A stretch of 64,000 nucleotides of DNA, from the NCBI RefSeq assembly GCF_003664255.1, contig NZ_RCCV01000001.1, positions 1,178,001 to 1,242,000 of the forward strand, read 5' to 3'. Below are positions 1-64,000 of this stretch, piece after piece (position 1 is the first letter of the stretch; each line of letters starts with the position of its first letter). Under the pieces are notes generated by a model. It was given only the letters and a program-made list of their open reading frames with translations, did not search any database and was not told the DNA's origin. The DNA is from Micromonospora sp. M71_S20. GTDB taxonomy: Bacteria > Actinomycetota > Actinomycetes > Mycobacteriales > Micromonosporaceae. A program made the translations under genes and the position numbers.

Positions 1-1928
1 CGGGCACGGGCCGCGCCGGCGATCCAGGAGGTCGGCTCCTGGACGGTGTACAACCGCAGCGAGCCGGCGGGGGTACGGGCGAGGTAGGCCACGTTCGCAC
101 CGTTGGCGTTGACGAAGCTGAACGCGGTCGGATCGGTGGCGTAGGTCTCGAACGCGTCCTGGGCCGGGATGAAGGCGCCCCAGGTGCCGCTGCCCTGCGC
201 CGTCTCGGCGGCGTAGTGGATGTAGCCGTCGGTGCCACGCACGTAGACGCCGATGCGGCCCGTGACCGGGCTCAGCAACGCGCTCGGCGCGCCCGCCGGA
301 ACGACACCGGTGCCGCCGACCGGCGTCCACGTCCCGGTGAAGGTGCCGTCGACACGGCGTTCGGTGGCCGCGATCCGGCCGACGGAGTTGCGGGAGAAGA
401 TCCGCAGCCGGTAGCCGGGCATCACCACCACGGCCGGGGTGCCGGTGAAACCGCTGCCGCCGAGGCTGGTCCACGCCCCCAGCGTGCCGCCCGTGTAGAG
501 GGCCGCCTGCAACGTGCCGGCGCTGTCCGCGACGACGACCAGGGCGCTCGCGTTGGCCAGCGGCACCGCCACCGGGGTGCCGGTCAGGCCGCTGCCACCG
601 AGCTTGCGCCAGGCCAGCAGGTCCGCGTGCGCCGGGTCCTGCCGCCGGGCCCACAGGGCGCCGCCCGCGTCCACCGCGAACACGACCTCACGCTGGTCGG
701 AGAGGCGCGCCACGGCGGGGTTGGTGGCCATCCGGCCGCCCAGGTCGGCCCAACCGCCCCAGCCGGGGCTGCCGGCGGCCGACTGGGTACGGGTCCAGAC
801 GTCGCTGTTGATGTTGCGAGCCGTGATCCGGGTGAGGTTCTGGGTGTTCTCCGACACCGCCGGCACGCCGCTGAAGCCCTCGCTGCCGGAGACCGCGGTC
901 AGTTGCAGCGAGCTGAAGTTGTCCGGGCTCATCCGGCCGTGCAGCAGCCGGCCGATGTTGTCAGTGTGCGCGAGCTCGATGCTGTTGGAGTTGGCCTGCG
1001 TCACGCTCGCCGCCGCGTACTGGGCCACCGGCACCGCCGGCCGGGCCGGGACGTGCGAGGCGGTCAGCGTGCAGGCGTTGGTGATGGCCGCGACGTTGCT
1101 GAAGCTCTGCCAGCCGGAGGTGCTGATGGTCCGGCGCAGGACCACCCAGGTGTTGTTGTCCTCGCGGAAGCGGTACTGCGCCATGAGCCCGCTGGCCTCG
1201 ATGCCGAACAGGGTGTCCCCGCCGGCCGAGACGACGCCCTTGGTGAACACGTTCCAGCCCGTGCCGAGCGACTGGTGGTAGTCGATCCACCGCTGGCTGT
1301 CCGCGTCGTACCGGTAGCGGTAGAGCCGGCCGTCGGTGGCGTCCCGGGCGAACAGCACGCCCTGGCCGGCGGCGACGATGAGGTTGAACCGGCCCCACCC
1401 CGTGTCGAGCAGGCGATCCGAGAAGGCCCAGGCGCCGGCCGCCTCGTCGTAGCGGTAGGTGCGCAGCCTGCCCAGCCCGTCGACGGCGTAGAAGTCGCCC
1501 CGCTCGTCAACGGTGATCTTGTTCCGGGCGCTGGCGCTCGCGAACTGGGTGAAGCCGGTGCTGATCCGCTGGCCTTCGCTGCCGTTGATCTTCTCCCAGC
1601 CGCTGCTCGTCCAGCGGTAGCGGTACAGCCCGTTCGCGTTGATGCCGTAGACCCGCCCACCCGGGCCACCGATGACCCGGCCGTAGGTCTGCCAGCCGTT
1701 GCCGATCTGGCTGCGGGCCGAGAAGCTCAGGCTCGTGCTGCCGGGCGAATTGACCGGGTAACGCCAGAGCCTGCCGGTGGTGTCGGCGGCGAAGAACGAC
1801 GTCTGGGCGGCGCAGCTCACCGTGTCGGCGGCGTACGCGGGCGTCGGCGCGACCACCGCCAGCAGCGCCGCGGCCAGCGCCGCGACCTGCGCGGCGGCGA
1901 ATCTACCGCGCCATCGTGACCGATTCAT
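1..1928 (-). CDS. Secreted tachylectin-like / beta-propeller protein (3' end outside the window)
   Basis: Reads leftward from the ATG at 1926-1928 and runs off the left edge without a stop, so about 642 residues are visible and the C-terminus is missing. GGAAAGG lies about 7 bases upstream of the ATG. The N-terminus (MNRSRWRGRF then an Ala/Leu-rich stretch ending PAYA-AD) is a clear Sec signal peptide. Residues ~45-270 are short repeats of the type GRLWRYP, NGLYRYRW, GRLRTYRYD and GRLYRYRYD, as in tachylectin-2-like propellers. From ~310 a second block (HTDNIGRLLHG, WTRTQSA, FAVDAGGALW, GRIAATERRVDG) closely matches the C-terminal half of the next gene (2086-4458), so the two share a duplicated propeller. 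Probably an exported carbohydrate-binding or surface protein. No catalytic motif seen; ligand unknown. Confidence 0.8.
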   Translation of the reverse strand, partial: MNRSRWRGRFAAAQVAALAAALLAVVAPTPAYAADTVSCAAQTSFFAADTTGRLWRYPVNSPGSTSLSFSARSQIGNGWQTYGRVIGGPGGRVYGINANGLYRYRWTSSGWEKINGSEGQRISTGFTQFASASARNKITVDERGDFYAVDGLGRLRTYRYDEAAGAWAFSDRLLDTGWGRFNLIVAAGQGVLFARDATDGRLYRYRYDADSQRWIDYHQSLGTGWNVFTKGVVSAGGDTLFGIEASGLMAQYRFREDNNTWVVLRRTISTSGWQSFSNVAAITNACTLTASHVPARPAVPVAQYAAASVTQANSNSIELAHTDNIGRLLHGRMSPDNFSSLQLTAVSGSEGFSGVPAVSENTQNLTRITARNINSDVWTRTQSAAGSPGWGGWADLGGRMATNPAVARLSDQREVVFAVDAGGALWARRQDPAHADLLAWRKLGGSGLTGTPVAVPLANASALVVVADSAGTLQAALYTGGTLGAWTSLGGSGFTGTPAVVVMPGYRLRIFSRNSVGRIAATERRVDGTFTGTWTPVGGTGVVPAGAPSALLSPVTGRIGVYVRGTDGYIHYAAETAQGSGTWGAFIPAQDAFETYATDPTAFSFVNANGANVAYLARTPAGSLRLYTVQEPTSWIAGAARA

Positions 1929-2049
1929 GACATGCCTTTCCATCGACCTGGCGTCGCGGTCGTCGCCGCTTCCCTTGAGAAGCGACGGTCCGGTGGACGG
2001 CCAGCGGATCAATATCGGGAGGAAGGTGCTGGTGTGTCGGTACCGGGCC

Positions 2050-2072
2050 GGGCGCGGACCGGTGCCGCGCCC
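2050..2072 (-). terminator. Possible hairpin after the 790-residue propeller gene
   Basis: GGGCGCGG and CCGCGCCC can pair around a six-base loop, 14 bases past the stop at 2086. There is no clear T-run, as is common in this GC range, so this is a weak call. Confidence 0.3.
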
Positions 2073-2085
2073 GACCCGTGGTGCG

Positions 2086-4458
2086 TCAGGCCGGTGGGGC
2101 GGGGAGGGTGTGCGCGGCGAAGACGCCGCGCGCGACCGCCGTGACAGCGGTGTCCCCGGCCTGCACCGCAGTGGTCGAGCTACGGTCGGCCGCGGCGGCA
2201 AGGCCGGCGACCGGTTGCCGTTCGTAGATGCGGCTGGCGTTGTTGGCGTTGCGGAACAGGATCAGCCACGTCTGCCCCGCGCCGTTGGTCACCGGCACGA
2301 TCGTCGGATCAGTCGCCGCCGACTCGAACAGGTCCGGGATCGCGGCGGACCAGCCGCCGAACACCCCCGAACCCTGCGCCGTCTCCCACGACAGCATGAC
2401 CGCGCCCGTGGTGCTGCGGGTGACGACCGCCGTGCGGCCCAGCACCGGGTCCAGGACGGCCGCCGGCGCGCCCGCCGACACGTACGACCCCAGCGACGTC
2501 CAGGCTGCCGGGAACGTCCCCGCCGCGTCCTGGTACTTCGTCGCGATCCGGCCGTCGAGGTTCTGCACGAAGACGCGCGTCCGGTAGCCGGGGTACACCA
2601 CCACGGCGGGCGTGCTGGTGCCGGTGCCGCCGAGGTTCGTCCAGGGGGACAGGGTGCCCTCGACGTACTCGGCCGTCGCCACCGTGCCGGAGGCGGTGCG
2701 CAGGAACAACCGCACGCCGGTGCGGGTCGGCGCGACGACCGGCGTGCCGGTGAAGTCCTGGTCGCTCAGTGCCCGCCAGGCCGGGATGGTGCCGGTCTGC
2801 TGGTAGACCCAGAGCTTTCCGTCGGCGTCGACGGCGAACACCGCCATCGTGCCGGACGGCAGCCGGGTCACCACCGGGGCGGCGGCCATCGAACCGCCGA
2901 AGTCCGCCCACGCACCCCACGTCGCCGAACCCACCGCCGTCTGGGTACGCGCCCACACGTCCGAATCCGAGTAGCGGGCCGCCACCTGCACCTTGCCGTC
3001 ACCCAGCACGCCCAGCGACGGCCGGCCCGAGAACGCCTCGTTGCCCGAAACCACGGTCCACTGCACCGAGCCGAAGTTGTCCACGTCGGTCTGGTGCCCG
3101 ATCAGCACCCGGCCGATGTTGTCCGTGTACGCGTACTCCACCATGCCCAGCGACGCACCCGCCACCGGACCGGCCTGCACGCCCACCGACGCCGCGAACG
3201 ACTCCACCGGGGCCGCCGGGATCGGGTCGGCGAAGTAGCCCTGGATGTCCACGATGACGCGGGTGGACGCGGGCAGCGTGTGCCTCAGCCGGATCGCGCC
3301 GTCGGTGCCGGGCGGGACGATGACCAGGCCGGTCACGCTGTGTGGCTTGCGCGTGTGCACCTGGGAGACGGCGGGCACGGCGCCGCCGGCCGGCCACACC
3401 TGGACGGCGCCGGCGGCGGACGGGGCGACGGCGGTCACGTTGACGACCACGCCGGCAACGCCCCGGGTGGGCATGCCGAGCTTTCCGGTCACCTGCACGT
3501 CGACCGTCCCACCGGCCGCGACCGAGCCGTCGTGGAGGCGGGTGGCCGCGAGGTGCCGGAAGCCGGCTCCCTGGCCGGCGTCGCCGCTGATGTAGCCGTA
3601 CGGCGCGACGATCAGGTCGACGGCGGCACCGCTCTGGTTGGTGAACGTGGCCTGGCCGGCCGCGGAGAGCGGCACCGAGGTGAGGTGCCCACTGTGTCCG
3701 GTCTCCTCGAAGCTCACCGCCGAGTGCGGCGGCGCGCCGCCACCGGCCGGCATCACGCCGAGCCAGCCGGGCTTGGTCACGTTGACGGCGATCACGTTGG
3801 CCAGCACGGCGGTCGCGGTCGCCGGGATCGCGCCGCCGGTCAGCGTCACCGTGCGGTTGCCCTGCGCGGCGATCTTCGCCTTGGTCGTACCCGTGCCGTC
3901 CCGGGTGTCGATCAGCTTGTCCGGCGCGACCGGCACGAATCCGCCGCCGCCACCGACGGTGGAGCGGAAGTATCCCTGCGCGGTGATGATGATGTGCGAG
4001 CTGCCGGCGTCCTGCCGTACGGCGATCCGGCCGTTGCTGCCGGGGCGGACCACCGCGGTGTTGGAGACCTGTTCCCCCGGCGAGGTGTTGAGCATCGACA
4101 CCCCGTTCGGGGTGGTTCCGTCCGGGTAGGCCCGCAGGTAGGTGGTGGCGGTGCCGTCCGTCGTCACCAGCCGGATCAGGACCGCGCTCACTCCGGCGGA
4201 GGGGACGCCGCCGACGCCCAGGACCGGAAACGTCACCACGCCGCCGGCCCCGACGGCGCCGGTGCGCCCGCCGATCCCGGTACGGGTGTCGAGCAGCGCG
4301 GCGCCTCTCGGCAGCGACACGTAGTCGCCGCCCAGCCCGGCCGCGTCCGCGGCGGCCGGCGACGGGCGCGAGACGGCCACGCCCAACGCCGCCACCAACA
4401 GCACCAGCACGGTCAGCAGCCGCACCGGCCGCGATCTGTACGTGCCTTCGGTCAACAC
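2086..4458 (-). CDS. Secreted protein with three DTR/QGYF-type domains and a C-terminal propeller
   Basis: 790 residues from a GTG at 4456-4458, chosen because AAGGGAAG lies just upstream; the TTG immediately after is an alternative. Residues ~12-36 form a signal peptide ending SPAAADA. Three ~130-residue beta-rich units follow. The first two open with a LxDTRxG motif (ALLDTRTGIGG, KLIDTRDGTG) and each unit ends in QGYF, YGYI or QGYF; the third has degenerated to RLHDGS. From ~430 to the end, motifs such as YTDNIGRVLIGH, VFAVDADGKLWVYQQ, GRIATKYQD and LSWETAQGSGVFGGW match the C-terminal half of the 1-1928 protein. Such proteins are frequent in actinobacterial exoproteomes, but I know of no assigned function. 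It lies 82 bp downstream of the RHS gene on the same strand, where an immunity gene would be expected, yet it is exported and does not look like one. Confidence 0.85.
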   Translation of the reverse strand: MLTEGTYRSRPVRLLTVLVLLVAALGVAVSRPSPAAADAAGLGGDYVSLPRGAALLDTRTGIGGRTGAVGAGGVVTFPVLGVGGVPSAGVSAVLIRLVTTDGTATTYLRAYPDGTTPNGVSMLNTSPGEQVSNTAVVRPGSNGRIAVRQDAGSSHIIITAQGYFRSTVGGGGGFVPVAPDKLIDTRDGTGTTKAKIAAQGNRTVTLTGGAIPATATAVLANVIAVNVTKPGWLGVMPAGGGAPPHSAVSFEETGHSGHLTSVPLSAAGQATFTNQSGAAVDLIVAPYGYISGDAGQGAGFRHLAATRLHDGSVAAGGTVDVQVTGKLGMPTRGVAGVVVNVTAVAPSAAGAVQVWPAGGAVPAVSQVHTRKPHSVTGLVIVPPGTDGAIRLRHTLPASTRVIVDIQGYFADPIPAAPVESFAASVGVQAGPVAGASLGMVEYAYTDNIGRVLIGHQTDVDNFGSVQWTVVSGNEAFSGRPSLGVLGDGKVQVAARYSDSDVWARTQTAVGSATWGAWADFGGSMAAAPVVTRLPSGTMAVFAVDADGKLWVYQQTGTIPAWRALSDQDFTGTPVVAPTRTGVRLFLRTASGTVATAEYVEGTLSPWTNLGGTGTSTPAVVVYPGYRTRVFVQNLDGRIATKYQDAAGTFPAAWTSLGSYVSAGAPAAVLDPVLGRTAVVTRSTTGAVMLSWETAQGSGVFGGWSAAIPDLFESAATDPTIVPVTNGAGQTWLILFRNANNASRIYERQPVAGLAAAADRSSTTAVQAGDTAVTAVARGVFAAHTLPAPPA

Positions 4459-4540
4459 GTCACTTCCCTTTGTCGTAATGAGGATGGTCTTCGGGGTCCG
4501 TGGTCGACCTTCGGTGACAGAACCGAAGGACGACCGGCGG

Positions 4541-7500
4541 TCAGCCAACACCGTGCGGGAACCAATCGTCGATCTGTTGGATGAACTCGACCACCTTGTC
4601 GAAGGCCTTCGCGTGGGCTTCCCGCTTGCCCCTGAAGCCTTCGAGCTGCCTCCGCAGTTCTTCCATGTCCTCGTTCCGCCGCTGAACGGTGCCGTTGCGC
4701 AGTTCGGGGAAGGTGTCGTCCAGCTTCGCGTCGTCGCAGTTGCACCGGCCCGAGGGCTTCCTTCCAGTGGTCGATTCGGGCAGCGCCGAAGGGCCGTGGA
4801 CCGGGCAGCCGGCGTCGGTGTTGTGCACCAGCAGGTCCAGCCCGCCGGCGAGCACGTAGAACGTGTGCGTCGAGTCGACGGTGAGGTTGTAGACCCGCTC
4901 CCGCTCGGTACGTTCCCGGGTCGCCAGCACCGTCCCGGTCCCCCCGCCGGAGGTCCGCAACTCCTCACCGGCGACGAGGTCGCCGGCCTCGACCCAGGCG
5001 TTCCGCTCCGGCGACCAGAACGGGTGGCCCTCGGTCGCGGTGACCGTGGCGCTGGCCGAACCGCCCGGGCCGTCGGTGTCCACCTCGACCTCGACCAGTT
5101 CCTTGCGTCCCTCGCCGACGATGACGGCGGTGACCGCGAAGGCGCCGGTGCGGCCGGTGGTGGGGTCGGTGGAGAGCACCTTCTCCCCCACCCTGACCTC
5201 GCTGATCGGCTTGGTCGAGCCGTCGGCCATCCGGACCAGCGTGTCGCCGGTGAAGCTGTTGCCGGTGGCGCAGGACGCGACGTCGGCCGCGTCGTCCGCC
5301 CGCCGGGCGGTGGGCACCCGGGTTCCCCCACGGATGACGTCGGCGATCTCGTCGCCGTTCCTGGCCGCCAGACGCGCCACGCGTGCCGCGCGCACCGCCC
5401 CACCACCGACCCCACCGAGGGCGAAGCCGGCCACGGTCGCCACCGTCCAGGCGCACGCCTCGAGGTCGCCCTTGCTCACGCAGTCGACCAGATCGGTGAT
5501 GCCGACCGCCTCGGCGGCGAAGCTCAGCGCGTCCTTCACGTACGGCGCCGCCGCCTGGGCGAAGTCCACCACCGCCTCGGCCGCCTTGGAGACCTCCTCG
5601 ACGACCGTCCCGACCGCCTGGACCGCCGCCTGGTAGAGGACCTTGGCGCCCCGGACCGTGTCGGCCACCACGTCGCGGACGCCGGCGACCACCGCGGCCG
5701 GGATGTGTGCCGCCGCCGACACCACCGTCTTGATGGTCGACACGACCGGCTTGAGCGCGGCGGCCACGGCCTGGACCGGGTTGTGCCTGACCGCGTACTC
5801 GATGGCCCGGCGCGCGGTCTCGGTGACCCGCCGCTTCATCTCGTGGATCACCCGACGCGCCTGTTCGGCCTTCTGCCTCGCCCAGGTCATTCCCGCCGAG
5901 ACGGCGCCGCTCACCCCCTGGTACGCGCGCGACACCTTGCCGGCGACCCAGGTGGCCGCGGATCTGATCTGGTTGCCGACCCAGCTGACGGCCGTGCGGG
6001 CCTTGTCGTAGAGCCATCTGGCGCCGCTGGAGATGGCGCTGGCCGCCTTCCGGATCGCCGAGCCGACCCAGCTGGCCGCCCGCTTCACGCCCGCCCAGGC
6101 GTAGCTGGCCCCCGCCCTCAGCCCGGACCAGGCGTGGGAGGCGACCCGCTTCACGCCCGACCAGGCGTTGGCGGCGACCCGCTTCGCGCCCGACCAGGCG
6201 CTGGAGGCCGTCTTCTTGACGCTGTTGACCACGGACTTGCACCAGCTGCACGAGGGCCAGTGCCCGTCCGGGTCGATGTGCGCCAGCGGGTCGCCCGCCG
6301 CGTAGGTGTACCGGTTGGCCAGGATCGAGTCGCCGGTGCGGTAGTTGACCGTGTCGCGGGAGACGAAGCCGCCGGTGCCGGGCTCGTACCAGCGCGCGCC
6401 CATGTCGACCTGGCCGGTGGTCGGGTCGGTCCAGTCGCCCTGGAAGCCCAGGTCGCCCGTGTCGCCCTCGGTGGCGACCACCTTGCCGAAGGGGTCGTAC
6501 GCCTTCGAGTCGGTGAGCTCGGTCAGCGCGGTGTCCATGGGTTCGATGCCGGCCACCACGTCGCCGTGTCCGTCGGTGAGGGCCAGCAGTTGCTCGTTGC
6601 CCTCGCCCACGGCGAGGACCTCACCGGCCGGCCCCCGGGAGAAGCGGCTGGCGCCGTCGGTGACCACGTCGTCGGCCAGGCCCGCGTAACCGAACGAGGA
6701 GGTGCCACGGGCCGCCACCCGGTTCAGCGCGTCGTACGTGTACGTCACGCTGCCCGCGTTGGTGAGCCGGTCGAACGCGTCGAAGGTGTACTTCTCGGTC
6801 AGCCCGGAGCTGGTTCGCGAGGCGAGCGTGCCCCGCGCGGTGTAGGTGTAGGTGTAGTCCGAGTCGGACAGCAGCCGGTTGCGCTCGTCGTAGCTGGCGG
6901 TCTTCGCGCCGGCCCTGATCCGGTTGCCGGAGGCGTCCCAGGCGTACGCGACGGTGCCCTGCGGCCCGGTCCACGAGATCAGGCGCCCGGCCAGGTCGTA
7001 GGCGTAGGTGTGCTTGCCCGCCCCGGCCGTTCCGGCCGTGGTCTTGCCGATGAGCTTGTCGTCGGCGTCGTAGGTGTAGTTGACCGAGCTGACCGACTGC
7101 CCAGCCGCGTTGCGGGTGACGTCGCTGCTCACCCGCGCAAGGTTGTCGTAGGCGAAGGTGCGGATCCGGCCGGAGCCGTAGTCGATTCTGGTCGGCTGCC
7201 CGGCGGCGTCGTAGCTGTAGCTCTGGGTGACGCCGGTGATGCCGTCGCGGGCCGCGGTCAGCCGCCGCTTCGTGTAGGTGTAGGTGGCGGTCCCGGACGC
7301 GTCGGTCTGGCTGGTCAGCAGGCCGTCGGCGTCGTACCGGAAGCTGGCGGCGCCGGCCCGGCCGGTGGCGCTGAGCAGGTTGCCCCGGTCGTCGTAGCCG
7401 AACGTGTCGGTGCCGACCGGCGCGGCGGCCCGGATCAGCCGGCCGGCCAGGTCGTAGCCGAGGGCACGCTCCGGGGTGCCGGCGCCGCTGCCGGTCTCGC

Positions 7501-10500
7501 CGGTCAGCCGGCCCGCCGAGTCGTAGCTGCGGATCCGGGTCACCCCGCCGGGCGCGGTGAGCCGGGTCGGCTGCGCGGCGACGTCGTACGCCACCGTCCA
7601 GGTGCGGTCGGCCGCATTCGGGTGGGCGGTGGTGACCGGCTCGATCTGCGACTCCAGCAGGCCCCAGCTGTTGTACGTGGAGATGGTGCGGTTGCCCCGG
7701 CCGTCGGTGTAGCGGGTGGGGTTGCCGGCCACGTCGTAGCCGAAGCTGGTGGTGATCGAGGAACTGGCGGTGACCGGCTCCACCTGCCGGGCCAGGCGGC
7801 CCAGCGTGTCGTACTCGTAGGTGGTGGTCACGCCGCCCGGGCTGACCGCCGAGGTCAGGTTGCCGGCCGCGTCGTAGCCGTAGGTCTGGGTACGCAGGAT
7901 CGAGCCGTCCGGCGCCACGTCCGACTCGGCGGTGATCAGCCCGAACAGGTCGTAGTCGATCCGCTCGGTGCGGCCCAGCCCGTCGCTGACGCGCACCTGC
8001 CGGCCGGCGAAGTCGTAGCCGTAGCTGGTGGCCACCCCGGCGGGATCGACGACCCGGGTGAGCTGGTCGAACACGTCGTACGTGTTGGCGGTGGTGGCAC
8101 CGCTGGGCGACACGACCGACGTGACGTTGCCACGGTCGTCGTAGCGGTACTGCGTGGTGAGCGTCCGGGCGGTCGGGTACCGCTCCAGCACCGTGGCGGT
8201 CACCTGCCGGTCGAGGTCGTCGTAGGTCGCCTCGGTCCGGCTGCCGGTGGGGCTGGTCACCGACAGGAGCTGACCGGTACGTGTGTAGGTGTACCGGGTC
8301 ACCGCCCGGTCCGCGGTGCCGGCCGGCGCGTCCCGGCTGACCAGCCGGCCCAACTGGTCGTACTGGTAGCGGGTGGCGTTGCCCCGCGCGTCGGCGGTCT
8401 CGAGCACGTTGCCCGCCGCGTCGTAGCGGGCCGTCGTGGTCGGCTGCAACGAGCTGATTCCGGCGGGTGGCGCGTACGTCGGGGCGGTGCTGCCGACCTG
8501 GCGGCCCAGTCGGTTGTAGGTGAAGCGGCTGACGTTGCCCCGGGCGTCGGCCGTGTGCACCGTCTCGTCGAAGGTGTTGTAGCCGGTGACGGTGGTCGGC
8601 GTGACGGTGCTCGGCGCGGTGCCGTTCTCCTCGGCGGCCACCGCCGGGGCGACCACCCGGACCTGGCGGCCCAGCTCGTCGTGCTGGTAGCGGATCGTCC
8701 GCCCGAGCGGGTCGGTGGCGGCGGTCAGCAGCCCGCGCTGGTCGTAGACGCTGGTGGTGACCCGGCTGACCGTGCCGGCGACGACCGTCTGGCGGATCGG
8801 GTTGCCGCTGTCGTCGTAGGCGAAGTCGACCTGCTCACCGGCGGTGGACAGGGTCCACGGCACGTTGGACGGCCGGCCGGTGCGCGTCATCCGGGTGACA
8901 TTGCCCATCGTGTCGTACGCGTACGACGTGGTCAGCGCGGCGGCGCCGGGGTTGACCACGACGCTGGCGACGGTGCCGGCCGGGGTGTACGTCTGCTGGG
9001 TGACCGAGGTGCCGTTGGCCGAGGCCTGCCGGGTGCGGTTGCCGGCGCCGTCGTACGTGTTCTCCTCCACGACGTAGTCGCGCTTGCTGCCGTCGGCGTT
9101 GCGGAAGTTCTTCAGCACGAGGCGGTGCAACTGGTCGTCGCCGTAGTACTGGTACTCCAGCCGACGGCCCATCGCGTCGGTGTCGCTGGCCATCCGGCCG
9201 GCGTGGTCGTACGTGTAGGTGTGCAGCACCAGGTAGTCGCCGGTGGTGGGGCCCTCGTCGCCGGCGTACGCCCGCAGCCGGACCTCGGCCAGCGCGTTGC
9301 GCGCCGTGTAGGCGTAGTCGTACCGGTTGCCGTTCGCGTCCACGACGGTGGTCTCGTTGCCGAACCGGTCGTAGTTCTTGACGGTCTCGTTGCCCTCCGC
9401 GTCCGTGGTCTTGATCGGTCGGTTGGACTGGTCGTATTCCCACGTGCTGACCCGGGTCGGATCGTCGCCGCGCACGTCGTCGACCTCGACGCGGGTCACG
9501 TTGCCGTCCACGTCGTAGGAGGTCGTGGAGCGCTTCTGGTGCGCCTGGCCGGTCACCGCGTCGGTGGTGGCCGGCTCGGTGATGCTGACCGGCCGCGACA
9601 GCGCGTCGTAGCTGTGGCTGGTGACCACGCCCGCCGGGTAGCTGTCGGAGATCTCCGTGGTGGTGAGCAGCCGGCCCAACGCGTCGTAGGTGTGGGTGGT
9701 GGCCAGCCCCGACGGCTGCGTGACCCGGTAGAGGTCGCCGTTCTGGTAGTACGCGTAGCGGGTGATCTTGCCGCGCGCGTCGGTGGTGGTCAGCAGCAGG
9801 CCGGCCGGCACGGTGCCGCCGCCGTACGCCGCCTCGCCACCGGTGGTGTAGGTGTGCCGGACGGTGCCGCCGTCCGGGTTGACCTGCGTCGCCAGCTCAC
9901 CGAACGGCGTGTAGGCGTAGCTGGTCCGGTAGGTGTTGTCGGTGGCGCTGGCCGAACGCCCGTCCCGCGACTCGGTCGGCAGGTCGTTACGCGGGTCGAA
10001 CGGGTCGGTCACCGTCGCCGGATAGGTCGTGTAGGCGGTGTGGCAGACCCCGTTGGTGCGGCAGGTCCGCTTCGAGGTGACGTTGCCGCGCTGGTCGTGG
10101 CCCATCCGCACGGCGTCGCCGTTCTCGTTCGTGACCACGGTCTGGTTGCCGCGGTCGTCGTACTCGAACGTGCGGATCGCCATGCCCTCCAGCGGGTGCC
10201 GCACGAACACCGGCCCGCCCGCGTCCCCCGGGATGACGGTGCAGAACGACGGGTCACCCGGGTCGGGCGTGGAGCACACCTCCGTCGGCGGCGGGGGCGG
10301 TGGCGGCGTGGGCGAGCCGGGCCGGTCCTCCTCGCGGATCTCCAGGCCGAGCGGCGTGCCCGAGCGCAGCAACTGGCCGCTGAGCGCGTCGTACTCGAAC
10401 AGGTGCGGCCGGTTGGCCGGGTCCAGCACCTGCACGCTGCGGCGCAGGTCGGTGTCGCCGCCGTAGACCAGCGGCGCGCCGATGGTCCACATGCCGCCGT

Positions 10501-13500
10501 GCCGGTCGGTGTGCTTCGTGACCCGGTCGGCCGCGGTGTCGTAACTGAACTGCGCCGCGATCTTGCCGCTCGGCAGGGTCACCGTGGTCAGCTGGTCGGT
10601 GCCGGCGGCGTACCGGTGGTGCGCGGTGACCGCCGCCTGGCCCAGCGGGTGGGAGTAGACGGCCACCTCGTCGATGACGCCGGCGAAGTGCCGGCGGGCC
10701 GTCGTGCCCCACGCCGGCCAGGACGCCGGGCTGGTCGCGTACGCCGCGCCGAGCTGGTTGAAGGTGAGCAGCGAGTGCTCGACCGTCGTGCCGGCGCGCT
10801 CGGCCGTCTTGACGCCGTCGAGGTAGAGCGTCTGCACGCCGCCCATCGCCGACAGCACCGCGTGGTGCCAGCGCCCGTCGTTGACGGCGGCGGTCGAGGT
10901 CAGCGGCGCGATCGGAGGGCCGCCGAACTGGCCACGGAGCAGGCCGTCGGTGCCCACGTACAGCACCGGCACGCCCGTGGTGGAGGCGGCGCCGAGCGCC
11001 TTGTCCTGGTAGCCCAGCAGCGGGCCGCCACCGCCGGTGGTGCTGGCCTTGAACCACAGCTCGACCGCGGTGTCGCGGGCCTTCTTCACCGCGCCCTTGG
11101 GCAGGTCGACGACCGAGGAGGTGCCGTTGAAGGTGGCCGCGGTGTTGCCGGTGCCGGTCAGCGCGCCCGCCGTGCCGAGGGTCACGCCCGTGTGGACACC
11201 CGCGTCCTTGCCCAGGTTGACGGCGACCTCGCTGCCGGCGGCGGTGCCCTGCGGCTCGCCCAGGCGCCAGTACGACTCGGGCTTCGCGTCGAGCACGCCG
11301 GTGCGGTAGTTCGAGCCGGCCGCGTAGCCGTACCGGGTGCAGGCGTTGCCGGGGGCGCAGACCGAGGTGAGCAGGTCGCCGCCGTAGGTGTAGGTCCAGG
11401 TCGGCGCCACGCCGTTGACCGCGTCCGCGGCGACGCTCGTCACGTGCGCGCCGGTCCAGGTGAAGGTCAGCGACCGGCCGGCCGTGTTGGTCTGGCTGTT
11501 GGAGACCCGGGCCCGGGCCAGCTTGCCGTCGGTGGCGTTGTAGGTGAGCACGATCGACCGCAGGGCCGCGTCGGTGATCTTCGTGAGCCGGCCCGCGGCG
11601 GAGAACTGGTAGGTCGTCCTCGCCTTGTCGACCAGCGTCCAGAGAGTGCCGTTCCAGGTCAGCGAGGCGGTGCGGCCGGCCGGGGCGGCGAAGGTGCCGT
11701 CGGGGTTGCGGCCGAAGCGCACCTGCTGGCCGTCCGGGTAGGTGACCAGCACGTTGCCGGAGCCGTCCGCGTCGGGGACGACGCGCATGTCGTACCGGGT
11801 CGACCAGCCGGCGCCGAACGCGCCGTCGCGGCGCGGGTCGAGGCTGTTGTAGGTGCGGACCAGGTTCAGCTCGGGACCGACAGTGGTGACCGTCGCGTCC
11901 ATCGCGGTGGTGGACACGTTGCCGGTCTGGGCGTCGAACTCGCGGTCGCGCGCCGCCGTCGTCGCGCCCGCGATCCGCGAGGTGATCTCCGGCTGGGGCA
12001 CGACGGTGAGCAGCGTCGAGGTCGGCGACGGCACCTCGTTGCCGCCGTCCTTGACGATCACCCGCCACCGGTAGGTCCTGCTCCAGGACAGCCGGCCGGC
12101 CGGCACCGTCCAGGCGGTCCTGGCCTGGAAGCCGGAGTCGAAGCACCCGGTGGTGCCGCCGGACGCCGTCTGCTCGCACACCTCGAACTTGTAGGACAGC
12201 GACAGTCCCGGGGGCGCGTCAATGTCCAGCGCGCGGGCCCACAGCTGCGGGGCCAGGGTCTGTGCGGAGTAGCCGTTCGGCGGGTACAGCTCCTGCACGA
12301 CCGGTGGGATGTCGACGACCTCGAGCACCATCCGGGCGGGCGGCACCTGGTGGTCGGTGAAGACCGCGCCACCGGTACGCACCATCGTGAAGTCGAGGAA
12401 GTACCGCCCCGGCGGCAGCGCCTTGATGGTCGCGTCGAGGGTCACCGAGGCGCCCCGGGCCACCGGGACGGTCAGGTTGGCCGCGCGCTGCTGGCCGACC
12501 GCCGCGCCGGTCCGCGCGTTGTAGGCCCGGTAGGCCAGGTAGTAGTCGGCCACCGCCCACGCGCCGGCGCTGCGGTTGGTCACCGTCACGGCTACCCGGC
12601 CGTTCTGGTTCTGCAACACCGGTGGGTTCGGCACCGGCTTGGGAATCTGGTAGGAGGCGTTGTACGGGCTGTGCGTCACGTACAGCCTCGGCGGGTTGGC
12701 CGTCTGCGGGCCGGCGAACCGCTTGCCGCTGAGCGGATCGGTGGAGGCGCGCAGCGACAGGCCGTGGTTGGCCTGTTCCCCGTTGACCCACCGCTGCACC
12801 AGGTTGCCCCCGGCGCCGCCCAGGTCGAACGCCTCGGCCGCGGTCGGGCAGGCCGACGAGTCCTCGCCGAACGCGACGTAGCCGTGCGCGAACGACCTGG
12901 TGGCCAGCGCGGCGCCGACCGCCGGGCCGGGATAGGAGTAGCCGGTGCCGGCCGACCACGCGGCCGTCACCGGGTGCACGGTCACCTCCCGCGCCCGGCA
13001 GGAGTCGGCGTCGTAGTTGACCACCTGGAGCTGCGCTCCGTAGATGGTGTGGTGGCGCAGTCGCTCCACCAGGCCACCGAACTTCACGTACGAGGCGGCG
13101 TTGGCGCTGTCCACCGTGCCGACCCGCAGCTCGCTCGCGCCCGAGGCGGAGCTGCCGCCGTGCACGTACATGGCCGAGTCGGCGGCGCCGTCGGCGACCG
13201 GCAGTTCGACCGTCGGGTCCAGGCGGACCGGGTAGACCCGGGCCGGGTCGCGTAGCCAGCCGTCGTCCACGGACACCCGCAGGTGGGGCTTACCACCGAC
13301 GGTACGCAGCTGGTAGCTGACGGCCGTCGAGGTCACCGGGACGGGCGCGGCGTCGACCATGTGGCCGGGTGGGAAAACGGCCCGCACCGTGCCGGCCACG
13401 TCGGACAGCTCCACGGAGCCGTCGCGCACCGCCGCGGTGAGCCCTTCGAGGCCCAGCGGGAAGTCGTACACCCGGGGGGCCCTCGGGGAGCGCAGGACCA

Positions 13501-14311
13501 GCGTCTCCTTCAGCGCACCGGGGCGCGACTCCAGCTCCAGGTCCACGCCGGGCAGCACGCCACGGTAGGTGACCAGTGCGCCGTCGGCCTCTCCGGGAAC
13601 CGACGCGGCGCCGGCCAGCCCGTACGACACGGCCTGACCCCCGGAGAGGGCGAAGCGGGCCACGGCCGGCGCGTCGGCCCGGGGGGCGAGCCGGACCTGG
13701 ACCGCGTCCGCCGTGTTGCGCCAGCCCGAGGCGGCGTCGCCGGTCAGCCTCGGGTCGATCGGTGCCCAGCCGCCGGTGGCGGTGCGGTAGTTGACCGGCG
13801 CCGCGGAGAAGACGGTGGTCTGGGTGCCGTCGGCATTCGCGTAGGCCCGCCGGTACGCGTCGCGCTGCGGCGCGAGCTCCCGACTGGTGGCCGACTGGTA
13901 GCCGCGCGCCGGGGTGACCGGTGGCTGCTGCATGGTCGCCGTGTTCGCCGGGACACTCGGTCGCTGCGGCAGCGAGTGCTGCGGGTAGCGCGACCGCTGG
14001 GAGGCGGGAACCTTCCGGTTCGTCCGTGACCGCGTCGCCGCGACGGTCTCCGACTCGCCGTCCCACCGCTGTCGCGGCGCCGCGGCCGTGCCCTGCCCAC
14101 CACCGGTCCCGTCGGCCGGCACGTCAAGGCCCGCCTTCGGGGGGTCGATCGGCGGCGGCAGCTCCCCCACCCCGGTCACCGCGATGACCAGGGCCATCGC
14201 CCCCGCCAGCGCCGGGACCAGCCTGCGACGCAGCGGCGGTCGCGCGTGCCACAGGCCGGGGAGCAGGTCGACGGCCCGATCCCCGGACGTGCTCATGTTG
14301 CCGTCGCGCAT
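4541..14311 (-). CDS. Giant RHS/YD-repeat polymorphic toxin with LamG, Hint domain and novel C-terminal tip
   Basis: 3,256 residues. The ATG at 14309-14311 is chosen because GGAGG lies 6 bases upstream; ATG 14294-14296 is an alternative. Order: basic N-terminus with one hydrophobic segment (~25-50); DNRLRE-like region (~370-525); FN3-like stretch (~670-760); RHS entry region (~790-1000); LamG-type domain (~1005-1190; ESYWRLGE, VELWFKAS); long YD-repeat array (~1240-2600; many GxxxYxYDxxGR units); RHS core end RWYEPGTGGFVSRD (~2645) and PLAHIDPDGHW (~2680); amphipathic repeats of the AWSGVKRVAS type (~2690-2880); Hint autoprotease (~3014-3164) with Cys in SCATGNSF, EGHPFW and terminal LLVHN. 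The last 92 residues are the presumed toxin. They contain CPVH and CNC, possibly a metal site, then a charged helix, and match no toxin family I know. Known RHS proteins use the repeat shell to encapsulate and deliver the tip. Confidence 0.9.
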   Translation of the reverse strand: MRDGNMSTSGDRAVDLLPGLWHARPPLRRRLVPALAGAMALVIAVTGVGELPPPIDPPKAGLDVPADGTGGGQGTAAAPRQRWDGESETVAATRSRTNRKVPASQRSRYPQHSLPQRPSVPANTATMQQPPVTPARGYQSATSRELAPQRDAYRRAYANADGTQTTVFSAAPVNYRTATGGWAPIDPRLTGDAASGWRNTADAVQVRLAPRADAPAVARFALSGGQAVSYGLAGAASVPGEADGALVTYRGVLPGVDLELESRPGALKETLVLRSPRAPRVYDFPLGLEGLTAAVRDGSVELSDVAGTVRAVFPPGHMVDAAPVPVTSTAVSYQLRTVGGKPHLRVSVDDGWLRDPARVYPVRLDPTVELPVADGAADSAMYVHGGSSASGASELRVGTVDSANAASYVKFGGLVERLRHHTIYGAQLQVVNYDADSCRAREVTVHPVTAAWSAGTGYSYPGPAVGAALATRSFAHGYVAFGEDSSACPTAAEAFDLGGAGGNLVQRWVNGEQANHGLSLRASTDPLSGKRFAGPQTANPPRLYVTHSPYNASYQIPKPVPNPPVLQNQNGRVAVTVTNRSAGAWAVADYYLAYRAYNARTGAAVGQQRAANLTVPVARGASVTLDATIKALPPGRYFLDFTMVRTGGAVFTDHQVPPARMVLEVVDIPPVVQELYPPNGYSAQTLAPQLWARALDIDAPPGLSLSYKFEVCEQTASGGTTGCFDSGFQARTAWTVPAGRLSWSRTYRWRVIVKDGGNEVPSPTSTLLTVVPQPEITSRIAGATTAARDREFDAQTGNVSTTAMDATVTTVGPELNLVRTYNSLDPRRDGAFGAGWSTRYDMRVVPDADGSGNVLVTYPDGQQVRFGRNPDGTFAAPAGRTASLTWNGTLWTLVDKARTTYQFSAAGRLTKITDAALRSIVLTYNATDGKLARARVSNSQTNTAGRSLTFTWTGAHVTSVAADAVNGVAPTWTYTYGGDLLTSVCAPGNACTRYGYAAGSNYRTGVLDAKPESYWRLGEPQGTAAGSEVAVNLGKDAGVHTGVTLGTAGALTGTGNTAATFNGTSSVVDLPKGAVKKARDTAVELWFKASTTGGGGPLLGYQDKALGAASTTGVPVLYVGTDGLLRGQFGGPPIAPLTSTAAVNDGRWHHAVLSAMGGVQTLYLDGVKTAERAGTTVEHSLLTFNQLGAAYATSPASWPAWGTTARRHFAGVIDEVAVYSHPLGQAAVTAHHRYAAGTDQLTTVTLPSGKIAAQFSYDTAADRVTKHTDRHGGMWTIGAPLVYGGDTDLRRSVQVLDPANRPHLFEYDALSGQLLRSGTPLGLEIREEDRPGSPTPPPPPPPTEVCSTPDPGDPSFCTVIPGDAGGPVFVRHPLEGMAIRTFEYDDRGNQTVVTNENGDAVRMGHDQRGNVTSKRTCRTNGVCHTAYTTYPATVTDPFDPRNDLPTESRDGRSASATDNTYRTSYAYTPFGELATQVNPDGGTVRHTYTTGGEAAYGGGTVPAGLLLTTTDARGKITRYAYYQNGDLYRVTQPSGLATTHTYDALGRLLTTTEISDSYPAGVVTSHSYDALSRPVSITEPATTDAVTGQAHQKRSTTSYDVDGNVTRVEVDDVRGDDPTRVSTWEYDQSNRPIKTTDAEGNETVKNYDRFGNETTVVDANGNRYDYAYTARNALAEVRLRAYAGDEGPTTGDYLVLHTYTYDHAGRMASDTDAMGRRLEYQYYGDDQLHRLVLKNFRNADGSKRDYVVEENTYDGAGNRTRQASANGTSVTQQTYTPAGTVASVVVNPGAAALTTSYAYDTMGNVTRMTRTGRPSNVPWTLSTAGEQVDFAYDDSGNPIRQTVVAGTVSRVTTSVYDQRGLLTAATDPLGRTIRYQHDELGRQVRVVAPAVAAEENGTAPSTVTPTTVTGYNTFDETVHTADARGNVSRFTYNRLGRQVGSTAPTYAPPAGISSLQPTTTARYDAAGNVLETADARGNATRYQYDQLGRLVSRDAPAGTADRAVTRYTYTRTGQLLSVTSPTGSRTEATYDDLDRQVTATVLERYPTARTLTTQYRYDDRGNVTSVVSPSGATTANTYDVFDQLTRVVDPAGVATSYGYDFAGRQVRVSDGLGRTERIDYDLFGLITAESDVAPDGSILRTQTYGYDAAGNLTSAVSPGGVTTTYEYDTLGRLARQVEPVTASSSITTSFGYDVAGNPTRYTDGRGNRTISTYNSWGLLESQIEPVTTAHPNAADRTWTVAYDVAAQPTRLTAPGGVTRIRSYDSAGRLTGETGSGAGTPERALGYDLAGRLIRAAAPVGTDTFGYDDRGNLLSATGRAGAASFRYDADGLLTSQTDASGTATYTYTKRRLTAARDGITGVTQSYSYDAAGQPTRIDYGSGRIRTFAYDNLARVSSDVTRNAAGQSVSSVNYTYDADDKLIGKTTAGTAGAGKHTYAYDLAGRLISWTGPQGTVAYAWDASGNRIRAGAKTASYDERNRLLSDSDYTYTYTARGTLASRTSSGLTEKYTFDAFDRLTNAGSVTYTYDALNRVAARGTSSFGYAGLADDVVTDGASRFSRGPAGEVLAVGEGNEQLLALTDGHGDVVAGIEPMDTALTELTDSKAYDPFGKVVATEGDTGDLGFQGDWTDPTTGQVDMGARWYEPGTGGFVSRDTVNYRTGDSILANRYTYAAGDPLAHIDPDGHWPSCSWCKSVVNSVKKTASSAWSGAKRVAANAWSGVKRVASHAWSGLRAGASYAWAGVKRAASWVGSAIRKAASAISSGARWLYDKARTAVSWVGNQIRSAATWVAGKVSRAYQGVSGAVSAGMTWARQKAEQARRVIHEMKRRVTETARRAIEYAVRHNPVQAVAAALKPVVSTIKTVVSAAAHIPAAVVAGVRDVVADTVRGAKVLYQAAVQAVGTVVEEVSKAAEAVVDFAQAAAPYVKDALSFAAEAVGITDLVDCVSKGDLEACAWTVATVAGFALGGVGGGAVRAARVARLAARNGDEIADVIRGGTRVPTARRADDAADVASCATGNSFTGDTLVRMADGSTKPISEVRVGEKVLSTDPTTGRTGAFAVTAVIVGEGRKELVEVEVDTDGPGGSASATVTATEGHPFWSPERNAWVEAGDLVAGEELRTSGGGTGTVLATRERTERERVYNLTVDSTHTFYVLAGGLDLLVHNTDAGCPVHGPSALPESTTGRKPSGRCNCDDAKLDDTFPELRNGTVQRRNEDMEELRRQLEGFRGKREAHAKAFDKVVEFIQQIDDWFPHGVG

Positions 14312-14548
14312 CGCCGACCTCCGTGGCGCACAGAAGTGTTCTTCCGCACCGCGGCTCGCGATGCCGCCAATGGATATCGTGGTGCGGCACCCCGGTTGGA
14401 CGTCGATACACAACTGTTATCCACAGTGGACGTTCAACCGCTGTCCGGTGGCCGGCTGAACGGATGCGGAAGCGCCGGCACGACGTGAGATGGCTGAGGA
14501 GTGACCCGGATCCTGTCGACGTTGCTGTCACTCACCCCGAAACGACAT

Positions 14549-14580
14549 CTGGGCACCCACCCGCGAGGGTGAATGCCCAG
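14549..14580 (-). terminator. Hairpin bordering the left att site
   Basis: CTGGGCA pairs with TGCCCAG and the inner CACCC with GGGTG. It sits 3 bp outside the left copy of the 41-bp repeat. Before the island inserted, it would have lain just past the 3' end of tRNA-Lys, so it is plausibly the tRNA's original terminator. Confidence 0.5.
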
Positions 14581-14583
14581 ATC

Positions 14584-14624
14584 ATTGCTGGTGCGCCGCC
14601 AGGGACTCGAACCCCGAACCCGCG
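14584..14624. repeat. Left att site: 41-bp copy of the tRNA-Lys 3' end
   Basis: Identical over 41 bases to 24316-24356; the flanking bases differ on both sides. It contains the T-arm, the acceptor 3' strand and the CCA of tRNA-Lys plus five trailing bases, but no anticodon arm, so it is a tRNA fragment. This is the usual signature of site-specific integration at a tRNA 3' end. Confidence 0.85.
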
Positions 14625-14730
14625 AGGTCCAGCAGGGCGGTCGGGCACCGCCCGGCATGCCTGAGGGTTTGGTTGCGGGTCGACCCCACAGGTCGATGCA
14701 GGTGGCGTAGGCAGGCCGGCCGGCCGTCGG

Positions 14731-17700
14731 TCAACAGGGCGATCCGGCACCGACCGGGTCGAGCTCCTCCCGGTCGACCTCGGTCGCCCCGCCGTGTGCC
14801 CGGCACACCTGTTCGTGCCAACTGAGGGGATCGGCGCTGACGCGTCCCCACCCGGCATTCTCGTAGGACACGAGCAGCTCCCCGCCCTTCGGGGAGAGCT
14901 GCTCGGCGGAACCCGCCACCGGCAGGACGACCTGTGCCGCTCCCTTGCCACGTAGCCTGTCCATGAACGTCGCGGGCTCGGTGCGCTGCACCACGAGGCC
15001 CGCCCCGGTGGACAGCGCGATGCGGCCCGGCATCGCCAACCAGTGCGGCTTGGTCCCGTTCACCTCGAAGCGTTGGGCCTCTCGGCCGCCGTCCGTGCTC
15101 TGCAGAAGTAGCGGGCCCTCGCTGTAGGTGATCGCCAGGCGGCTCCCGTCCGGGTGCAGGGCCAGGCCGTAGGCCGACCGCCCCCGATCGTCGGCGAGCG
15201 GCTGCCAGGCGCCTTCTCGGCGGCCGGTGGCGAGGCTCCAGGTCTCGATGACGTTGTCCGGTCCCGTCAGGACGAACAACACCGGCCGCGTCGGATGGGG
15301 CACCGTGAGGACCCGACTGTCCGCGATGCGGAACGGCGCACCGCGTGGCGTCCCGGTGCGGGCATCCCACACCGAGGTCGTTCCATTGCAGACGACCACC
15401 AGTGTCGCCCCGGAGTACGCCCAGCTCAGTGAGGGTAGGTGACCGGACAGCGCGGTCCTGGCGGCGCATTGCGGCACGGCGATCGTCGCCAGTCGCCGCA
15501 TCGTCCGGGTCTCCCACAGCGTGAGCGAGCCAGGTGCGGTCCCTGGGGTGGCCACCAGGGTGCCGTCGCCGTTGAAGGCGAGTGAGTTGTGCAACTCCCA
15601 ACCGGTGGTCCAGCCCGGCGTCACCCGCTCGGTGCTCGCTGCCCGTCGCCGGCCGGTGCCTCTGTCCCACGCGCTCAGCGACCCGTCCTGTCCCTGCACC
15701 ACGACGAACGTGTCCGTCGGGTCGTACGCCGCAGCCCGGGCGGCGGCCAGCGCGAAGTCGACAGAGTCGACCGCGGGAAGCTCCAGCACCGCGATCCCGC
15801 CGGGACCGTTCACGGTCAACACGCCGCTGCCATCCGGGGTGGCTTGCAGCCGGAGCAGGGAGTCGGGCCCGTCAAAGTAGCTGGAGGGTGCGGGGAACGA
15901 GGCGACCTGACGGCGGGCGCGATGATCCCAGATCTCGACAGCCTCGTCCAGTAGGCGCAAGCGGTAGCCGTCCTCCTCGAACGGCCCGTTCTCGAGAAGG
16001 GCGGTGAAGCCTCGGGCCAGATCCACCGCGGCGTAGGCGCAGTGGCCCCGGTCCGCCGATCGCGGTACGTCGGCGAGCAAGGGCCGCTCACGGCTCGTCT
16101 CGAGGTTCAGCAGCAGATAGTCCACCCGTTGGACCGCGCCACCGAGCCCCTTGCGCGGACGGCACAGCACGAGCTCGGGTCGGTCCGGAAGGGAGCCGAC
16201 GACCTGGGTGCCGGCTGCCATCGGAACCACCGGCCCTCGGGACGGCCGGAACAGTCCGTGACGGATGCTGTTCTTGTCGTCGTACGTGACGACGCCGAGG
16301 CGGCCGTCCGGACCGAGGCGGAGCGACGCACCGTGCCGAGACTGTGGCTTCACCGGCAGGCGGGACCGCTCGCCCCGGTCGGCGCCGGTGGCAGTGTCGA
16401 TCACCCCGGCGATGTCGCCCACGACGTATCCCAGGCTGGTGCCGGTGTGGTCGAGGGCGAGCTGAACCGGTCGGTCGGTGAAGAAATCCGCCACCGGCCG
16501 GGCCAGCGGACGCCGGGCCACCGGCTTCCCGTTGGTCGCGTCCCACAAGGTCAGGACGTCGCCGGTCAGGGTCGCGACGGTGCGCCCGTCGCCGCTGATG
16601 GCAGCGGCCTTGGCCCTCGTGGGCAGGACGACGGCCCGGGGCGGATGGCCGGGGGTCAGGGTGTCCAGCCGCCACACCTCGACTCCGCCCCCGCCGCCGT
16701 CATAGGCCAGTTGGGCCTCCTGGTTGGCGCTGGTGGTGAGCATCTCGTGGCCGGAACGCCAGCTTCGCGCAGCCGGCGACACCGACCGTACGTACCGGTA
16801 GCTGCGGTAGGCCTCCGCCAGAGCTTGCCGGGTCCTGGGTGTGTCCGCCCGGGTGAACGCGTCAGCCGCCACCAGCGCGCCGGTACGCCCGTCCCGGGTG
16901 TACGACGCGCGTTCCAGAAGGCCGTGGGCCGCCGCGACGGCAGCCTGCTGCTTGCTCGTCCGGTCCCGCCACCACCACAGGCCGGTGGAGGCGACCACGC
17001 CGGACAGCAGCACCAGGACGACCGTGAGAACCGCGGCGGTCACCATCCGGGCGGTGCGGCGTAGGCGGCTGCTCGCCGAGACGAACTCCCGCTCCGGCAC
17101 GCTCAGGTCGTCCTGATGCACGTTCATCAGCGCCTCGGCCCGGCGTAGCTCACTGCCTTCGAGCAACGCGGGTCGGTCGTCGGCGCCGCCGGCCCAGGCG
17201 AGGACCCGGTGGCGCACGTCGCTGCGCCACCGGAGCAGCTCCCGCGATTCGGACAGCCACCCGGCCAGGCGGGGCCACTGGGCCATCAGGGCGTCGTGGG
17301 TGAATTCCACTGTCTCGTTGCCGTCCACCGCGACGCGTAACACCAGCATCCGGGTGGTGGCCAGCACCTGGGCCAGCTCCCACTGGGTCGCGTCCAGCTC
17401 GTCCCGGTGGGCGATGCGGCGGGCGTGTCCACCGTCCTCGAGCGGCAGGGCCAGGTGCAGAGCGAGACGTCTCGTCTGCTCGCGCTCCTGCGGACCGAGG
17501 TCACGGCTCCACACCTCGTCCAGGTGCTGGGCGATCGGGCCAGCGCCCTGCTGACTCTGCTGGTATGCCTCGTGGGTGAGCAGTCCGTCGGCGGTCTGCC
17601 GTTCCCACAGGTACGTCAGGGTGGCCTGGAGTACCGGAAGACAGTACGGCTGGTCGCGAAGATCGGCGATGATCCGCTCCCCCAGTGCCGGCTCGTATCG

Positions 17701-19107
17701 CACCGTCCCGGCGGCGCGCACCGGCTCGGTCACGACCCGGTGCAGTTCCTCGGTGTCCATGGGGGGCACGTCGATGACAGTGGTCGTCACACGGGTGAGC
17801 CCTTCCACGGCAGCGGAGCTGTCACCGTCCGAGGACGTGCCGGTGAAGTCGGCCAGCACATCGGTGCGAGAGGCGATGACCAGCCGGACGTCCGGCGGTC
17901 GCTGGGACGCGCCGACCTCGGCCAGCCGCACCAGCATGGCGAGAAAGCGCCGGGCGATGGTCGGCTCCGCCGCCGCCAACTCCTCGAACTGGTCGACGAT
18001 GAGGACCAGGCAGCGGTACTGGAGTCGGTCGAGCAGCCCGTGGACGTAATCCTCGGGCGGCGCGTCCCTGAGGAGCGCGGCGACTTTTCCCTCCGCCTCC
18101 AGCGCTTCCGCCGGCTCCCGTTGGGGGGCGACCAGTCGCTCCATCGCCGACGCGAGCGCCAGCCATGGATCGCTGCGGGCCGCCGGGCGAACCACGACCG
18201 GAAGATACCCGTCCCGCCTGCGTAGGGAGGGCAGGATGCCCGCGTGCAGCAGTGACGTCTTGCCGGCTCCGGACGCGCCGCTCACTATGCAGACGCGACC
18301 GGCCACGATGGCCGCAACGGTCCGGTCGATCAAGCGTTCGCGTCCGTGGAAGTTGCCGGCATCGGATTCATCGAACGGTGTGAGCATCCGGAACGGACAG
18401 GCGGCGCGAACCCGGTCGGCCAGAAGTGGCCATGCGGTGAGCACCGTGTCAGCAGGCAGAGCGAATCCCTCGACCGCCACACCCCGATGTCGCCGTACCG
18501 CGCGCACCAGGCCCACAACCTGGCCACGGTGGCGGTCCCAGAGCGGCGTGCCGCTGAACCCAGGCTCCACCCGCGGCGCGTCCGCGGTGGCGTCGGGTGC
18601 GAGTTGTAGCCAGCCGTGCCGGACGACACCCCGAATCTCGCCGACGACCCAGGTGCCGATGCCTACCGTGTCCCGCGCGGAGCTGCCGTAGGCCACGAAT
18701 CCGTGGCCAATGACCCCGGCCGAGCGAGCCAACGGTGTGGGATGGGCGCCCTCGGGCAGGGCGCCGTACAGTCGCAGTCCCGCCACGTCGCCTGATTCGT
18801 CTTCGGCGATCGGCTGCCAGATCTCGACCCGAGCGGTGAGAATACGGTCCTTGGCAAGGAGCGGGAACTCCAGGAGAACCGGGGCGTCAGGCACCGAGGC
18901 CGACGCCTCGGGAAACCGTTCCGGCAGCCCCAATGCTCGAGCTACGACATGAGCGCACGTCACCACCTCGCGGGGACCGACCAGCAGACCGAGTCCTACG
19001 CCGTTCCTGTCCGCGTCGAGGATACGGACGATCGACGCACGCAGCGGATACGCGGAAACACCGTCGAGCGTGGGCAGGCGATCTTGCTCTGATGGGGACC
19101 GGCTCAC
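14731..19107 (-). CDS. Trypsin-like protease / STAND NTPase / TM / WD40-like propeller conflict protein
   Basis: 1,458 residues from a GTG at 19105-19107 that overlaps the TGA of the upstream Trypco1 gene (GTGA), so the two are probably translationally coupled. Residues 1-230 are a trypsin-like domain with a complete triad: His53 in TCAHVV, Asp107 in SGDVAGL, Ser185 in PGFSGTPLW. At ~245-260 FDESDAGNFHGRE introduces a STAND-type NTPase, with Walker A GASGAGKTS at 277-285 and Walker B LIVDQFEEL ending at 377. A helical region runs to ~685, then one membrane segment (~688-713) ending LWWWRD. The remaining ~740 residues are a WD40-like propeller. In this class the propeller is thought to sense a ligand, the NTPase to act as a switch and the protease to be the effector. 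The membrane segment would place NTPase and propeller on opposite faces. Confidence 0.9.
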   Translation of the reverse strand: MSRSPSEQDRLPTLDGVSAYPLRASIVRILDADRNGVGLGLLVGPREVVTCAHVVARALGLPERFPEASASVPDAPVLLEFPLLAKDRILTARVEIWQPIAEDESGDVAGLRLYGALPEGAHPTPLARSAGVIGHGFVAYGSSARDTVGIGTWVVGEIRGVVRHGWLQLAPDATADAPRVEPGFSGTPLWDRHRGQVVGLVRAVRRHRGVAVEGFALPADTVLTAWPLLADRVRAACPFRMLTPFDESDAGNFHGRERLIDRTVAAIVAGRVCIVSGASGAGKTSLLHAGILPSLRRRDGYLPVVVRPAARSDPWLALASAMERLVAPQREPAEALEAEGKVAALLRDAPPEDYVHGLLDRLQYRCLVLIVDQFEELAAAEPTIARRFLAMLVRLAEVGASQRPPDVRLVIASRTDVLADFTGTSSDGDSSAAVEGLTRVTTTVIDVPPMDTEELHRVVTEPVRAAGTVRYEPALGERIIADLRDQPYCLPVLQATLTYLWERQTADGLLTHEAYQQSQQGAGPIAQHLDEVWSRDLGPQEREQTRRLALHLALPLEDGGHARRIAHRDELDATQWELAQVLATTRMLVLRVAVDGNETVEFTHDALMAQWPRLAGWLSESRELLRWRSDVRHRVLAWAGGADDRPALLEGSELRRAEALMNVHQDDLSVPEREFVSASSRLRRTARMVTAAVLTVVLVLLSGVVASTGLWWWRDRTSKQQAAVAAAHGLLERASYTRDGRTGALVAADAFTRADTPRTRQALAEAYRSYRYVRSVSPAARSWRSGHEMLTTSANQEAQLAYDGGGGGVEVWRLDTLTPGHPPRAVVLPTRAKAAAISGDGRTVATLTGDVLTLWDATNGKPVARRPLARPVADFFTDRPVQLALDHTGTSLGYVVGDIAGVIDTATGADRGERSRLPVKPQSRHGASLRLGPDGRLGVVTYDDKNSIRHGLFRPSRGPVVPMAAGTQVVGSLPDRPELVLCRPRKGLGGAVQRVDYLLLNLETSRERPLLADVPRSADRGHCAYAAVDLARGFTALLENGPFEEDGYRLRLLDEAVEIWDHRARRQVASFPAPSSYFDGPDSLLRLQATPDGSGVLTVNGPGGIAVLELPAVDSVDFALAAARAAAYDPTDTFVVVQGQDGSLSAWDRGTGRRRAASTERVTPGWTTGWELHNSLAFNGDGTLVATPGTAPGSLTLWETRTMRRLATIAVPQCAARTALSGHLPSLSWAYSGATLVVVCNGTTSVWDARTGTPRGAPFRIADSRVLTVPHPTRPVLFVLTGPDNVIETWSLATGRREGAWQPLADDRGRSAYGLALHPDGSRLAITYSEGPLLLQSTDGGREAQRFEVNGTKPHWLAMPGRIALSTGAGLVVQRTEPATFMDRLRGKGAAQVVLPVAGSAEQLSPKGGELLVSYENAGWGRVSADPLSWHEQVCRAHGGATEVDREELDPVGAGSPC

Positions 19108-19454
19108 TCGTCGTCAGCCGATCCCTTCGGCGTGACCCCGCTACGTTGCCACTCGAAGAGGACCTTCAGCTGTCCCTCGACTCCGGTCTCGGCCAACACC
19201 AGCTTGCCCTTGGCAGTCACCTTGACACCCAACTCGATGGCCACCCGCTCGGGCGGGTGGGCCTGGTTCCATGCCTGCCGGGCCACCCCGGCGGCCATCG
19301 TGCGGAATCGGGCGAAGGACTCCTCGAATGAATCGGTCACGCGACCTACGACGTCGCTTGCTCGACCTGCTGAAACAACTCCTTCCACCTGCTCGGTCAC
19401 TTCAGCGAGCACGACCGAGCCGTCGGGCAGGGGTACTTCAACATAGAACGCCAC
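19104..19454 (-). CDS. Trypco1 (CU044_2847-type) trypsin-co-occurring protein
   Basis: 116 residues from a GTG at 19452-19454, chosen because GGAGGG lies 10 bases upstream and the conserved domain starts here (AFYVEVPLPDGS). The frame stays open upstream to ATG 19610, but that extension shows no domain features. The second half, VAIELGVKVTAKGKLVLAE followed by TGVEGQLKVLFEW, is the hallmark of the small Trypco1 family, known to sit beside trypsin-STAND proteins. The gene ends inside the start of its protease-STAND neighbour. Likely role: a partner or substrate of the protease in a conflict system; this is inferred from association, not shown by the sequence. Confidence 0.8.
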   Translation of the reverse strand: MAFYVEVPLPDGSVVLAEVTEQVEGVVSAGRASDVVGRVTDSFEESFARFRTMAAGVARQAWNQAHPPERVAIELGVKVTAKGKLVLAETGVEGQLKVLFEWQRSGVTPKGSADDE

Positions 19455-20083
19455 TTGATCAGATCCCTCCGATGACCACCGAGTGTCCGAAGCTAGCATC
19501 GTCGACGGACGCAAGAATCCGAGAGGCCGCCCGGATCTTTCCGGGTCGTAGGCCCTGCGGCGGAACTTGCCCACCCCCTCCCAGGTGCGTGGTCGCAATG
19601 CGAGAGTCACCGTCCGAAAGCCGGGCAGCTTCTGGAAATGACCGCCGCAAGCCGGAGGTCACAGCCGGGTCAGCTGAGGCCGAGCCCAGACCGCACCGGT
19701 AATCGTTCGGTCAGTCGCCAGCGTGTGCCCGGGGCACAGCAGTTGCTACGACGAGGCGTAGGCCTCTGTCGCGACGACAGCCGCCGTACGGCCGCGCGGT
19801 CATTCATGTCCTGATTACCCCGCCGGACATCAACCGCTCACAGCCATTCCGATCGCCCATCACCCAACGTGGGTGCCCGTCGCCGCGGACGGCCACCAGG
19901 ATCATCTACACCGACATCGGATGCCGGATGGACTGCCGAATGGGGCGCCTACGGACCCGTCGAGTGCCCGCGCCCTCCTATCGTGGTCTTGGGCCGGATT
20001 CTGGAGATCACTGTTCAGTCATTCAACCGAAGAGACGAGCGCAATAACCCCTGCAAAGCACTTGGCGGGTCTGTAGTTGACCT
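19455..20083. other. 629 bp without a supportable gene
   Basis: Lies upstream of the Trypco1-STAND pair, so it should hold their promoter, but I cannot pick one out. Short open frames exist on both strands without a ribosome-binding site or recognisable domain. A plus-strand stretch near 19885-19965 (SDAGWTAEWGAYGPV) faintly recalls the N-terminus of an IS5-type transposase and may be an insertion-sequence scrap; this is a guess. Confidence 0.5.
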
Positions 20084-20270
20084 CACGTCGCAGGCTGACC
20101 GAGCGCGACCTCACTGTCGATGAGAGCTGGCGTGGTAGGGCGAACTCCATGCCGTCGCAGTCGCCGTGCTTGAGGGCTGTCTGACCACTCGGGGCCGGCG
20201 TTGGCGAACGGTGCGCCGGATCGGCGACACCGGTAGCCGGCTTTGGCTGCTCTACGGGGACGGATGACAT
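20084..20270. repeat. Island-internal direct repeat, copy 1
   Basis: Imperfect direct repeat of 21685-21877, starting CACGTCGC and ending CTCTACGGGGACGGA. Differences are scattered substitutions and small indels. The two copies enclose the VOC remnant and the BASS transporter, so recombination between them could delete about 1.6 kb. Origin unknown; an IS-derived fragment is possible. Confidence 0.7.
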
Positions 20271-20443
20271 CGGTGAAGCAGTTCCAGATCGCCTTCGACT
20301 GCGCCGACCCGGAGCGCGTCGCCCGTTTCTGGTGGAGGTCCTGGGGTACGTCGTACCGCCGCCCTCGAAGGGGCTTCCCAGTTCGGAAGAGTTCGCGCGC
20401 GCTCCCGACCGATCGTCAGGGCAACGAGTTCTGCCTCGACTGA
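20264..20443 (+). pseudogene. Decayed VOC (glyoxalase-like) protein
   Basis: ATG at 20264 begins TSVKQFQIAFDCADPERV then ARFW, the typical start of actinobacterial VOC/glyoxalase-like proteins. After ARFW (~20330) the reading continues only in another frame (EVLGYVVPPPSKGLPS). The last residues DRQGNEFCLD before the stop correspond to the family's C-terminal PEGNEFC motif in the original frame. The whole is ~60 residues against ~120-140 for the family, so one frameshift and an internal deletion have removed most of the fold. It starts inside the end of repeat copy 1. Confidence 0.7.
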
Positions 20444-20476
20444 GCGGCCCAAACGACCACCTCGCCGGTGTCCGGC

Positions 20477-21367
20477 TCACGCGGTCCGGACCCTGCCGGC
20501 CTCGACCGGGTTACGTCCCCGGCTGACCAGGTAGCCGAAGACGGCGGCGGTGAAGAACATGACGATGCCGTAGACGGCGGCCGGGACCGCGATCTCGGTG
20601 CTGTTCAGCAACGCCGGGCTGATCGCGATAGTGATGGCCAACGTGCTGTTGTGGATACCGACCTCCATGCCGGCCGCGATCGACTCGCGCCGACCGACCC
20701 CGACCAGCCTCGGCACGCCGTACCCGACCAGCAGGCTGATCACGTTGAAGGCCAGCACCACCGCGCCGACCGCGAGGAAGTAGTCGGCGAGATTGGCCCG
20801 TTCCTTGAGCACCGCCCCGAGAATCACCGCGACCAGCACCACCACCGAGAGGATCTTCACCGGCCGGCCGAGTCGGTCGGCGAACCGGGGGAAGCGCGAC
20901 CGCAGGGCCATTCCGAGGGCCACCGGCACCAGCACGATCGCGAAGACCTGGAGCACCTTGCCGAATTGGAGCCCGATCGGCGCCGCGTCGCCCAGGAAGT
21001 GATCCGCCGACAAGTTCACCACCACGGGCAGGGTGAAGACGGCGAGTACCGAGTTGACCGCGGTGAGCGTGACGTTGACGGCGACGTGGCCGCCGAAGAG
21101 ATGGCTGTAGAGGTTGGCGGTGGTCCCGCCGGGCGAGGCGGCGAGCAGCATCATGCCGACGGCCAGCTCGGGCCTGAGCCCGAAGAGTAGGACCAGACCG
21201 AAGCAGAGCGCCGGCAGCAGCAGCACCTGGCAGCCGAGGGCGACGAGCATCAGCCTCGGGTACGCCGCCACCCGCCGAAAGTCACCGATGGTGAGGCCCA
21301 GCCCGAGGCCGAGCATGACGATGCCGAGCGCGACCGGCAACCCGACCGTCATCAACCAGGAGTCCAT
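20477..21367 (-). CDS. BASS-family (bile acid:sodium symporter-like) transporter
   Basis: 296 residues from ATG 21365-21367, chosen because the first membrane helix (WLMTVGLPVALGIVMLG) starts right after it. ATG 21401-21403 would add 12 residues; neither has a strong ribosome-binding site. About nine hydrophobic helices run through the protein. Motifs typical of BASS carriers include LLAASPGGTTANLYSHLFGG (~90-110) and MEVGIHNSTLAI (~240), the two crossover regions that bind sodium and substrate. Such proteins import organic anions with sodium; bacterial substrates are mostly undefined and none can be read here. It lies between the two internal repeats and seems to be transcribed alone. Confidence 0.85.
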   Translation of the reverse strand: MDSWLMTVGLPVALGIVMLGLGLGLTIGDFRRVAAYPRLMLVALGCQVLLLPALCFGLVLLFGLRPELAVGMMLLAASPGGTTANLYSHLFGGHVAVNVTLTAVNSVLAVFTLPVVVNLSADHFLGDAAPIGLQFGKVLQVFAIVLVPVALGMALRSRFPRFADRLGRPVKILSVVVLVAVILGAVLKERANLADYFLAVGAVVLAFNVISLLVGYGVPRLVGVGRRESIAAGMEVGIHNSTLAITIAISPALLNSTEIAVPAAVYGIVMFFTAAVFGYLVSRGRNPVEAGRVRTA

Positions 21368-21684
21368 TCGCGGATTGTGCTGGTCGAAGCGGCCTGTCGA
21401 CATCGTCCGTATCGCTGGTTCTCGATAGCACCCCGAGCGGTGCAGCGCGCCCGGCGGTGCGTCGGGGTTCACGGTCTCCGAGCCGAGCCGGTTCCACCGG
21501 TCGGCCAGCCGGCGAGCCGGTAGCGGCGCCGGGTGAGGCAACCCTCTCCGCAGCGCCTCGACCGGTACGCCGCCCGACCCGAGTCACGGCCTCCCTGGAG
21601 CCGCGACGAGATCAGAGAAGTTGTTTCAGCAGCCCGGAGAACTCGCTCATCACCACGGTCCGGCCCTGCTGCATCGGGTCGATC

Positions 21685-21877
21685 CACGTCGCGGGCTGAC
21701 CGGGCGCGACTTCACTGTCATTGAGAGCTGGCTCATGCGGGCGTGGTAGGGCGAGCTCTATGCCGTCGCAGTCGCCGTGCTTGACGGGTTGTCTGACCAC
21801 TCGGGACCGACGTTGACGAACGGTGCGCCGGAACGGCGACACCGGTAGCCGGCTTGGCTGCTCTACGGGGACGGAAC
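21685..21877. repeat. Island-internal direct repeat, copy 2
   Basis: Partner of 20084-20270, about 190 bp in the same orientation. Its right end overlaps the last codons of the kinase gene (stop at 21863-21865), so the gene's C-terminus is written in repeat sequence. Confidence 0.7.
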
Positions 21878-22431
21878 GCTCGGAAGCAGGTCGTCGTCGC
21901 GTCCGGTCTGGGGTAGCCCGGCGGCAGCGGCGAGGGCCTCGACGGCGTCGACCAGGGTGGTGGTCTCCGGTAGGACGAGTTCGCCTGGCCAGCCCAGGAC
22001 GTCATGGGCGGCGTACCAGCCGCTCATGTGCTCGGCGATGAACTCAGTGGCCTGCGGGCGGGTGAGGTGCCGGCGCAGGGTCTCGGCCAGGGACACGTCG
22101 AGGTAGCAGAACAGGGACCGCCCTCGGTGGCCGTCCCGCAGTGAGGTCAGCATGCTTCGGTAGCGGCTGCTGTGCATGATGCCCTCCAACACGGCGTGAT
22201 AGCCGTGGTCCAGCGCGAACCGAACGGTCTGCCCGATCAACGCCGGTGCCGCACCGCCGGGTTTGTCCCGCTCGCGCAGCAGGATGCGGCGCAGGTAGTC
22301 CTGCTCGACCAGGGCGCAGCCCCGGCCGTGCCGGCGTCGCAGCTCGCGGGCGATGCTGCTCTTACCCGAGCCGGAGTTGCCCGGATGCAGACGAGGATCG
22401 TGTCCGGGCTGCCAGTGGGTTCAGCGAGCAC
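21863..22431 (-). pseudogene. P-loop kinase (AAA_33/zeta-like), frameshifted at the Walker A motif
   Basis: Begins at a GTG (22429-22431) with GGAGG just upstream and reads LAEPTGSPDTILVCIR. At ~22379-22385 the frame breaks. In the neighbouring frame the protein continues GNSGSGKSSIARELRRRHG (Walker A), then LVEQDYLRRILLRE, a lid-like region (VLEGIMHSSRYRSML, FCYLDVSLAETLRRH) and a stop at 21863. Restoring one base gives ~190 residues resembling small P-loop phosphotransferases related to zeta toxins and chloramphenicol phosphotransferase. The lesion falls exactly before the P-loop, so as written no active enzyme is made. A sequencing error cannot be excluded. It starts 15 bp after the pentapeptide gene. 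Confidence 0.75.
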
Positions 22432-22446
22432 GACGCCTCCTCGGCT

Positions 22447-23109
22447 TCAGTTGTTGCGGACGGTGAGGTCGAGGGCGGCGACGGTCAGCTGAGTGAGATC
22501 AGGAAGTTGGTCCTCGCCGACGGTGGCACCGCGCAGGTTGTCCAGCGGCGTCTTGAGGCCGTGAAGGCGGCTGCCCCGCAGATCGGTGCCGTCGAGGTGG
22601 CAGGAGTCCAGTTCCAGGCCGGCGAGGTCACATGACCACAGCGCGATGCGCGGTAGTCGGCATGAAGACCACGCGCCGTTGGTGAGAGTGCAGTCGGTGA
22701 AGGCGACCGAGCCGGCGGTGGTGACGCGGTGGAAGGTGGCGTAGTCGAAGCGGCAGCCGTCGAACAGAACGTCGTTGAGGCGTACGTCGGTGAATCTGGT
22801 GCCGGTGAACCGGGAACCGGTGATCGCACACCGCTCGATGGTGATGCCGGTCAGGGTCGCACCGGAGAAGTCGGTGCGGGTGATCTCACAGCCGTAGAGG
22901 CTGCCGGCTTCCCAAGTGCTCTCGCTCAGGTCCACGCCGGTGATCAGGCTGCTGCGGATGCTGACGTCCTCAAGGTGCGAGCCGTGCCACGCCGCACCCT
23001 CGACGAGGGCCTCGGTGAGGCCGCCGTCCAGGTCCGACGTGGTGTCGAGGTCGTCCGGTTCGAGGTCCGGCAGCAGGACCTTCACGTCGCCGATCGTGGT
23101 GGTACGCAT
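22447..23109 (-). CDS. Pentapeptide-repeat protein
   Basis: 220 residues from ATG 23107-23109. From ~40 to ~195 it consists of five-residue units with a central hydrophobic or aromatic residue (for example LYGCE, TDFSG, SRFTG, TRFTD, CRFDY, CDLAG, CHLDG, TDLRG, SRLHG), which fold into a right-handed quadrilateral beta-helix. No signal peptide or membrane segment, so cytosolic. Some family members mimic DNA and protect gyrase, but most are uncharacterised; nothing here selects a role. Lies 60 bp downstream of the RiPP-like peptide gene and 15 bp upstream of the kinase, so probably one transcript. Confidence 0.85.
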   Translation of the reverse strand: MRTTTIGDVKVLLPDLEPDDLDTTSDLDGGLTEALVEGAAWHGSHLEDVSIRSSLITGVDLSESTWEAGSLYGCEITRTDFSGATLTGITIERCAITGSRFTGTRFTDVRLNDVLFDGCRFDYATFHRVTTAGSVAFTDCTLTNGAWSSCRLPRIALWSCDLAGLELDSCHLDGTDLRGSRLHGLKTPLDNLRGATVGEDQLPDLTQLTVAALDLTVRNN

Positions 23110-23169
23110 GTGTCCTCAACCTGTGTGGGCGCGGGGTGGGCACGCCACCCCACGCGTCCCGTCGCGGGG

Positions 23170-23340
23170 CTATTTCTTCTTGTTCCAGTTGTCCCAGCCG
23201 GGTCGACTGTCGAACCGACCCTTGTTGTCCCAGGTAGGACGGTTGTCAAACTTTGCCGCGTCGATCGACGCTACCGACCGCTCCGGGTCCACGCCGAGGC
23301 GGGCGAGTTGCAGTTGATCATCAAAAAGCCACGTCGACAT
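23170..23340 (-). CDS. Multicore cyclophane-type RiPP precursor candidate (AmcA-like)
   Basis: 56 residues from ATG 23338-23340 (a GTG at 23368-23370 would add ten). Residues 1-30 look like a leader (MSTWLFDDQLQLARLGVDPE, then RSVASIDAAK). The C-terminal core has aromatic residues exactly six apart, each opening an aromatic-Asp-Asn/Ser triplet: FDN at 31, WDN at 37, FDS at 43, WDN at 49; then a WNK tail. Positions 31-42 and 43-54 form a 12-residue tandem unit. There is no Cys. Such triplets are what radical-SAM enzymes crosslink into three-residue cyclophanes, and the layout resembles the actinobacterial multiple-cyclophane (Amc) family. No radical-SAM gene with a CxxxCxxC motif occurs in the window, so the maturase is elsewhere or lost. 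Its neighbours are a pentapeptide protein and a frameshifted unknown. Confidence 0.7.
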   Translation of the reverse strand: MSTWLFDDQLQLARLGVDPERSVASIDAAKFDNRPTWDNKGRFDSRPGWDNWNKKK

Positions 23341-23417
23341 CGAAACCGGTAGCCCGCCGGGCACCGCCACCCGCCCGCCATCAGGTCAACACCGAGACAT
23401 GCCGAACCCGCCCGCCG

Positions 23418-24027
23418 TCACCCTCCGTCACGCATTGCGAAGATGCCAACGGGGAGCACCGACTCGACGATGGTCGCGGTCCCGACCACCGGCACCTGTT
23501 CGTGCATCGTGATCACGTCGCCGGCCGCCAGACGTCGCCACCGTTGTGGACTCAGCGGAGCCAGGCGAATCACTGCCCTCCCGCCGGGCTGAAGATCCGG
23601 CTGTGCCTCGACCCACAGCCGCGCGACGTACAGGTCCGAGTCGCCCGCCGCCGTCACATCGCCGATGTCCCACAGCGGACGGAGGCGCCCGTCGCCAGGA
23701 ATGGGGGGTCCGCCTGCCGCCGGCGACGTCCGGATCCACGAGCTGAAGGTCCGCGCGCATCACCCCGTGAACGACCTCGAAGCGGCGCCAGTGGCACCAC
23801 CGCTCGGTCCGGGACTGCCACATCATCCTGGCCGCCTCGGCGAGCAGATCCCAGAACGCGGTCTCGGAGCGGTACGCGTCGCCCAGTTCCACGAGAATGC
23901 CCAACGCGACCTCCCACTCGTCGTGGTCGAGGTACTCGTCGGCATCGGCCACCGTCGTGCCGGCCGCACCCGTCGCAACCGCGGGCACGTGACGGGCAGC
24001 CCGACGAAGAAGCTCGGGAACATCCAC
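23418..24027 (-). pseudogene. Unknown protein, frameshifted in a C6 run
   Basis: Starts at GTG 24025-24027 with GGGAGG about 9 bases upstream (DVPELLRRAARHVP). Continues in one frame through DEWEVALGILVELGDAYRSE and WCHWRRFEVVHGVMRADLQL to VAGGRRT. At the six-C run near 23700 the frame must change by one base to continue GDGRLRPLWDIGDVTAAGDS and end ITMHEQVPVVGTATIVESVL, then PVGIFAMRDGG. Corrected length is ~203 residues. The C-terminal part (GGRAVIRLAPLSPQRW, GDVITMHE, VGTATIV) resembles the beta-barrel of elongation-factor domains 2/3. The N-terminal half is not recognised. It is first in the probable run leading to the RiPP-like peptide. Either an indel at a homopolymer or a sequencing error. 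Confidence 0.65.
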
Positions 24028-24274
24028 GGCATGGATCCTCCCGCAGGATCCATTGGACACCACGCCCCCGGAAGGGGCCAGAGCCAGCTATCGGCCATGG
24101 AAACCCCACGGACGGCCCACATCTCGGCCGGCATCCCGGCTGCCGGCAACGCGCACCGCCCCACCGGCTGGATAGCTTGTGTCCACGATCACGGCACCGT
24201 GTCCATGGCCTACCGGAACCGTCCAACCGCTCCCGAGCACCCGGCGAGCACCCAGCCATCGCCACGGACACGAA

Positions 24275-24315
24275 AAAGGCTCCGGCCAGGTGGAAACCAC
24301 CAGGCCAGAGCCTTT
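24275..24315 (-). terminator. Strong intrinsic terminator next to tRNA-Lys, inside the island
   Basis: A near-perfect ~19-bp stem (AAAGGCTC, GGCC and GGTGG arms with two mismatches), a TTT loop, and TTTTT following on the minus strand. It starts directly after the right att repeat, so the island supplies the terminator for tRNA-Lys and insulates its own genes from tRNA transcription. Confidence 0.8.
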
Positions 24316-24356
24316 ATTGCTGGTGCGCCGCCAGGGACTCGAACCCCGAACCCGCG
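24316..24356. repeat. Right att site: 41-bp repeat overlapping tRNA-Lys
   Basis: Identical to 14584-14624. Bases 24321-24356 are the 3' part of the tRNA (T-arm, acceptor, CCA); 24316-24320 lie beyond it. Insertion here leaves the tRNA intact. Confidence 0.85.
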
Positions 24357-24396
24357 GATTAAGAGTCCGCTGCTCTGCCAGTTGAGCTAGCGGCGC
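24321..24396 (-). tRNA. tRNA-Lys (anticodon CTT)
   Basis: 76 nt with CCA encoded. The acceptor GCGCCGC pairs with GCGGCGC. The D-arm reads TAGCTCAACTGGCAGAGCA. The anticodon stem GCGGA/TCCGC encloses the loop CTCTTAA, giving CTT. The T-arm is GGGTTCGAGTCCC-like. It serves as the integration site of the island to its left. Confidence 0.95.
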
Positions 24397-24583
24397 TCGC
24401 TGGCAACGGGGAGAACATTAGCACGCCCCCCGAGGGGGGTTCCAATCCGATCCCCGGCTCCCCCCTTCGGCCGAGCTTACCGGGCATTCAGGGGCAAAAT
24501 CACCAGGCGGACGACGACAGGGGGCGGACATCAGGCGACCATGCGGCACGATGTGCGCCAGGTACGCGAGAACAGAGGTGGGG

Positions 24584-25861
24584 ATGGGCATGTTCGCGCG
24601 GGCCGGGGCGATGGTGGGCGCCCTCGGCCTGGTGGCGTCGCTGGCTCTGACGGGCTGCGACGCGGAGCAGAAGAAGCAGGCGGAGTTCGTCGGCGGCACC
24701 GCGCCGGCCACGTCCGCCACACCGGGGGCGGCGGGCACGACGGCCGACCCTGGCACGACGGCCGCGCCGAGCGGTCCGCCGCTGACGGTGAGCCCGGCCG
24801 ACGGGGGGAAGAACCGGCCGGTCAGCTCCGAGATCAGCGCCGAGGTGCCCGGCGGCGGGAAGGTGTCCAGCGTCACGCTGACCACCGCCAACGGCGGTCA
24901 GGTCGAGGGGCGCCTGCGCGCCGACGGCTCGTCCTGGGTGCCCTCGAAGCCGCTCAAGTACGGCACCCGTTACACGGCCACGGTCACCGCCACCGGCCCC
25001 GACGGGGTGACCAGCCAGGGCACGAGCACCTTCACGACGATGGCGAAGCCCAAGTCGATGATCAGCTCCGGCCTCTACCTCTTCGACGACAAGACCTACG
25101 GCGTGGCGATGCCGGTGGTCACCGAGTTCCACCCGGGGATCCCGAAGAAGGACCGGGCGGCGGTGCAGAAGCGCATGTTCGTGCAGACCGATCCGCCGCA
25201 GCCGGGCGCCTGGCACTGGGTGGAGAACGGCACCCAGGCCTACTACCGCGCGCCGGAGTACTGGAAGCCCGGCACCACGCTCACCGTCCGGATCGCGCTG
25301 GCCGGCATCCCGCTGAGCAACGGCCGCTACGGCAACGTCGACCGTACGGCGACCGCGAAGATCGGCCGGGCGTTCGAGATGAAGGTGGACAACGCCACCA
25401 AGAAGATGACGGTGTACGAGGACGGCCAGGTGGTCCGTACCCTGCCGGTGAGCCTGGGCAAGAAGAAGACCCCCTCCTCCAGCGGCACGATGGTCGTGAT
25501 GGAGAAGAAGGAGTCCACGGTCTTCGACACCCGCGACGATCCGGACCCGGCGAACCGCTACGTCACGGAGATCGACTTCGCCCAGCGGCTCACCTGGGGC
25601 GGCGAGTACATCCACGCGGCGCCCTGGTCGGAGCACGTGCAGGGTCGGCAGAACGTCTCGCACGGCTGCGTCAACGTCTCGATGGCGAACGCCCGGTGGC
25701 TGTTCGGGAAGACCAAGGTGGGTGACCCGATCACCATCAAGGGCACCGAGCGCAGGCTGGCGCCGGGCAACGGCTGGACGGCGTGGAGCCAGAGCTGGTC
25801 CGACTTCGTCAAGGGCAGCGCCGTGCCGGTGCCGGAGGCGGGCGAGGGGTCGGCCTTCTGA
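24584..25861 (+). CDS. L,D-transpeptidase lipoprotein (Ig-like domains plus YkuD)
   Basis: 425 residues. ATG 24584 has GAGGTGGGG just upstream; ATG 24590 is possible. Residues 1-25 are a lipoprotein signal with lipobox ALTGC (Cys25). A Thr/Ala/Pro linker follows, then two Ig-like domains (~65-150, YGTRYTATVTATGPDG; and ~155-260). The YkuD catalytic domain runs ~265-400, with the signature SHGCVNVSMANARWLF at 359-374 and nucleophile Cys362. These enzymes make 3-3 peptidoglycan crosslinks outside the membrane. Close paralogue of the next gene (26166-27461). A strong hairpin follows the stop, so it is transcribed separately. Confidence 0.93.
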   Translation: MGMFARAGAMVGALGLVASLALTGCDAEQKKQAEFVGGTAPATSATPGAAGTTADPGTTAAPSGPPLTVSPADGGKNRPVSSEISAEVPGGGKVSSVTLTTANGGQVEGRLRADGSSWVPSKPLKYGTRYTATVTATGPDGVTSQGTSTFTTMAKPKSMISSGLYLFDDKTYGVAMPVVTEFHPGIPKKDRAAVQKRMFVQTDPPQPGAWHWVENGTQAYYRAPEYWKPGTTLTVRIALAGIPLSNGRYGNVDRTATAKIGRAFEMKVDNATKKMTVYEDGQVVRTLPVSLGKKKTPSSSGTMVVMEKKESTVFDTRDDPDPANRYVTEIDFAQRLTWGGEYIHAAPWSEHVQGRQNVSHGCVNVSMANARWLFGKTKVGDPITIKGTERRLAPGNGWTAWSQSWSDFVKGSAVPVPEAGEGSAF

Positions 25862-25881
25862 GGCACCCGTACCGACGATCC

Positions 25882-25916
25882 GGCGACCGGCCCGCACCCC
25901 GCGCGGGCCGGTCGCC
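25882..25916 (+). terminator. Intrinsic terminator after the first L,D-transpeptidase
   Basis: GGCGACCGGCCCG pairs perfectly with CGGGCCGGTCGCC around a short C-rich loop, 20 bases past the stop, followed by GTCTTCGT. Confidence 0.75.
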
Positions 25917-26094
25917 GTCTTCGTGGCCCGGCCGCGACGCCGTCCGGGCCCGCGATGCCGGCGATGCCCCCAGGAGCCCGCGCCCGCGCCGCCGGGCCCG
26001 TGCGGCGGGCAGGGAAAGGCGAGCGGGCCTCGGCAAAGCCCCGGGTCTTATCAACATTCGGACATCTCGCGCTGCGTGTTTCGGTTCACCTTGC

Positions 26095-26120
26095 GGAACG
26101 GGTACCTGTGTCGGTGCGTC
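26095..26120 (+). promoter_or_regulatory. Possible ECF-type promoter of the second L,D-transpeptidase
   Basis: GGAAC at 26095-26099 and CGTC at 26117-26120, 17 bases apart, about 45 bases before the start codon. The pair resembles the GGAAC / CGTC promoters used by envelope-stress ECF sigma factors. Short motifs like this are frequent, so this is tentative. The remainder of 25917-26165 shows nothing else. Confidence 0.3.
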
Positions 26121-26165
26121 AGTGAGGGACGATGGGCAACCGGGGACCACGACTGTGAGGAAATC

Positions 26166-27461
26166 ATGCGAGCTGTCCAGGACCAGCTGATCCGGCGCGG
26201 AGGCGACCGGCGGGGTGGCCGACGCCGCGGCTTCGCGGCGGCGGTGCTCGCCGTGACGCTCGCGCTGGCCTCCGCCTGCACCGACGGTGGCGGGGGCAAG
26301 CCCTCGGGCTGGCAGAACGGCGACGACCAGCCCGCCGCGCCGAAGGCGGCGGCCACCATCGTCGAGCCCAAGGCCGACGCGAAGGACGTGCCCGCGTCCA
26401 CCGGCATCACCTTCACGGCGACGGAGGCCGAGGAGACCAGCGTCGAGCTGAAGGACTCCGCCGGCGCGGCCGTCGAGGGCGAGCTGGCGGCCGACGGGAA
26501 GAGCTGGCTGCCCGTCGGCGCGCTGAAGTACGGCGAGACGTACACCGCGACGGTGACCGCGACCGGCGACGACGGCCGGCCGGCCACGGCGACCAGCACC
26601 TTCACCACCATGGCGAAGCCCGGCAAGCAGGTCCGGATCAGCAGCTTCCTGGGTGACGACCAGGTCGTCGGCGTCGGCATGCCGCTGATCGTGAAGTTCA
26701 GCCGGGCCGTCCCGGAGGACTACCGCGACGACGTGCAGAGCCGGATGAAGGTCACCTCCGTACCGGCGCAGGAGGGCATCTGGCACTGGGTCAGCCCGAC
26801 CGAGATCCGCTACCGCCCGAAGGAGTTCTGGCAGGCGAACAGCACGGTCTCCTACCGGGTCCAGGCTGGCGGCCTGCCGCTGGGCGACGGCTGGTACGGC
26901 CGGGCGGACCTCAGCGTCGGCATCAAGGTCGGCCCGGCGGTGGTCATGACGGTGGACAACAAGACCAAGCGGATGACCGTCACGAAGGACGGCTCTGTGA
27001 TCAAGACCATCCCGGTCAGCCTCGGCAAGAAGAGCACCCCGTCCTCCAGCGGCACCATGGTGGTCATCGAGAAGCTGCGCAAGACGGTCTTCGACACCTT
27101 CGAGGAGCTGGGCCCCGAGGAGGGCTACCGCACCAAGATCGACTACGCCCAGCGGCTGACCTGGGGCGGCGAGTTCATCCACGCCGCGCCCTGGTCGGAG
27201 GGACAGCAGGGCCGGGTGAACGTCTCGCACGGCTGCGTGAACGTCTCCATGGCCAACGGCGCCTGGCTGTTCGCCAACACCCGCGTCGGCGACCCGATCA
27301 CCGTCAAGGGCACGGAGCGGAAGCTCCAGAACGGCAACGGCTGGACCGACTGGAACATGAGCTGGGAGCAGTACGTCAAGGGCAGCGCCCTGCCGTACGA
27401 GCCGCCGACCGAGGCCGCCCCGGAGGAGACCGGCGAGCCCACGGCCACCCCGACCGCCTGA
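26166..27461 (+). CDS. L,D-transpeptidase lipoprotein, second copy
   Basis: 431 residues from ATG 26166 with GAGGAAA six bases upstream. The Arg-rich N-terminus, hydrophobic stretch and lipobox LASAC (Cys38) mark a lipoprotein. Two Ig-like domains (~60-150, KYGETYTATVTATGDDG; ~155-265) precede the YkuD domain, with SHGCVNVSMANGAWLF and nucleophile Cys357. The C-terminal ~25 residues are Pro/Glu/Thr-rich. It matches the preceding gene through most of its length (VSLGKK.TPSSSGTMVV, YAQRLTWGGEF), so the pair arose by tandem duplication. Function: 3-3 crosslinking of peptidoglycan. It ends at a terminator shared with the convergent tRNA-His. Confidence 0.93.
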   Translation: MRAVQDQLIRRGGDRRGGRRRGFAAAVLAVTLALASACTDGGGGKPSGWQNGDDQPAAPKAAATIVEPKADAKDVPASTGITFTATEAEETSVELKDSAGAAVEGELAADGKSWLPVGALKYGETYTATVTATGDDGRPATATSTFTTMAKPGKQVRISSFLGDDQVVGVGMPLIVKFSRAVPEDYRDDVQSRMKVTSVPAQEGIWHWVSPTEIRYRPKEFWQANSTVSYRVQAGGLPLGDGWYGRADLSVGIKVGPAVVMTVDNKTKRMTVTKDGSVIKTIPVSLGKKSTPSSSGTMVVIEKLRKTVFDTFEELGPEEGYRTKIDYAQRLTWGGEFIHAAPWSEGQQGRVNVSHGCVNVSMANGAWLFANTRVGDPITVKGTERKLQNGNGWTDWNMSWEQYVKGSALPYEPPTEAAPEETGEPTATPTA

Positions 27462-27471
27462 GCCCGGAACG

Positions 27472-27505
27472 CCGAAGGCCCCCTCCGCGAGGAGGGGGCC
27501 TTCGG
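27472..27505. terminator. Bidirectional terminator between L,D-transpeptidase and tRNA-His
   Basis: CCGAAGGCCCCCTCC pairs perfectly with GGAGGGGGCCTTCGG around a GCGA-type loop, between two convergent genes. Confidence 0.8.
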
Positions 27506-27511
27506 TCAACG

Positions 27512-27585
27512 GGTGACTGATGGGAATTGAACCCACGACAACCGGGACCACAACCCGGTGCTCTGCCAACTGAGCTACAGCCACC
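27512..27585 (-). tRNA. tRNA-His (anticodon GTG)
   Basis: Acceptor GTGGCTG pairs with CAGTCAC with one G-U, and the encoded extra G at -1 (27585) faces C73, as expected for tRNA-His. The D-arm is TAGCTCAGTTGGCAGAGCA. The anticodon stem CCGGG/CCCGG encloses TTGTGGT, giving GTG. CCA is not encoded. Confidence 0.95.
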
Positions 27586-27696
27586 ATGCCGTTCACACCC
27601 GATGGATCCGCGCCCGGTCGATCGCCCCGGGCGGGGTGCGGACCAATAATAGCCCCACCCCCGCCCGCCGCGTCCAGCGGGTTCCGCCGGGCCGGA

Positions 27697-28287
27697 TCAG
27701 AGCTCCGCAGCGATCGCCTTGGCGGTCTCCACGTCCGGCCCGGGCAGGGGCACGAAGACGGTCCGCCGGTAGTACTCCAGCTCCCGGATGCTCTCCCGGA
27801 TGTCGGCCAGGGCCCGGTGCGCGAGCCCCTTCTGGGGCTGGCCGAAGTACACCCTGGGGTACCAGCGGCGGCACAGCTCCTTGATCGACGAGACGTCGAT
27901 CATCCGGTAGTGCAGGTGCGCGTCCAGGCGGGGCATGTCCCGGGTGATGAAGCCCCGGTCGGTGGCGATCGAGTTGCCGCACAGCGGGGCGGTGCGCGGG
28001 TCCTTCACGTGGGCGGCCACGTAGTCCAGGACCATCTCCTCGGCCTCGGCGAGGGTCACCGTCGAGCGCCGGACCTCGTCGGTCAGCCCCGACTTGGCGT
28101 GCATCGTCGCCACGATCTCCGGCATCGCCTCCAGCGCCGCCTCGTCGGCGTGGATCACCACGTCGACGCCGTCCCCGAGCACGTTGAGATCGGGATCCGT
28201 GACGAGCGCGGCGACCTCGATCAGCTTGTCACTGCCGAGGTCCAACCCGGTCATCTCACAGTCGATCCAGACGAGAAGATCAGCCAC
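27697..28287 (-). CDS. orn: Oligoribonuclease
   Basis: 196 residues, the usual length. Degrades 2-5-nt RNAs, including pGpG from cyclic-di-GMP breakdown, from the 3' end in the cytosol. The DEDDh exonuclease residues are visible: Asp9 and Glu11 in [10 protein letters not shown], Asp110 in [10 protein letters not shown], His157 and Asp162 in [25 protein letters not shown] and [10 protein letters not shown] are near-invariant Orn motifs. Adjacent to tRNA-His on the same strand and divergent from the GT87 gene, 76 bp away. Confidence 0.96.
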
Positions 28288-28363
28288 CGGGACAGCCTAC
28301 GCGCAGCCCACCCGGCCGCGCGCCCGCGCACCGGGGCGCGCGGTGACCGCTAGGGTTTCCTCC

Positions 28364-29632
28364 GTGCCAGCCGAACCCGCCGCACCGCCCGCCGTCACCG
28401 ACGACGATCCCGGCGGCCGTACGGTCCGTCGGCTCGTCACCCTGCTGGCGCTGGCCGCCGTGCTGCCGGCGCTCTATCTGCCCGGCCTGGTGCACGACTT
28501 CTTCGACCTAAAGATCTACATGCGGGCGATGGACTGGTGGGCGGCCGGGCACCCGCTCTACGACTACGTGCAGCCCGACCGGGTGCAGGGCGAGCTCTAC
28601 TTCACCTACCCGCCGTTCAGCGCGCTGCTGCTGCGCCCGTTCGCGCTGCTGCCGCTGGGCGCCACCGTGGCGATCTTCACGGTCCTGACGGGACTGGCGG
28701 TGGTGGTCACCACCCGGTGGCTGCTCGCGCCGGTGATCGCCCGGCACGGGCTGCCCCGTGTGTTCAGCCTCACCGTGGCGGTCCTGCTGGTGCTGGCCGT
28801 CGAGAGCACCCGCGAGACGATCACCTTCGGTCAGATCAACATGCTGCTGGTCGTGCTGATCCTGGCGGACCTGCTCTTCGCTGTGCCCCGGGCGAGCCGG
28901 TGGGCCGGCGTGGGCGTCGGGCTCGCGACGGCGCTCAAGCTCTTCCCGGGCATCTTCATCGTCTACCTGCTGGTCACCCGCCGGTGGCGGGCGGCGGCGG
29001 TGGCGAGCGTGACGGCCGCCGCCGCGACCCTGTTGGCCGCGGCGGTCGCGCCGCGCGACTCGTGGCGGTTCTGGACCCACGAGCTGTGGGCGACCGACCG
29101 GGTCGGCCGCACCGACTACACCGGCAACCAGTCGCTGTTCGGCCTGCTCAGCCGCATCACCGCGCCGGAGAAGCCCCACCAGCTGCTCTGGCTGCTGCTG
29201 GTGGCGGCCGTCGCCGGTTACGGGCTGTGGCGCGCCGCGCGGGCCGCCCGCGCGGGGGACACGCTGACCGGCCTCGCCCTGACCGGTCTGGTCGGCTCGC
29301 TGGTCAGCCCCATCACCTGGACCCACCACATCTACTGGTTCATCCCGGCGGTGGTGGTGCTGACGGACGCGGCGCTGAGCGCCGACCCCACGACCGGCGA
29401 GGGCGCCCGTCGGCGACGTCGGCTGGCGGCGCTCGCCGTCGGCACCTCCGCCCTCATCGTGTACGGGGTGGTGACCTTCCACGACTGGGGCATCGCCCCG
29501 GTGCGCACGGACTCGCCCGGCGAGTTCCTGGTGCGCAACACGTACGTGCTGCTGAGCCTGCTGCTGCTGGTGACCCTGCCGGTGCGGCGGGAGTGCCGCA
29601 AGTCGCGCCAAATGGACAGTCTTCCCAAGTAG
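28364..29632 (+). CDS. GT87-family polyprenol-dependent glycosyltransferase
   Basis: 422 residues from a GTG at 28364; no strong ribosome-binding site, but the frame upstream overlaps orn. Nine to eleven hydrophobic helices. The motifs FTYPPFSALLLRPF (~85), FGQINMLLVVLILAD (~160), ALKLFPGIFIVYLL (~190) and SPITWTHHIYWF (~310) are typical of GT87 (DUF2029) membrane mannosyltransferases such as PimE, which use polyprenyl-phosphate sugars on the outer face of the membrane. Sugar and acceptor cannot be read here; arabinan, mannan or glycolipid synthesis are candidates. A hairpin follows at 29704. Confidence 0.85.
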   Translation: MPAEPAAPPAVTDDDPGGRTVRRLVTLLALAAVLPALYLPGLVHDFFDLKIYMRAMDWWAAGHPLYDYVQPDRVQGELYFTYPPFSALLLRPFALLPLGATVAIFTVLTGLAVVVTTRWLLAPVIARHGLPRVFSLTVAVLLVLAVESTRETITFGQINMLLVVLILADLLFAVPRASRWAGVGVGLATALKLFPGIFIVYLLVTRRWRAAAVASVTAAAATLLAAAVAPRDSWRFWTHELWATDRVGRTDYTGNQSLFGLLSRITAPEKPHQLLWLLLVAAVAGYGLWRAARAARAGDTLTGLALTGLVGSLVSPITWTHHIYWFIPAVVVLTDAALSADPTTGEGARRRRRLAALAVGTSALIVYGVVTFHDWGIAPVRTDSPGEFLVRNTYVLLSLLLLVTLPVRRECRKSRQMDSLPK

Positions 29633-29703
29633 CGCCCTTCATCGCTAATCTGGTCGCAACTACTCAGGCGTCTCTCGGGTAGCACCGATCCCCCGGTGAG
29701 GGC

Positions 29704-29732
29704 GGCCCTCCGCGTCGGCAGCGCGGAGGGCC
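29704..29732 (+). terminator. Intrinsic terminator after the GT87 gene
   Basis: GGCCCTCCGCG and CGCGGAGGGCC form a perfect 11-bp stem around TCGGCAG, 72 bases past the stop. Nothing else is seen in 29633-29810. Confidence 0.7.
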
Positions 29733-29810
29733 GTTCGCCGTCCGGGCCCGCCAGGGCGATCGTCGCCGTCCCGGCCCGCCACCGGGCGCGGGGCAGGGAG
29801 CGGACGCGGG

Positions 29811-30845
29811 TCAGCGCGAGTCGTCGGGCGGCTGCGGGCAGGCGTCGGGAGCGGCGGGGCGGAGGCGATCCGCCGCGGCGACCGGGTCGGCCGTCTCCTC
29901 GGGGGCGGCGGGCGGCCAGGCCAGCGTGAGGTTCACCTCGGGCGGCCGGAGCGCCGGGTCGCCTCCGGCGAGGTCGGCGAGCGTCGCGGGGCGGCGGGCG
30001 GGCACCGGCCCGATCGCCGGCCGGGCCCCGGTGGGAGCGGCGCCGACCGAGGCGAGCTGACGCCCGGCGAGGCGGGACCGGTCGCTGTCCCGGGTCGGCT
30101 GCGCGCCGAGGCCGCTGAGCGAGGTCACCCCGAGGCGGCCGGCGAGCACCGGCACCTGGTCCGGCTCGACCACGAAGACCACCTCGCGGGGGCGGACCGG
30201 GCGCAGCAGGAGCAGGGCCAGCGCCACCGCCAGCACCCCGCCGGCCAGCAGCCCGGCGGTCACCGGGGCGGTCCAGCCGGCGCGCAGCCCCGCGCGCAGT
30301 TCCAGGCTCAGCTCGGCCCGCCCGTCGGGACGCATCACCACCAGGCTCAGCCGCCGGTCGGCCAGCTCCGCCGGGGTCCATTCCAGCGCGCCGATCCCCT
30401 CGCGCACCCAGAAGGGCTGGCCGATCGGCGCGACGGACGGCGCGGGACCGGCGGACGGCGCGGGACCGGCGGGCTGCAGCCGGACCGGCAGCGGCCCCCG
30501 GGCCAGCGCCACCCGGCGCACCTCGGCGTGCGGGACCGGGTCGAGCCAGCGCCGCACCTCGTCGGCGGGGGCCAGCCCGACGAAGGCCGGGCCGTCGGGC
30601 GTCCGCGCGTCCAGCCGGAGCCGGGCCTGCCCGGCGCGCGCGAACGGCGCCTCGGCCCGCAGCAGCTCGTCGACGTCCCGGACGACCATCGCGTGCCCCG
30701 GGGTCTGCACGGTCTCGAACCGGGCGCTGAAGGCGCCACCCGGGTCGGCCTGCCGGGCGAGCAGCGTGAGCGCCCCGCCGCCGAGCAGCGCCGTGATCCC
30801 GACCGTCAGCAGCAGCATGGCGGTGAGCACCCGCACGAACCGCAT
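29811..30845 (-). CDS. Two-TM membrane protein of unknown function
   Basis: 344 residues from ATG 30843-30845, preceded by GGAGGGGG. An N-terminal helix (MLLLTVGITALLGGGALTLL), a ~170-residue outer domain with QTPGHAMVVRDVDELLRAE and ADEVRRWLDPVPHAEVRRVA, a second helix at ~200-225 (LLAGGVLAVALALLLLRP), then a Pro/Ala-rich cytoplasmic tail. The loop DGPAFVGLAPADEVRRWL resembles a type found in many actinobacterial membrane proteins of unknown role. Starts 140 bp downstream of the YcnI gene, behind a hairpin. No function assigned. Confidence 0.75.
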   Translation of the reverse strand: MRFVRVLTAMLLLTVGITALLGGGALTLLARQADPGGAFSARFETVQTPGHAMVVRDVDELLRAEAPFARAGQARLRLDARTPDGPAFVGLAPADEVRRWLDPVPHAEVRRVALARGPLPVRLQPAGPAPSAGPAPSVAPIGQPFWVREGIGALEWTPAELADRRLSLVVMRPDGRAELSLELRAGLRAGWTAPVTAGLLAGGVLAVALALLLLRPVRPREVVFVVEPDQVPVLAGRLGVTSLSGLGAQPTRDSDRSRLAGRQLASVGAAPTGARPAIGPVPARRPATLADLAGGDPALRPPEVNLTLAWPPAAPEETADPVAAADRLRPAAPDACPQPPDDSR

Positions 30846-30939
30846 TCGCCTCGTCCCCCTCCGTAGCCGGATACCCGGCCGACCTTACCGACGCGGGGCG
30901 ACTCATCAGCGGATATCCACGGCACGGGCCCGGAAAGCA

Positions 30940-30970
30940 GCCGGCCCGCCGGATGGTCCGACGGGCCGGC
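30940..30970 (-). terminator. Hairpin after the copper block
   Basis: GCCGGCCCG pairs with CGGGCCGGC, with TCGGA/TCCGA extending the stem, 15 bases past the YcnI stop on the minus strand. Confidence 0.55.
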
Positions 30971-30985
30971 GAGCCTACGACCGGG

Positions 30986-31717
30986 TCACTCCCGCGACGT
31001 CGGCGCCCGCCGCGTACGCGCGAACGCGAGCCCGCCGAGCACCAGGCCGCCCACGCCGGCGACCAGGCCGGCGACCGCGAGCCCGGTGGCCACGCCGTCG
31101 CTCTCGGCGTCGTCATCGTCGTCGTCTGCCTGCGGCGCGGGGGCGCCGGTGGGGGCGGTCGACGGCGAGGCCGCCGTGAGGGCGAGCACCGGGGCGGGGC
31201 TCTCCGGCTCCTCGCCGCCGGGGAGCGGCTCCTCGATCCACCGCTGCACGTTGCCGTCGGAGTAGGTCTGCAGGGCCTTGAAGACCATCGTCTCGACCTG
31301 CGGCAGCGGCCCCATCGAGACCGGGAACTCCTGGAACTCGCCCGGCTTGACCCCCGCGTTGCCGCTGGCCGTCCAGGTGAGCTTGGAGACGACCTCGCTG
31401 AGCTGGCTGCCGTGGACCTCGACCGGCGGGTCCACCTTGCGCTTCTCCACCGCCACCGTCCAGCCGGGCACCGGCATGGTCGACACGGAGCCGACGGGCG
31501 CGTTCTCCGGCAGCACCACCTCCAGCTTCGTGGTGGAGGCCGTGTCGCTCTCGTTCGGCACCCGGAAGGCGAACCGGCCGTAGCCGCCCTGGGTCGCCTC
31601 CTGCGGGTTGACCGTGACGTGGGCCGAGGCGGGCGCCGCGAAGCCGAGGACGGCGGTGGCGACGGCGCCGAGCGCCAGGGCTGCGGCGGCGCTTGCGGTA
31701 CGCCGGTGACGGATCAT
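30986..31717 (-). CDS. YcnI-like (DUF1775) copper-associated exported protein
   Basis: 243 residues from ATG 31715-31717 with AGGAAGG 7 bases upstream. Signal peptide to ~32 ending APASA, leaving His33 as the new N-terminal residue. In YcnI proteins this His is a Cu(II) ligand, with a conserved Trp in PGWTV, also present here (MPVPGWTVAVEKRKVD). The DUF1775 domain spans ~33-175. A Pro/Ala linker and a C-terminal membrane anchor (~215-235) with an Arg-rich end follow. It lies 16 bp after the CopC-CopD gene, so one transcript. Role: extracellular copper chaperone working with CopCD. Confidence 0.9.
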   Translation of the reverse strand: MIRHRRTASAAAALALGAVATAVLGFAAPASAHVTVNPQEATQGGYGRFAFRVPNESDTASTTKLEVVLPENAPVGSVSTMPVPGWTVAVEKRKVDPPVEVHGSQLSEVVSKLTWTASGNAGVKPGEFQEFPVSMGPLPQVETMVFKALQTYSDGNVQRWIEEPLPGGEEPESPAPVLALTAASPSTAPTGAPAPQADDDDDDAESDGVATGLAVAGLVAGVGGLVLGGLAFARTRRAPTSRE

Positions 31718-31733
31718 GGTGCGAGCCTTCCTG

Positions 31734-33389
31734 TTACCTGATCGGCACGGTGGCGGTCACCGTGGCCTGGTCGATGTCCGACGTGCGGACGGTGATGCGC
31801 AACTGCCACTCCCCCGACGCCGGAAAGCTGATCTCGCCGGTGGCGTGGTTGTCGGTCAACGGCAGCAGCGGGACCTGGATCGGCTCGATCCCCGCCGCCG
31901 GCAGGGCGACCGTGGCCCGCCACTCCACCACCGGCTGGGGCCGGTTGTCCTTCGTGTACGCGTAGAAGTGCACCGTGTTGTTGCCCCGCTCGGCCGGGTC
32001 CAGCTCGACCTGGACCGAGAAGTTCGGGCTGGACAGCGTCGTGGAGAAGAAGCCGCCCCTCGCGCCCGCCACGTCGGCGCCGGCGGTGCGGGCCGGGGTG
32101 GTCTGCACCAGGACGGCGGACAGGCCGAGGACCACCGCCGTGATCGCCAGCTCCGCCCAGACCGCCCGCCGCATCGGCGTCGGCCGACCGGCCGCGGTGC
32201 GCCGGCGCACCAGGTGCCGGGAGTACGCGGCCACCGCGATCACCAGCACGAAGAGCCCGATCTTGCCCAGCACCAGCCGCCCGTAGAAGGTGTCGACGAG
32301 GGCGCGGGGGGTGGCCACCTCGATCAGCGCCTGCACGGTGCCGGCGAGCAGCAGCGCCGAGACGGCCAGCGCCGCCCAGCGCGACCAGATCGGCAGGATC
32401 GCGCCCAGCTCCCGCTCGTCGGCCCGGGGCAGCAGGAAGGCGGCGAGCATCACCAGCCCGCCCATCCAGACCGCCATGCCGCCCAGGTGGACGGCGTCGA
32501 CGACCACGGAGACCGCCGGGGCGGGCGAGGCGGCCGGGTGCCCGGCCAGCGGCCAGGTCACCAGCGCCGCCGCCCCGATCACGCCCAGGATGACCAGGTC
32601 GCTCCGCTCGACCGGCCCCGCCATCAGGGGCCGGAGCAGGAACGCCGCCGCGGCCAACAGCCCCAGCCGGACCAGGTGCGCGGCGCCGAAGGAGCTGCCC
32701 AGTACGTCGCTCAGCCCCTCGCCGGTGACGTCGAACACGCCGCCGCCGGCGGTGTAGGGCACCTGGAGCAGGAGGTTCGCCACCGTGGAGACCGCCAGCA
32801 GGCCGAGTCCCGTCCAGGCCAGGCGGGCCGGACCGCGCCGGGACAGCCGCCGGGGCCAGAGGGCGGCGAGCACCAGCGCCGGGCCCACGAGCAGCAGCAG
32901 GCCGGCGTAGCCGGCGTACTTGGCGATCTTGACCGCGTTGCCGACGAACGGGTCGGCCCGGCTGTCGTCCCCGCTGTCGACCGGGGGCGTCGAGGGCGCG
33001 CCGACGGAGTAGGTGAACGCGCCCGAGACGGGGTGGCTGTCGGCGGAGATCACCCGGTAGCTGACCAGGTAGGTGCCGCGGGCCCCGGCCGGGTCGACCG
33101 GGACGGTGACGACGGTGCCCTCGAAGGTCGGTTCGCCGCGGTCGGCGCGGGAGCCGTCCGGCGCGATCACCCGGATCTTGCCGGGCACCTTGCGCACGGA
33201 CTCGCTGAACGTGAGCACGACCTCCGCCGGCGCGTTCGACACCACTGCCGAGGCGATCGGGCTGCTGCTCACCAGCACCGCGTGCGCGCTGGCGGGGCTG
33301 GCGGGTGCGATCAGCAGGGCGACGACGGTGACCAGCAGGCCGGCGGTGGCGATCAGCCGGGCGATCCGGCGGCGGTTGGCGACACTCAT
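31734..33389 (-). CDS. CopC-CopD fusion, copper resistance/uptake protein
   Basis: 551 residues from ATG 33387-33389. Signal peptide ending SPASA at 35, so mature CopC begins with the copper ligand His36 (HAVLVSSSPI). The CopC beta-sandwich runs ~36-135 and includes VLTFSESV and SADSHPVSGAF, a second conserved His. After a Pro/Asp linker, eight or so membrane helices form CopD (~165-415). A C-terminal extracellular domain (~430-551, FFSTTLSSPNFSVQVELDPA, WQLRITVRTSDIDQ) is the extra module common in actinobacterial fusions. Handles copper at the outer face of the membrane and may import it. First gene of the pair with YcnI. Confidence 0.92.
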   Translation of the reverse strand: MSVANRRRIARLIATAGLLVTVVALLIAPASPASAHAVLVSSSPIASAVVSNAPAEVVLTFSESVRKVPGKIRVIAPDGSRADRGEPTFEGTVVTVPVDPAGARGTYLVSYRVISADSHPVSGAFTYSVGAPSTPPVDSGDDSRADPFVGNAVKIAKYAGYAGLLLLVGPALVLAALWPRRLSRRGPARLAWTGLGLLAVSTVANLLLQVPYTAGGGVFDVTGEGLSDVLGSSFGAAHLVRLGLLAAAAFLLRPLMAGPVERSDLVILGVIGAAALVTWPLAGHPAASPAPAVSVVVDAVHLGGMAVWMGGLVMLAAFLLPRADERELGAILPIWSRWAALAVSALLLAGTVQALIEVATPRALVDTFYGRLVLGKIGLFVLVIAVAAYSRHLVRRRTAAGRPTPMRRAVWAELAITAVVLGLSAVLVQTTPARTAGADVAGARGGFFSTTLSSPNFSVQVELDPAERGNNTVHFYAYTKDNRPQPVVEWRATVALPAAGIEPIQVPLLPLTDNHATGEISFPASGEWQLRITVRTSDIDQATVTATVPIR

Positions 33390-33420
33390 GCCGGCAATGC
33401 TCTCGAATCCGACCCGCCCG

Positions 33421-33510
33421 GCGCGACTCCGACCATGCCCGGCGCAACTCCGACCATGCCCGGCGTCGCCGGGACCCGCCCACTCCGCGTGACTCCGGCC
33501 ACGCCCGGCG
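33421..33510. repeat. Degenerate 21-bp tandem repeat
   Basis: Two nearly identical 21-bp units (33421-33441, 33442-33462; core ACTCCGACCATGCCCG), then a diverged unit and a further recognisable one at 33487-33507. It lies between the anti-sigma gene and the CopCD start, in what would be the CopCD promoter and leader region. Confidence 0.6.
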
Positions 33511-33539
33511 CCGCCGGAACCCGTCCGGCCGGCGCGACG

Positions 33540-34184
33540 TCAGCCATGGCGGGCCAGGAGTGCGGTCGACGGCCGGCGATCCGGCTCGTCGCTGACCCGT
33601 CCCAGCGCCCACAGCAGCGCCGCCTGCACCACGGCGGCCAGGTGCCCGACCTCGTGCACCAGCGCGGTCGTCGAGTTGGCGATGTCCACCGCGCTGGTGC
33701 CGGCCAGGCAGACCGCCAGCACCAGCGCCACCGGCACGAACGCCCGCGCGCGCTCGGGCCGCCAGGCGGCCAGCGCGAAGCCGACGGCCAGCGCCACGTC
33801 GAAGGAGGCCATCTCGCGACTGGTGTGCGGGTCGACGGTCACGCCCAGCCCGGCCAGCAGCACCGGCAGGGCGATCGCCAGCTGGGCGACCGCAGCCACC
33901 GCGACCGCCACCCGCAGCACCTGGCGGCGGGCCGCCCTGGCCGCCGCCCGGGTGCGCCCGGCCGCCAGCGGGTCGGCGGCGACCGCCGCCAGCACCGACG
34001 CGGTCAGGTCGGGCACCGCCACCGCCTGCACCCGGACCAGCCGGGTGACCTGCTCGGCACGGGTCAGCCAGGCCCGGCAGCCGGGGCAGCTCTCCGCGTG
34101 CGCGTCCAGCACCGCCGGCGCCGCCAGCGGGTCCTCGCCGTCCAGCCGCGCCGACAGCGCCGCACGTACGTCGTCGCATGTCAT
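33540..34184 (-). CDS. Zinc-finger anti-sigma factor (zf-HC2), multi-TM
   Basis: 214 residues from ATG 34182-34184. The N-terminal ~70 residues carry the ZAS/zf-HC2 pattern Cys3, His29-x3-Cys33-x2-Cys36 (HAESCPGC). Such domains bind an ECF sigma factor, and several are thiol-redox sensitive. Four to five hydrophobic helices follow (~95-205). Divergent from the ECF sigma gene at 34292, 107 bp away. Next to thiol-redox and copper genes, so a disulfide-stress or copper signal is plausible; this is inference. Confidence 0.85.
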   Translation of the reverse strand: MTCDDVRAALSARLDGEDPLAAPAVLDAHAESCPGCRAWLTRAEQVTRLVRVQAVAVPDLTASVLAAVAADPLAAGRTRAAARAARRQVLRVAVAVAAVAQLAIALPVLLAGLGVTVDPHTSREMASFDVALAVGFALAAWRPERARAFVPVALVLAVCLAGTSAVDIANSTTALVHEVGHLAAVVQAALLWALGRVSDEPDRRPSTALLARHG

Positions 34185-34193
34185 GTGCGGGTA

Positions 34194-34219
34194 GTCGCGC
34201 GACGCACCGGTTTAGTTCC
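34194..34219 (-). promoter_or_regulatory. Possible ECF promoter of the anti-sigma gene
   Basis: On the minus strand GGAAC (34219-34215) is followed 17 bases later by CGAC, about 10 bases before the ATG. This would suit autoregulation by the divergent sigma factor. Weak match. Confidence 0.28.
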
Positions 34220-34291
34220 CGGGGTGGCGCAGGCCATGGAAGGGCCGAAGGACCCTCCCCGGGGCAGCACCGCCGCGTAACCTGGACTGTC

Positions 34292-34882
34292 GTGATCCCC
34301 GCCCCGCGCGAGACCTCCGCCGCCAGTCCGACCGGTGACGCGGGCGTCGCTGCGCCGGAGTCGGCGACCGAGTGGGCGCTGGCCGCCCGCGACGGGGACC
34401 CCGTCGCCCAGGCCGCCTTCGTCCGGCTGACCCAGGCCGAGGTGTGGCGCTTCACCGCCGCGCTGGTCGATCCGGACAGCGCCGACGACCTGACCCAGGA
34501 CACCTACCTGCGGGCGTTCCGGGCGCTGCCGGCGTTCGAGGGCCGCTCCAGCGCGCGCACCTGGCTGCTGGGCATCGCCCGCCGGGCCTGCGCCGACCAC
34601 CTGCGCACGGTCGTGCGTCGCCGCCGGCTCGGCGATCGGCTCGTCGCCGACGCCTGGACCGACCGGTCGCATCCGGACCCCGCCGGTCAGCTCGGCGCCG
34701 CCGACCTGGTCCGCCGACTGCCCGCCGAGCGACGCGCGGCGTTCGTGCTCACCCAGCTGCTCGGCCTGTCGTACGCCGAGGCCGCCGCCGTGGAGGGGGT
34801 GCCCGTGGGCACCATCCGCTCCCGGGTGGCCCGGGCCCGCAACGACCTCGTCGAGGCGGTCGGCGACGCCCTCGCCGGATGA
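34292..34882 (+). CDS. ECF RNA polymerase sigma factor
   Basis: 196 residues from GTG 34292. Region 2 (~25-95) includes DLTQDTYLRAFRALPAFEGR and RTWLLGIARRACADHLR. Region 4 (~135-190) includes LPAERRAAFVLTQLLGLSYA and the recognition helix VPVGTIRSRVARARNDL. No C-terminal extension. No clear ribosome-binding site before the GTG; an upstream in-frame start at 34178 would overlap the anti-sigma gene and is unlikely. Paired with the divergent zf-HC2 gene and followed 31 bp on by MauE, DsbA and a membrane protein, which are probably its targets or co-transcribed with it. Confidence 0.92.
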   Translation: MIPAPRETSAASPTGDAGVAAPESATEWALAARDGDPVAQAAFVRLTQAEVWRFTAALVDPDSADDLTQDTYLRAFRALPAFEGRSSARTWLLGIARRACADHLRTVVRRRRLGDRLVADAWTDRSHPDPAGQLGAADLVRRLPAERRAAFVLTQLLGLSYAEAAAVEGVPVGTIRSRVARARNDLVEAVGDALAG

Positions 34883-34913
34883 CCGGGAACTTCCGCCGGG
34901 GACGGGACGACCA

Positions 34914-35438
34914 ATGATCGTGACCGCACCGCACACCCGGGTCGCCCGCTGGCCCGCCGTCCGTCCCTGGCTCGGCGTCGCCGTCCGGCTGGGCCTGGCC
35001 GCCGTGTGGCTGGTCGCCGGCGGCAGCAAGGTCGGTGACCTCGCCGCCTCCGGCCGCGCCGTCAACGCGTACCAGGTGATGCCGTACGACCTCGCCACGG
35101 TGATCGGCGCGGCGCTGCCCTTCGTCGAGCTGGCGCTGGGCGTGCTGCTGCTCCTCGGCCTGGCCACCCGACTCTCCGCCGGGGTCTCCGCGGCGCTGCT
35201 GGTGGTCTTCGTCGTCGGCATCGTCTCGGCCTGGAGCCGGGGCCTCGCCATCGACTGCGGCTGCTTCGGCGCCGGCGGGGAGCTCGCCGAGGGCCAGACC
35301 CCGAGCTACCTCCCGGAGATCCTCCGGGACCTGGGATTCCTGGCGCTGGCCGGGTTCCTGCTGATCTGGCCCCGCACCCCCGTCTCCGTGGACGGCTGGC
35401 TGGCGGGGGACACATCCGTGGAGGACGAGGATGAGTAG
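34914..35438 (+). CDS. MauE/DoxX-family membrane redox protein
   Basis: 174 residues, four membrane helices (~20-40, 62-85, 88-108, 137-153). The family's cysteine motif DCGCFG is at 114-119 between helices 3 and 4. MauE-type proteins pair with periplasmic thioredoxin-fold proteins and pass electrons across the membrane, somewhat like DsbB or VKOR. Its last 8 bp overlap the start of the DsbA-like gene, so the two are coupled. Confidence 0.88.
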   Translation: MIVTAPHTRVARWPAVRPWLGVAVRLGLAAVWLVAGGSKVGDLAASGRAVNAYQVMPYDLATVIGAALPFVELALGVLLLLGLATRLSAGVSAALLVVFVVGIVSAWSRGLAIDCGCFGAGGELAEGQTPSYLPEILRDLGFLALAGFLLIWPRTPVSVDGWLAGDTSVEDEDE

Positions 35439-36147
35439 TCGCAAGGGGCAGAAGGGCTCCGCCCGGGTGGTCCGCGAGCAGCTGGCCCGGGAGCGGCGAC
35501 GCAAGCGGACGCTCTGGGTCTCCGTGGCCGCCGTGACCGTCCTGGTCGTCGCCGGCCTGATCGGCTGGAGCGTCTACTCCAGCCAGCGCTCCGACGACTT
35601 CACCCCGCCGACCGGCTCGAACGAAGCCGGCACCGGGGTCGTCGCCGGCTCGGGCCCGGTCACCGTGGACATCTACGAGGACTTCCTCTGCCCGGCCTGC
35701 AAGCAGTTCGAGCAGGCCAGCGGCCCGACCCTCGACCAGCTGATCAGCGAGGGCAAGATCCGGGTCGTCTACCACCCGGTGGCGTACCTGAACCGCTTCT
35801 CCAGCACCCAGTACTCGACCCGGTCCTCGGCCGCCTCCGGCTGCGCGGCGGAGGGCGGCCGGTACCGGGAGTACGCCAAGGCGCTGTTCGACCGGCAGCC
35901 GCCGGAGGGCGGCGCGGGGCTCAGCGACGCCGAACTGGTCGACATCGCGGCGGGCACCGGCCTCGACCGGGACGGCTTCGCCTCCTGCCTGCGGGAGGGC
36001 ACCTTCAAGCCGTGGACCGAGCACGTGACGGAGGAGGCCAGCAAGGCCAACATCACCGGCACCCCGACGATCCTGGTCGACGGCGAGGAGATCGCCGACC
36101 GCAGCCCGGAGGGGATCAGGTCGGCGGTGGAGGCGGCCGGCAGGTGA
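35431..36147 (+). CDS. Membrane-anchored DsbA/thioredoxin-fold oxidoreductase
   Basis: 238 residues; ATG 35431 lies inside the end of the MauE gene. A basic cytoplasmic N-terminus, one helix (~28-50, LWVSVAAVTVLVVAGLIGW), then an extracellular thioredoxin fold with active site CPAC at 87-90 (DFLCPACKQFE) and the cis-Pro loop TGTPTILVDG near 207-216. The family makes or isomerises disulfides in exported proteins, with MauE as likely electron partner. Its TGA overlaps the GTG of the next gene. Confidence 0.92.
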   Translation: MSSRKGQKGSARVVREQLARERRRKRTLWVSVAAVTVLVVAGLIGWSVYSSQRSDDFTPPTGSNEAGTGVVAGSGPVTVDIYEDFLCPACKQFEQASGPTLDQLISEGKIRVVYHPVAYLNRFSSTQYSTRSSAASGCAAEGGRYREYAKALFDRQPPEGGAGLSDAELVDIAAGTGLDRDGFASCLREGTFKPWTEHVTEEASKANITGTPTILVDGEEIADRSPEGIRSAVEAAGR

Positions 36148-37322
36148 TCCGCGACCTGGTGACCCGCGCCGGCCTGGTGCTCGCCGGCACGCTGACCGCG
36201 ACGGTCGCGTTCGCCGCCCCGGCCGCCGCGCACGGCGCGGACGCCCCCGACGGCACCGACTACCGCACCGAGGTGACCGCCGTCGCCCCGGCCCGCCCCG
36301 GGCTGAGCGTACGGGTGGTCGAGGCGGGCGCGCGGCTGGAGCTGACCAACACCGGCGACCGCGCCGTCGAGGTGCTCGGCTACTCCGGCGAGCCCTATCT
36401 GCGGGTCGGCCCCGACGGCGTGTACGAGAACGTCCGTTCCCCCGCGACGTACCTGAACCGGACCATCGCCGGGGACACGCGGCTGCCGGCCGAGGCGGAC
36501 CCCGCCGCCGCACCGGACTGGCGGCGGGTCGACGACTCCGCCACGGTGCGCTGGCACGACCAGCGGGCGCTCTGGCGGGAGTCGGCGCCGCCGCCGCAGG
36601 TGCGTGCCGCCCCCGATCGGGAGCACCGGGTGCGGGACTGGACGGTGCCGCTGCGCGCCGGCGCCGAGACGGGGGAGATCCGCGGCACCCTCGACTGGGT
36701 GCCGCCGCCGGACGCGTACGTCTGGTGGGTCGTCGCCACGGTCGGGCTGCTGGCCGTGGGGGCGCTCGGGCTGTTGCCGGCCCGTTCCGGACCGGGCGCG
36801 CGGGCGCTGGCCGGGCTCGGCGGGCTGCTGGTCCTCGGCGGCGTGGCCGCGGTGGTGTTCACCGTGGGCCGCGAGGTGGACGCCGGCGCGCGGGGCGTGG
36901 GCGGGGTGCTGGCCGGCCTGCTCGGCGGGCAGGTCTGGGCGCTGCTGACCGGGCTCGGCGCCGTCGCCGCGGGGGCCTTCGCGGTGGCCCGCCGGCCGGC
37001 CGCCGACTTCGCGCTGGCGCTGGCCGGGGCCTGCCTGGCGCTCTTCGCCGGGGTGGCCAACGCCGCCGTCTTCGCCCGCGCCGTCGCCCCCGTGCCCTGG
37101 TCGGCGACGACGGCAAGGATCCTGGTCGCCCTGGTCCTCGTCGCCGGCGCCGGCGCCACCGCGGCCGGCGCCCTCCGCCTCCACGCCGCCCGCCCCTCCC
37201 CCGCCTCTCCCCCACCCCCCGATCCCTCCCCGCCCCCGTCCCCACCCCCCGCTCCGCGCGTCGATCATGGAGTTGTGGTGAGCGACGAACCAGAGCAGAA
37301 CAGACCAGATCGGGCACCATAA
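36144..37322 (+). CDS. Exported membrane protein, C-terminus built from a palindromic repeat
   Basis: 392 residues from GTG 36144 (GTGA overlap with the DsbA stop). Signal peptide to ~30 ending APAAAHG, an extracellular domain ~30-190 (LELTNTGDRAVEVLGYSGEP, DWTVPLRAG), then five hydrophobic helices to ~350. The family is unnamed to me, but similar proteins sit beside copper and thiol-redox genes. A Pro-rich stretch (~355-370) is followed by a final ~20 residues (VDHGVVVSDEPEQNRPDRAP) encoded within the left part of the 80-bp palindromic element at 37258-37337, so the native end was probably replaced by the insertion. Confidence 0.8.
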   Translation: MIRDLVTRAGLVLAGTLTATVAFAAPAAAHGADAPDGTDYRTEVTAVAPARPGLSVRVVEAGARLELTNTGDRAVEVLGYSGEPYLRVGPDGVYENVRSPATYLNRTIAGDTRLPAEADPAAAPDWRRVDDSATVRWHDQRALWRESAPPPQVRAAPDREHRVRDWTVPLRAGAETGEIRGTLDWVPPPDAYVWWVVATVGLLAVGALGLLPARSGPGARALAGLGGLLVLGGVAAVVFTVGREVDAGARGVGGVLAGLLGGQVWALLTGLGAVAAGAFAVARRPAADFALALAGACLALFAGVANAAVFARAVAPVPWSATTARILVALVLVAGAGATAAGALRLHAARPSPASPPPPDPSPPPSPPPAPRVDHGVVVSDEPEQNRPDRAP

Positions 37323-37337
37323 GTGCATGATCGACGC
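37258..37337. repeat. 80-bp palindromic repeat element (REP/MITE-like)
   Basis: Left arm 37258-37283 and right arm 37312-37337 are inverted copies sharing GCGTCGATCATG and TGGTG, about 22 of 26 bases, around a ~28-bp centre. From memory, similar palindromes recur between genes in Micromonospora genomes. It covers the last 65 bases of the upstream gene, including its stop codon. Confidence 0.65.
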
Positions 37338-37410
37338 CTATGGGGGGCGGGCGGGTCAGGAGGTCGGCGTGCCGCCCGGGGGCGGCCGGGGCCGGCGGTA
37401 GGGTCGTGCC

Positions 37411-37887
37411 ATGACCGCGCCCGACCGCCTCTCCCCCGGTGACCCCGCGCCGGAGTTCAGCCTGCCCACCGACACCGGCGAGACGCTCTCGCTGACCGAC
37501 CTGCGCGGCCGCAAGGTCGTGCTGTACGCCTACCCGGCGGCCATGACGCCCGGCTGCACCAAGCAGGCCTGCGACTTCCGCGACTCGCTCGCCTCGCTCC
37601 AGGCCGCCGGCTACGAGGTCGCCGGCATCTCGCCCGACAAGCCGGAGAAGCTGGCGAAGTTCCGCGAGCGCGACGCCATCACCTTCCCGCTGGTCGCCGA
37701 CGCCGACAAGTCCGTGCTGACCGCGTACGGCGCCTACGGCGAGAAGCAGTCGTACGGCAGGACGGTGACCGGCGTGATCCGCTCGACCTTCGTGATCGAC
37801 CCCGAGGGCAGGATCGAGCGGGCGCTCTACAACGTCAAGGCCACCGGCCACGTCGCCAAGCTGCGCCGGGACCTCGGGCTGGACTGA
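37411..37887 (+). CDS. bcp: Thioredoxin-dependent peroxiredoxin (BCP/PrxQ)
   Basis: 158 residues, the usual size. Reduces hydrogen peroxide and organic hydroperoxides in the cytosol using thioredoxin. The peroxidatic Cys49 is in AAMTPGCTKQACDF, and Cys54 five residues on is the PrxQ-type resolving Cys. The standard Pro before the motif (YPAAMTPGC) is replaced by Ala-Ala, a mild variant. STFVIDPEGRIE and the C-terminal HVAKLRRDL are family features. Single gene, with tRNA-Leu following 67 bp later. Confidence 0.95.
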   Translation: MTAPDRLSPGDPAPEFSLPTDTGETLSLTDLRGRKVVLYAYPAAMTPGCTKQACDFRDSLASLQAAGYEVAGISPDKPEKLAKFRERDAITFPLVADADKSVLTAYGAYGEKQSYGRTVTGVIRSTFVIDPEGRIERALYNVKATGHVAKLRRDLGLD

Positions 37888-37953
37888 GGTCGCCGCCGCA
37901 CCGGGGACGAGGCCACCACCGGTGCGGCGCGACACTCTAGACTCAGCGGGTCG

Positions 37954-38036
37954 GCGGGAGTGGCGTAACGGCAGCCGCGGTAGGTTTAGGTCCTATTGTC
38001 CGAAAGGACGTGGGGGTTCGAGTCCCCCCTCCCGCA
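37954..38036 (+). tRNA. tRNA-Leu (anticodon TAG)
   Basis: 83 nt, class II with a long variable arm (TGTCCGAAAGGACG). Acceptor GCGGGAG pairs with CTCCCGC. The anticodon loop TTTAGGT gives TAG. The T-arm is GGGGGTTCGAGTCCCCC. CCA is not encoded (ACCG). Confidence 0.92.
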
Positions 38037-38102
38037 CCGAGCGTCCTGTCGCGCACGTCACGATCGCGGGTCGGCGCGGGGCGGCGCGGTCAGGATTGCC
38101 GG

Positions 38103-38642
38103 GTGAGCCTGCGCTTCGTCCTCGATCCCGAGTTGACCCCCGAGTTGCGGGACCGGATCGTCGCCCTCTGGGTCGACGTCACCAACGCCGGTGGGGCGGT
38201 CGGTTTCGTGCCGCCGGTCATCGCCGCCGACGTCCGGCACACGGCGGATCCCACCTTCGCCGGCATCGCCGAAGGCCCGGACCGCCTCCTCGTGGGGTAC
38301 GCGGGCGAACGGCCCGTCGCCGCGTTGATCTTCTGCGACAACCGGTTCGACCTGAAGGCGCACTGGTGCGTGCTGAAGCGGGTGATGGTCCACCCGGACA
38401 CCCAGGGCAACGGGTACGGCGCCGCGCTGATGCGCGAGGCCGAGCGCCTCGGCCGTGGGATGGGTTGGGAGGCGCTGCACGTGACCGTCCGGGACGGCCT
38501 GGGGCTGGACCGGTTCTACCGGCGGCTCGGCTACCGGGAGATCGGTCGGCTGCCCGGCGCGCTGCGGGTCGCCCCCGGCGACGACCGCGACGAGATCCTC
38601 ATGTGGCTGGACCTGACCGCCCCGCCGGCACCCGGGCGCTGA
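38103..38642 (+). CDS. GNAT-family N-acetyltransferase
   Basis: 179 residues from GTG 38103, chosen because an earlier in-frame start overlaps tRNA-Leu. The acetyl-CoA binding motif A reads VMVHPDTQGNGYGAALMREA (~98-117; Q/RxxGxG/A type), followed by ALHVTVRDGLGLDRFYRRLG (motif B). Cytosolic; substrate unknown. It converges on the expansin-like gene, whose stop is 13 bp away. Confidence 0.85.
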   Translation: MSLRFVLDPELTPELRDRIVALWVDVTNAGGAVGFVPPVIAADVRHTADPTFAGIAEGPDRLLVGYAGERPVAALIFCDNRFDLKAHWCVLKRVMVHPDTQGNGYGAALMREAERLGRGMGWEALHVTVRDGLGLDRFYRRLGYREIGRLPGALRVAPGDDRDEILMWLDLTAPPAPGR

Positions 38643-38655
38643 GCCGGGCGCGGCC

Positions 38656-39636
38656 TCAGCCCCCGCAGGCGCGCGGCGACGGGGACCCGAGGGCGGAAGG
38701 CTCGACCGCCGCGCCCACCAGCGGCCGGCCGGAGGACCGCACCGCCGACGGGGTCGCCGGGGCCGTGCCGGTCGGGCCGGGCCGGGCCGAGGGCGACCGC
38801 GTGGGCGACGGCGGGCGGGTCGCGGCGGTGCCGCCCCGGCCGTACATCCGGACCGTGCCGCGTTGGACCTGGCCCGGCGCCATCCGGACGCCGGTGGCGG
38901 TGACCCGGTGCCCCCGGGTGTCGGTGACCCTGATCTCGTACGGGCCGGGCCCGGCGCCGGACGGGACGAGCCAGTAGTTGTAGTCCTCCCGCGCCGCCGA
39001 GCGCCAGCCACCGGCGCCGGCCGGCCGCACCTCGACGGCGCGCAGCGGGTTGCCGTGGCCGGCGACCTGAACGGCGAACCACCACCGCGACGAGCCCTCC
39101 TTCATCCGGAAGGTCAGCGGGCCGGGCAGCGGCGGGTCGACCACCGCGCGGTAGCTGACCCGCACGACGCCCTCCACGGGGTCGGCGATCCGGGTGAACG
39201 CCTCCCGGGAGAGGTCGAGGTGGCCGTCCGCGCACTCCGGGCACTGGTCCATGACGAGCACCCGCACGGTGCCCTGCGGGCCGGTCACGTCGAGGTATCC
39301 GCCGCAGGCCGCGCCGGCCGCGTACCCGCCGGGGCCCAACGCGACGTAGAGCCGGTTCGCGGGCGCGGTCGGGTAGGAGCAGTTCCCGCCGGCGCCCTTC
39401 GAGTCGTAGAAGGTGGCCTGCCCCTTGTGGACGACGCCGGCGGCGGGCGGCGCGGCGAGGGCCGGCGGCGCGGCGCAGGCGGGGGTGGGCCCGGAGCGCA
39501 GGGCCAGGCTGAGGCCGAGCACCGCGGCGAGCGCCGCGACACCGCCGACGGCGAGCCGGCGGGAGGCCCGGGAGCGTGGCGCGCGGCGGCGTCCGGGGAC
39601 GCGCACGTCTGCCGTGGGAGCGGTACCGTCGGTCAC
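38656..39636 (-). CDS. Secreted bacterial expansin-like protein
   Basis: 326 residues from GTG 39634-39636. An Arg-rich N-terminus then a hydrophobic helix (~28-47) anchor or export it. A double-psi beta-barrel (~65-175) carries KGQATFYDSKGAGGNCSYP and VRVLVMDQCPECADGHLDLS, with the conserved Asp before QCPEC typical of expansin domain 1. A CBM63-like domain 2 (~180-275) shows SSRWWFAVQVAGHGNPL and the aromatic-rich DYNYWLV. The last ~50 residues are a Ser/Pro-rich tail. Expansins loosen cellulose or peptidoglycan non-hydrolytically; plant-associated bacteria often carry them. Confidence 0.88.
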   Translation of the reverse strand: MTDGTAPTADVRVPGRRRAPRSRASRRLAVGGVAALAAVLGLSLALRSGPTPACAAPPALAAPPAAGVVHKGQATFYDSKGAGGNCSYPTAPANRLYVALGPGGYAAGAACGGYLDVTGPQGTVRVLVMDQCPECADGHLDLSREAFTRIADPVEGVVRVSYRAVVDPPLPGPLTFRMKEGSSRWWFAVQVAGHGNPLRAVEVRPAGAGGWRSAAREDYNYWLVPSGAGPGPYEIRVTDTRGHRVTATGVRMAPGQVQRGTVRMYGRGGTAATRPPSPTRSPSARPGPTGTAPATPSAVRSSGRPLVGAAVEPSALGSPSPRACGG

Positions 39637-39769
39637 GCCGGTCGATGCTGCCGTACCGCCACCGCGGCGGACAAGTCCGCCGGGCGGACGCGCCGCGCCG
39701 AGGCCCGCCACACACCCGGGTTCGCCGGCCGGCACGCGGAGCGGCCCCGCCGGGTCGCCCGGGCGCCGC

Positions 39770-40588
39770 TCAGTCCTCCACCACCAGCTCGTCGCCGAGC
39801 GCGATGCTGCCCGTGGTGGTGGGGACGAGGTGGAGTCCGAAGAGGAGCTTCTGCCGGACCTTGCGGTACCGGCCGAGGGTGCGCAGCGGTTCCTTCCCGC
39901 GTACCCCCGTCTCCTGGTCCGTGGTGGTGACCACGCAGCGGTCGCACGACCCGGCGGCGCGGAAGCGGACGGCGCCGATGCGCAGCGGCCGGCCGGCCCA
40001 GTCGTCCTCGGCCCAGGCCGACGCGCCTTCCACCACCAGGTTGGGACGGAACCGCGCCATCGGCACGGGCTCCTCGCCGGCCTCGGCGAGCCACCCGTTG
40101 AGCGCGTCGAGGGAGGCGGCGGTGGCCAGCAGCAGCGGGTAGGCGTCGGCGAAGCTGACCTGCTCACCGGTGTCGTGCTCCCGGTCCCCCGGCGGGATGT
40201 GCCGGGTCGGTCGGGCGAGCCAGACCAACCGGACGGCGCGGCCCAGCAACGCGCTGATCCAGGCGTCGGCCGCCGACCCGGCGGGAAGCGCGGGGACGGG
40301 CAGCTTGCGGTTGCGGAAGGTCCGCACCACCACGGGCTCGCCGCCGGCCGGCTCGGGCACGGCCAGGTCGTCGTGGCCCTCGACACGCAGCAGCAGGCCG
40401 CCGTCGTGGGGCGTGGCGTGCAGGCCGACCAGGCGCATGGCCTCCCGCTGGGTGACGCCGACGCCGTCGGCGTCGACGATCATCCAGCGTCGGTCACCGC
40501 CGAGGCCCCACGGTTCGACGCCCGCGACGTCGTGGTCGAGCCGGTGACAACCCTTGACGGGGTACGTGTGGATGGCGCTCAACCGCAT
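39770..40588 (-). CDS. MOSC-domain protein (mARC/YcbX-like)
   Basis: 272 residues. N-terminal MOSC beta-barrel (IHTYPVKGCHRLD, GDRRWMIVDADG) and C-terminal MOSC domain with RFRPNLVVEG and the molybdenum-ligand Cys motif GSCDRCVVTTTDQETG (~209-224). Such proteins bind molybdenum cofactor and reduce N-hydroxylated compounds. Unlike YcbX there is no fused ferredoxin, so a separate electron donor is needed. Confidence 0.9.
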   Translation of the reverse strand: MRLSAIHTYPVKGCHRLDHDVAGVEPWGLGGDRRWMIVDADGVGVTQREAMRLVGLHATPHDGGLLLRVEGHDDLAVPEPAGGEPVVVRTFRNRKLPVPALPAGSAADAWISALLGRAVRLVWLARPTRHIPPGDREHDTGEQVSFADAYPLLLATAASLDALNGWLAEAGEEPVPMARFRPNLVVEGASAWAEDDWAGRPLRIGAVRFRAAGSCDRCVVTTTDQETGVRGKEPLRTLGRYRKVRQKLLFGLHLVPTTTGSIALGDELVVED

Positions 40589-40715
40589 GCGAACACCCTG
40601 TCACGCCCCTCGGGCGACCGTTGCCCCGAGTACGCGCCCGGACTGCTCCCCGCGCGTGGGCGTGCTCCGGTAAAGCCCCGCTCACCGCCGGGAGCCGGTC
40701 CGCACGACCGCGATC

Positions 40716-41549
40716 TCACCAGGCCACGCCGATGCCGTCCCCCGGGTACCAGTGGTTGGCGGGGGTCTCCCGGTAGGCGAGGAAGCGCCGGTCGGTGCGC
40801 TCGGCGTGCTCGGCGAGGACGTTGGTGGCGGTGACGTTGTCGGTGAGCAGGATCGCGCCCGGGGCCAGCTTGCCCTCGACGGCCTCGAACTCGCGCTTCT
40901 CGTGGGCCCGGCTGTGGTCGCTGTCGTGCAGGAAGAGGTCGACCGGCCGGTCCAACGCGGCGATGGAGGCGATGGAGTCGCCGATGACCAGGTCGACCAC
41001 CTCGGACCAGGGCGCGGTGCGGGCGAGGTAGCCGGCCTCGGGATTGATGTCCAGCGAGGTGACCCGGCCGGGATGCCCGTCGGCGGCGTTACGCAGCAGC
41101 GCGGCGGCGAGCACACAACTGCCGAGCCCCTTGTCGACGCCGGTCTCGACCACGTGCGTCGGCTTCGTGGCGCGCACGATGGCGTACCAGCCGATGCGGC
41201 GGGCGTAGCGGACCTGCCGGTCGGCCAGGCCCCGGCGGGCAGCTCCGGCGGTGGCGGACTCGATGTGCCGGCGCAGCACGTCGTCCGACTCGATCTCGGC
41301 GAAGTACGCGCGGACCTGCTTGACGGGCACGTCGCAGACCACGCTGACGAACCAGGCGAGGTGGTGCCGGCTCAGTTTGGTCAGCTCGTAGGTGTAGTTG
41401 TGGTGCTCCCGCGAGGTGACCAGCCAGCGGGCCGAGGTGCGCAGCACCTTGGCGTCGTGGCGGGCGACGCGGGCCAGGCGCTTGGGAAAGGCCGCGACGG
41501 GGGCGAGGCGGGTGCGGGCGATGGCCCGTCGAAGCTTCGTTGCGTCCAC
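40716..41549 (-). CDS. Class I SAM-dependent methyltransferase
   Basis: 277 residues. N-terminal basic helix region to ~120, then a Rossmann fold: motif I VVETGVDKGLGSCVLAAALL (~134-153), LDINPEAGYL (~170), DLVIGDSIASI, VDLFLHDSDHS (~205), GAILLTDNVTA (~234). The layout resembles the Methyltransf_24 group acting on sugars or small molecules. Substrate unknown. Confidence 0.82.
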   Translation of the reverse strand: MDATKLRRAIARTRLAPVAAFPKRLARVARHDAKVLRTSARWLVTSREHHNYTYELTKLSRHHLAWFVSVVCDVPVKQVRAYFAEIESDDVLRRHIESATAGAARRGLADRQVRYARRIGWYAIVRATKPTHVVETGVDKGLGSCVLAAALLRNAADGHPGRVTSLDINPEAGYLARTAPWSEVVDLVIGDSIASIAALDRPVDLFLHDSDHSRAHEKREFEAVEGKLAPGAILLTDNVTATNVLAEHAERTDRRFLAYRETPANHWYPGDGIGVAW

Positions 41550-41603
41550 GGAAGGGTTCTACCAGCCGAGAGGACAATTCGGGAGGGGAAGTTTCCAGAC
41601 GAT

Positions 41604-41643
41604 GAGGGAGAGCGTCACAGCGGCTGCCGCAGCGCTCTCCCTC
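41604..41643 (-). terminator. Intrinsic terminator of the toxin operon
   Basis: GAGGGAGAGCG pairs perfectly with CGCTCTCCCTC around an 18-base loop, 12 bases past the stop at 41656 on the minus strand. It closes the leftward run that starts at 47049. Confidence 0.7.
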
Positions 41644-41655
41644 GGGCTGGCTTCG

Positions 41656-42165
41656 TCAGGAGGCGCCTCCGGTGAGGCGCAGCTCGACGAGGATCGCCTG
41701 CGGAAGGTCGTTACCCGTGCCGGGGCTGATCGCGACCGGCTTGTTCGGCTCGATCTGGAAGGTCTTCTGTCCCTCCGGCAGATTCGCGGTCGCCTGCAAC
41801 GGCTCACTGCCGCCACGCACGCCGAACGTCCCCGGCACCTCCAACGTCAGGTAGCCCTGCGTGCCCTTCGTCTTGAAGCAGTACCACACGCCGTACGGCG
41901 CCACGTCGAGCTGCTTCTCGACCTGGATCTGGCCGACGGGGCACTGCTCATCCGACTCGAAGGAGCGGGAGGTGTCGAACCAGATGTGGCCGTCCCCCTT
42001 GAACACCTTCAGCCCGTGGTCGAGCAGGATGCGCTCGGCAGCCGGGTGGTTGAAGTCCTCCTCGATGGTTGGCGGCGTGTCGGACGCGAACGAACCGGAG
42101 TGCGTTACCGCCACCGTGACCCCGGTCAGCACGACAACCGCACCGATCCCTGCCCAAACCTTCAT
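41656..42165 (-). CDS. Small exported protein of unknown function
   Basis: 169 residues from ATG 42163-42165. The N-terminal ~24 residues (MKVWAGIGAVVVLTGVTVAV) are a signal peptide or anchor. The rest is beta-rich with two Cys (EQCPVGQ, VWYCFKT) likely to form a disulfide, and ends IEPNKPVAISPGTGNDLPQ then an ILVELRL strand. It sits 235 bp after the candidate immunity gene, on the same strand and before a terminator. No recognised family; a second accessory protein of the toxin locus is possible. Confidence 0.7.
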   Translation of the reverse strand: MKVWAGIGAVVVLTGVTVAVTHSGSFASDTPPTIEEDFNHPAAERILLDHGLKVFKGDGHIWFDTSRSFESDEQCPVGQIQVEKQLDVAPYGVWYCFKTKGTQGYLTLEVPGTFGVRGGSEPLQATANLPEGQKTFQIEPNKPVAISPGTGNDLPQAILVELRLTGGAS

Positions 42166-42400
42166 CTGCTCTCCTGCCTCACGCCGGACGGCTGCCCGCC
42201 CGGACCGAACAAGCAGGACGGCTGGGTGCTCAGCCGTCCCCCCGTAGCCGGGTCGGCGACCCGACTCCTGCCGTCATCTGTCCCTGACGGGACCGAGGCA
42301 TGCCATATCGATCAGCATCCTCGCTCCTCCGGCGCATGCACCGTACCGGAGCTTCGGCCGTCGCACCGCCCCTGTCGACGAGCGGGCACGGAGGCCCTCA

Positions 42401-42841
42401 CTAATCCTTTTCCGAGAAGCTCAACGTCGGTCCGTAATCAGCCGACTCATCGGCAAGGGTCACGTCGAACGTCCGGTCGGGAAACGCCTCTCGCAGAGCA
42501 CATGCCCACATCGTCCGCATCCGCTCAGCCAGCGATGACAAACCGGCGTACTCGTCCGGAGACCGGGGAGAGAAGAGATCCCAGAGATGGACGTGGTTGA
42601 TCATGGACTCCGTAGCCGAGACGTCCCCCTTCAGGTTGTCGAACCACGTCTCCACCCCGTCGGCGTCGAACATGAAGGCGAGGAAGACCCTGCCGCGGTA
42701 CTGCACGAAGCGTGGCCAGAACAGTTCGGCGAGCACAGCCGCGTCGGGCACGCTGGCATTGAGGAGGATGTAGGAACGAAGATCGAAACGGCCCTCCTCA
42801 TCCACCCACTGCGTCAAGTGTTGGTACTCGGTCAGTTCCAT
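42401..42841 (-). CDS. Candidate immunity protein for the Hint toxin
   Basis: 146 residues, cytosolic, acidic (SATESMINHVHLWDLF, DVTLADESADYG). No known family is evident. It begins 50 bp after the toxin stop on the same strand, exactly where immunity genes of polymorphic toxins lie, and has the usual size and charge. The role is inferred from position alone. Confidence 0.65.
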   Translation of the reverse strand: MELTEYQHLTQWVDEEGRFDLRSYILLNASVPDAAVLAELFWPRFVQYRGRVFLAFMFDADGVETWFDNLKGDVSATESMINHVHLWDLFSPRSPDEYAGLSSLAERMRTMWACALREAFPDRTFDVTLADESADYGPTLSFSEKD

Positions 42842-42891
42842 CCCGCCACCTCACTACCGGCGCTCACGATTCCGACGCCGGCCCACGAAGG

Positions 42892-45800
42892 TCAGCATGC
42901 CCCAGCCGGCAGGTCGTCGGGGCCGGCGGGTATGGCAAAGGTCGCCTGCTTCGGGAACTTGCGGCCGTCCGGAGCTTCGTCGTGGGACCACTCCTGGATG
43001 TGCGGCGTCGGTACGGGCCTACCGTCCGCTCCGCGGTGGGCCTCCCCCGTGAGATCCACCCGCCGGGTGATCATGCCGTCCGGCCCGTAGACGGCATAGT
43101 TCGTGATCTGACCGTCCCGCATCCGGTACAGGATGCCGTTGGGGGGACCACCCGCGTCGATGGCACCACCGACCGGGAACTTGCCGGTGTTCCAAGGGGT
43201 GGCGTTGCTCATGTCAATGCCGCCGCCGTCGTTGTGGACGAGCACCGACGTGCCCGCCGTCGCGACGTAGTAGCTGTGGTACTCAGCGACGGCCAGGTTG
43301 TAGACCTCGGCCCACTTGGTGCGACTGGTGACGGACCTGATCTGGGTCAGGGCCCCCTCGGAGGTACGGAGCCAGTCACCGGGAGCCAGGTCTTCGGCAT
43401 CGCGCCAGCTCTTGGTGTTGACCACCCAGAAGGGATGGTTGTGGGTCGCCTTGATCGTCGTGACTCGACGATTCCTGCCGTCGTCGACACCAACGTCGAT
43501 CAGCCTCTTCGCGCCAACGCCCTGGATGGTGTCGGTCACCGCTCGTCCGGCCGTATGACCGCTCACCGGGTTGGTCGCCAGGACCTGGTCGCCGATCCGG
43601 ACCTGCTCGATCGGCTTCTGAGATCCGTCCGCGAGTCTCACCAGGGTGCCGGCTTCGAAGCTGTTTCGTTTCTCGCACTTTGCCAGCGCCTCGACGACGA
43701 TGAGCACCTTGCGGAGTTTGTCGGCGGAGCGCTCGCCCTTCGCCGCGGTCCCGATCCAACCGAAGATCGGGACCATCGCACCGAGAGAGATGAAGCCCCC
43801 GGTCCAGTCGCCCCTCGCGAAGGAGATGGCCGCGTCGACTCCGTCGCACGCCTCGCCGACCCCTGGAGCCAGGCCACAGGTCATCAGGACGAGCTGGAGC
43901 ATGTCCAGCACCAGCTCGGGGTTCTCCTTGACGAAGGCGTGGATGTCGTCGAGCATCTGACATCCCGGAGTGCCACCGTTCGCGGGCGTGTTGCACTTCG
44001 CGGGGTTGACCAGGGCCCAGGCGAAGTCGACCTTCACATAGGCGCACTCCTTGGACGTGCCGGCGTTAAGCACCAGGCAACTCCAGGTCCGGTGTGCGTC
44101 GGCTGCCGTACCGGCACCTCCGGGCCCGCTGCCCGGGTCGGTGTTCCGCCGCTCCGACTCCATGATGAGGAGCCGGACCGCGTAGATGTTGGCGGCTTCC
44201 TTTGCCGCCCTGTCCGCTTCGACCGCGTCCTTGCCCGCCTGCACCGCGGCCTGACGGGCCTCACGTGCCGCTTCGGACGCCTCTGCGGCGTCGGAGGCAG
44301 CGCGACGGGACGCGGCGGTGGCGGTCGCGGCCGAATGGGCGGCGCTGTTGGCGCTGGCCTGGGCGCTGTTGGCGGCGTTGCGGGCGACGGCCGCGGACTG
44401 TGCCGCCTGGTCGGCGGATGCCTTTGCGTCATTCGCCGCGTTCGCCGCGTTGCTCGCGTGCGTCTGGGCCACGTTGGCTGAGTTCAGGGCGTCCTGGGCG
44501 TACCGCTGGGCGTCAGCCGCATTGCCGGCAGCCAGCGCCGCCACCCGCCTGGCCTCAGCCGCGTCGGCCAGGGCCGTGTGGGCGTACTGTTGTGCCTCCG
44601 CAATCAGCGTCTGCACCGCCCTGACGTGCGCGGCCTGCTCGTAGTCGCGCTGTGCCGCCTGGTACCGGGACGCGGTCAGGAAGTAGGAGATGTAGGACGC
44701 CGGCCCGGCGAGCGCCGCCTGGCCGGCGGCCTTGACCTGCGGACCACCGGCGTCCATCGCCCGGTAGACCTCGAGCCGCTCGTCGGCGGTCCGGGCCGGG
44801 TACTGCCCCTCCCGCAGGAACTTGTGCATGTCCGCACCCGTCCCGGCGAGGGCCCTCTCCGCCGCGGCCCGCACCGACGGGCCAGCCGTCTCCAGAATTC
44901 TGTAGATCGCCAACCGGTCCGCGGAGTACTTACCCACATGGTTGCGCGTGCGCAGGAATTGCTGAACCGCCGCGTCGTCGCCGGCCAAAGCCTGCTGCGC
45001 CGCGGTCTTCTCGTTCCCGTCCGGCAGCGTGTCGACCAGGTGCCATACCCGCGCACGGTCATCCTGGCCCACCGCGAACCGGCGCCTCTCGGTCAGCCAG
45101 GAGCGCAGTTCCACCTCACCGCCGGCCAGCGCGTCCCTCGCGGCTTCCTGGGACCATTCGCCGCCTGTCGTCAGCAAGGCCACCGCGGCCCGCCGGCCCT
45201 TGTCGAGGACCGTCTGCGTGGCGGCACCGGGCGCGGTGGCCTCGGTGAGCAGTTGCCGGGTGGCGGGATCGACCCGGTCCTCCTCGGCGGTGTCCCACAG
45301 CAACTTCCGGTTCCACGCCACGATCGCACCGGCGTCGGCTTTGGCCGCCTGCTCCTGCGCCAGCGCCTCCTGAGCTGCGAGTACGCTCTGTTCTGTTGCC
45401 TCGGCAAGGCGCGCGTCATCCTCTTCGCGGGCCAACCGCTCCAGATCGACGGCCTTGTTCGCCGCCTCCACCGCGGTGTTCGCGGCCGTCACCGCCGCCG
45501 CCGCGTGCTTCGCCGACTCCGCAGCCGCCACCGCAGCCACACCCGCGGCCGCGGCCGCCTCCTCAGCCGCGGCCGCGGCCGCCTCCGCGTGTTCCGCAGC
45601 CCGTACGGCGAACGCGAACGCCTCGTCCGACGCCTTCGCCGCCGACAACGCGAACGCGTACGCCCGATCGGCAGCTCGCGCCGCGGCAGCGGCCAACCGC
45701 TGTGCCCGCGCCGCCGCCTCCCGCGCCCGCTGCGCCTGGGCAGCCGACACACCCGAATGCCCGGCCGCCGAGTTCGCCGCCGCCGCCGCCTCGTTCGCGT

Positions 45801-47049
45801 TCGCGCTCGCGCTCTTGGCCGCCGTCGCCGCCGCCTTCGCCTGCGCCAACGCCCGGTCCCGCTCGGCCTTGACCGCGCTCAGCTCCCTCGCCTTGCGAGC
45901 CGCGTCCCGAGCGGCCTGCGCCGCCTGCCGTGCCGCAGCCGCCTTCCCCGCGTCCGTCCGCGCGTCCGCCGCCGCCCGCTGCGCCCGCGACGCCGCCTGC
46001 GCCGTCAACGACGCCGCCGTCGTCGCCTTGCGCGCCGCGTCCGCAGCCACCCGCGCCGCCCGCATCGCCGCATTCGACGCACCAACCGCGTCACGCGCCG
46101 CCGCCGCCGCGCCATCCGCCGCATCCGCGGCACGGCCCGCCGCCGCCGACGCCTTCGCCGCCGCACCACCGGCCGCGGCCGTCTCCGCCGCCGCCTCCTG
46201 CGCCGCCTTCTTCGCCTCCGCGGCTGCGGCCGCCGCGCGATTCGACGCCTCCGTCGCCGCCAACGCCTCCCGCGACGTCGTCTCACCCGCCTCCTTCGCC
46301 TGCTCCGTCAGGCTCCGGATCGACGCCAGCTCCTTGTCCCGCGCCCGCGCCACGAACTGTCCCGAGACGATGAACTCCCGCAACTGCTCCCGAGAACCGG
46401 CCAACGCCTGCGTCGCCGCGACATCCAGCACCGGGCCACTGTTGTTCACCCCACCGGACAACATCCGCGTCGCCGCCAGGCGGTCATCCGCGTACGCCGC
46501 CGCTTCCCGGCCCTCCGCCAGGAACTCCGTCAACTCCTCCGGCGTGCCCTCCAACGCCCGCTGTGCCGCGGCCCGCAGGGTGGGACCACCCGACTCCACC
46601 AGCCGGTACGCCCGCACCCGCTCGTCCGAGGCCCACGGTGCCCGCCAACCACCGTTGACGAACGCCCGCAACTCCTCCTCAGAGCCCGCCAACGCCTGCA
46701 GGGCCGCTGCCCGCATCGCGGGACCATCCATACCGGCCAGTTCCCGGGCGGCGGTCCGCTCGTCCGCGCGCTGCGCGTTCGCCCGGCCGGACTCCACGAA
46801 AGCCCATACGTCGTTGTCCGAACCGATCAGGGCGGCTTCTGCTGCCCGCCGGACGGACGGTCCTCCGGTCATCAGATACGACAGGGCCCAGCCACGATCG
46901 ACGGGATGATAGGCGGCCTGGGCCGGGGTACCCGGATGCAGGATTGTTCCGACGAGAACGAGTACGACCAGGAGAGCCACTCTTCTGACCCAGGGATGGG
47001 CGGAGCGATCCGGACGTAAAAAGGCAGCATGCAGCGACTGACCAGTCAT
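42892..47049 (-). CDS. ALF-repeat / Ala-rich coiled-coil / Hint polymorphic toxin, type-24-like tip
   Basis: 1,385 residues from ATG 47047-47049 with GGGGG upstream. Signal peptide (~20-45, ending TPAQAA). ALF-type repeats of ~45 residues (ALAGSEEELRAFVNGG, ALEGTPEELTEFLAEG) fill ~55-270. A ~270-residue Ala-rich coiled coil follows (~270-540), then a second ALF block (~580-800) and a second Ala-rich stretch to ~960. A hydrophobic pretoxin region (~1000-1120) precedes the Hint domain ~1127-1273 (KCEKRNSFEAGTLVRLADGS, HNHPFW, SVLVHN). The last 112 residues (ILYRMRDGQITNYAVYG, MITRRVDLTGEAHRG, TPHIQEWSH) resemble polymorphic toxin type 24, a predicted nuclease. The Hint domain probably cleaves after HN to free it. 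Confidence 0.88.
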   Translation of the reverse strand: MTGQSLHAAFLRPDRSAHPWVRRVALLVVLVLVGTILHPGTPAQAAYHPVDRGWALSYLMTGGPSVRRAAEAALIGSDNDVWAFVESGRANAQRADERTAARELAGMDGPAMRAAALQALAGSEEELRAFVNGGWRAPWASDERVRAYRLVESGGPTLRAAAQRALEGTPEELTEFLAEGREAAAYADDRLAATRMLSGGVNNSGPVLDVAATQALAGSREQLREFIVSGQFVARARDKELASIRSLTEQAKEAGETTSREALAATEASNRAAAAAAEAKKAAQEAAAETAAAGGAAAKASAAAGRAADAADGAAAAARDAVGASNAAMRAARVAADAARKATTAASLTAQAASRAQRAAADARTDAGKAAAARQAAQAARDAARKARELSAVKAERDRALAQAKAAATAAKSASANANEAAAAANSAAGHSGVSAAQAQRAREAAARAQRLAAAAARAADRAYAFALSAAKASDEAFAFAVRAAEHAEAAAAAAEEAAAAAGVAAVAAAESAKHAAAAVTAANTAVEAANKAVDLERLAREEDDARLAEATEQSVLAAQEALAQEQAAKADAGAIVAWNRKLLWDTAEEDRVDPATRQLLTEATAPGAATQTVLDKGRRAAVALLTTGGEWSQEAARDALAGGEVELRSWLTERRRFAVGQDDRARVWHLVDTLPDGNEKTAAQQALAGDDAAVQQFLRTRNHVGKYSADRLAIYRILETAGPSVRAAAERALAGTGADMHKFLREGQYPARTADERLEVYRAMDAGGPQVKAAGQAALAGPASYISYFLTASRYQAAQRDYEQAAHVRAVQTLIAEAQQYAHTALADAAEARRVAALAAGNAADAQRYAQDALNSANVAQTHASNAANAANDAKASADQAAQSAAVARNAANSAQASANSAAHSAATATAASRRAASDAAEASEAAREARQAAVQAGKDAVEADRAAKEAANIYAVRLLIMESERRNTDPGSGPGGAGTAADAHRTWSCLVLNAGTSKECAYVKVDFAWALVNPAKCNTPANGGTPGCQMLDDIHAFVKENPELVLDMLQLVLMTCGLAPGVGEACDGVDAAISFARGDWTGGFISLGAMVPIFGWIGTAAKGERSADKLRKVLIVVEALAKCEKRNSFEAGTLVRLADGSQKPIEQVRIGDQVLATNPVSGHTAGRAVTDTIQGVGAKRLIDVGVDDGRNRRVTTIKATHNHPFWVVNTKSWRDAEDLAPGDWLRTSEGALTQIRSVTSRTKWAEVYNLAVAEYHSYYVATAGTSVLVHNDGGGIDMSNATPWNTGKFPVGGAIDAGGPPNGILYRMRDGQITNYAVYGPDGMITRRVDLTGEAHRGADGRPVPTPHIQEWSHDEAPDGRKFPKQATFAIPAGPDDLPAGAC

Positions 47050-47372
47050 GGCGACCCCCGTGGCAGCAAGACAGTGCTCCAGGACCGTATAGACAGAAGC
47101 CGAAGTGCACAAGGACTGCGACCGACAGGTGCCCCAGAGCGCCCGGTGAGCGCGGACAGCCGAGCGACTCGGGCACACACCCGAAGGGACAGCACCCAGG
47201 AGGGTGGTCCGGTGGATGCGCACCGACCCGCGCCGTTGCCCGCCGGCGCGGCAGGGGCACCTGCACCCGTCGGCCACGGCTGCGCGGCCAGCCCGAAGTC
47301 GGCACGGATGGGGGCCGGCACCAGCCGGACGAGGGTACGCGCACACCCCTGCGGATAAGTAGCATCGCCGCC
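47050..47372. other. Divergent intergenic region between the toxin and LCP genes
   Basis: 323 bp that must hold the promoters of both divergent genes. No gene is supportable. GATAAGTAG at ~47353 could be the -10 region of the LCP gene; otherwise nothing distinctive. Confidence 0.5.
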
Positions 47373-48422
47373 ATGCCAGTTCCACAACAGTTCGTCGAGC
47401 CGGACCCGGTCGCCGACCAGACGGGACCCCAGCCGGGGAAGCACGCGAAGCCTCGTCGCCGGTGGCGGCGCATCGCCCTCATCAGCCTGCTGGTGGTGGC
47501 GCTGCTGGCCGGCGGCGGCCTGATCGCCGGTGGGCTCTACCTGCGTTCCGTGGAGTCGGACATCGAACGCGTCGACGCATTCGCGGACGTGCCCGAGGCG
47601 GGGCGCCCGCAGGCGGTGGCCAAGGGCGCGATGAACATCCTGATCCTGGGCAGCGACACCCGCGACCCGGAGAGCACGTCGGGCTCCCGCACGGACACGA
47701 TCATCCTCGCCCACCTGCCGAAGGACCGGTCGAGCGCCCAGCTCGTCTCGATTCCCCGGGACACCTGGGTTTCCGTGCCCCGGTCGAAGGACGGCAGCCA
47801 GGGCGGCCGGGACGCGAAGATCAACGCCGCGTACGCGTGGGGTGGCGTGCCGCTGATGGTGCAGACCGTCGAGAAGTTCACGAGCGTGCGGATCGACCAC
47901 GTCATGATGGTCGACTTCGCCGGCTTCAAGGAGATCATCGACGCCCTGGGCGGCATCGACATCGACGCGGAGAAGACCTTCACCTCGATCCACCCCCCGT
48001 TCCGCACCTTCCGTCAGGGGGTGCAGCGGATGGACGGTGAGACGGCGCTCGACTACTCACGCCAGCGCAAGCAGTTCCCGGACGGGGACTTCGCCCGCAT
48101 CCGGCACCAGCAGCAGGTCATCAGGGCGATCCTGGACCGCGCCGTCTCCGGGGGCATCGTCACGAACCCGGGGAAGCTGAACTCCTTCGTCAAGGCGACG
48201 TCGAACGCGGTGTCGGTGGACGAGAAGATGTCCCTGTTGGGCATGGCGACCGACCTGCGCGGCCTACGCGGCAACAACCTGCGCTTCATCACCAGCCCGA
48301 CGAAGGGCACGGGTCGGGTGGGTAGCGAGAGCGTCGTGTTCGCGAACACCGAAAAGGCCCGGTCCTTCTACGACGCGGTCCGCCGCGACGCCGTAGCCGA
48401 GATCCTGAACGCCGGAAAGTAG
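47373..48422 (+). CDS. LytR-CpsA-Psr (LCP) glycopolymer transferase
   Basis: 349 residues. Cytoplasmic basic N-terminus, one helix (~32-55, IALISLLVVALLAGGGLIAGG), then an extracellular LCP domain. The phosphate-binding and catalytic motifs are visible: ILGSDTRD (~90), SGSRTDTIILAHL (~102), LVSIPRDTWV (~123), GGIDIDAEK, YSRQRKQFPDGDFARIRHQQ. LCP enzymes move glycans from undecaprenyl pyrophosphate onto peptidoglycan. Opens the surface-polysaccharide region, and probably attaches its product to the wall. Confidence 0.94.
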   Translation: MPVPQQFVEPDPVADQTGPQPGKHAKPRRRWRRIALISLLVVALLAGGGLIAGGLYLRSVESDIERVDAFADVPEAGRPQAVAKGAMNILILGSDTRDPESTSGSRTDTIILAHLPKDRSSAQLVSIPRDTWVSVPRSKDGSQGGRDAKINAAYAWGGVPLMVQTVEKFTSVRIDHVMMVDFAGFKEIIDALGGIDIDAEKTFTSIHPPFRTFRQGVQRMDGETALDYSRQRKQFPDGDFARIRHQQQVIRAILDRAVSGGIVTNPGKLNSFVKATSNAVSVDEKMSLLGMATDLRGLRGNNLRFITSPTKGTGRVGSESVVFANTEKARSFYDAVRRDAVAEILNAGK

Positions 48423-48533
48423 GAGGTCGTACTGCCGTCCCGGCTCTGGTGACGCGCGCGGACCGGTCGTATCCTTCGTTCGCCTCGAAGCTGCCGCGCG
48501 CCGCCGGGGCAGTCAACGGGGGAAGGACCGACC

Positions 48534-50084
48534 ATGTCCAGGCAACAGGCGATGGGCCACCACGCCACCACACCGCAGCGCGACGACATGGCGGCGCAGG
48601 GCATGAGGGCGGAGGCACGCGGCGGGGCCGACGCCGGAGGCGGTGCCACCGGACCGCTGCCCACCTCCGCGCCGCCGGCAGGCGGTCAGGCGAGCGACGG
48701 CGCGCCCCGCCCCGGCCTCGACGTGACGGCGGTGCTGCCGTACGCGAGTTCCCGTGCGTCCACGCGCACCCGGGGGCTGCGGGCCTGGATGATGACGGCG
48801 CCCGTCGACGTGGCCGCCCTGCTGGCGCCCCTGCTGATCAGCCTCCAGTACTGGCGCGGGACGCTGGCCATGGCCGGCCTGACGGTGGCCATCTTCGCGG
48901 CGGGCGGGCTCTACCGGGCCCGTCGCCACGTGAGCATCCTCGACGAGCTGCCGAGCCTCTGCGGGCGGCTGCTCGCGTCCGCGGCCGTGGTCACCATCCT
49001 CGCGGCGCTGCGTCACGACTCCGAGCAGTACGTGGGCGGGTTCGCCCGCGGGGTGCTCATCGCGGCCGGGCTGGTCCTCGTCGGTCGTGTCTTCTCGCGG
49101 GAGTTCGCCACCATCGCCCGTAAGCGCCGGTGGGTGGAGCACAACGCCATCATCATCGGCAGCGGGCCGATCGCCGTGGAACTGGCCCGGCTGTTGCGCC
49201 GCTACCCCCAGTACGGGCTGCGCTTCGTCGGCTGCGTCGACTCCACTCCCCCGCACGTGCCGGCGGCGCTCCCCCTGATCGGCACCCTGGACCAACTGGA
49301 ACCGCTCGTCCGGATGGTCGAGTGCGACGTGCTCATCATCGCGGACCCGAGCTGCCCGGAGCTGACCCTGATGGAGGTCCTCCGCCAGCCACGCAGCGCG
49401 AGCTGCGACCTGTGGGCCGTGCCACGGCTCTGGGGCTCCCGCTCGCACGGCGACCACATCGGCGCGATCCCGATCGTCAAGGTCGGCGACATCACCCTGT
49501 CCGGGCCCCGGTGGGCGCTCAAGCGCGCGTCGGACATCCTCTTCGCCGCCACGGCGTTGCTGCTGCTGAGCCCCGTCCTCCTGCTCTGTGCGATCGCGAC
49601 GCTCCTCGACGGCGGCCCGGGCATCTTCTTCTACCAGGAGCGGATCGGCCGTCACGGCAAGCCGTTCCACATCATCAAGTTCCGCTCGATGCGTCCCGTC
49701 GACGAGCACGAGTCGCAGACGAACTGGTCGATCGCGCACGACCAGCGGGTCGGACCGATCGGCCGCTTCATGCGCCGCACGTCGCTGGACGAGCTGCCGC
49801 AGCTCTGGAACATCCTGCGGGGCGACATGAGCGTCGTCGGGCCGCGGCCCGAGCGGCCGTACTTCGTCGAGAAGTTCTCCGCCGAGTACCCCAACTACGC
49901 CATGCGCCACCGGGTCGCGGTGGGGCTCACCGGGCTGGCGCAGGTCAGTGGCCTGCGCGGCGACACCCCGATCTCCGACCGGGCGCGGTTCGACAACTAC
50001 TACATCGAGAACTGGTCGCTGTGGCTCGACGCCAAGGTGCTCATCCGGACGGTGTCCGAGGTCTTCCGCGGTGGGGGTCGCTGA
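48534..50084 (+). CDS. Polyprenyl glycosylphosphotransferase (WbaP/CpsE type)
   Basis: 516 residues. An N-terminal Gly/Ala-rich stretch, four to five membrane helices (~85-190), a CoA-binding-like Rossmann region (IIIGSGPIAVELARLLRRYP, ~205-225), then the bacterial sugar transferase domain (~320-516): RASDILFAATALLLLSPVLL, YQERIGRHGKPFHIIKFRSM, RTSLDELPQLWNILRGDMS, VGPRPERP. It transfers a sugar-1-phosphate to undecaprenyl phosphate, the first step of exopolysaccharide assembly. Follows the LCP gene by 111 bp on the same strand. Confidence 0.93.
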   Translation: MSRQQAMGHHATTPQRDDMAAQGMRAEARGGADAGGGATGPLPTSAPPAGGQASDGAPRPGLDVTAVLPYASSRASTRTRGLRAWMMTAPVDVAALLAPLLISLQYWRGTLAMAGLTVAIFAAGGLYRARRHVSILDELPSLCGRLLASAAVVTILAALRHDSEQYVGGFARGVLIAAGLVLVGRVFSREFATIARKRRWVEHNAIIIGSGPIAVELARLLRRYPQYGLRFVGCVDSTPPHVPAALPLIGTLDQLEPLVRMVECDVLIIADPSCPELTLMEVLRQPRSASCDLWAVPRLWGSRSHGDHIGAIPIVKVGDITLSGPRWALKRASDILFAATALLLLSPVLLLCAIATLLDGGPGIFFYQERIGRHGKPFHIIKFRSMRPVDEHESQTNWSIAHDQRVGPIGRFMRRTSLDELPQLWNILRGDMSVVGPRPERPYFVEKFSAEYPNYAMRHRVAVGLTGLAQVSGLRGDTPISDRARFDNYYIENWSLWLDAKVLIRTVSEVFRGGGR

Positions 50085-50140
50085 CAGGCACGGCCGACGC
50101 CAGACGCGACCGGCCGCGTCGCCGCCCCAGGTGAAACCCT

Positions 50141-51004
50141 CTAGTGGAGGGTGTCCAGCGCCTTGGTGAGGGCCGAGCGCCAGTCCGCCAGCGGCCGCAG
50201 GCCTGCCGCCGCCCAGCGGTCGTGGGCCAGAACGCTGTACGCGGGACGGGGAGCCGGGCGCCGGTAGCGGTCGCTGGTGGTCGGTCGGATGCGGTCGGCG
50301 TCGAGGCCGCGGAGGGTGAACACGGCGCGGGCGAGGCCGTACCAGGTGGTCTGGCCCGATGCGGTGCCGTGGTAGACGCCGGGGGCCGCGCGGCCGGCGA
50401 GCGCAGCGTCGGCCAACGCGACGAGCTGCTCGGCCAGCGCGTACGACCAGGTCGGCTGCCCCCGCTGGTCGTCGACCACGTCGAGGTGCTCTCGATGGGC
50501 GGCCAGTCGCAGCATGGTCGCGACGAAGTTCGGCCCGTGTTCGCCGTAGAGCCAGGCGGTGCGCACGATGTAACCGCTGTCGGGGAGAAGCCGGGTGACG
50601 GCGAGTTCCCCGGCGAGCTTGCTGCGCCCGTACGCGTTGACCGGGAACGTGGTGGCATCCTCCGCATACGGTTCGGTGGCGTCGCCGGAGAAGACGTAGT
50701 CGGTGGACAGGTGGATCATCCGCGCGCCGGTGGCGGCACAGGCTTCGGCGAGGTGGGCGACGGCGTGGCCGTTGACGGCGGTGGCGGCCTCCTCCTGCGC
50801 CTCGGCCCCGTCCACGTCGGTCCACCCGGCGGTGTTGATCACCATGTCGTGTCCGGCGACGGCGGCTCGCACCGCCTGCGGGTCGGTGATGTCGAGCTCG
50901 GCGCGCGTGGTGGCCCTGACGGAGAGGTCACCTCGGGAGCGCAGGACGGCGACCAGGTCCCTGCCCAGCATGCCGCCGGCGCCGGTGACCAGCAGCCGGC
51001 TCAC
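50141..51004 (-). CDS. rfbD: dTDP-4-dehydrorhamnose reductase
   Basis: 287 residues from GTG 51002-51004, which overlaps the rfbB stop (GTGA). Last step of dTDP-L-rhamnose synthesis, NAD(P)H-dependent. SDR features: VTGAGGMLGRDLVAVL (~5-20), STDYVFSGD, the catalytic YGRSKLAGE (Tyr/Lys), RTAWLYGEHGPNFV. Cytosolic. Confidence 0.94.
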   Translation of the reverse strand: MSRLLVTGAGGMLGRDLVAVLRSRGDLSVRATTRAELDITDPQAVRAAVAGHDMVINTAGWTDVDGAEAQEEAATAVNGHAVAHLAEACAATGARMIHLSTDYVFSGDATEPYAEDATTFPVNAYGRSKLAGELAVTRLLPDSGYIVRTAWLYGEHGPNFVATMLRLAAHREHLDVVDDQRGQPTWSYALAEQLVALADAALAGRAAPGVYHGTASGQTTWYGLARAVFTLRGLDADRIRPTTSDRYRRPAPRPAYSVLAHDRWAAAGLRPLADWRSALTKALDTLH

Positions 51005-52014
51005 GGGGCGACCAGCGGCTTGGTGCCCGCTTTCAGCGGCTCCCACCAGGCCCGGTTGTCCCGGTACCACTGCACGGTCTGCGCCAGGCCGCGCTCCAGG
51101 TCGATGCTCGGGGCGTACCCGAGCTCGGTGCTGATCTTGCTGATGTCCAGGGAGTAGCGGCGGTCGTGGCCTTTGCGGTCGGCGACGGGCACGACCTGGT
51201 CCCAGCTGGCGCCGCAGGCCTCGATCAGCCGGCGGGTGAGTTCGACGTTGGCGAGTTCGGTACCGCCGCCGACGTGGTAGACCTCGCCGGCGCGGCCCCT
51301 CTCCTGGACGAGTGCGATGCCCCGGCAGTGGTCGTGCACGTGCAGCCAGTCCCGGATGTTGCCGCCGTCGCCGTAGAGCGGCACGGTGCCGCCGTCGAGC
51401 AGGTTGGTGACGAACAGCGGGACGACCTTCTCCGGGTACTGGTACGGCCCGTAGTTGTTGGAGCAGCGGGTGACCACGACGTCCATGCCGTGGGTGCGGT
51501 GGTAGGCCAGCGCCAGCAGATCGGAGCCGGCCTTGGAGGCCGAGTACGGCGAGTTCGGCGCCAGCGGCCAGTCCTCGGTCCAGGAGCCCTCTGCGATGGA
51601 CCCGTACACCTCGTCGGTGGAGACGTGCACGAACCGGGAGGTGCCGTGCCGCAGCGCGGCGTCGAGCAGGTTCTGGGTGCCGAGCACGTTCGTGGTGACG
51701 AAGGGGGCGGCGCCGTCGATCGACCGGTCGACGTGGGATTCCGCGGCGAAGTGCACGATCACGTCGTGGCCGGCAACGACCTCGTCGACCACGGCGGCGT
51801 CGCGGATGTCCCCGTGCACGAACCGCAGCCGGGGATCCTCGGCCACCGGTGCGAGGTTGGCGAGGTTGCCCGAATACGTCAACGCGTCGAGCACGGTCAC
51901 CGCCGAGGGTTCGACGGCCGGCACCCTCGCGGCGTCACCACCGGGCACGCCCAGCAGCATCCGAACGTACTCCGACCCGATGAAGCCGGCACCGCCGGTG
52001 ACGAGGATCCTCAC
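51001..52014 (-). CDS. rfbB: dTDP-glucose 4,6-dehydratase
   Basis: 337 residues from GTG 52012-52014; the in-frame extension upstream runs into the rfbA promoter region. Converts dTDP-glucose to dTDP-4-keto-6-deoxyglucose using bound NAD. Motifs: VTGGAGFIGSEYVRMLLG at the N-terminus, HFAAESHVDRSI, STDEVYGS, the catalytic YSASKAGSDL, RCSNNYGPYQYPEKVVPLFV. Co-transcribed with rfbD and divergent from rfbA across 86 bp. Confidence 0.95.
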   Translation of the reverse strand: MRILVTGGAGFIGSEYVRMLLGVPGGDAARVPAVEPSAVTVLDALTYSGNLANLAPVAEDPRLRFVHGDIRDAAVVDEVVAGHDVIVHFAAESHVDRSIDGAAPFVTTNVLGTQNLLDAALRHGTSRFVHVSTDEVYGSIAEGSWTEDWPLAPNSPYSASKAGSDLLALAYHRTHGMDVVVTRCSNNYGPYQYPEKVVPLFVTNLLDGGTVPLYGDGGNIRDWLHVHDHCRGIALVQERGRAGEVYHVGGGTELANVELTRRLIEACGASWDQVVPVADRKGHDRRYSLDISKISTELGYAPSIDLERGLAQTVQWYRDNRAWWEPLKAGTKPLVAP

Positions 52015-52100
52015 GGGTCGGAGAGTGTACGCGAAACCCCAGGACAACCGGTGCAGCGAGCCCGTTCTCAGGCGCCCGCCGGTGCGGGTAGTCTCCCCCG

Positions 52101-52988
52101 GTGCGCGGAATCCTTCTCGCCGGTGGCACCGGGTCCCGGTTGTGGCCGATCACCCGTGCCGTGTCGAAGCAGCTGATGCCGGTGTTCGACAAGCCGATGG
52201 TGTACTACCCGCTCTCCACCCTGATCATGGCAGAGGTGCGAGAGATCCTGATCATCACGACGCCGGAGGACCAGTCCCAGTTCCAGCGGCTGCTCGGTGA
52301 CGGCAGCCAGTGGGGCCTGCGGTTGGAGTACCGCACGCAGGCCCGCCCGGAGGGCATCGCGCAGGCGTTCCTTCTGGGCGCGGACTTCATCGGCGACGAG
52401 TCGGTGGCACTCATCCTCGGCGACAACATCTTCCACGGCGTCGGCCTGGGCCGGCAGCTCCCCGGCCACGGCGACCTGGTCGGTGGGCGGATCTTCGCCT
52501 ACCCGGTGGCCAACCCCGGAGAGTACGGGGTCGTCGACTTCGATCCGGCCGGGCGCGTGCTGTCGATCGAGGAGAAACCCGCCCGCCCCAGGTCCCGCTA
52601 CGCCGTGCCCGGCCTCTACTTCTACGACAACCGTGTGGTGGACATCGCCGGCAAGCTGACCCCCAGCGCCCGTGGCGAACTGGAGATCACGGCGGTCAAC
52701 GAGACCTACCGCGAATGGGGCGAGCTGTCGGTGACGGTGCTGGACCGGGGCACCGCCTGGCTCGACACCGGCACCTTCACCTCGATGATGCAGGCCGCCG
52801 AGTTCGTGCGGGTCATCGAAGAACGCCAGGGCCTGAAGATCGGATGCGTCGAGGAGGTCGCCTGGCGGGCCGGCCTGATCGACGACCACCACCTCCGTAC
52901 GCTCGCCCAGTCCCTGAGCAAGAGCGGATACGGCGACTACCTGCTCGGCCTGCTCGCCGAACACCAGCCCGGGGACACCCACCGATGA
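52101..52988 (+). CDS. rfbA: Glucose-1-phosphate thymidylyltransferase
   Basis: 295 residues from GTG 52101. First step of the rhamnose pathway: glucose-1-phosphate and dTTP give dTDP-glucose. The nucleotidyltransferase signature [20 protein letters not shown] sits at the N-terminus, followed by [23 protein letters not shown] (metal-binding Asp) and VVDFD. Its TGA overlaps the ATG of rfbC. Confidence 0.95.
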
Positions 52989-53608
52989 AGATCCGACCGC
53001 TGAGCATCGACGGGGCCTGGGAGATCAACCCGAAGCAACACGGCGACCCGCGCGGGCTGTTCATGGAGTGGTACCGCTTCGACCAGCTCGCTGCCGCGGT
53101 CGGGCATCCACTCCGACTCGCCCAGGGCAACCTGTCGGTCTCCGCGCGCAGCGTGGTCCGCGGCATCCACTTCGCCGACGTGCCACCCGGCCAGGCCAAG
53201 TACGTGACCTGCGTACGCGGTGCCGTCATCGACGTGGTCGTGGACATCCGCGTGGGCTCGCCGACCTTCGCGCGGTGGGAGGCGATCCGCCTCGACGACG
53301 TCGACCGGCGCGCCGTCTACGTCAGCGAGGGGCTGGGCCACGGCTTCTGCGCCCTCACCGACGACGCGACCCTGAGCTACCTCTGCTCCACCACGTACAA
53401 CCCCACGGCTGAGCACACCGTGCACCCGCTCGACCCCGAACTGGCGATCGACTGGCCGGCGGAGTCACCGCAGCTGTCGGCCCGGGACGCAGCCGCGCCG
53501 AGCCTGGCCGAGGCGCGGGAATCGGGACTGCTGCCGAACTACCAGGCCTGCCGCGCGTTCACCGCCAGCCAGGATGTGGGAGCTGACCCCGCCTGCGGCG
53601 GAAGATAG
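52985..53608 (+). CDS. rfbC: dTDP-4-dehydrorhamnose 3,5-epimerase
   Basis: 207 residues from ATG 52985 (ATGA overlap with rfbA). Third step of dTDP-L-rhamnose synthesis. Cupin fold with the catalytic His in [19 protein letters not shown] (~55-73) and [14 protein letters not shown] (~118-131); [10 protein letters not shown] near the N-terminus binds substrate. The four genes make a complete pathway split into two divergent pairs. Confidence 0.94.
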
Positions 53609-53732
53609 CCGCTTCCGCCGGACGGTGACCAGCGTTCCCGGCGAGTGGGCGGGCCAGTGTGCGGTGTCGCGCCCGCTGCGGGCCTGGTGATCGTCGCCGG
53701 GCGCCCGGCAGGGCGCTCACCAGGGCCAGGTT

Positions 53733-54992
53733 TCAGTCGCGCGGGAGGAACGGCAGCATCTTCGGTTCGTACCCGCCGAGATAGCGTGCCGGGTCCGCAT
53801 CCAACACCGAGGCCAGCAGCGTACCGAAGACATCCCGGAAGTCCGTCGTCGCCTTGAGGTCGCCGTCGTCCAGGTCGGTCAGGCTCGGCTGCTCCCCGTA
53901 GAGTCCGCCCGCGATCTGAGGACCCAGAACGAAGACGGGCCCGGCGGTGCCGTGGTCGGTGCCGTCGGAGGCGTTCGCACGAACCCGCCGACCAAACTCG
54001 CTGTACACGACCACGGTCACCCGTTGACCGGCCTCGGTCCGCGCCAGCCTGCCCGCGAAGTCGGCCAACGCCTGGTCGAGCTGGCGCAACAGCAGCTCGT
54101 GGCCGGGCCTCTCCGCCGCGTGCGTGTCGAATCCACCGAGGCTCACCGAATACACGCGGGTGGGGACCCCCGCTTCGACGCAGTGGGCCACCCGGGAAAG
54201 CTGTTCGGAAAGGAGGTTCGCCCCGCCCGTGCCCGTCGCCGCGATGTCCGGTTCGGCGGGGAGGTCCGCCCTGGCGTCCACCGCTTCGGCGTCCCGGATG
54301 AGCTGGTCAATCTTGATGAGATTCGCATAGGCGTCCGCAGCCCGTGCCTGCATCTCGGATTCGTTCGGCTCCCGCCGCCCGAGCACCCCGATCATCTCGG
54401 TGGTGACTCCGGCCGGCAACTTGAGCCCACCGATACTCACACAGGCCCCGGTACGGGTCTCTCCCACGAGCAGGGGCGGGAGCATGGGCTCGAAGCTCAC
54501 CGCGGCCTCTGGCGCGGCCTTGATGCCGTCCAACCATCGGCCGACCCAGCCGGAGGTGGCCGGATCGCTCGGTGAGGCGGTCTGCCAGATGTCCATGGAC
54601 CGGAAATGACTGCGGTCCGGTTTGGGATATCCGGCCCCGAGGACGACAGCCAGGCGCTGCCCGCTCCACAGTCGACTCAGGCCCTTCATCACCGGATTCA
54701 ACCCGAGCGAATCGTCGATCCGAAGCACCCGATCAGGCTCGTAGGCCAGCTCAGGTCGGGCCGCGTAGTACGCCGGATCCGCGTAGGGGACTACCGTGTT
54801 GAGCCCGTCGTTGCCGCCGTACAGCGTGACGATGACCAACTTGCGTTTCTTCCGGTGGTCTTCCCCGGCAGACGCGTCGCTCGCGGTCCGCAGGAGCTCC
54901 GCCAGGCCCAGGCCCCCTACCCCGGCGGCGATGGCGCTGCCGCCGACGACGCCGGAAGCCAGGAGAAACCTGCGCCGGGTCAATGCGTCCAT
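53733..54992 (-). CDS. DUF1501 protein, Tat-exported
   Basis: 419 residues from ATG 54990-54992. The N-terminus has a twin-arginine signal (LTRRRFLLASGVVGGSAIA). Further on: LVIVTLYGGNDGLNTVVPY, SLGLNPVMKGL, GGFDTHAAERPGHELLLRQ, VVVYSEFGRRVRANASDGTD and HGTAGPVFVLG. These are typical of DUF1501, related to alkaline-phosphatase/sulfatase folds and of unknown activity. Starts 1 bp after the DUF1800 stop; the two are almost always paired. Confidence 0.92.
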   Translation of the reverse strand: MDALTRRRFLLASGVVGGSAIAAGVGGLGLAELLRTASDASAGEDHRKKRKLVIVTLYGGNDGLNTVVPYADPAYYAARPELAYEPDRVLRIDDSLGLNPVMKGLSRLWSGQRLAVVLGAGYPKPDRSHFRSMDIWQTASPSDPATSGWVGRWLDGIKAAPEAAVSFEPMLPPLLVGETRTGACVSIGGLKLPAGVTTEMIGVLGRREPNESEMQARAADAYANLIKIDQLIRDAEAVDARADLPAEPDIAATGTGGANLLSEQLSRVAHCVEAGVPTRVYSVSLGGFDTHAAERPGHELLLRQLDQALADFAGRLARTEAGQRVTVVVYSEFGRRVRANASDGTDHGTAGPVFVLGPQIAGGLYGEQPSLTDLDDGDLKATTDFRDVFGTLLASVLDADPARYLGGYEPKMLPFLPRD

Positions 54993-54993
54993 G

Positions 54994-56259
54994 TCACGTC
55001 ACCAGATATTCCGGGCTGACCAACCCGAGGGTCAGCAGGCGCTGCGGATCGGTAGTGCCCTTCAGGGCCGAGTACGTCCTGTTGGTCCATGTTTCGACAG
55101 CCAGGACGTGCGCCACGTCTTCCGGAGTCAGCCGCTGGGCGGGGACCAGTTGGGCGATCCGGCCGGCAAGGTTCAGGCGGACCTGCGCCGCCCCGACCGT
55201 CAGCCACTCCGCTCCTGCGGCCCATCCCTCGACACTCGGGGGCGCGAACGGCAACTGCCCCATTCGCTCCAGGGCGTTGAGGGCGTACGTCAGCATCTCG
55301 TCGGACAGCCTCCCCGGCCGCAGACCCAACTGCCGCATCGCGCCGACGAACCACTCCGTGGGCTGCTTGACCAGCTTGCCGGCGCTGGCCTGGAACGCGT
55401 CGTCCTCGAAGAGCTTCCGCAGCATGGCCATCGAGTCCGGGAACGCGCGGACCATGTTGTCGCGGGTGGGCATCGGGATCAGGTCGGCCGACGAGGCGTA
55501 CCGGAACCACAACCGCTCGGCGATGAACCCCGGGCAGGCCTCGTGCTTGAGCAGCAGATCCACCAGCGAGTGGGCGTCGAAGTCCTTCGTGACACCGAGG
55601 ATGCTCTTCCTGCCGCCATCGTGTGAGGCGGGACTGAAGTACGCGCGCCCGCGGTCGTAGTCGATCTTCCAGCCGGTCAGCGCACGGCCCGCCTCCTTCA
55701 CGTCCCGTTCGGTGTACCTGCCGATGCCGAGCATGAAGAGTTCCATCAACTCGCGGCCGAGATTCTCGTTCGGCGCGGTCCGCGTGTTCAGTTGCCCGTC
55801 GAGCCAGTAGATGAGCGCCGGGTCGGTGATCATCCGATGTGCCATCGTCGCGAAGTCGAGCGAGCTGCGCAGCGTCCTGTGCTGCACGAGCATCAGTTGC
55901 GGGCGGATCACCTTCCGGACCGAGGTGGCCCAGTGCCCGTGCCAGAAGAACCACAGCTTCTCGCGGGTCTGGTGGTCTGCGACGGTGAGGCGGTCCAGCC
56001 ACCACTGGGTGATCCGCTTCGTCTGCTCCCGGCGCTCCTCATCCCCCTTGCTCCGCTGGCTGGGAGTGGGGTTCGACAACCCGGCGAAGGGATCCGGGCC
56101 GAGTCCCGGCACGGGAGCCTTCAGGGCCCCCACGTCCGGCGCTGTCGGCGCTGTCAGGGCGGCGACCGTCGCCTCGTACCCTGCCTTCTTCGCAGCAGCC
56201 AGCTCGGCGGAAGTGGGACCGAAGCCGGCGCGGCGAAGTAGCAACGAGGCGTCGGCCAT
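54994..56259 (-). CDS. DUF1800 protein
   Basis: 421 residues from ATG 56257-56259, where homology begins (DASLLLRRAGFGPTSAEL). All-helical, with family motifs FFWHGHWATSVRKV (~125), NRTAPNENLGRELMELFMLG-like TAPNENLGRELMELF (~175), YTERDVKEAGRALTGWKID (~200), VGAMRQLGLRPGRLS. No signal peptide, so it may ride with its DUF1501 partner through Tat. The pair is widespread and often near cell-surface genes; molecular role unknown. Confidence 0.92.
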   Translation of the reverse strand: MADASLLLRRAGFGPTSAELAAAKKAGYEATVAALTAPTAPDVGALKAPVPGLGPDPFAGLSNPTPSQRSKGDEERREQTKRITQWWLDRLTVADHQTREKLWFFWHGHWATSVRKVIRPQLMLVQHRTLRSSLDFATMAHRMITDPALIYWLDGQLNTRTAPNENLGRELMELFMLGIGRYTERDVKEAGRALTGWKIDYDRGRAYFSPASHDGGRKSILGVTKDFDAHSLVDLLLKHEACPGFIAERLWFRYASSADLIPMPTRDNMVRAFPDSMAMLRKLFEDDAFQASAGKLVKQPTEWFVGAMRQLGLRPGRLSDEMLTYALNALERMGQLPFAPPSVEGWAAGAEWLTVGAAQVRLNLAGRIAQLVPAQRLTPEDVAHVLAVETWTNRTYSALKGTTDPQRLLTLGLVSPEYLVT

Positions 56260-56339
56260 GCAGCAAATGTATGCGAAGCCCCTGGTGCGGGCAGACCCCG
56301 GGGCCGGCACCAGCCGGTCAGTGTCGCGGTGACGCGGAT

Positions 56340-56378
56340 GGGCCGCCGAGACGCGCATCGCACGTGTCTCGGCGGCCC
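56340..56378 (-). terminator. Intrinsic terminator after the subtilase gene
   Basis: GGGCCGCCGAGAC pairs perfectly with GTCTCGGCGGCCC around a 13-base loop, 43 bases past the stop at 56422. Confidence 0.75.
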
Positions 56379-56421
56379 ACTGGATCCGTCACGTCAGGAC
56401 GGGGCCCTCAGTCGCTGGTGT

Positions 56422-58473
56422 TCAGCCGACCTTCAGGACCTCGTAGGTGAACATCGTCGACGGGCCCGGATCGGCCACGAACGGATCGAAGCTCGCGATC
56501 AGCGGCGAGCTGCCGCTGTTCGGTGCCTGCACCAGGTTGTAGTTGGTCTGCGACTGGAACAGCAGGTTGCCGTCACCCCAGTGGAAGAGCCAGAAGGACT
56601 GCTCCGCGCCGATCGTGGTGGCGTTGGCGATGAGCGGCCGGGTACCGCCCGACGGCGCGCTGACGAAGCGCTTGTTGACGTGGGAGCGGAATGCGACGGC
56701 GTCGGCGCCCATATCGAGCATGTCGAACTTCTGCCAGTCGCTGGTCGCGGTGGTGGAGTTGGCGATCAGAGCGCTCTTGCCGGCGTCCGCTGCCGTCACG
56801 AACTTGCCGTTGACAGTTGCTCGCAGCACGACGACCGCGGCGGGTGAGGCCCAGATGAACTTCTCGGCCACACCGATGGCGGTGGCGTTGTTGACAAGGG
56901 GCAGGGTGCCGCCGGACGGGGCGGTGACGTACTTTCCGTTGATCTTGGCAATCAGGCTGGTGGTGCCGTCGCCGTTCATGACGACCTGGAACCGCTGGGC
57001 GTCGGTGATGGTGCTGCTGTTGGCGTACAGCGCGGCGGTGCCGCCGGCCGTGGCGGTGACGTGCTTTCCGTTGGCCCAGGACGCGAGCGCGATGTAGCCG
57101 CTGCCGGCGTCGATCACGGTGAACTTCTCCGAGTCACCCATCTGGTTCATGGGCTGGGTGGGGGTCAGCGGCTGGGTGCCGCCGGCGCCGACCGAGACGT
57201 TCTTGCCGTTGGTCAGGGACCGCAGGCCGGTGACCTGCGGCACGGCGGTGGTGCCGATGCGCAGCATCACGTCGCTGGTGTTGTAGGCGGCGGTGTTCCG
57301 CACGACCCGTCGGGTGCCGCCGTAGACGATGACGTTACGCACCTGGGTGGGCGCCCAGGACGGGTTCGCCGACAGCAGCAGCGCGGCGGCGCCAGCGACG
57401 TGCGGGCTGGCCATCGAGGTGCCGCTGTACTTGCCGATCGCGGTGTCGCTGGTGATTACCGAGGACGGGATGTGGTGCCCCGGCGCGTGGATGTCCACAC
57501 ACGGCCCGTAGTTGGAGAACGAGGCGCGGAAGTCGACCTCGTCCGTGGCGCCCACCGTGATCGCCGAGGCCGCGCGGGCCGGCGAGTACGAGCAGGCGTC
57601 GTCCTGGCTGTTGCCGGCGGCGACAGCGTAGGTGATCCCGGAGGCGATGGACGCCTCCACCGCGGCGTCGATCGCGGTGCTGGCTCCACCGCCGAGGCTC
57701 ATGTTCGCCACCGCCGGCTTCACCGCGTTCGCCGTGACCCACTCGATGCCGGCGATGACACCGGCCTCCGTGCCGTTGCCCTCGCAGTCGAGCACCCGCA
57801 CGCCCACCAGCTGCACGGCCTTGGCCACACCGTAGTTGGTGCCGCCGATGGTGCCCGCGACGTGCGTGCCGTGCCCGTCGCAGTCATTCGCGACCGGGTC
57901 GTTGTCGATGAAGTCGTAGCCGTTGCTGGCGCGCCCGCCGAACTCCTGGTGCGTGATCCGGATGCCGCTGTCGATGACGTAGGCGTGCACGTTGCTCGCC
58001 GTGTTCGGGTACGTGTACCGCTTGTTCATCGGCGCGAAGATCTGGTCCAGCCGGTCCAGCCCCCACGACGGCGTGTCCAACTGGGTGTCGCTCTTGGACA
58101 CCTTGCGGTTCTGCTTGACGTAGGCCACCTCGGGGCTGGCGGCCAGCCGCTTCGCCTGCGCCTCGTTCATGCGCGCCGCGAAACCCCGGATCGTGCGCGT
58201 GTACGTGCGCGACACCGTGCCGCCGTACCGCTTGGTCAACGCGGTGGCGTTCGCACCGACCTCGGCCGGCGTGGCCTTGCCGTCCTTGAACACCACGATG
58301 TAACTGTCCTTGATGGCCCCCATGTCGGCGGCACCCAGGATCCCCGCAACCTTCTTGTCGTCCGGCGGAGCCGCGGACGCGGCACCCCCGCCGGACACGG
58401 TTGCCGCGGTCGCGACAGCGGCGAGCGCGAGCCCCGCCACGACCGACCGACAAGCTCGACGAACTTGATACAC
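56422..58473 (-). CDS. Secreted subtilisin-like serine protease with fascin-like C-terminal repeats
   Basis: 683 residues from GTG 58471-58473, preceded by GGGGAG 7 bases upstream. Signal peptide to ~34 (ending ASA), inhibitor I9 propeptide (~50-125, [28 protein letters not shown]), then the S8 domain with Asp168 in VIDSGI, His201 in DGHGTHVAG and Ser353 in [11 protein letters not shown], resembling proteinase K. From ~410 six ~45-residue repeats of the type [18 protein letters not shown] follow, as in fascin/actin-crosslinking beta-trefoils, probably for substrate or carbohydrate binding. Transcribed alone. Confidence 0.94.
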
Positions 58474-58834
58474 GCCAGACTCCCCGTGGGATGAACGTCC
58501 ATCGTTGACAATGGACGGCGTTGCCCTTCGGCACAGACGCAGCCCATCTTCGTCGATCAACGTCATCGGCGGCTCAGCCGTTCGGACCATCTGGTGGCGA
58601 ATGCCAAGGGGTAAGCCCCCGCCGCTATTACCAAGTGGCGGACCGAAGAAGACGGGTGATTACCACCGCGCTCTACTCAGAATGCGAGAGGCTGCCTATT
58701 GCTCGCACAACCGGTACCGACGACTCACCGTCGCAGGTCGCCGATCGGTGCCACGGTCGCGGCCGGATGCTGCACGCCGGCGGGTCCGGGCCCGCCGGCG
58801 CGCAGCGCCGTCATCCAGCGTCTGCTGGCTCGGC
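58474..58834. other. 361 bp upstream of the subtilase
   Basis: Holds the subtilase promoter and the tail after the glycosyltransferase stop at 58835. No gene or strong hairpin is evident; GC content drops near 58500-58700, as expected of a promoter. Confidence 0.4.
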
Positions 58835-60007
58835 TCACCGACCGGGCGTGCCGTCCATCTGCGCACCGGTGGAAAGCGAGGCGTACGCCGCCTGCAACTG
58901 CAGGCGAACCGCCGCCGAGCTGTGGTGTGCCGCCACCCACTCCCGTCCGTTGGCGGCCAGTCGCGCGGCGGTCTCGGGCGCGGACAGCAGCTCACTGACC
59001 GCCGCGATCCAGCCAGCCCCGTCGTCGGCGACGCGGACGTGGACACCGTCCGCCACACCCGCGCGGTCGGCCACCATGCTGGTCGTCACGCTCGGAACGC
59101 CAGCCGACATCGCCTGGATGAGCTTCAGCTGGACGCCGGTGCCCCGGAAGATCGGCGCGATGGCGACGGCAGCATCCGTGTAGTGGGGCTCGACCGCGGG
59201 CGCGTTGGCGTGGAGTTCGATGCCGTTTCCGACCAGTTCCTGCACCGCCTTGGGCGGGTCCGTGCCGACGATCCGGAGCCGGGCGTCCGGGACGGCGTCC
59301 CGAATGCCCTGCCAGCACTCACGCACGAACCACATCAGGCCGTTGACGTTCGCCTCGTAGCTGAGCCGGCCGACGAACAGGACCGTCGGTGCGATCGGGC
59401 CCGCCTGCCGCTGCACGGAGAAGTCGCAGGGGCTTCTGACGAGGAACGTGTTGGGCCGCTCCTGGCCGGGCAGGGACGGGGCGGAGAGCATCAGGGGAAC
59501 CCCCATGCCGACCAACTTGTCCTCCCGGGCCCGCATCCGGGGTGCCTCCACGCGGCCCAACGCCCGCCAGGCGGGGCTGGGTCCGTGCGAGGCGAGTTGC
59601 TCGTAGTACTCGCTGCGGAACTCGTCCAGGTCGACGATGACCGGCGTCGAGCCACAGGCCTCGACCAGGTGGACGGTACGGAAGACGTTGAGGTGCACGA
59701 CGTCCGGCTGGAAGCCGTCCAACTCCCGCCGCAGCGCGTCGGTGAGCGCCTTCGGGCTCGCGTACCCCGTCTGCAACGAGACCCCGGTGCCGAGTGCCCG
59801 CGCGGAGCGCAGCATGGAACCGACGCGTGGGTTGGGGACGAGGGTGCGCTCCTTGACCGGCAGGAGCTCCGCCAGCCGCGCCTCCTCCTCGTCGTGCACC
59901 AGCCCCAGGAAGCGGACATCGTGCTCGGCGGCGAGCATCTCCAGGATCACGAGGCTGCGTGGGCGGACCGATGCCGGGATCCACGGCGCCACAAACAGAA
60001 TCTTCAA
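58835..60007 (-). CDS. Glycosyltransferase, GT-B fold (GT4-like)
   Basis: 390 residues from TTG 60005-60007, which overlaps the stop of the upstream gene (TTGA) and has AGGAGG 8 bases before it. Starts KILFVAPWIPASVRPRSLVI; the C-terminal half has VLFVGRLSYEANVNGLMWFV, LRIVGTDPP and FRGTGVQLKLIQAMSAGVPS, the nucleotide-sugar binding region of GT4-type retaining enzymes. Sugar and acceptor unknown. Last gene in the 64-58.8 kb run. Confidence 0.9.
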   Translation of the reverse strand: MKILFVAPWIPASVRPRSLVILEMLAAEHDVRFLGLVHDEEEARLAELLPVKERTLVPNPRVGSMLRSARALGTGVSLQTGYASPKALTDALRRELDGFQPDVVHLNVFRTVHLVEACGSTPVIVDLDEFRSEYYEQLASHGPSPAWRALGRVEAPRMRAREDKLVGMGVPLMLSAPSLPGQERPNTFLVRSPCDFSVQRQAGPIAPTVLFVGRLSYEANVNGLMWFVRECWQGIRDAVPDARLRIVGTDPPKAVQELVGNGIELHANAPAVEPHYTDAAVAIAPIFRGTGVQLKLIQAMSAGVPSVTTSMVADRAGVADGVHVRVADDGAGWIAAVSELLSAPETAARLAANGREWVAAHHSSAAVRLQLQAAYASLSTGAQMDGTPGR

Positions 60008-60834
60008 ATCGGCAGCCTCCTCAGGGCTGACGCGAGGAGTCGCTGACCCCGCGTGCCATGCTTCGCGAAATAGACATACATGCCGGACCGGTACAGGGGG
60101 TTCTTCCCAACCGCACCGGTGCTGGTGCTCTCCTTGTGCTCGGCGACACTCGTCCCGACCGACGCGACACCCCAGCCACCGGCGCGCAACTGCGTGCACA
60201 GGTCGACGTCCTCGAAGTAGAGGAAGAAGCGGGGGTCGAACCCACCGATGGACCTGAACGCCTCACCCCGTACGAGCATGCAGAACCCCGACACCCAGGC
60301 GGTTTCGCGCACCTGGCCGGTCGGTTCGACATCGAGATACTCGAGCATCTTGAACTTCTTGCGCAAGGGCGTCGCCCGAGCCAGGTGCTGCTTCAGTCGC
60401 CTCGGCACGAGATGGTCGACCTTCAGCGCCGCCAGCCATTCCTTCGCGATGCTCGGCTCGGGCCCCGCCGAGATTCCGAAGCGCCCGTCCGGGTATCGCA
60501 TCAGCGGCGCGACCACGCCCAGCTTCGAGTCGGCCCGCAGTGCCTCCACGAGGTGCGCGAACGACTCGGGGTCGATGTGGCAGTCGGGATTGAGGAGGAA
60601 GTAGGCGTCAGCGTCGGGGAGGGTCTCCGCCGCGGCGTTGATCGCCTTGCCGAAGCCCACGTTGGGCAGCGAGACGACCGGATACCCGAAGGACTTCGCG
60701 ACCTCGACGCTGTCGTCCGTGGAGGAGTTGTCCACGACCACGACATCGTCCACCGGCAGGGCGCCCAGGCAGCCCAGACTCAGGGGAAGCTCCCGGGCCG
60801 AGTTGTAGGAGACGATGATGGCTGCGATTTTCAC
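60004..60834 (-). CDS. Family 2 glycosyltransferase
   Basis: 276 residues from GTG 60832-60834 (GTGA overlap with the upstream gene). GT-A fold: AAIIVSYNSARELPLSL, VVVVDNSSTDDSVEVAKSFG, FLLNPDCHIDPESF (DxD-like), WVSGFCMLVRGEAFRSIGGF, FFLYFEDVDLCTQLRAGGWG. The pattern is that of rhamnosyl- or galactofuranosyltransferases (WbbL/GlfT type), which fits the dTDP-rhamnose genes nearby. Confidence 0.92.
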   Translation of the reverse strand: MKIAAIIVSYNSARELPLSLGCLGALPVDDVVVVDNSSTDDSVEVAKSFGYPVVSLPNVGFGKAINAAAETLPDADAYFLLNPDCHIDPESFAHLVEALRADSKLGVVAPLMRYPDGRFGISAGPEPSIAKEWLAALKVDHLVPRRLKQHLARATPLRKKFKMLEYLDVEPTGQVRETAWVSGFCMLVRGEAFRSIGGFDPRFFLYFEDVDLCTQLRAGGWGVASVGTSVAEHKESTSTGAVGKNPLYRSGMYVYFAKHGTRGQRLLASALRRLPI

Positions 60835-61982
60835 TGTCGACTCGCAATCCCGTAGGCGTCGAGGTACGAGCGGACCGTGTCGTCCCAACGGAACGTCCGC
60901 TCGATGTGTGCACGGGCACGCCGCCCGCGCTGCGCGGCGTCGTCGGGTGACTCGACCGCGGCCCGGACCGCCGCCGCGATCTCGTCGGCCGTCGACGCGG
61001 TGTACAACATCGAGGCGTCACCGCGTACGGACGCGGCCGGTCCACTCGACGTGATGACGGGACAGCCGAGGGCCATGGCGTGTGCCACCTTCATCAGCAC
61101 TCCGCCGCCCACGATCGACGGCACGACGACGGCGTGGGCGTCGAGCATCTCCGACCGGAGGTCGGGCACCGCACCCGTCACCACCACCCTGCCGTCGCTC
61201 TCGCCGAGGCCGACCACGTCGGCGGACGGCTCCGCCCCGACGATTCTGAGTTCCGCCTGCGGCAGGCCCTGCCACACCAGCGGCATCACCTCGCGCGCGA
61301 GGAACTGGGCGACGAGCGCGTTCGCGCGTCGCCACATCGCCCCGGCGAACACCAGTCGCGGTCGCTCCGTCGCTGGCGGCGGCGACCAGGACCGGTCGCC
61401 GACGTGGATTCCCGGCCGGGCGAGCACGGTGTTCGGATTGCGTGCGGCGGCGACCGCGAAGTCGGCGTCGGACAGGGTGATGACGGCGTCCGCCTGGCGG
61501 ATCGCGGCGCGTTCGAACCGTCGCGTCCGAAGCAGCTCGATGAGACGGTACGGCCGTTCCAGGCCGGATGACGCCCGGTAGGACTCCAGCATCACCTTCT
61601 CGGTGATGTCGTGCAGGCCCAGCACCGACGCGGGGCTGATCCCGACGACCTCGGCGGACTGCAGGTACTCCGAGTGCACGACGTCAGGCCGGATCCGGCG
61701 GATGAGCTCGGCGGCCTCCCGGGTCGCTTCTCGCGGCCACGCCTGGCGGAGCCATGCCGGTTCCAGGCGGAGACGGTCCCGGTGGCTCGGACGAGCGGTG
61801 ACCGTGGCGGGCAACAACGTGTACTTCAGATCGTCCGGCTCCGCCGGCGCCGTGTGCTCCGGCGAGTAGACGAAGAGGTCGACCTGCTCAGCCAACCGCG
61901 GGGTGAGCTGCACGATCGTGTCGGCCGCAGCATGGTAGTGGTGCGCGTTGGGCGCGAACGGGGTGAGCAGGAGGACGCGCAT
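60831..61982 (-). CDS. Family 4 glycosyltransferase
   Basis: 383 residues from ATG 61980-61982 (ATGA overlap with the pyruvyltransferase stop). GT-B fold: VLLLTPFAPNAHHYHAA, IRPDVVHSEYLQSAEV, RLVFAGAMWRRANALVAQFL, LRIVGAEPSADV, GGGVLMKVAHAMALGCPVIT. Probably adds a hexose to the lipid-linked glycan. Confidence 0.91.
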   Translation of the reverse strand: MRVLLLTPFAPNAHHYHAAADTIVQLTPRLAEQVDLFVYSPEHTAPAEPDDLKYTLLPATVTARPSHRDRLRLEPAWLRQAWPREATREAAELIRRIRPDVVHSEYLQSAEVVGISPASVLGLHDITEKVMLESYRASSGLERPYRLIELLRTRRFERAAIRQADAVITLSDADFAVAAARNPNTVLARPGIHVGDRSWSPPPATERPRLVFAGAMWRRANALVAQFLAREVMPLVWQGLPQAELRIVGAEPSADVVGLGESDGRVVVTGAVPDLRSEMLDAHAVVVPSIVGGGVLMKVAHAMALGCPVITSSGPAASVRGDASMLYTASTADEIAAAVRAAVESPDDAAQRGRRARAHIERTFRWDDTVRSYLDAYGIASRQ

Positions 61983-63091
61983 CAGCCCAGCCGCTTCACG
62001 AGCGTCGTGACGAACCCTTGCGCGATCCGTCCCTGGGCCGCGACCCGCTGGGCGGCCTCCCGGAACTGCTCGGCGGACGCGGCAGCCGCGGTCGCCGTGC
62101 GGTAGAGCGTGTCGGCGTCGACGTCCGGTGGCACCAGGTACTCGCGGAGCCCCAGGTCGACGAAGGCGTCATGGACCTTCCGCTCGTACGCGATGGCCAC
62201 CGTCGGAACACCGATCGCCACGGCGAGGAGTGCGGCATGCAGGCGGGTGCCGAGGACGAGCTGGTTCGTGGCGAGCGACTGCAACCAGTCGCGGAGCGCT
62301 CCGACGAGAGGCCGGCTGCCGTCCAACGGGGTGGAGTCCAGGTCCAGAAGGTCGCGGAAGGCGCGCTCGTAGATGACGCGGTCGTCCTCGCCGTGTGCTC
62401 CCCGGCCGAAGGCCATCGGAAGGAAGGTGCCCGACCATCCCTCCTGGCGGAGCCGACCGGCACATCCGGTGAGCGCCGCCAGCAGCGAGCCCTCGAGGTC
62501 GGGCGCGAGCGGTCGCATCGACAGCGCGAAGCGGCGGCCGGAGTCGACCCGATCCAGCTCGGGCAGCGGCAGGGTGTACGCCATGTCGCCGATGACCTCT
62601 GCGCCGGAGCCGAAGTGCGACGCGGTTCGCTCGTCGCGCACACCCACCGCGACGCAGGACGCGCCCATGAGACGCAGCATCTGACGACCGACCGGCGTTC
62701 CCCCCTCGCGCACGCCGACGCCGACGGTGGCGACGGGCGTTCCCGCCAGCTTGGCCATCGCGATGATCCGGGCGAACATCGGCAGGGTGCCGGGCCAGGA
62801 CAGGTTGGGGGAACGCTCCTGGAAGACCGTTCCGGGGCCGAGCAGAAGCAGTTGACACGACTTGATCGCGCGCTGCACCGCGACCTGACGCTCGGAGGCA
62901 CCACGAGCCCGCAGTACGGGCATGTGCTCCGTCTGCACGCCATGGAGTTCGGCGACCCGGTCCGGGTTGGGGCAGAAGACCACGAAGGACGCGTTCTCCT
63001 TGACCTCGCGGACGCAGGTGATGAGCGAGTGGAGGAGGATCTCGTCTCCGAGATTGTCCGATCCGAACCACCCGACTATTCCGACCCTCAC
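61982..63091 (-). CDS. Polysaccharide pyruvyl transferase family protein
   Basis: 369 residues from GTG 63089-63091 (GTGA overlap with the flippase stop). Starts VGIVGWFGSDNLGDEILLHS, the signature of the CsaB/WcaK family, then LLLGPGTVFQERSPNLSW, VGVGVREGG, NQLVLGTRLHAALLAVAIGV and PTVAIAYERKVHDAF. Transfers pyruvate from PEP to glycan sugars as a ketal, adding negative charge to the surface polymer. Confidence 0.92.
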   Translation of the reverse strand: MRVGIVGWFGSDNLGDEILLHSLITCVREVKENASFVVFCPNPDRVAELHGVQTEHMPVLRARGASERQVAVQRAIKSCQLLLLGPGTVFQERSPNLSWPGTLPMFARIIAMAKLAGTPVATVGVGVREGGTPVGRQMLRLMGASCVAVGVRDERTASHFGSGAEVIGDMAYTLPLPELDRVDSGRRFALSMRPLAPDLEGSLLAALTGCAGRLRQEGWSGTFLPMAFGRGAHGEDDRVIYERAFRDLLDLDSTPLDGSRPLVGALRDWLQSLATNQLVLGTRLHAALLAVAIGVPTVAIAYERKVHDAFVDLGLREYLVPPDVDADTLYRTATAAAASAEQFREAAQRVAAQGRIAQGFVTTLVKRLG

Positions 63092-64000
63092 ATGTCCTCC
63101 GTCGTTGCAGCCCGCAGTCTGCCTGCGGCCCTCCGTTGTCTGAGAAATCTGACGGTAGTCAGAGCAAGGATGACGCCCCCGAGAGTGGCGGACGCCGGAG
63201 CGGATCCCATCACGGTCAACAGTCCGGCGAGCGCCCATGCCGCCGCCGCGACAGCTCCGAACGAGATGAGGACCGGCCACACCAGTTCCTTGATCCGCAG
63301 GAACCACAGCAGCGACCCGGCCACGACAAGCTCGTTCAGCACCATCGCGCAGGCGGCTCCGTAGGCGCCGTACCTGCCGTCGAGCGCGAGGTTGAATCCG
63401 ACGCTGCCGCAGATGCTCAGCACGAGCACCATCAACCGGCTGGCGGCACGGCCCCGGGCGAGCAGGATGGCGGACAGACCGAAGTTGGCGAATCGCAGTG
63501 CGAGGAACAGGGTGAGCACCATCGCGAGCTCCGGGATGTTCCCCGCCTGGTCACCGAAGAGCACCACGGTCGCGATCGGAAGGCCGATGAACATGACGCC
63601 GGCGGCGCCCTGGCCCGCGAGCCCGAAGAACTGGAAGATCGTGAGCGGGTCGTTCGCCTGGGCGGTCCCGGAAGTTCCCTTCGGCGCGGCATAGGCGAGG
63701 GCGCCGAGGCCCATGGACGCCGCGACCTGGACCGCCGGCCCGATGATGGCCGCGGCCGAAACGTACTCTCCGACTTCCACGGCGGTGACGAAGAACGCGA
63801 GGATGAAGACGTCGCCGCGGAAGTAGAAGAGACCGAGCAGGTCGGAGGCGAAGTACGGCAGCGCCAGCCTGATGTGCTGGGCCGAGCGGGCACCTCGGGA
63901 GGCGCGCAGCGACGGCAGGATCCGCACGACGAGAACCGCGGCCGTCGACCGGAGGACCGACGTCACCAGGAAGTAGACGGCAGCGTCACCGAGGGTGAGC
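63088..64000 (-). CDS. Oligosaccharide flippase (Wzx/MATE-like), 5' end outside the window
   Basis: About 304 residues visible; the frame is open to the right edge (TLGDAAVYFLVTSVLRST), so the start lies beyond 64000. At least eight hydrophobic helices, including LALPYFASDLLGLFYFRGDV, IIGPAVQVAASMGLGALAY and AMVLTLFLALRFANFGLSAI, in the layout of polysaccharide transporters. It would flip the lipid-linked repeat unit to the outer face. First visible gene of a five-gene chain with 1-4 bp overlaps. Confidence 0.87.
   Translation of the reverse strand, partial: LTLGDAAVYFLVTSVLRSTAAVLVVRILPSLRASRGARSAQHIRLALPYFASDLLGLFYFRGDVFILAFFVTAVEVGEYVSAAAIIGPAVQVAASMGLGALAYAAPKGTSGTAQANDPLTIFQFFGLAGQGAAGVMFIGLPIATVVLFGDQAGNIPELAMVLTLFLALRFANFGLSAILLARGRAASRLMVLVLSICGSVGFNLALDGRYGAYGAACAMVLNELVVAGSLLWFLRIKELVWPVLISFGAVAAAAWALAGLLTVMGSAPASATLGGVILALTTVRFLRQRRAAGRLRAATTEDM

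What the first reader, a model, noticed from the sequence alone, without database searches (positions are those of the whole stretch)
23170..23340. Orphan multicore RiPP precursor with aromatic-Asp-Asn/Ser motifs every six residues
The 56-residue peptide ends in four triplets FDN, WDN, FDS, WDN whose aromatic residues fall at 31, 37, 43 and 49, exactly six apart, within a 12-residue tandem unit; there is no Cys. Three-residue cyclophane crosslinks by radical-SAM enzymes are known at aromatic-x-Asn/Asp/Ser motifs, and the layout resembles the multiple-cyclophane (Amc) group. No radical-SAM gene is in the window, and the peptide rides on a tRNA island between a frameshifted unknown and a pentapeptide protein. 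A precursor matured in trans, or a new cluster type, are both possible.
Basis: partly seen in the sequence, partly recalled or inferred. Interest (0 to 1): 0.82.

Follow-up and report, generated by a model that had tools for sequence, protein, structure and literature searches.

The report
Broken cyclophane-peptide gene at deletion scar
The odd repeated peptide is the leftover of a known type of bacterial peptide-product gene whose start and partner enzyme were apparently cut away by a deletion, while a neighbouring gene that looks like a self-protection protein survived and hints at what the intact relatives' peptide might attack.

Summary
The peptide is real and correctly read, but it is not a new cluster type and most likely not a live orphan. 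It belongs to the curated family NF041721, "multiple cyclophane-containing RiPP AmcA" (61.1 bits, cut-off 40). In 18 of 30 other amcA loci compared, a full radical-SAM gene amcB (NF041718 type) lies directly upstream on the same strand. The window lacks it. Against intact locus L056 the window skips about 5.1 kb at ~23312: amcB, amcA's ribosome-binding site and its first 14 codons are missing. The genome's only AmcB over cut-off is a 41% paralogue 1.18 Mb away with its own precursor. Where amcB is full, amcA keeps its start in 18 of 18 loci; where amcB is gone, in 4 of 11.

The neighbour deserves attention. A pentapeptide-repeat protein follows amcA in 31 of 31 loci, and a distant homologue lies convergent to amcA in the three loci found outside the genus. 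It is acidic and folds like EfsQnr, AlbG and MfpA. I infer self-immunity, which would make gyrase or topoisomerase IV the candidate target of intact AMC peptides. This is untested.

The parts
23170..23310 (-). native part of amcA: codons 15-60 of 60 plus stop, with the four aromatic-Asp-Asn/Ser triplets (FDN, WDN, FDS, WDN) and a possible fifth (WNK)
   Evidence: NF041721 61.1 bits; tblastn to L056 AmcA residues 15-60, 93%; alignment A1
23311..23340 (-). foreign 5' end of the reading frame (first 10 codons); replaces the leader start and ribosome-binding site found in relatives
   Evidence: no SD-type motif found before the window start
23311..23313 (.). deletion junction: left and right of it match L056 at places about 5.1 kb apart
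   Evidence: blastn: window 25862-23313 matches L056 relative -7671..-5156 (83%); window 23311-22303 matches -30..981 (91%)
22447..23109 (-). pentapeptide-repeat protein, 220 aa, pI 4.48, intact; proposed immunity protein of the lost AMC locus
   Evidence: Pfam PF13599/PF13576/PF00805; downstream of amcA in 31 of 31 loci; fold match to EfsQnr, AlbG, MfpA; charge -16
21863..22431 (-). P-loop kinase-like gene of the same island, frameshifted here
   Evidence: NF005252 matched from profile position 65 on; a single 189-aa frame in 9 of the 31 loci scanned
23430..24259 (-). unknown gene in at least two frames (homologue of a 275-aa open frame in L056); the junction lies just past its end
   Evidence: tblastn pieces 23448-23705, 23704-24132, 24065-24259
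24321..24396 (-). tRNA-Lys (CTT) at one end of the island
   Evidence: ARAGORN
24316..24356 (+). 41-bp exact direct repeat reaching into the tRNA-Lys; att-like
   Evidence: second copy at 14584-14624
14584..14624 (+). second copy of the 41-bp att-like repeat, proposed far end of the island

Best explanation
The open reading frame is the 3' remnant of an amcA gene (multiple-cyclophane RiPP precursor, type 1). In relatives the locus reads: a 115-aa protein, amcB (radical-SAM maturase), amcA, pentapeptide-repeat protein, all on one strand. There AmcB is expected to link each Phe or Trp ring to the beta carbon of the residue two places on (Asn or Ser), giving four or five small rings in a row. In the window a deletion of about 5.1 kb relative to L056 took amcB, the upstream genes, amcA's ribosome-binding site and its first 14 codons, and joined unrelated sequence to the rest; this copy is therefore most likely not made or matured. 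The pentapeptide gene stayed intact. Shown by computation: family membership, locus order, junction, lost start, absence of an amcB orthologue. Inferred: the cross-links (family knowledge), loss of function of this copy, immunity role of the pentapeptide protein.
For: AmcA model over cut-off. Full amcB directly upstream in 18 of 30 other loci, none in the window; AmcB of L056 scores 554 bits against cut-off 425. Clean break of homology at 23311-23313 with both sides matching L056 about 5.1 kb apart. Relatives carry AAGGAGG-type sites and a 60-codon frame; the window has neither. Other loci show different breaks in the same stretch, for example amcB codon 45 joined into amcA codon 36 in L069. 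amcA start kept in 18 of 18 loci with full amcB against 4 of 11 without (Fisher p 0.0002; adding the two dropped loci gives p 0.0004 and 0.0002).
Against: The core itself shows no decay: every core residue of the window copy is also seen in intact loci, so the loss is recent or the core is still of use. An alternative ATG or GTG leaves an open frame. Four loci without amcB keep a whole amcA with its start. The Fisher test treats related genomes as independent. L056 is not the direct ancestor, so the deletion size and exact ends are approximate, and the left-side match near the junction is loose.
Confidence: 0.88

Rival explanations
1. Live orphan precursor matured in trans by the genome's other AmcB at C1:2382335-2383402.
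For: That enzyme passes the same AmcB model (514 bits, cut-off 425), and a 39-44% homologue is found in 91 of 91 genus genomes. The window core is undamaged.
Against: It has its own precursor of another type beside it (NF041722, AmcA_3a, 121 bits), with an unlike leader and core. The window peptide lost leader codons 1-14 and its ribosome-binding site. amcA is damaged in 7 of 11 loci without the cognate amcB although all those genomes have the paralogue.
Confidence: 0.06
2. The junction is an assembly error and the organism holds the full locus.
For: The genome is in 5 contigs; reads were not available.
Against: No amcB orthologue, whole or part, was found elsewhere in the genome. Both flanks continue as in relatives. 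Several other genomes show comparable losses.
Confidence: 0.03
3. A new kind of precursor or cluster without a radical-SAM enzyme.
For: No radical-SAM gene in the window.
Against: Family and maturase are already curated, and 18 of 30 other loci have both side by side.
Confidence: 0.01

Closest known systems
AmcA type 1 (NCBIfam NF041721, phane_AmcA_1) with AmcB (NF041718)
   Same: Profile score over cut-off; same four aromatic triplets six apart; same downstream gene as intact loci in relatives.
   Different: No amcB; ribosome-binding site and first 14 leader codons gone.
AmcA type 3a (NF041722) with AmcB, elsewhere in the same genome next to purM (L038)
   Same: Same enzyme family (514 bits); aromatic-rich C terminus.
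   Different: Different leader and motif layout; no pentapeptide gene nearby (only two in the genome, neither there).
Triceptides made by XncB, OscB, MscB (passages of PMC11002830)
   Same: Trp/Phe linked to the beta carbon of Asn, Asp or Ser two residues on is the expected chemistry.
   Different: AmcB is a separate curated family; GrrM/OscB scores 247 bits on L056 AmcB, below its cut-off of 310. No product was examined here.
Pentapeptide-repeat immunity proteins AlbG, McbG, CysO and the speirobactin protein (passages of PMC9886550, and PMC12406682)
   Different: Sequence far below the Qnr and MfpA cut-offs; no gyrase test; partner product is a radical-SAM RiPP.

Membership tests
AmcA (multiple cyclophane-containing RiPP precursor, NF041721) | score over the curated cut-off | tested here: met
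   61.1 bits against 40
AmcA (multiple cyclophane-containing RiPP precursor, NF041721) | repeated aromatic-x-Asn/Ser triplets with conserved spacing | tested here: met
   28 of 31 loci with whole core, window among them
Working AMC locus | AmcB gene adjacent | tested here: not met
   no amcB piece in the window; 18 of 30 other loci have it full
Working AMC locus | complete leader with ribosome-binding site | tested here: not met
Working AMC locus | cross-linked product | not testable with these tools
   needs mass spectrometry and NMR
Topoisomerase-protecting pentapeptide-repeat proteins (Qnr, MfpA, AlbG) | pentapeptide right-handed quadrilateral helix over nearly the whole length | tested here: met
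Topoisomerase-protecting pentapeptide-repeat proteins (Qnr, MfpA, AlbG) | strong negative charge (DNA mimic) | tested here: met
   pI 4.48, charge -16.1 at pH 7
Topoisomerase-protecting pentapeptide-repeat proteins (Qnr, MfpA, AlbG) | score over the NCBIfam cut-off of Qnr or MfpA | tested here: not met
   37.9 against 240 and 29 against 360; therefore not filed as Qnr or MfpA
Topoisomerase-protecting pentapeptide-repeat proteins (Qnr, MfpA, AlbG) | binds or protects gyrase or topoisomerase IV | not testable with these tools
   needs a supercoiling or cleavage assay

The most novel reading that the evidence does not exclude
Type-1 AMC peptides are gyrase or topoisomerase IV poisons, and the adjoining pentapeptide-repeat protein is their dedicated immunity factor. 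Radical-SAM multi-cyclophane RiPPs would then be a new chemical class of topoisomerase inhibitor. Many Micromonospora, the window strain among them, would be former producers that dropped the peptide genes and kept the immunity: of 91 genus genomes, 18 have a full amcB and all 18 carry the pentapeptide gene (17 of them in one frame), while 30 carry the pentapeptide gene, some only as a fragment, without a full amcB.
Probability: 0.25. Interest if true: 0.75.

Novelty: new member of a known kind. Interest (0 to 1): 0.42.

Why it matters
For annotation, it shows that an apparent orphan RiPP precursor can be a deletion scar, and how comparison with relatives settles this. For biology, the conserved pairing of AMC genes with a Qnr/AlbG-like pentapeptide protein, also seen in Amycolatopsis, Saccharopolyspora and one more non-genus genome in a different gene orientation, gives a concrete and cheap hypothesis for the target of a peptide family for which I saw no reported target in the papers searched (listings, opening lines of abstracts and a few passages only).

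Tried and rejected
New cluster type: rejected. Trans maturation: disfavoured, see rivals. Ancestral short locus later enlarged by insertion in relatives: rejected, because intact loci as diverged as 74% in AmcB share the same order and the same 60-codon frame. Two scripts carried wrong patterns and were redone: (radical-SAM motif), and the core test, which marked every core as broken; only the start/SD column is used. Rows dropped: G014 (amcB split over two frames, amcA start intact) and the second partial copy in G077 are outside the 18-versus-11 comparison; adding them changes p from 0.0002 to 0.0004 (G014 alone) or 0.0002 (both). The state table was entered by hand. In one search the E-value limit was 1e-20, so short amcB remnants can be missed there. 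The claim that the type-3a precursor sits beside the paralogous AmcB was checked in the window's genome only. The pentapeptide-as-immunity argument is weakened by 13 or more genus genomes that carry the pentapeptide gene without any AMC trace, where it may do something else, and by two genomes that keep amcB pieces but no pentapeptide gene (G020, G087). Purifying selection on the pentapeptide gene (window against 15 others, dN/dS 0.14-0.28; the other loci fell out of that script's filter) is seen alike for loci with and without amcB, so it does not by itself show selection after the loss. The fold result also ranks designed solenoids, HetL and a clostridial pentapeptide protein highly. No paper on AmcA or AmcB was seen in the listings; the library lacks most subscription journals.

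Full report
Observation. The reading frame at 23340-23170 (minus) is as described: 56 residues, no Cys, FDN/WDN/FDS/WDN starting at 31, 37, 43 and 49. It passes the NCBIfam model NF041721, 'multiple cyclophane-containing RiPP AmcA', with 61.1 bits against a cut-off of 40. No Pfam family matches at E 1.

Relatives. Among 151 genomes (91 of the window's genus, 60 others) 30 match the model, 27 over its cut-off, all in the genus. A second draw of 298 genomes of the order gave 16 matches, 14 over the cut-off, one of them (G304) outside the genus. A scan of the named genome collection gave 35 loci, 33 from Micromonospora, Salinispora and close kin, one from Amycolatopsis echigonensis and one from Saccharopolyspora spinosa. 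I take the host to be Micromonospora in the broad sense.

Anatomy of the intact locus. I fetched 30 loci from the 29 other genomes. In 18 of 30, a full amcB in one frame ends at or a few bases before the amcA start, same strand. L056 AmcB scores 554 bits on NF041718, cut-off 425. A 115-aa protein lies just upstream of amcB in 18 of 18 such loci (cut short by a contig end in one), and an NsdA-like regulator on the opposite strand in 15 of 18. The pentapeptide protein follows amcA in 31 of 31 loci, window included; in L075 it is in two frames. The core reads F-D-N-R-P-x-W-D-N-x-G-x-F-D-S-R-P-x-W-D-N; the middle Asp of triplet 2 may be Ala or Gly while its third residue, Asn, never varies in 28 whole cores. 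This fits three-residue cyclophane chemistry, in which the ring of residue i is linked to the beta carbon of residue i+2 (passages of PMC11002830). The link itself is inferred, not shown.

The window copy. In blastn against these loci the homology breaks at 23311-23313. In L056, window 25862-23313 matches relative positions -7671 to -5156 at 83%, and window 23311-22303 matches -30 to 981 at 91%; the L056 stretch between, about 5.1 kb, has no counterpart in the window. It holds an HTH protein, a flavoprotein, the NsdA-like regulator, the 115-aa protein, amcB, and amcA's ribosome-binding site and first 14 codons. In the window, codons 1-10 of the frame come from the other side of the junction, and no SD-type motif precedes its start. 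Codons 11-56 equal AmcA 15-60, without any core change that is not also seen in an intact locus, so the event is probably recent.

Other losses. Loci without amcB differ at their breaks: L069 joins amcB codon 45 to amcA codon 36; L060 and L065 keep 29 and 18 C-terminal AmcB residues; L052 keeps 105; L071 joins a tRNA-like end to amcA. The losses are therefore several events, not one. amcA keeps a start with a ribosome-binding site in 18 of 18 loci with full amcB and in 4 of 11 without (p 0.0002), with the caveat that related genomes are not independent.

Maturation in trans. The genome has 18 radical-SAM matches, one over the AmcB cut-off, at C1:2382335-2383402, 1.18 Mb away. It is 41% identical to the type-1 AmcB used as query, lies by purM, and has its own precursor, AmcA_3a (121 bits, cut-off 65). 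A 39-44% match of this kind is present in 91 of 91 genus genomes. It could in principle act on the window peptide, but the truncated leader, the lost ribosome-binding site and the damage to amcA in 7 of 11 amcB-less loci argue against that.

The island. A 41-bp exact repeat of the tRNA-Lys end (24316-24356) recurs at 14584-14624, so the stretch between looks like an element integrated at tRNA-Lys. In L056 a tyrosine recombinase gene lies downstream of the pentapeptide gene. The kinase-like gene and the unknown gene on either side of the remnant are frameshifted in the window, in keeping with decay.

Verdict. The window feature is a decayed member of a known family. Its value lies in the pentapeptide pairing and the testable target that it suggests.

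Noticed in passing
window 14584-24356: A 41-bp exact direct repeat of the tRNA-Lys end bounds about 9.8 kb, as in an integrated element.
   Followed up: partly
L038:672-905 and 874-2007 (G000 C1 about 2382335-2383402): A second, complete-looking AMC pair of type 3a beside purM; the enzyme has a 39-44% homologue in 91 of 91 genus genomes, so it may have a conserved role.
   Followed up: partly
window 21863-22431: P-loop kinase-like gene frameshifted here, a single 189-aa frame in 9 of 31 loci scanned.
   Followed up: partly
window 24551-25861 and 25722-27461: Two similar L,D-transpeptidase-type genes in tandem beside tRNA-Lys and tRNA-His.
   Followed up: no
L071 about 9237-9291: A tRNA 3' end is joined almost directly to an amcA remnant, another sign of tRNA-linked rearrangement.
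   Followed up: no
L056:7749-8096: A 115-aa protein without Pfam or NCBIfam match lies just upstream of amcB in 18 of 18 loci with full amcB; role unknown.
   Followed up: partly
L057:2614-3030: A second, partial pentapeptide gene near the intact AMC locus of G059.
   Followed up: no
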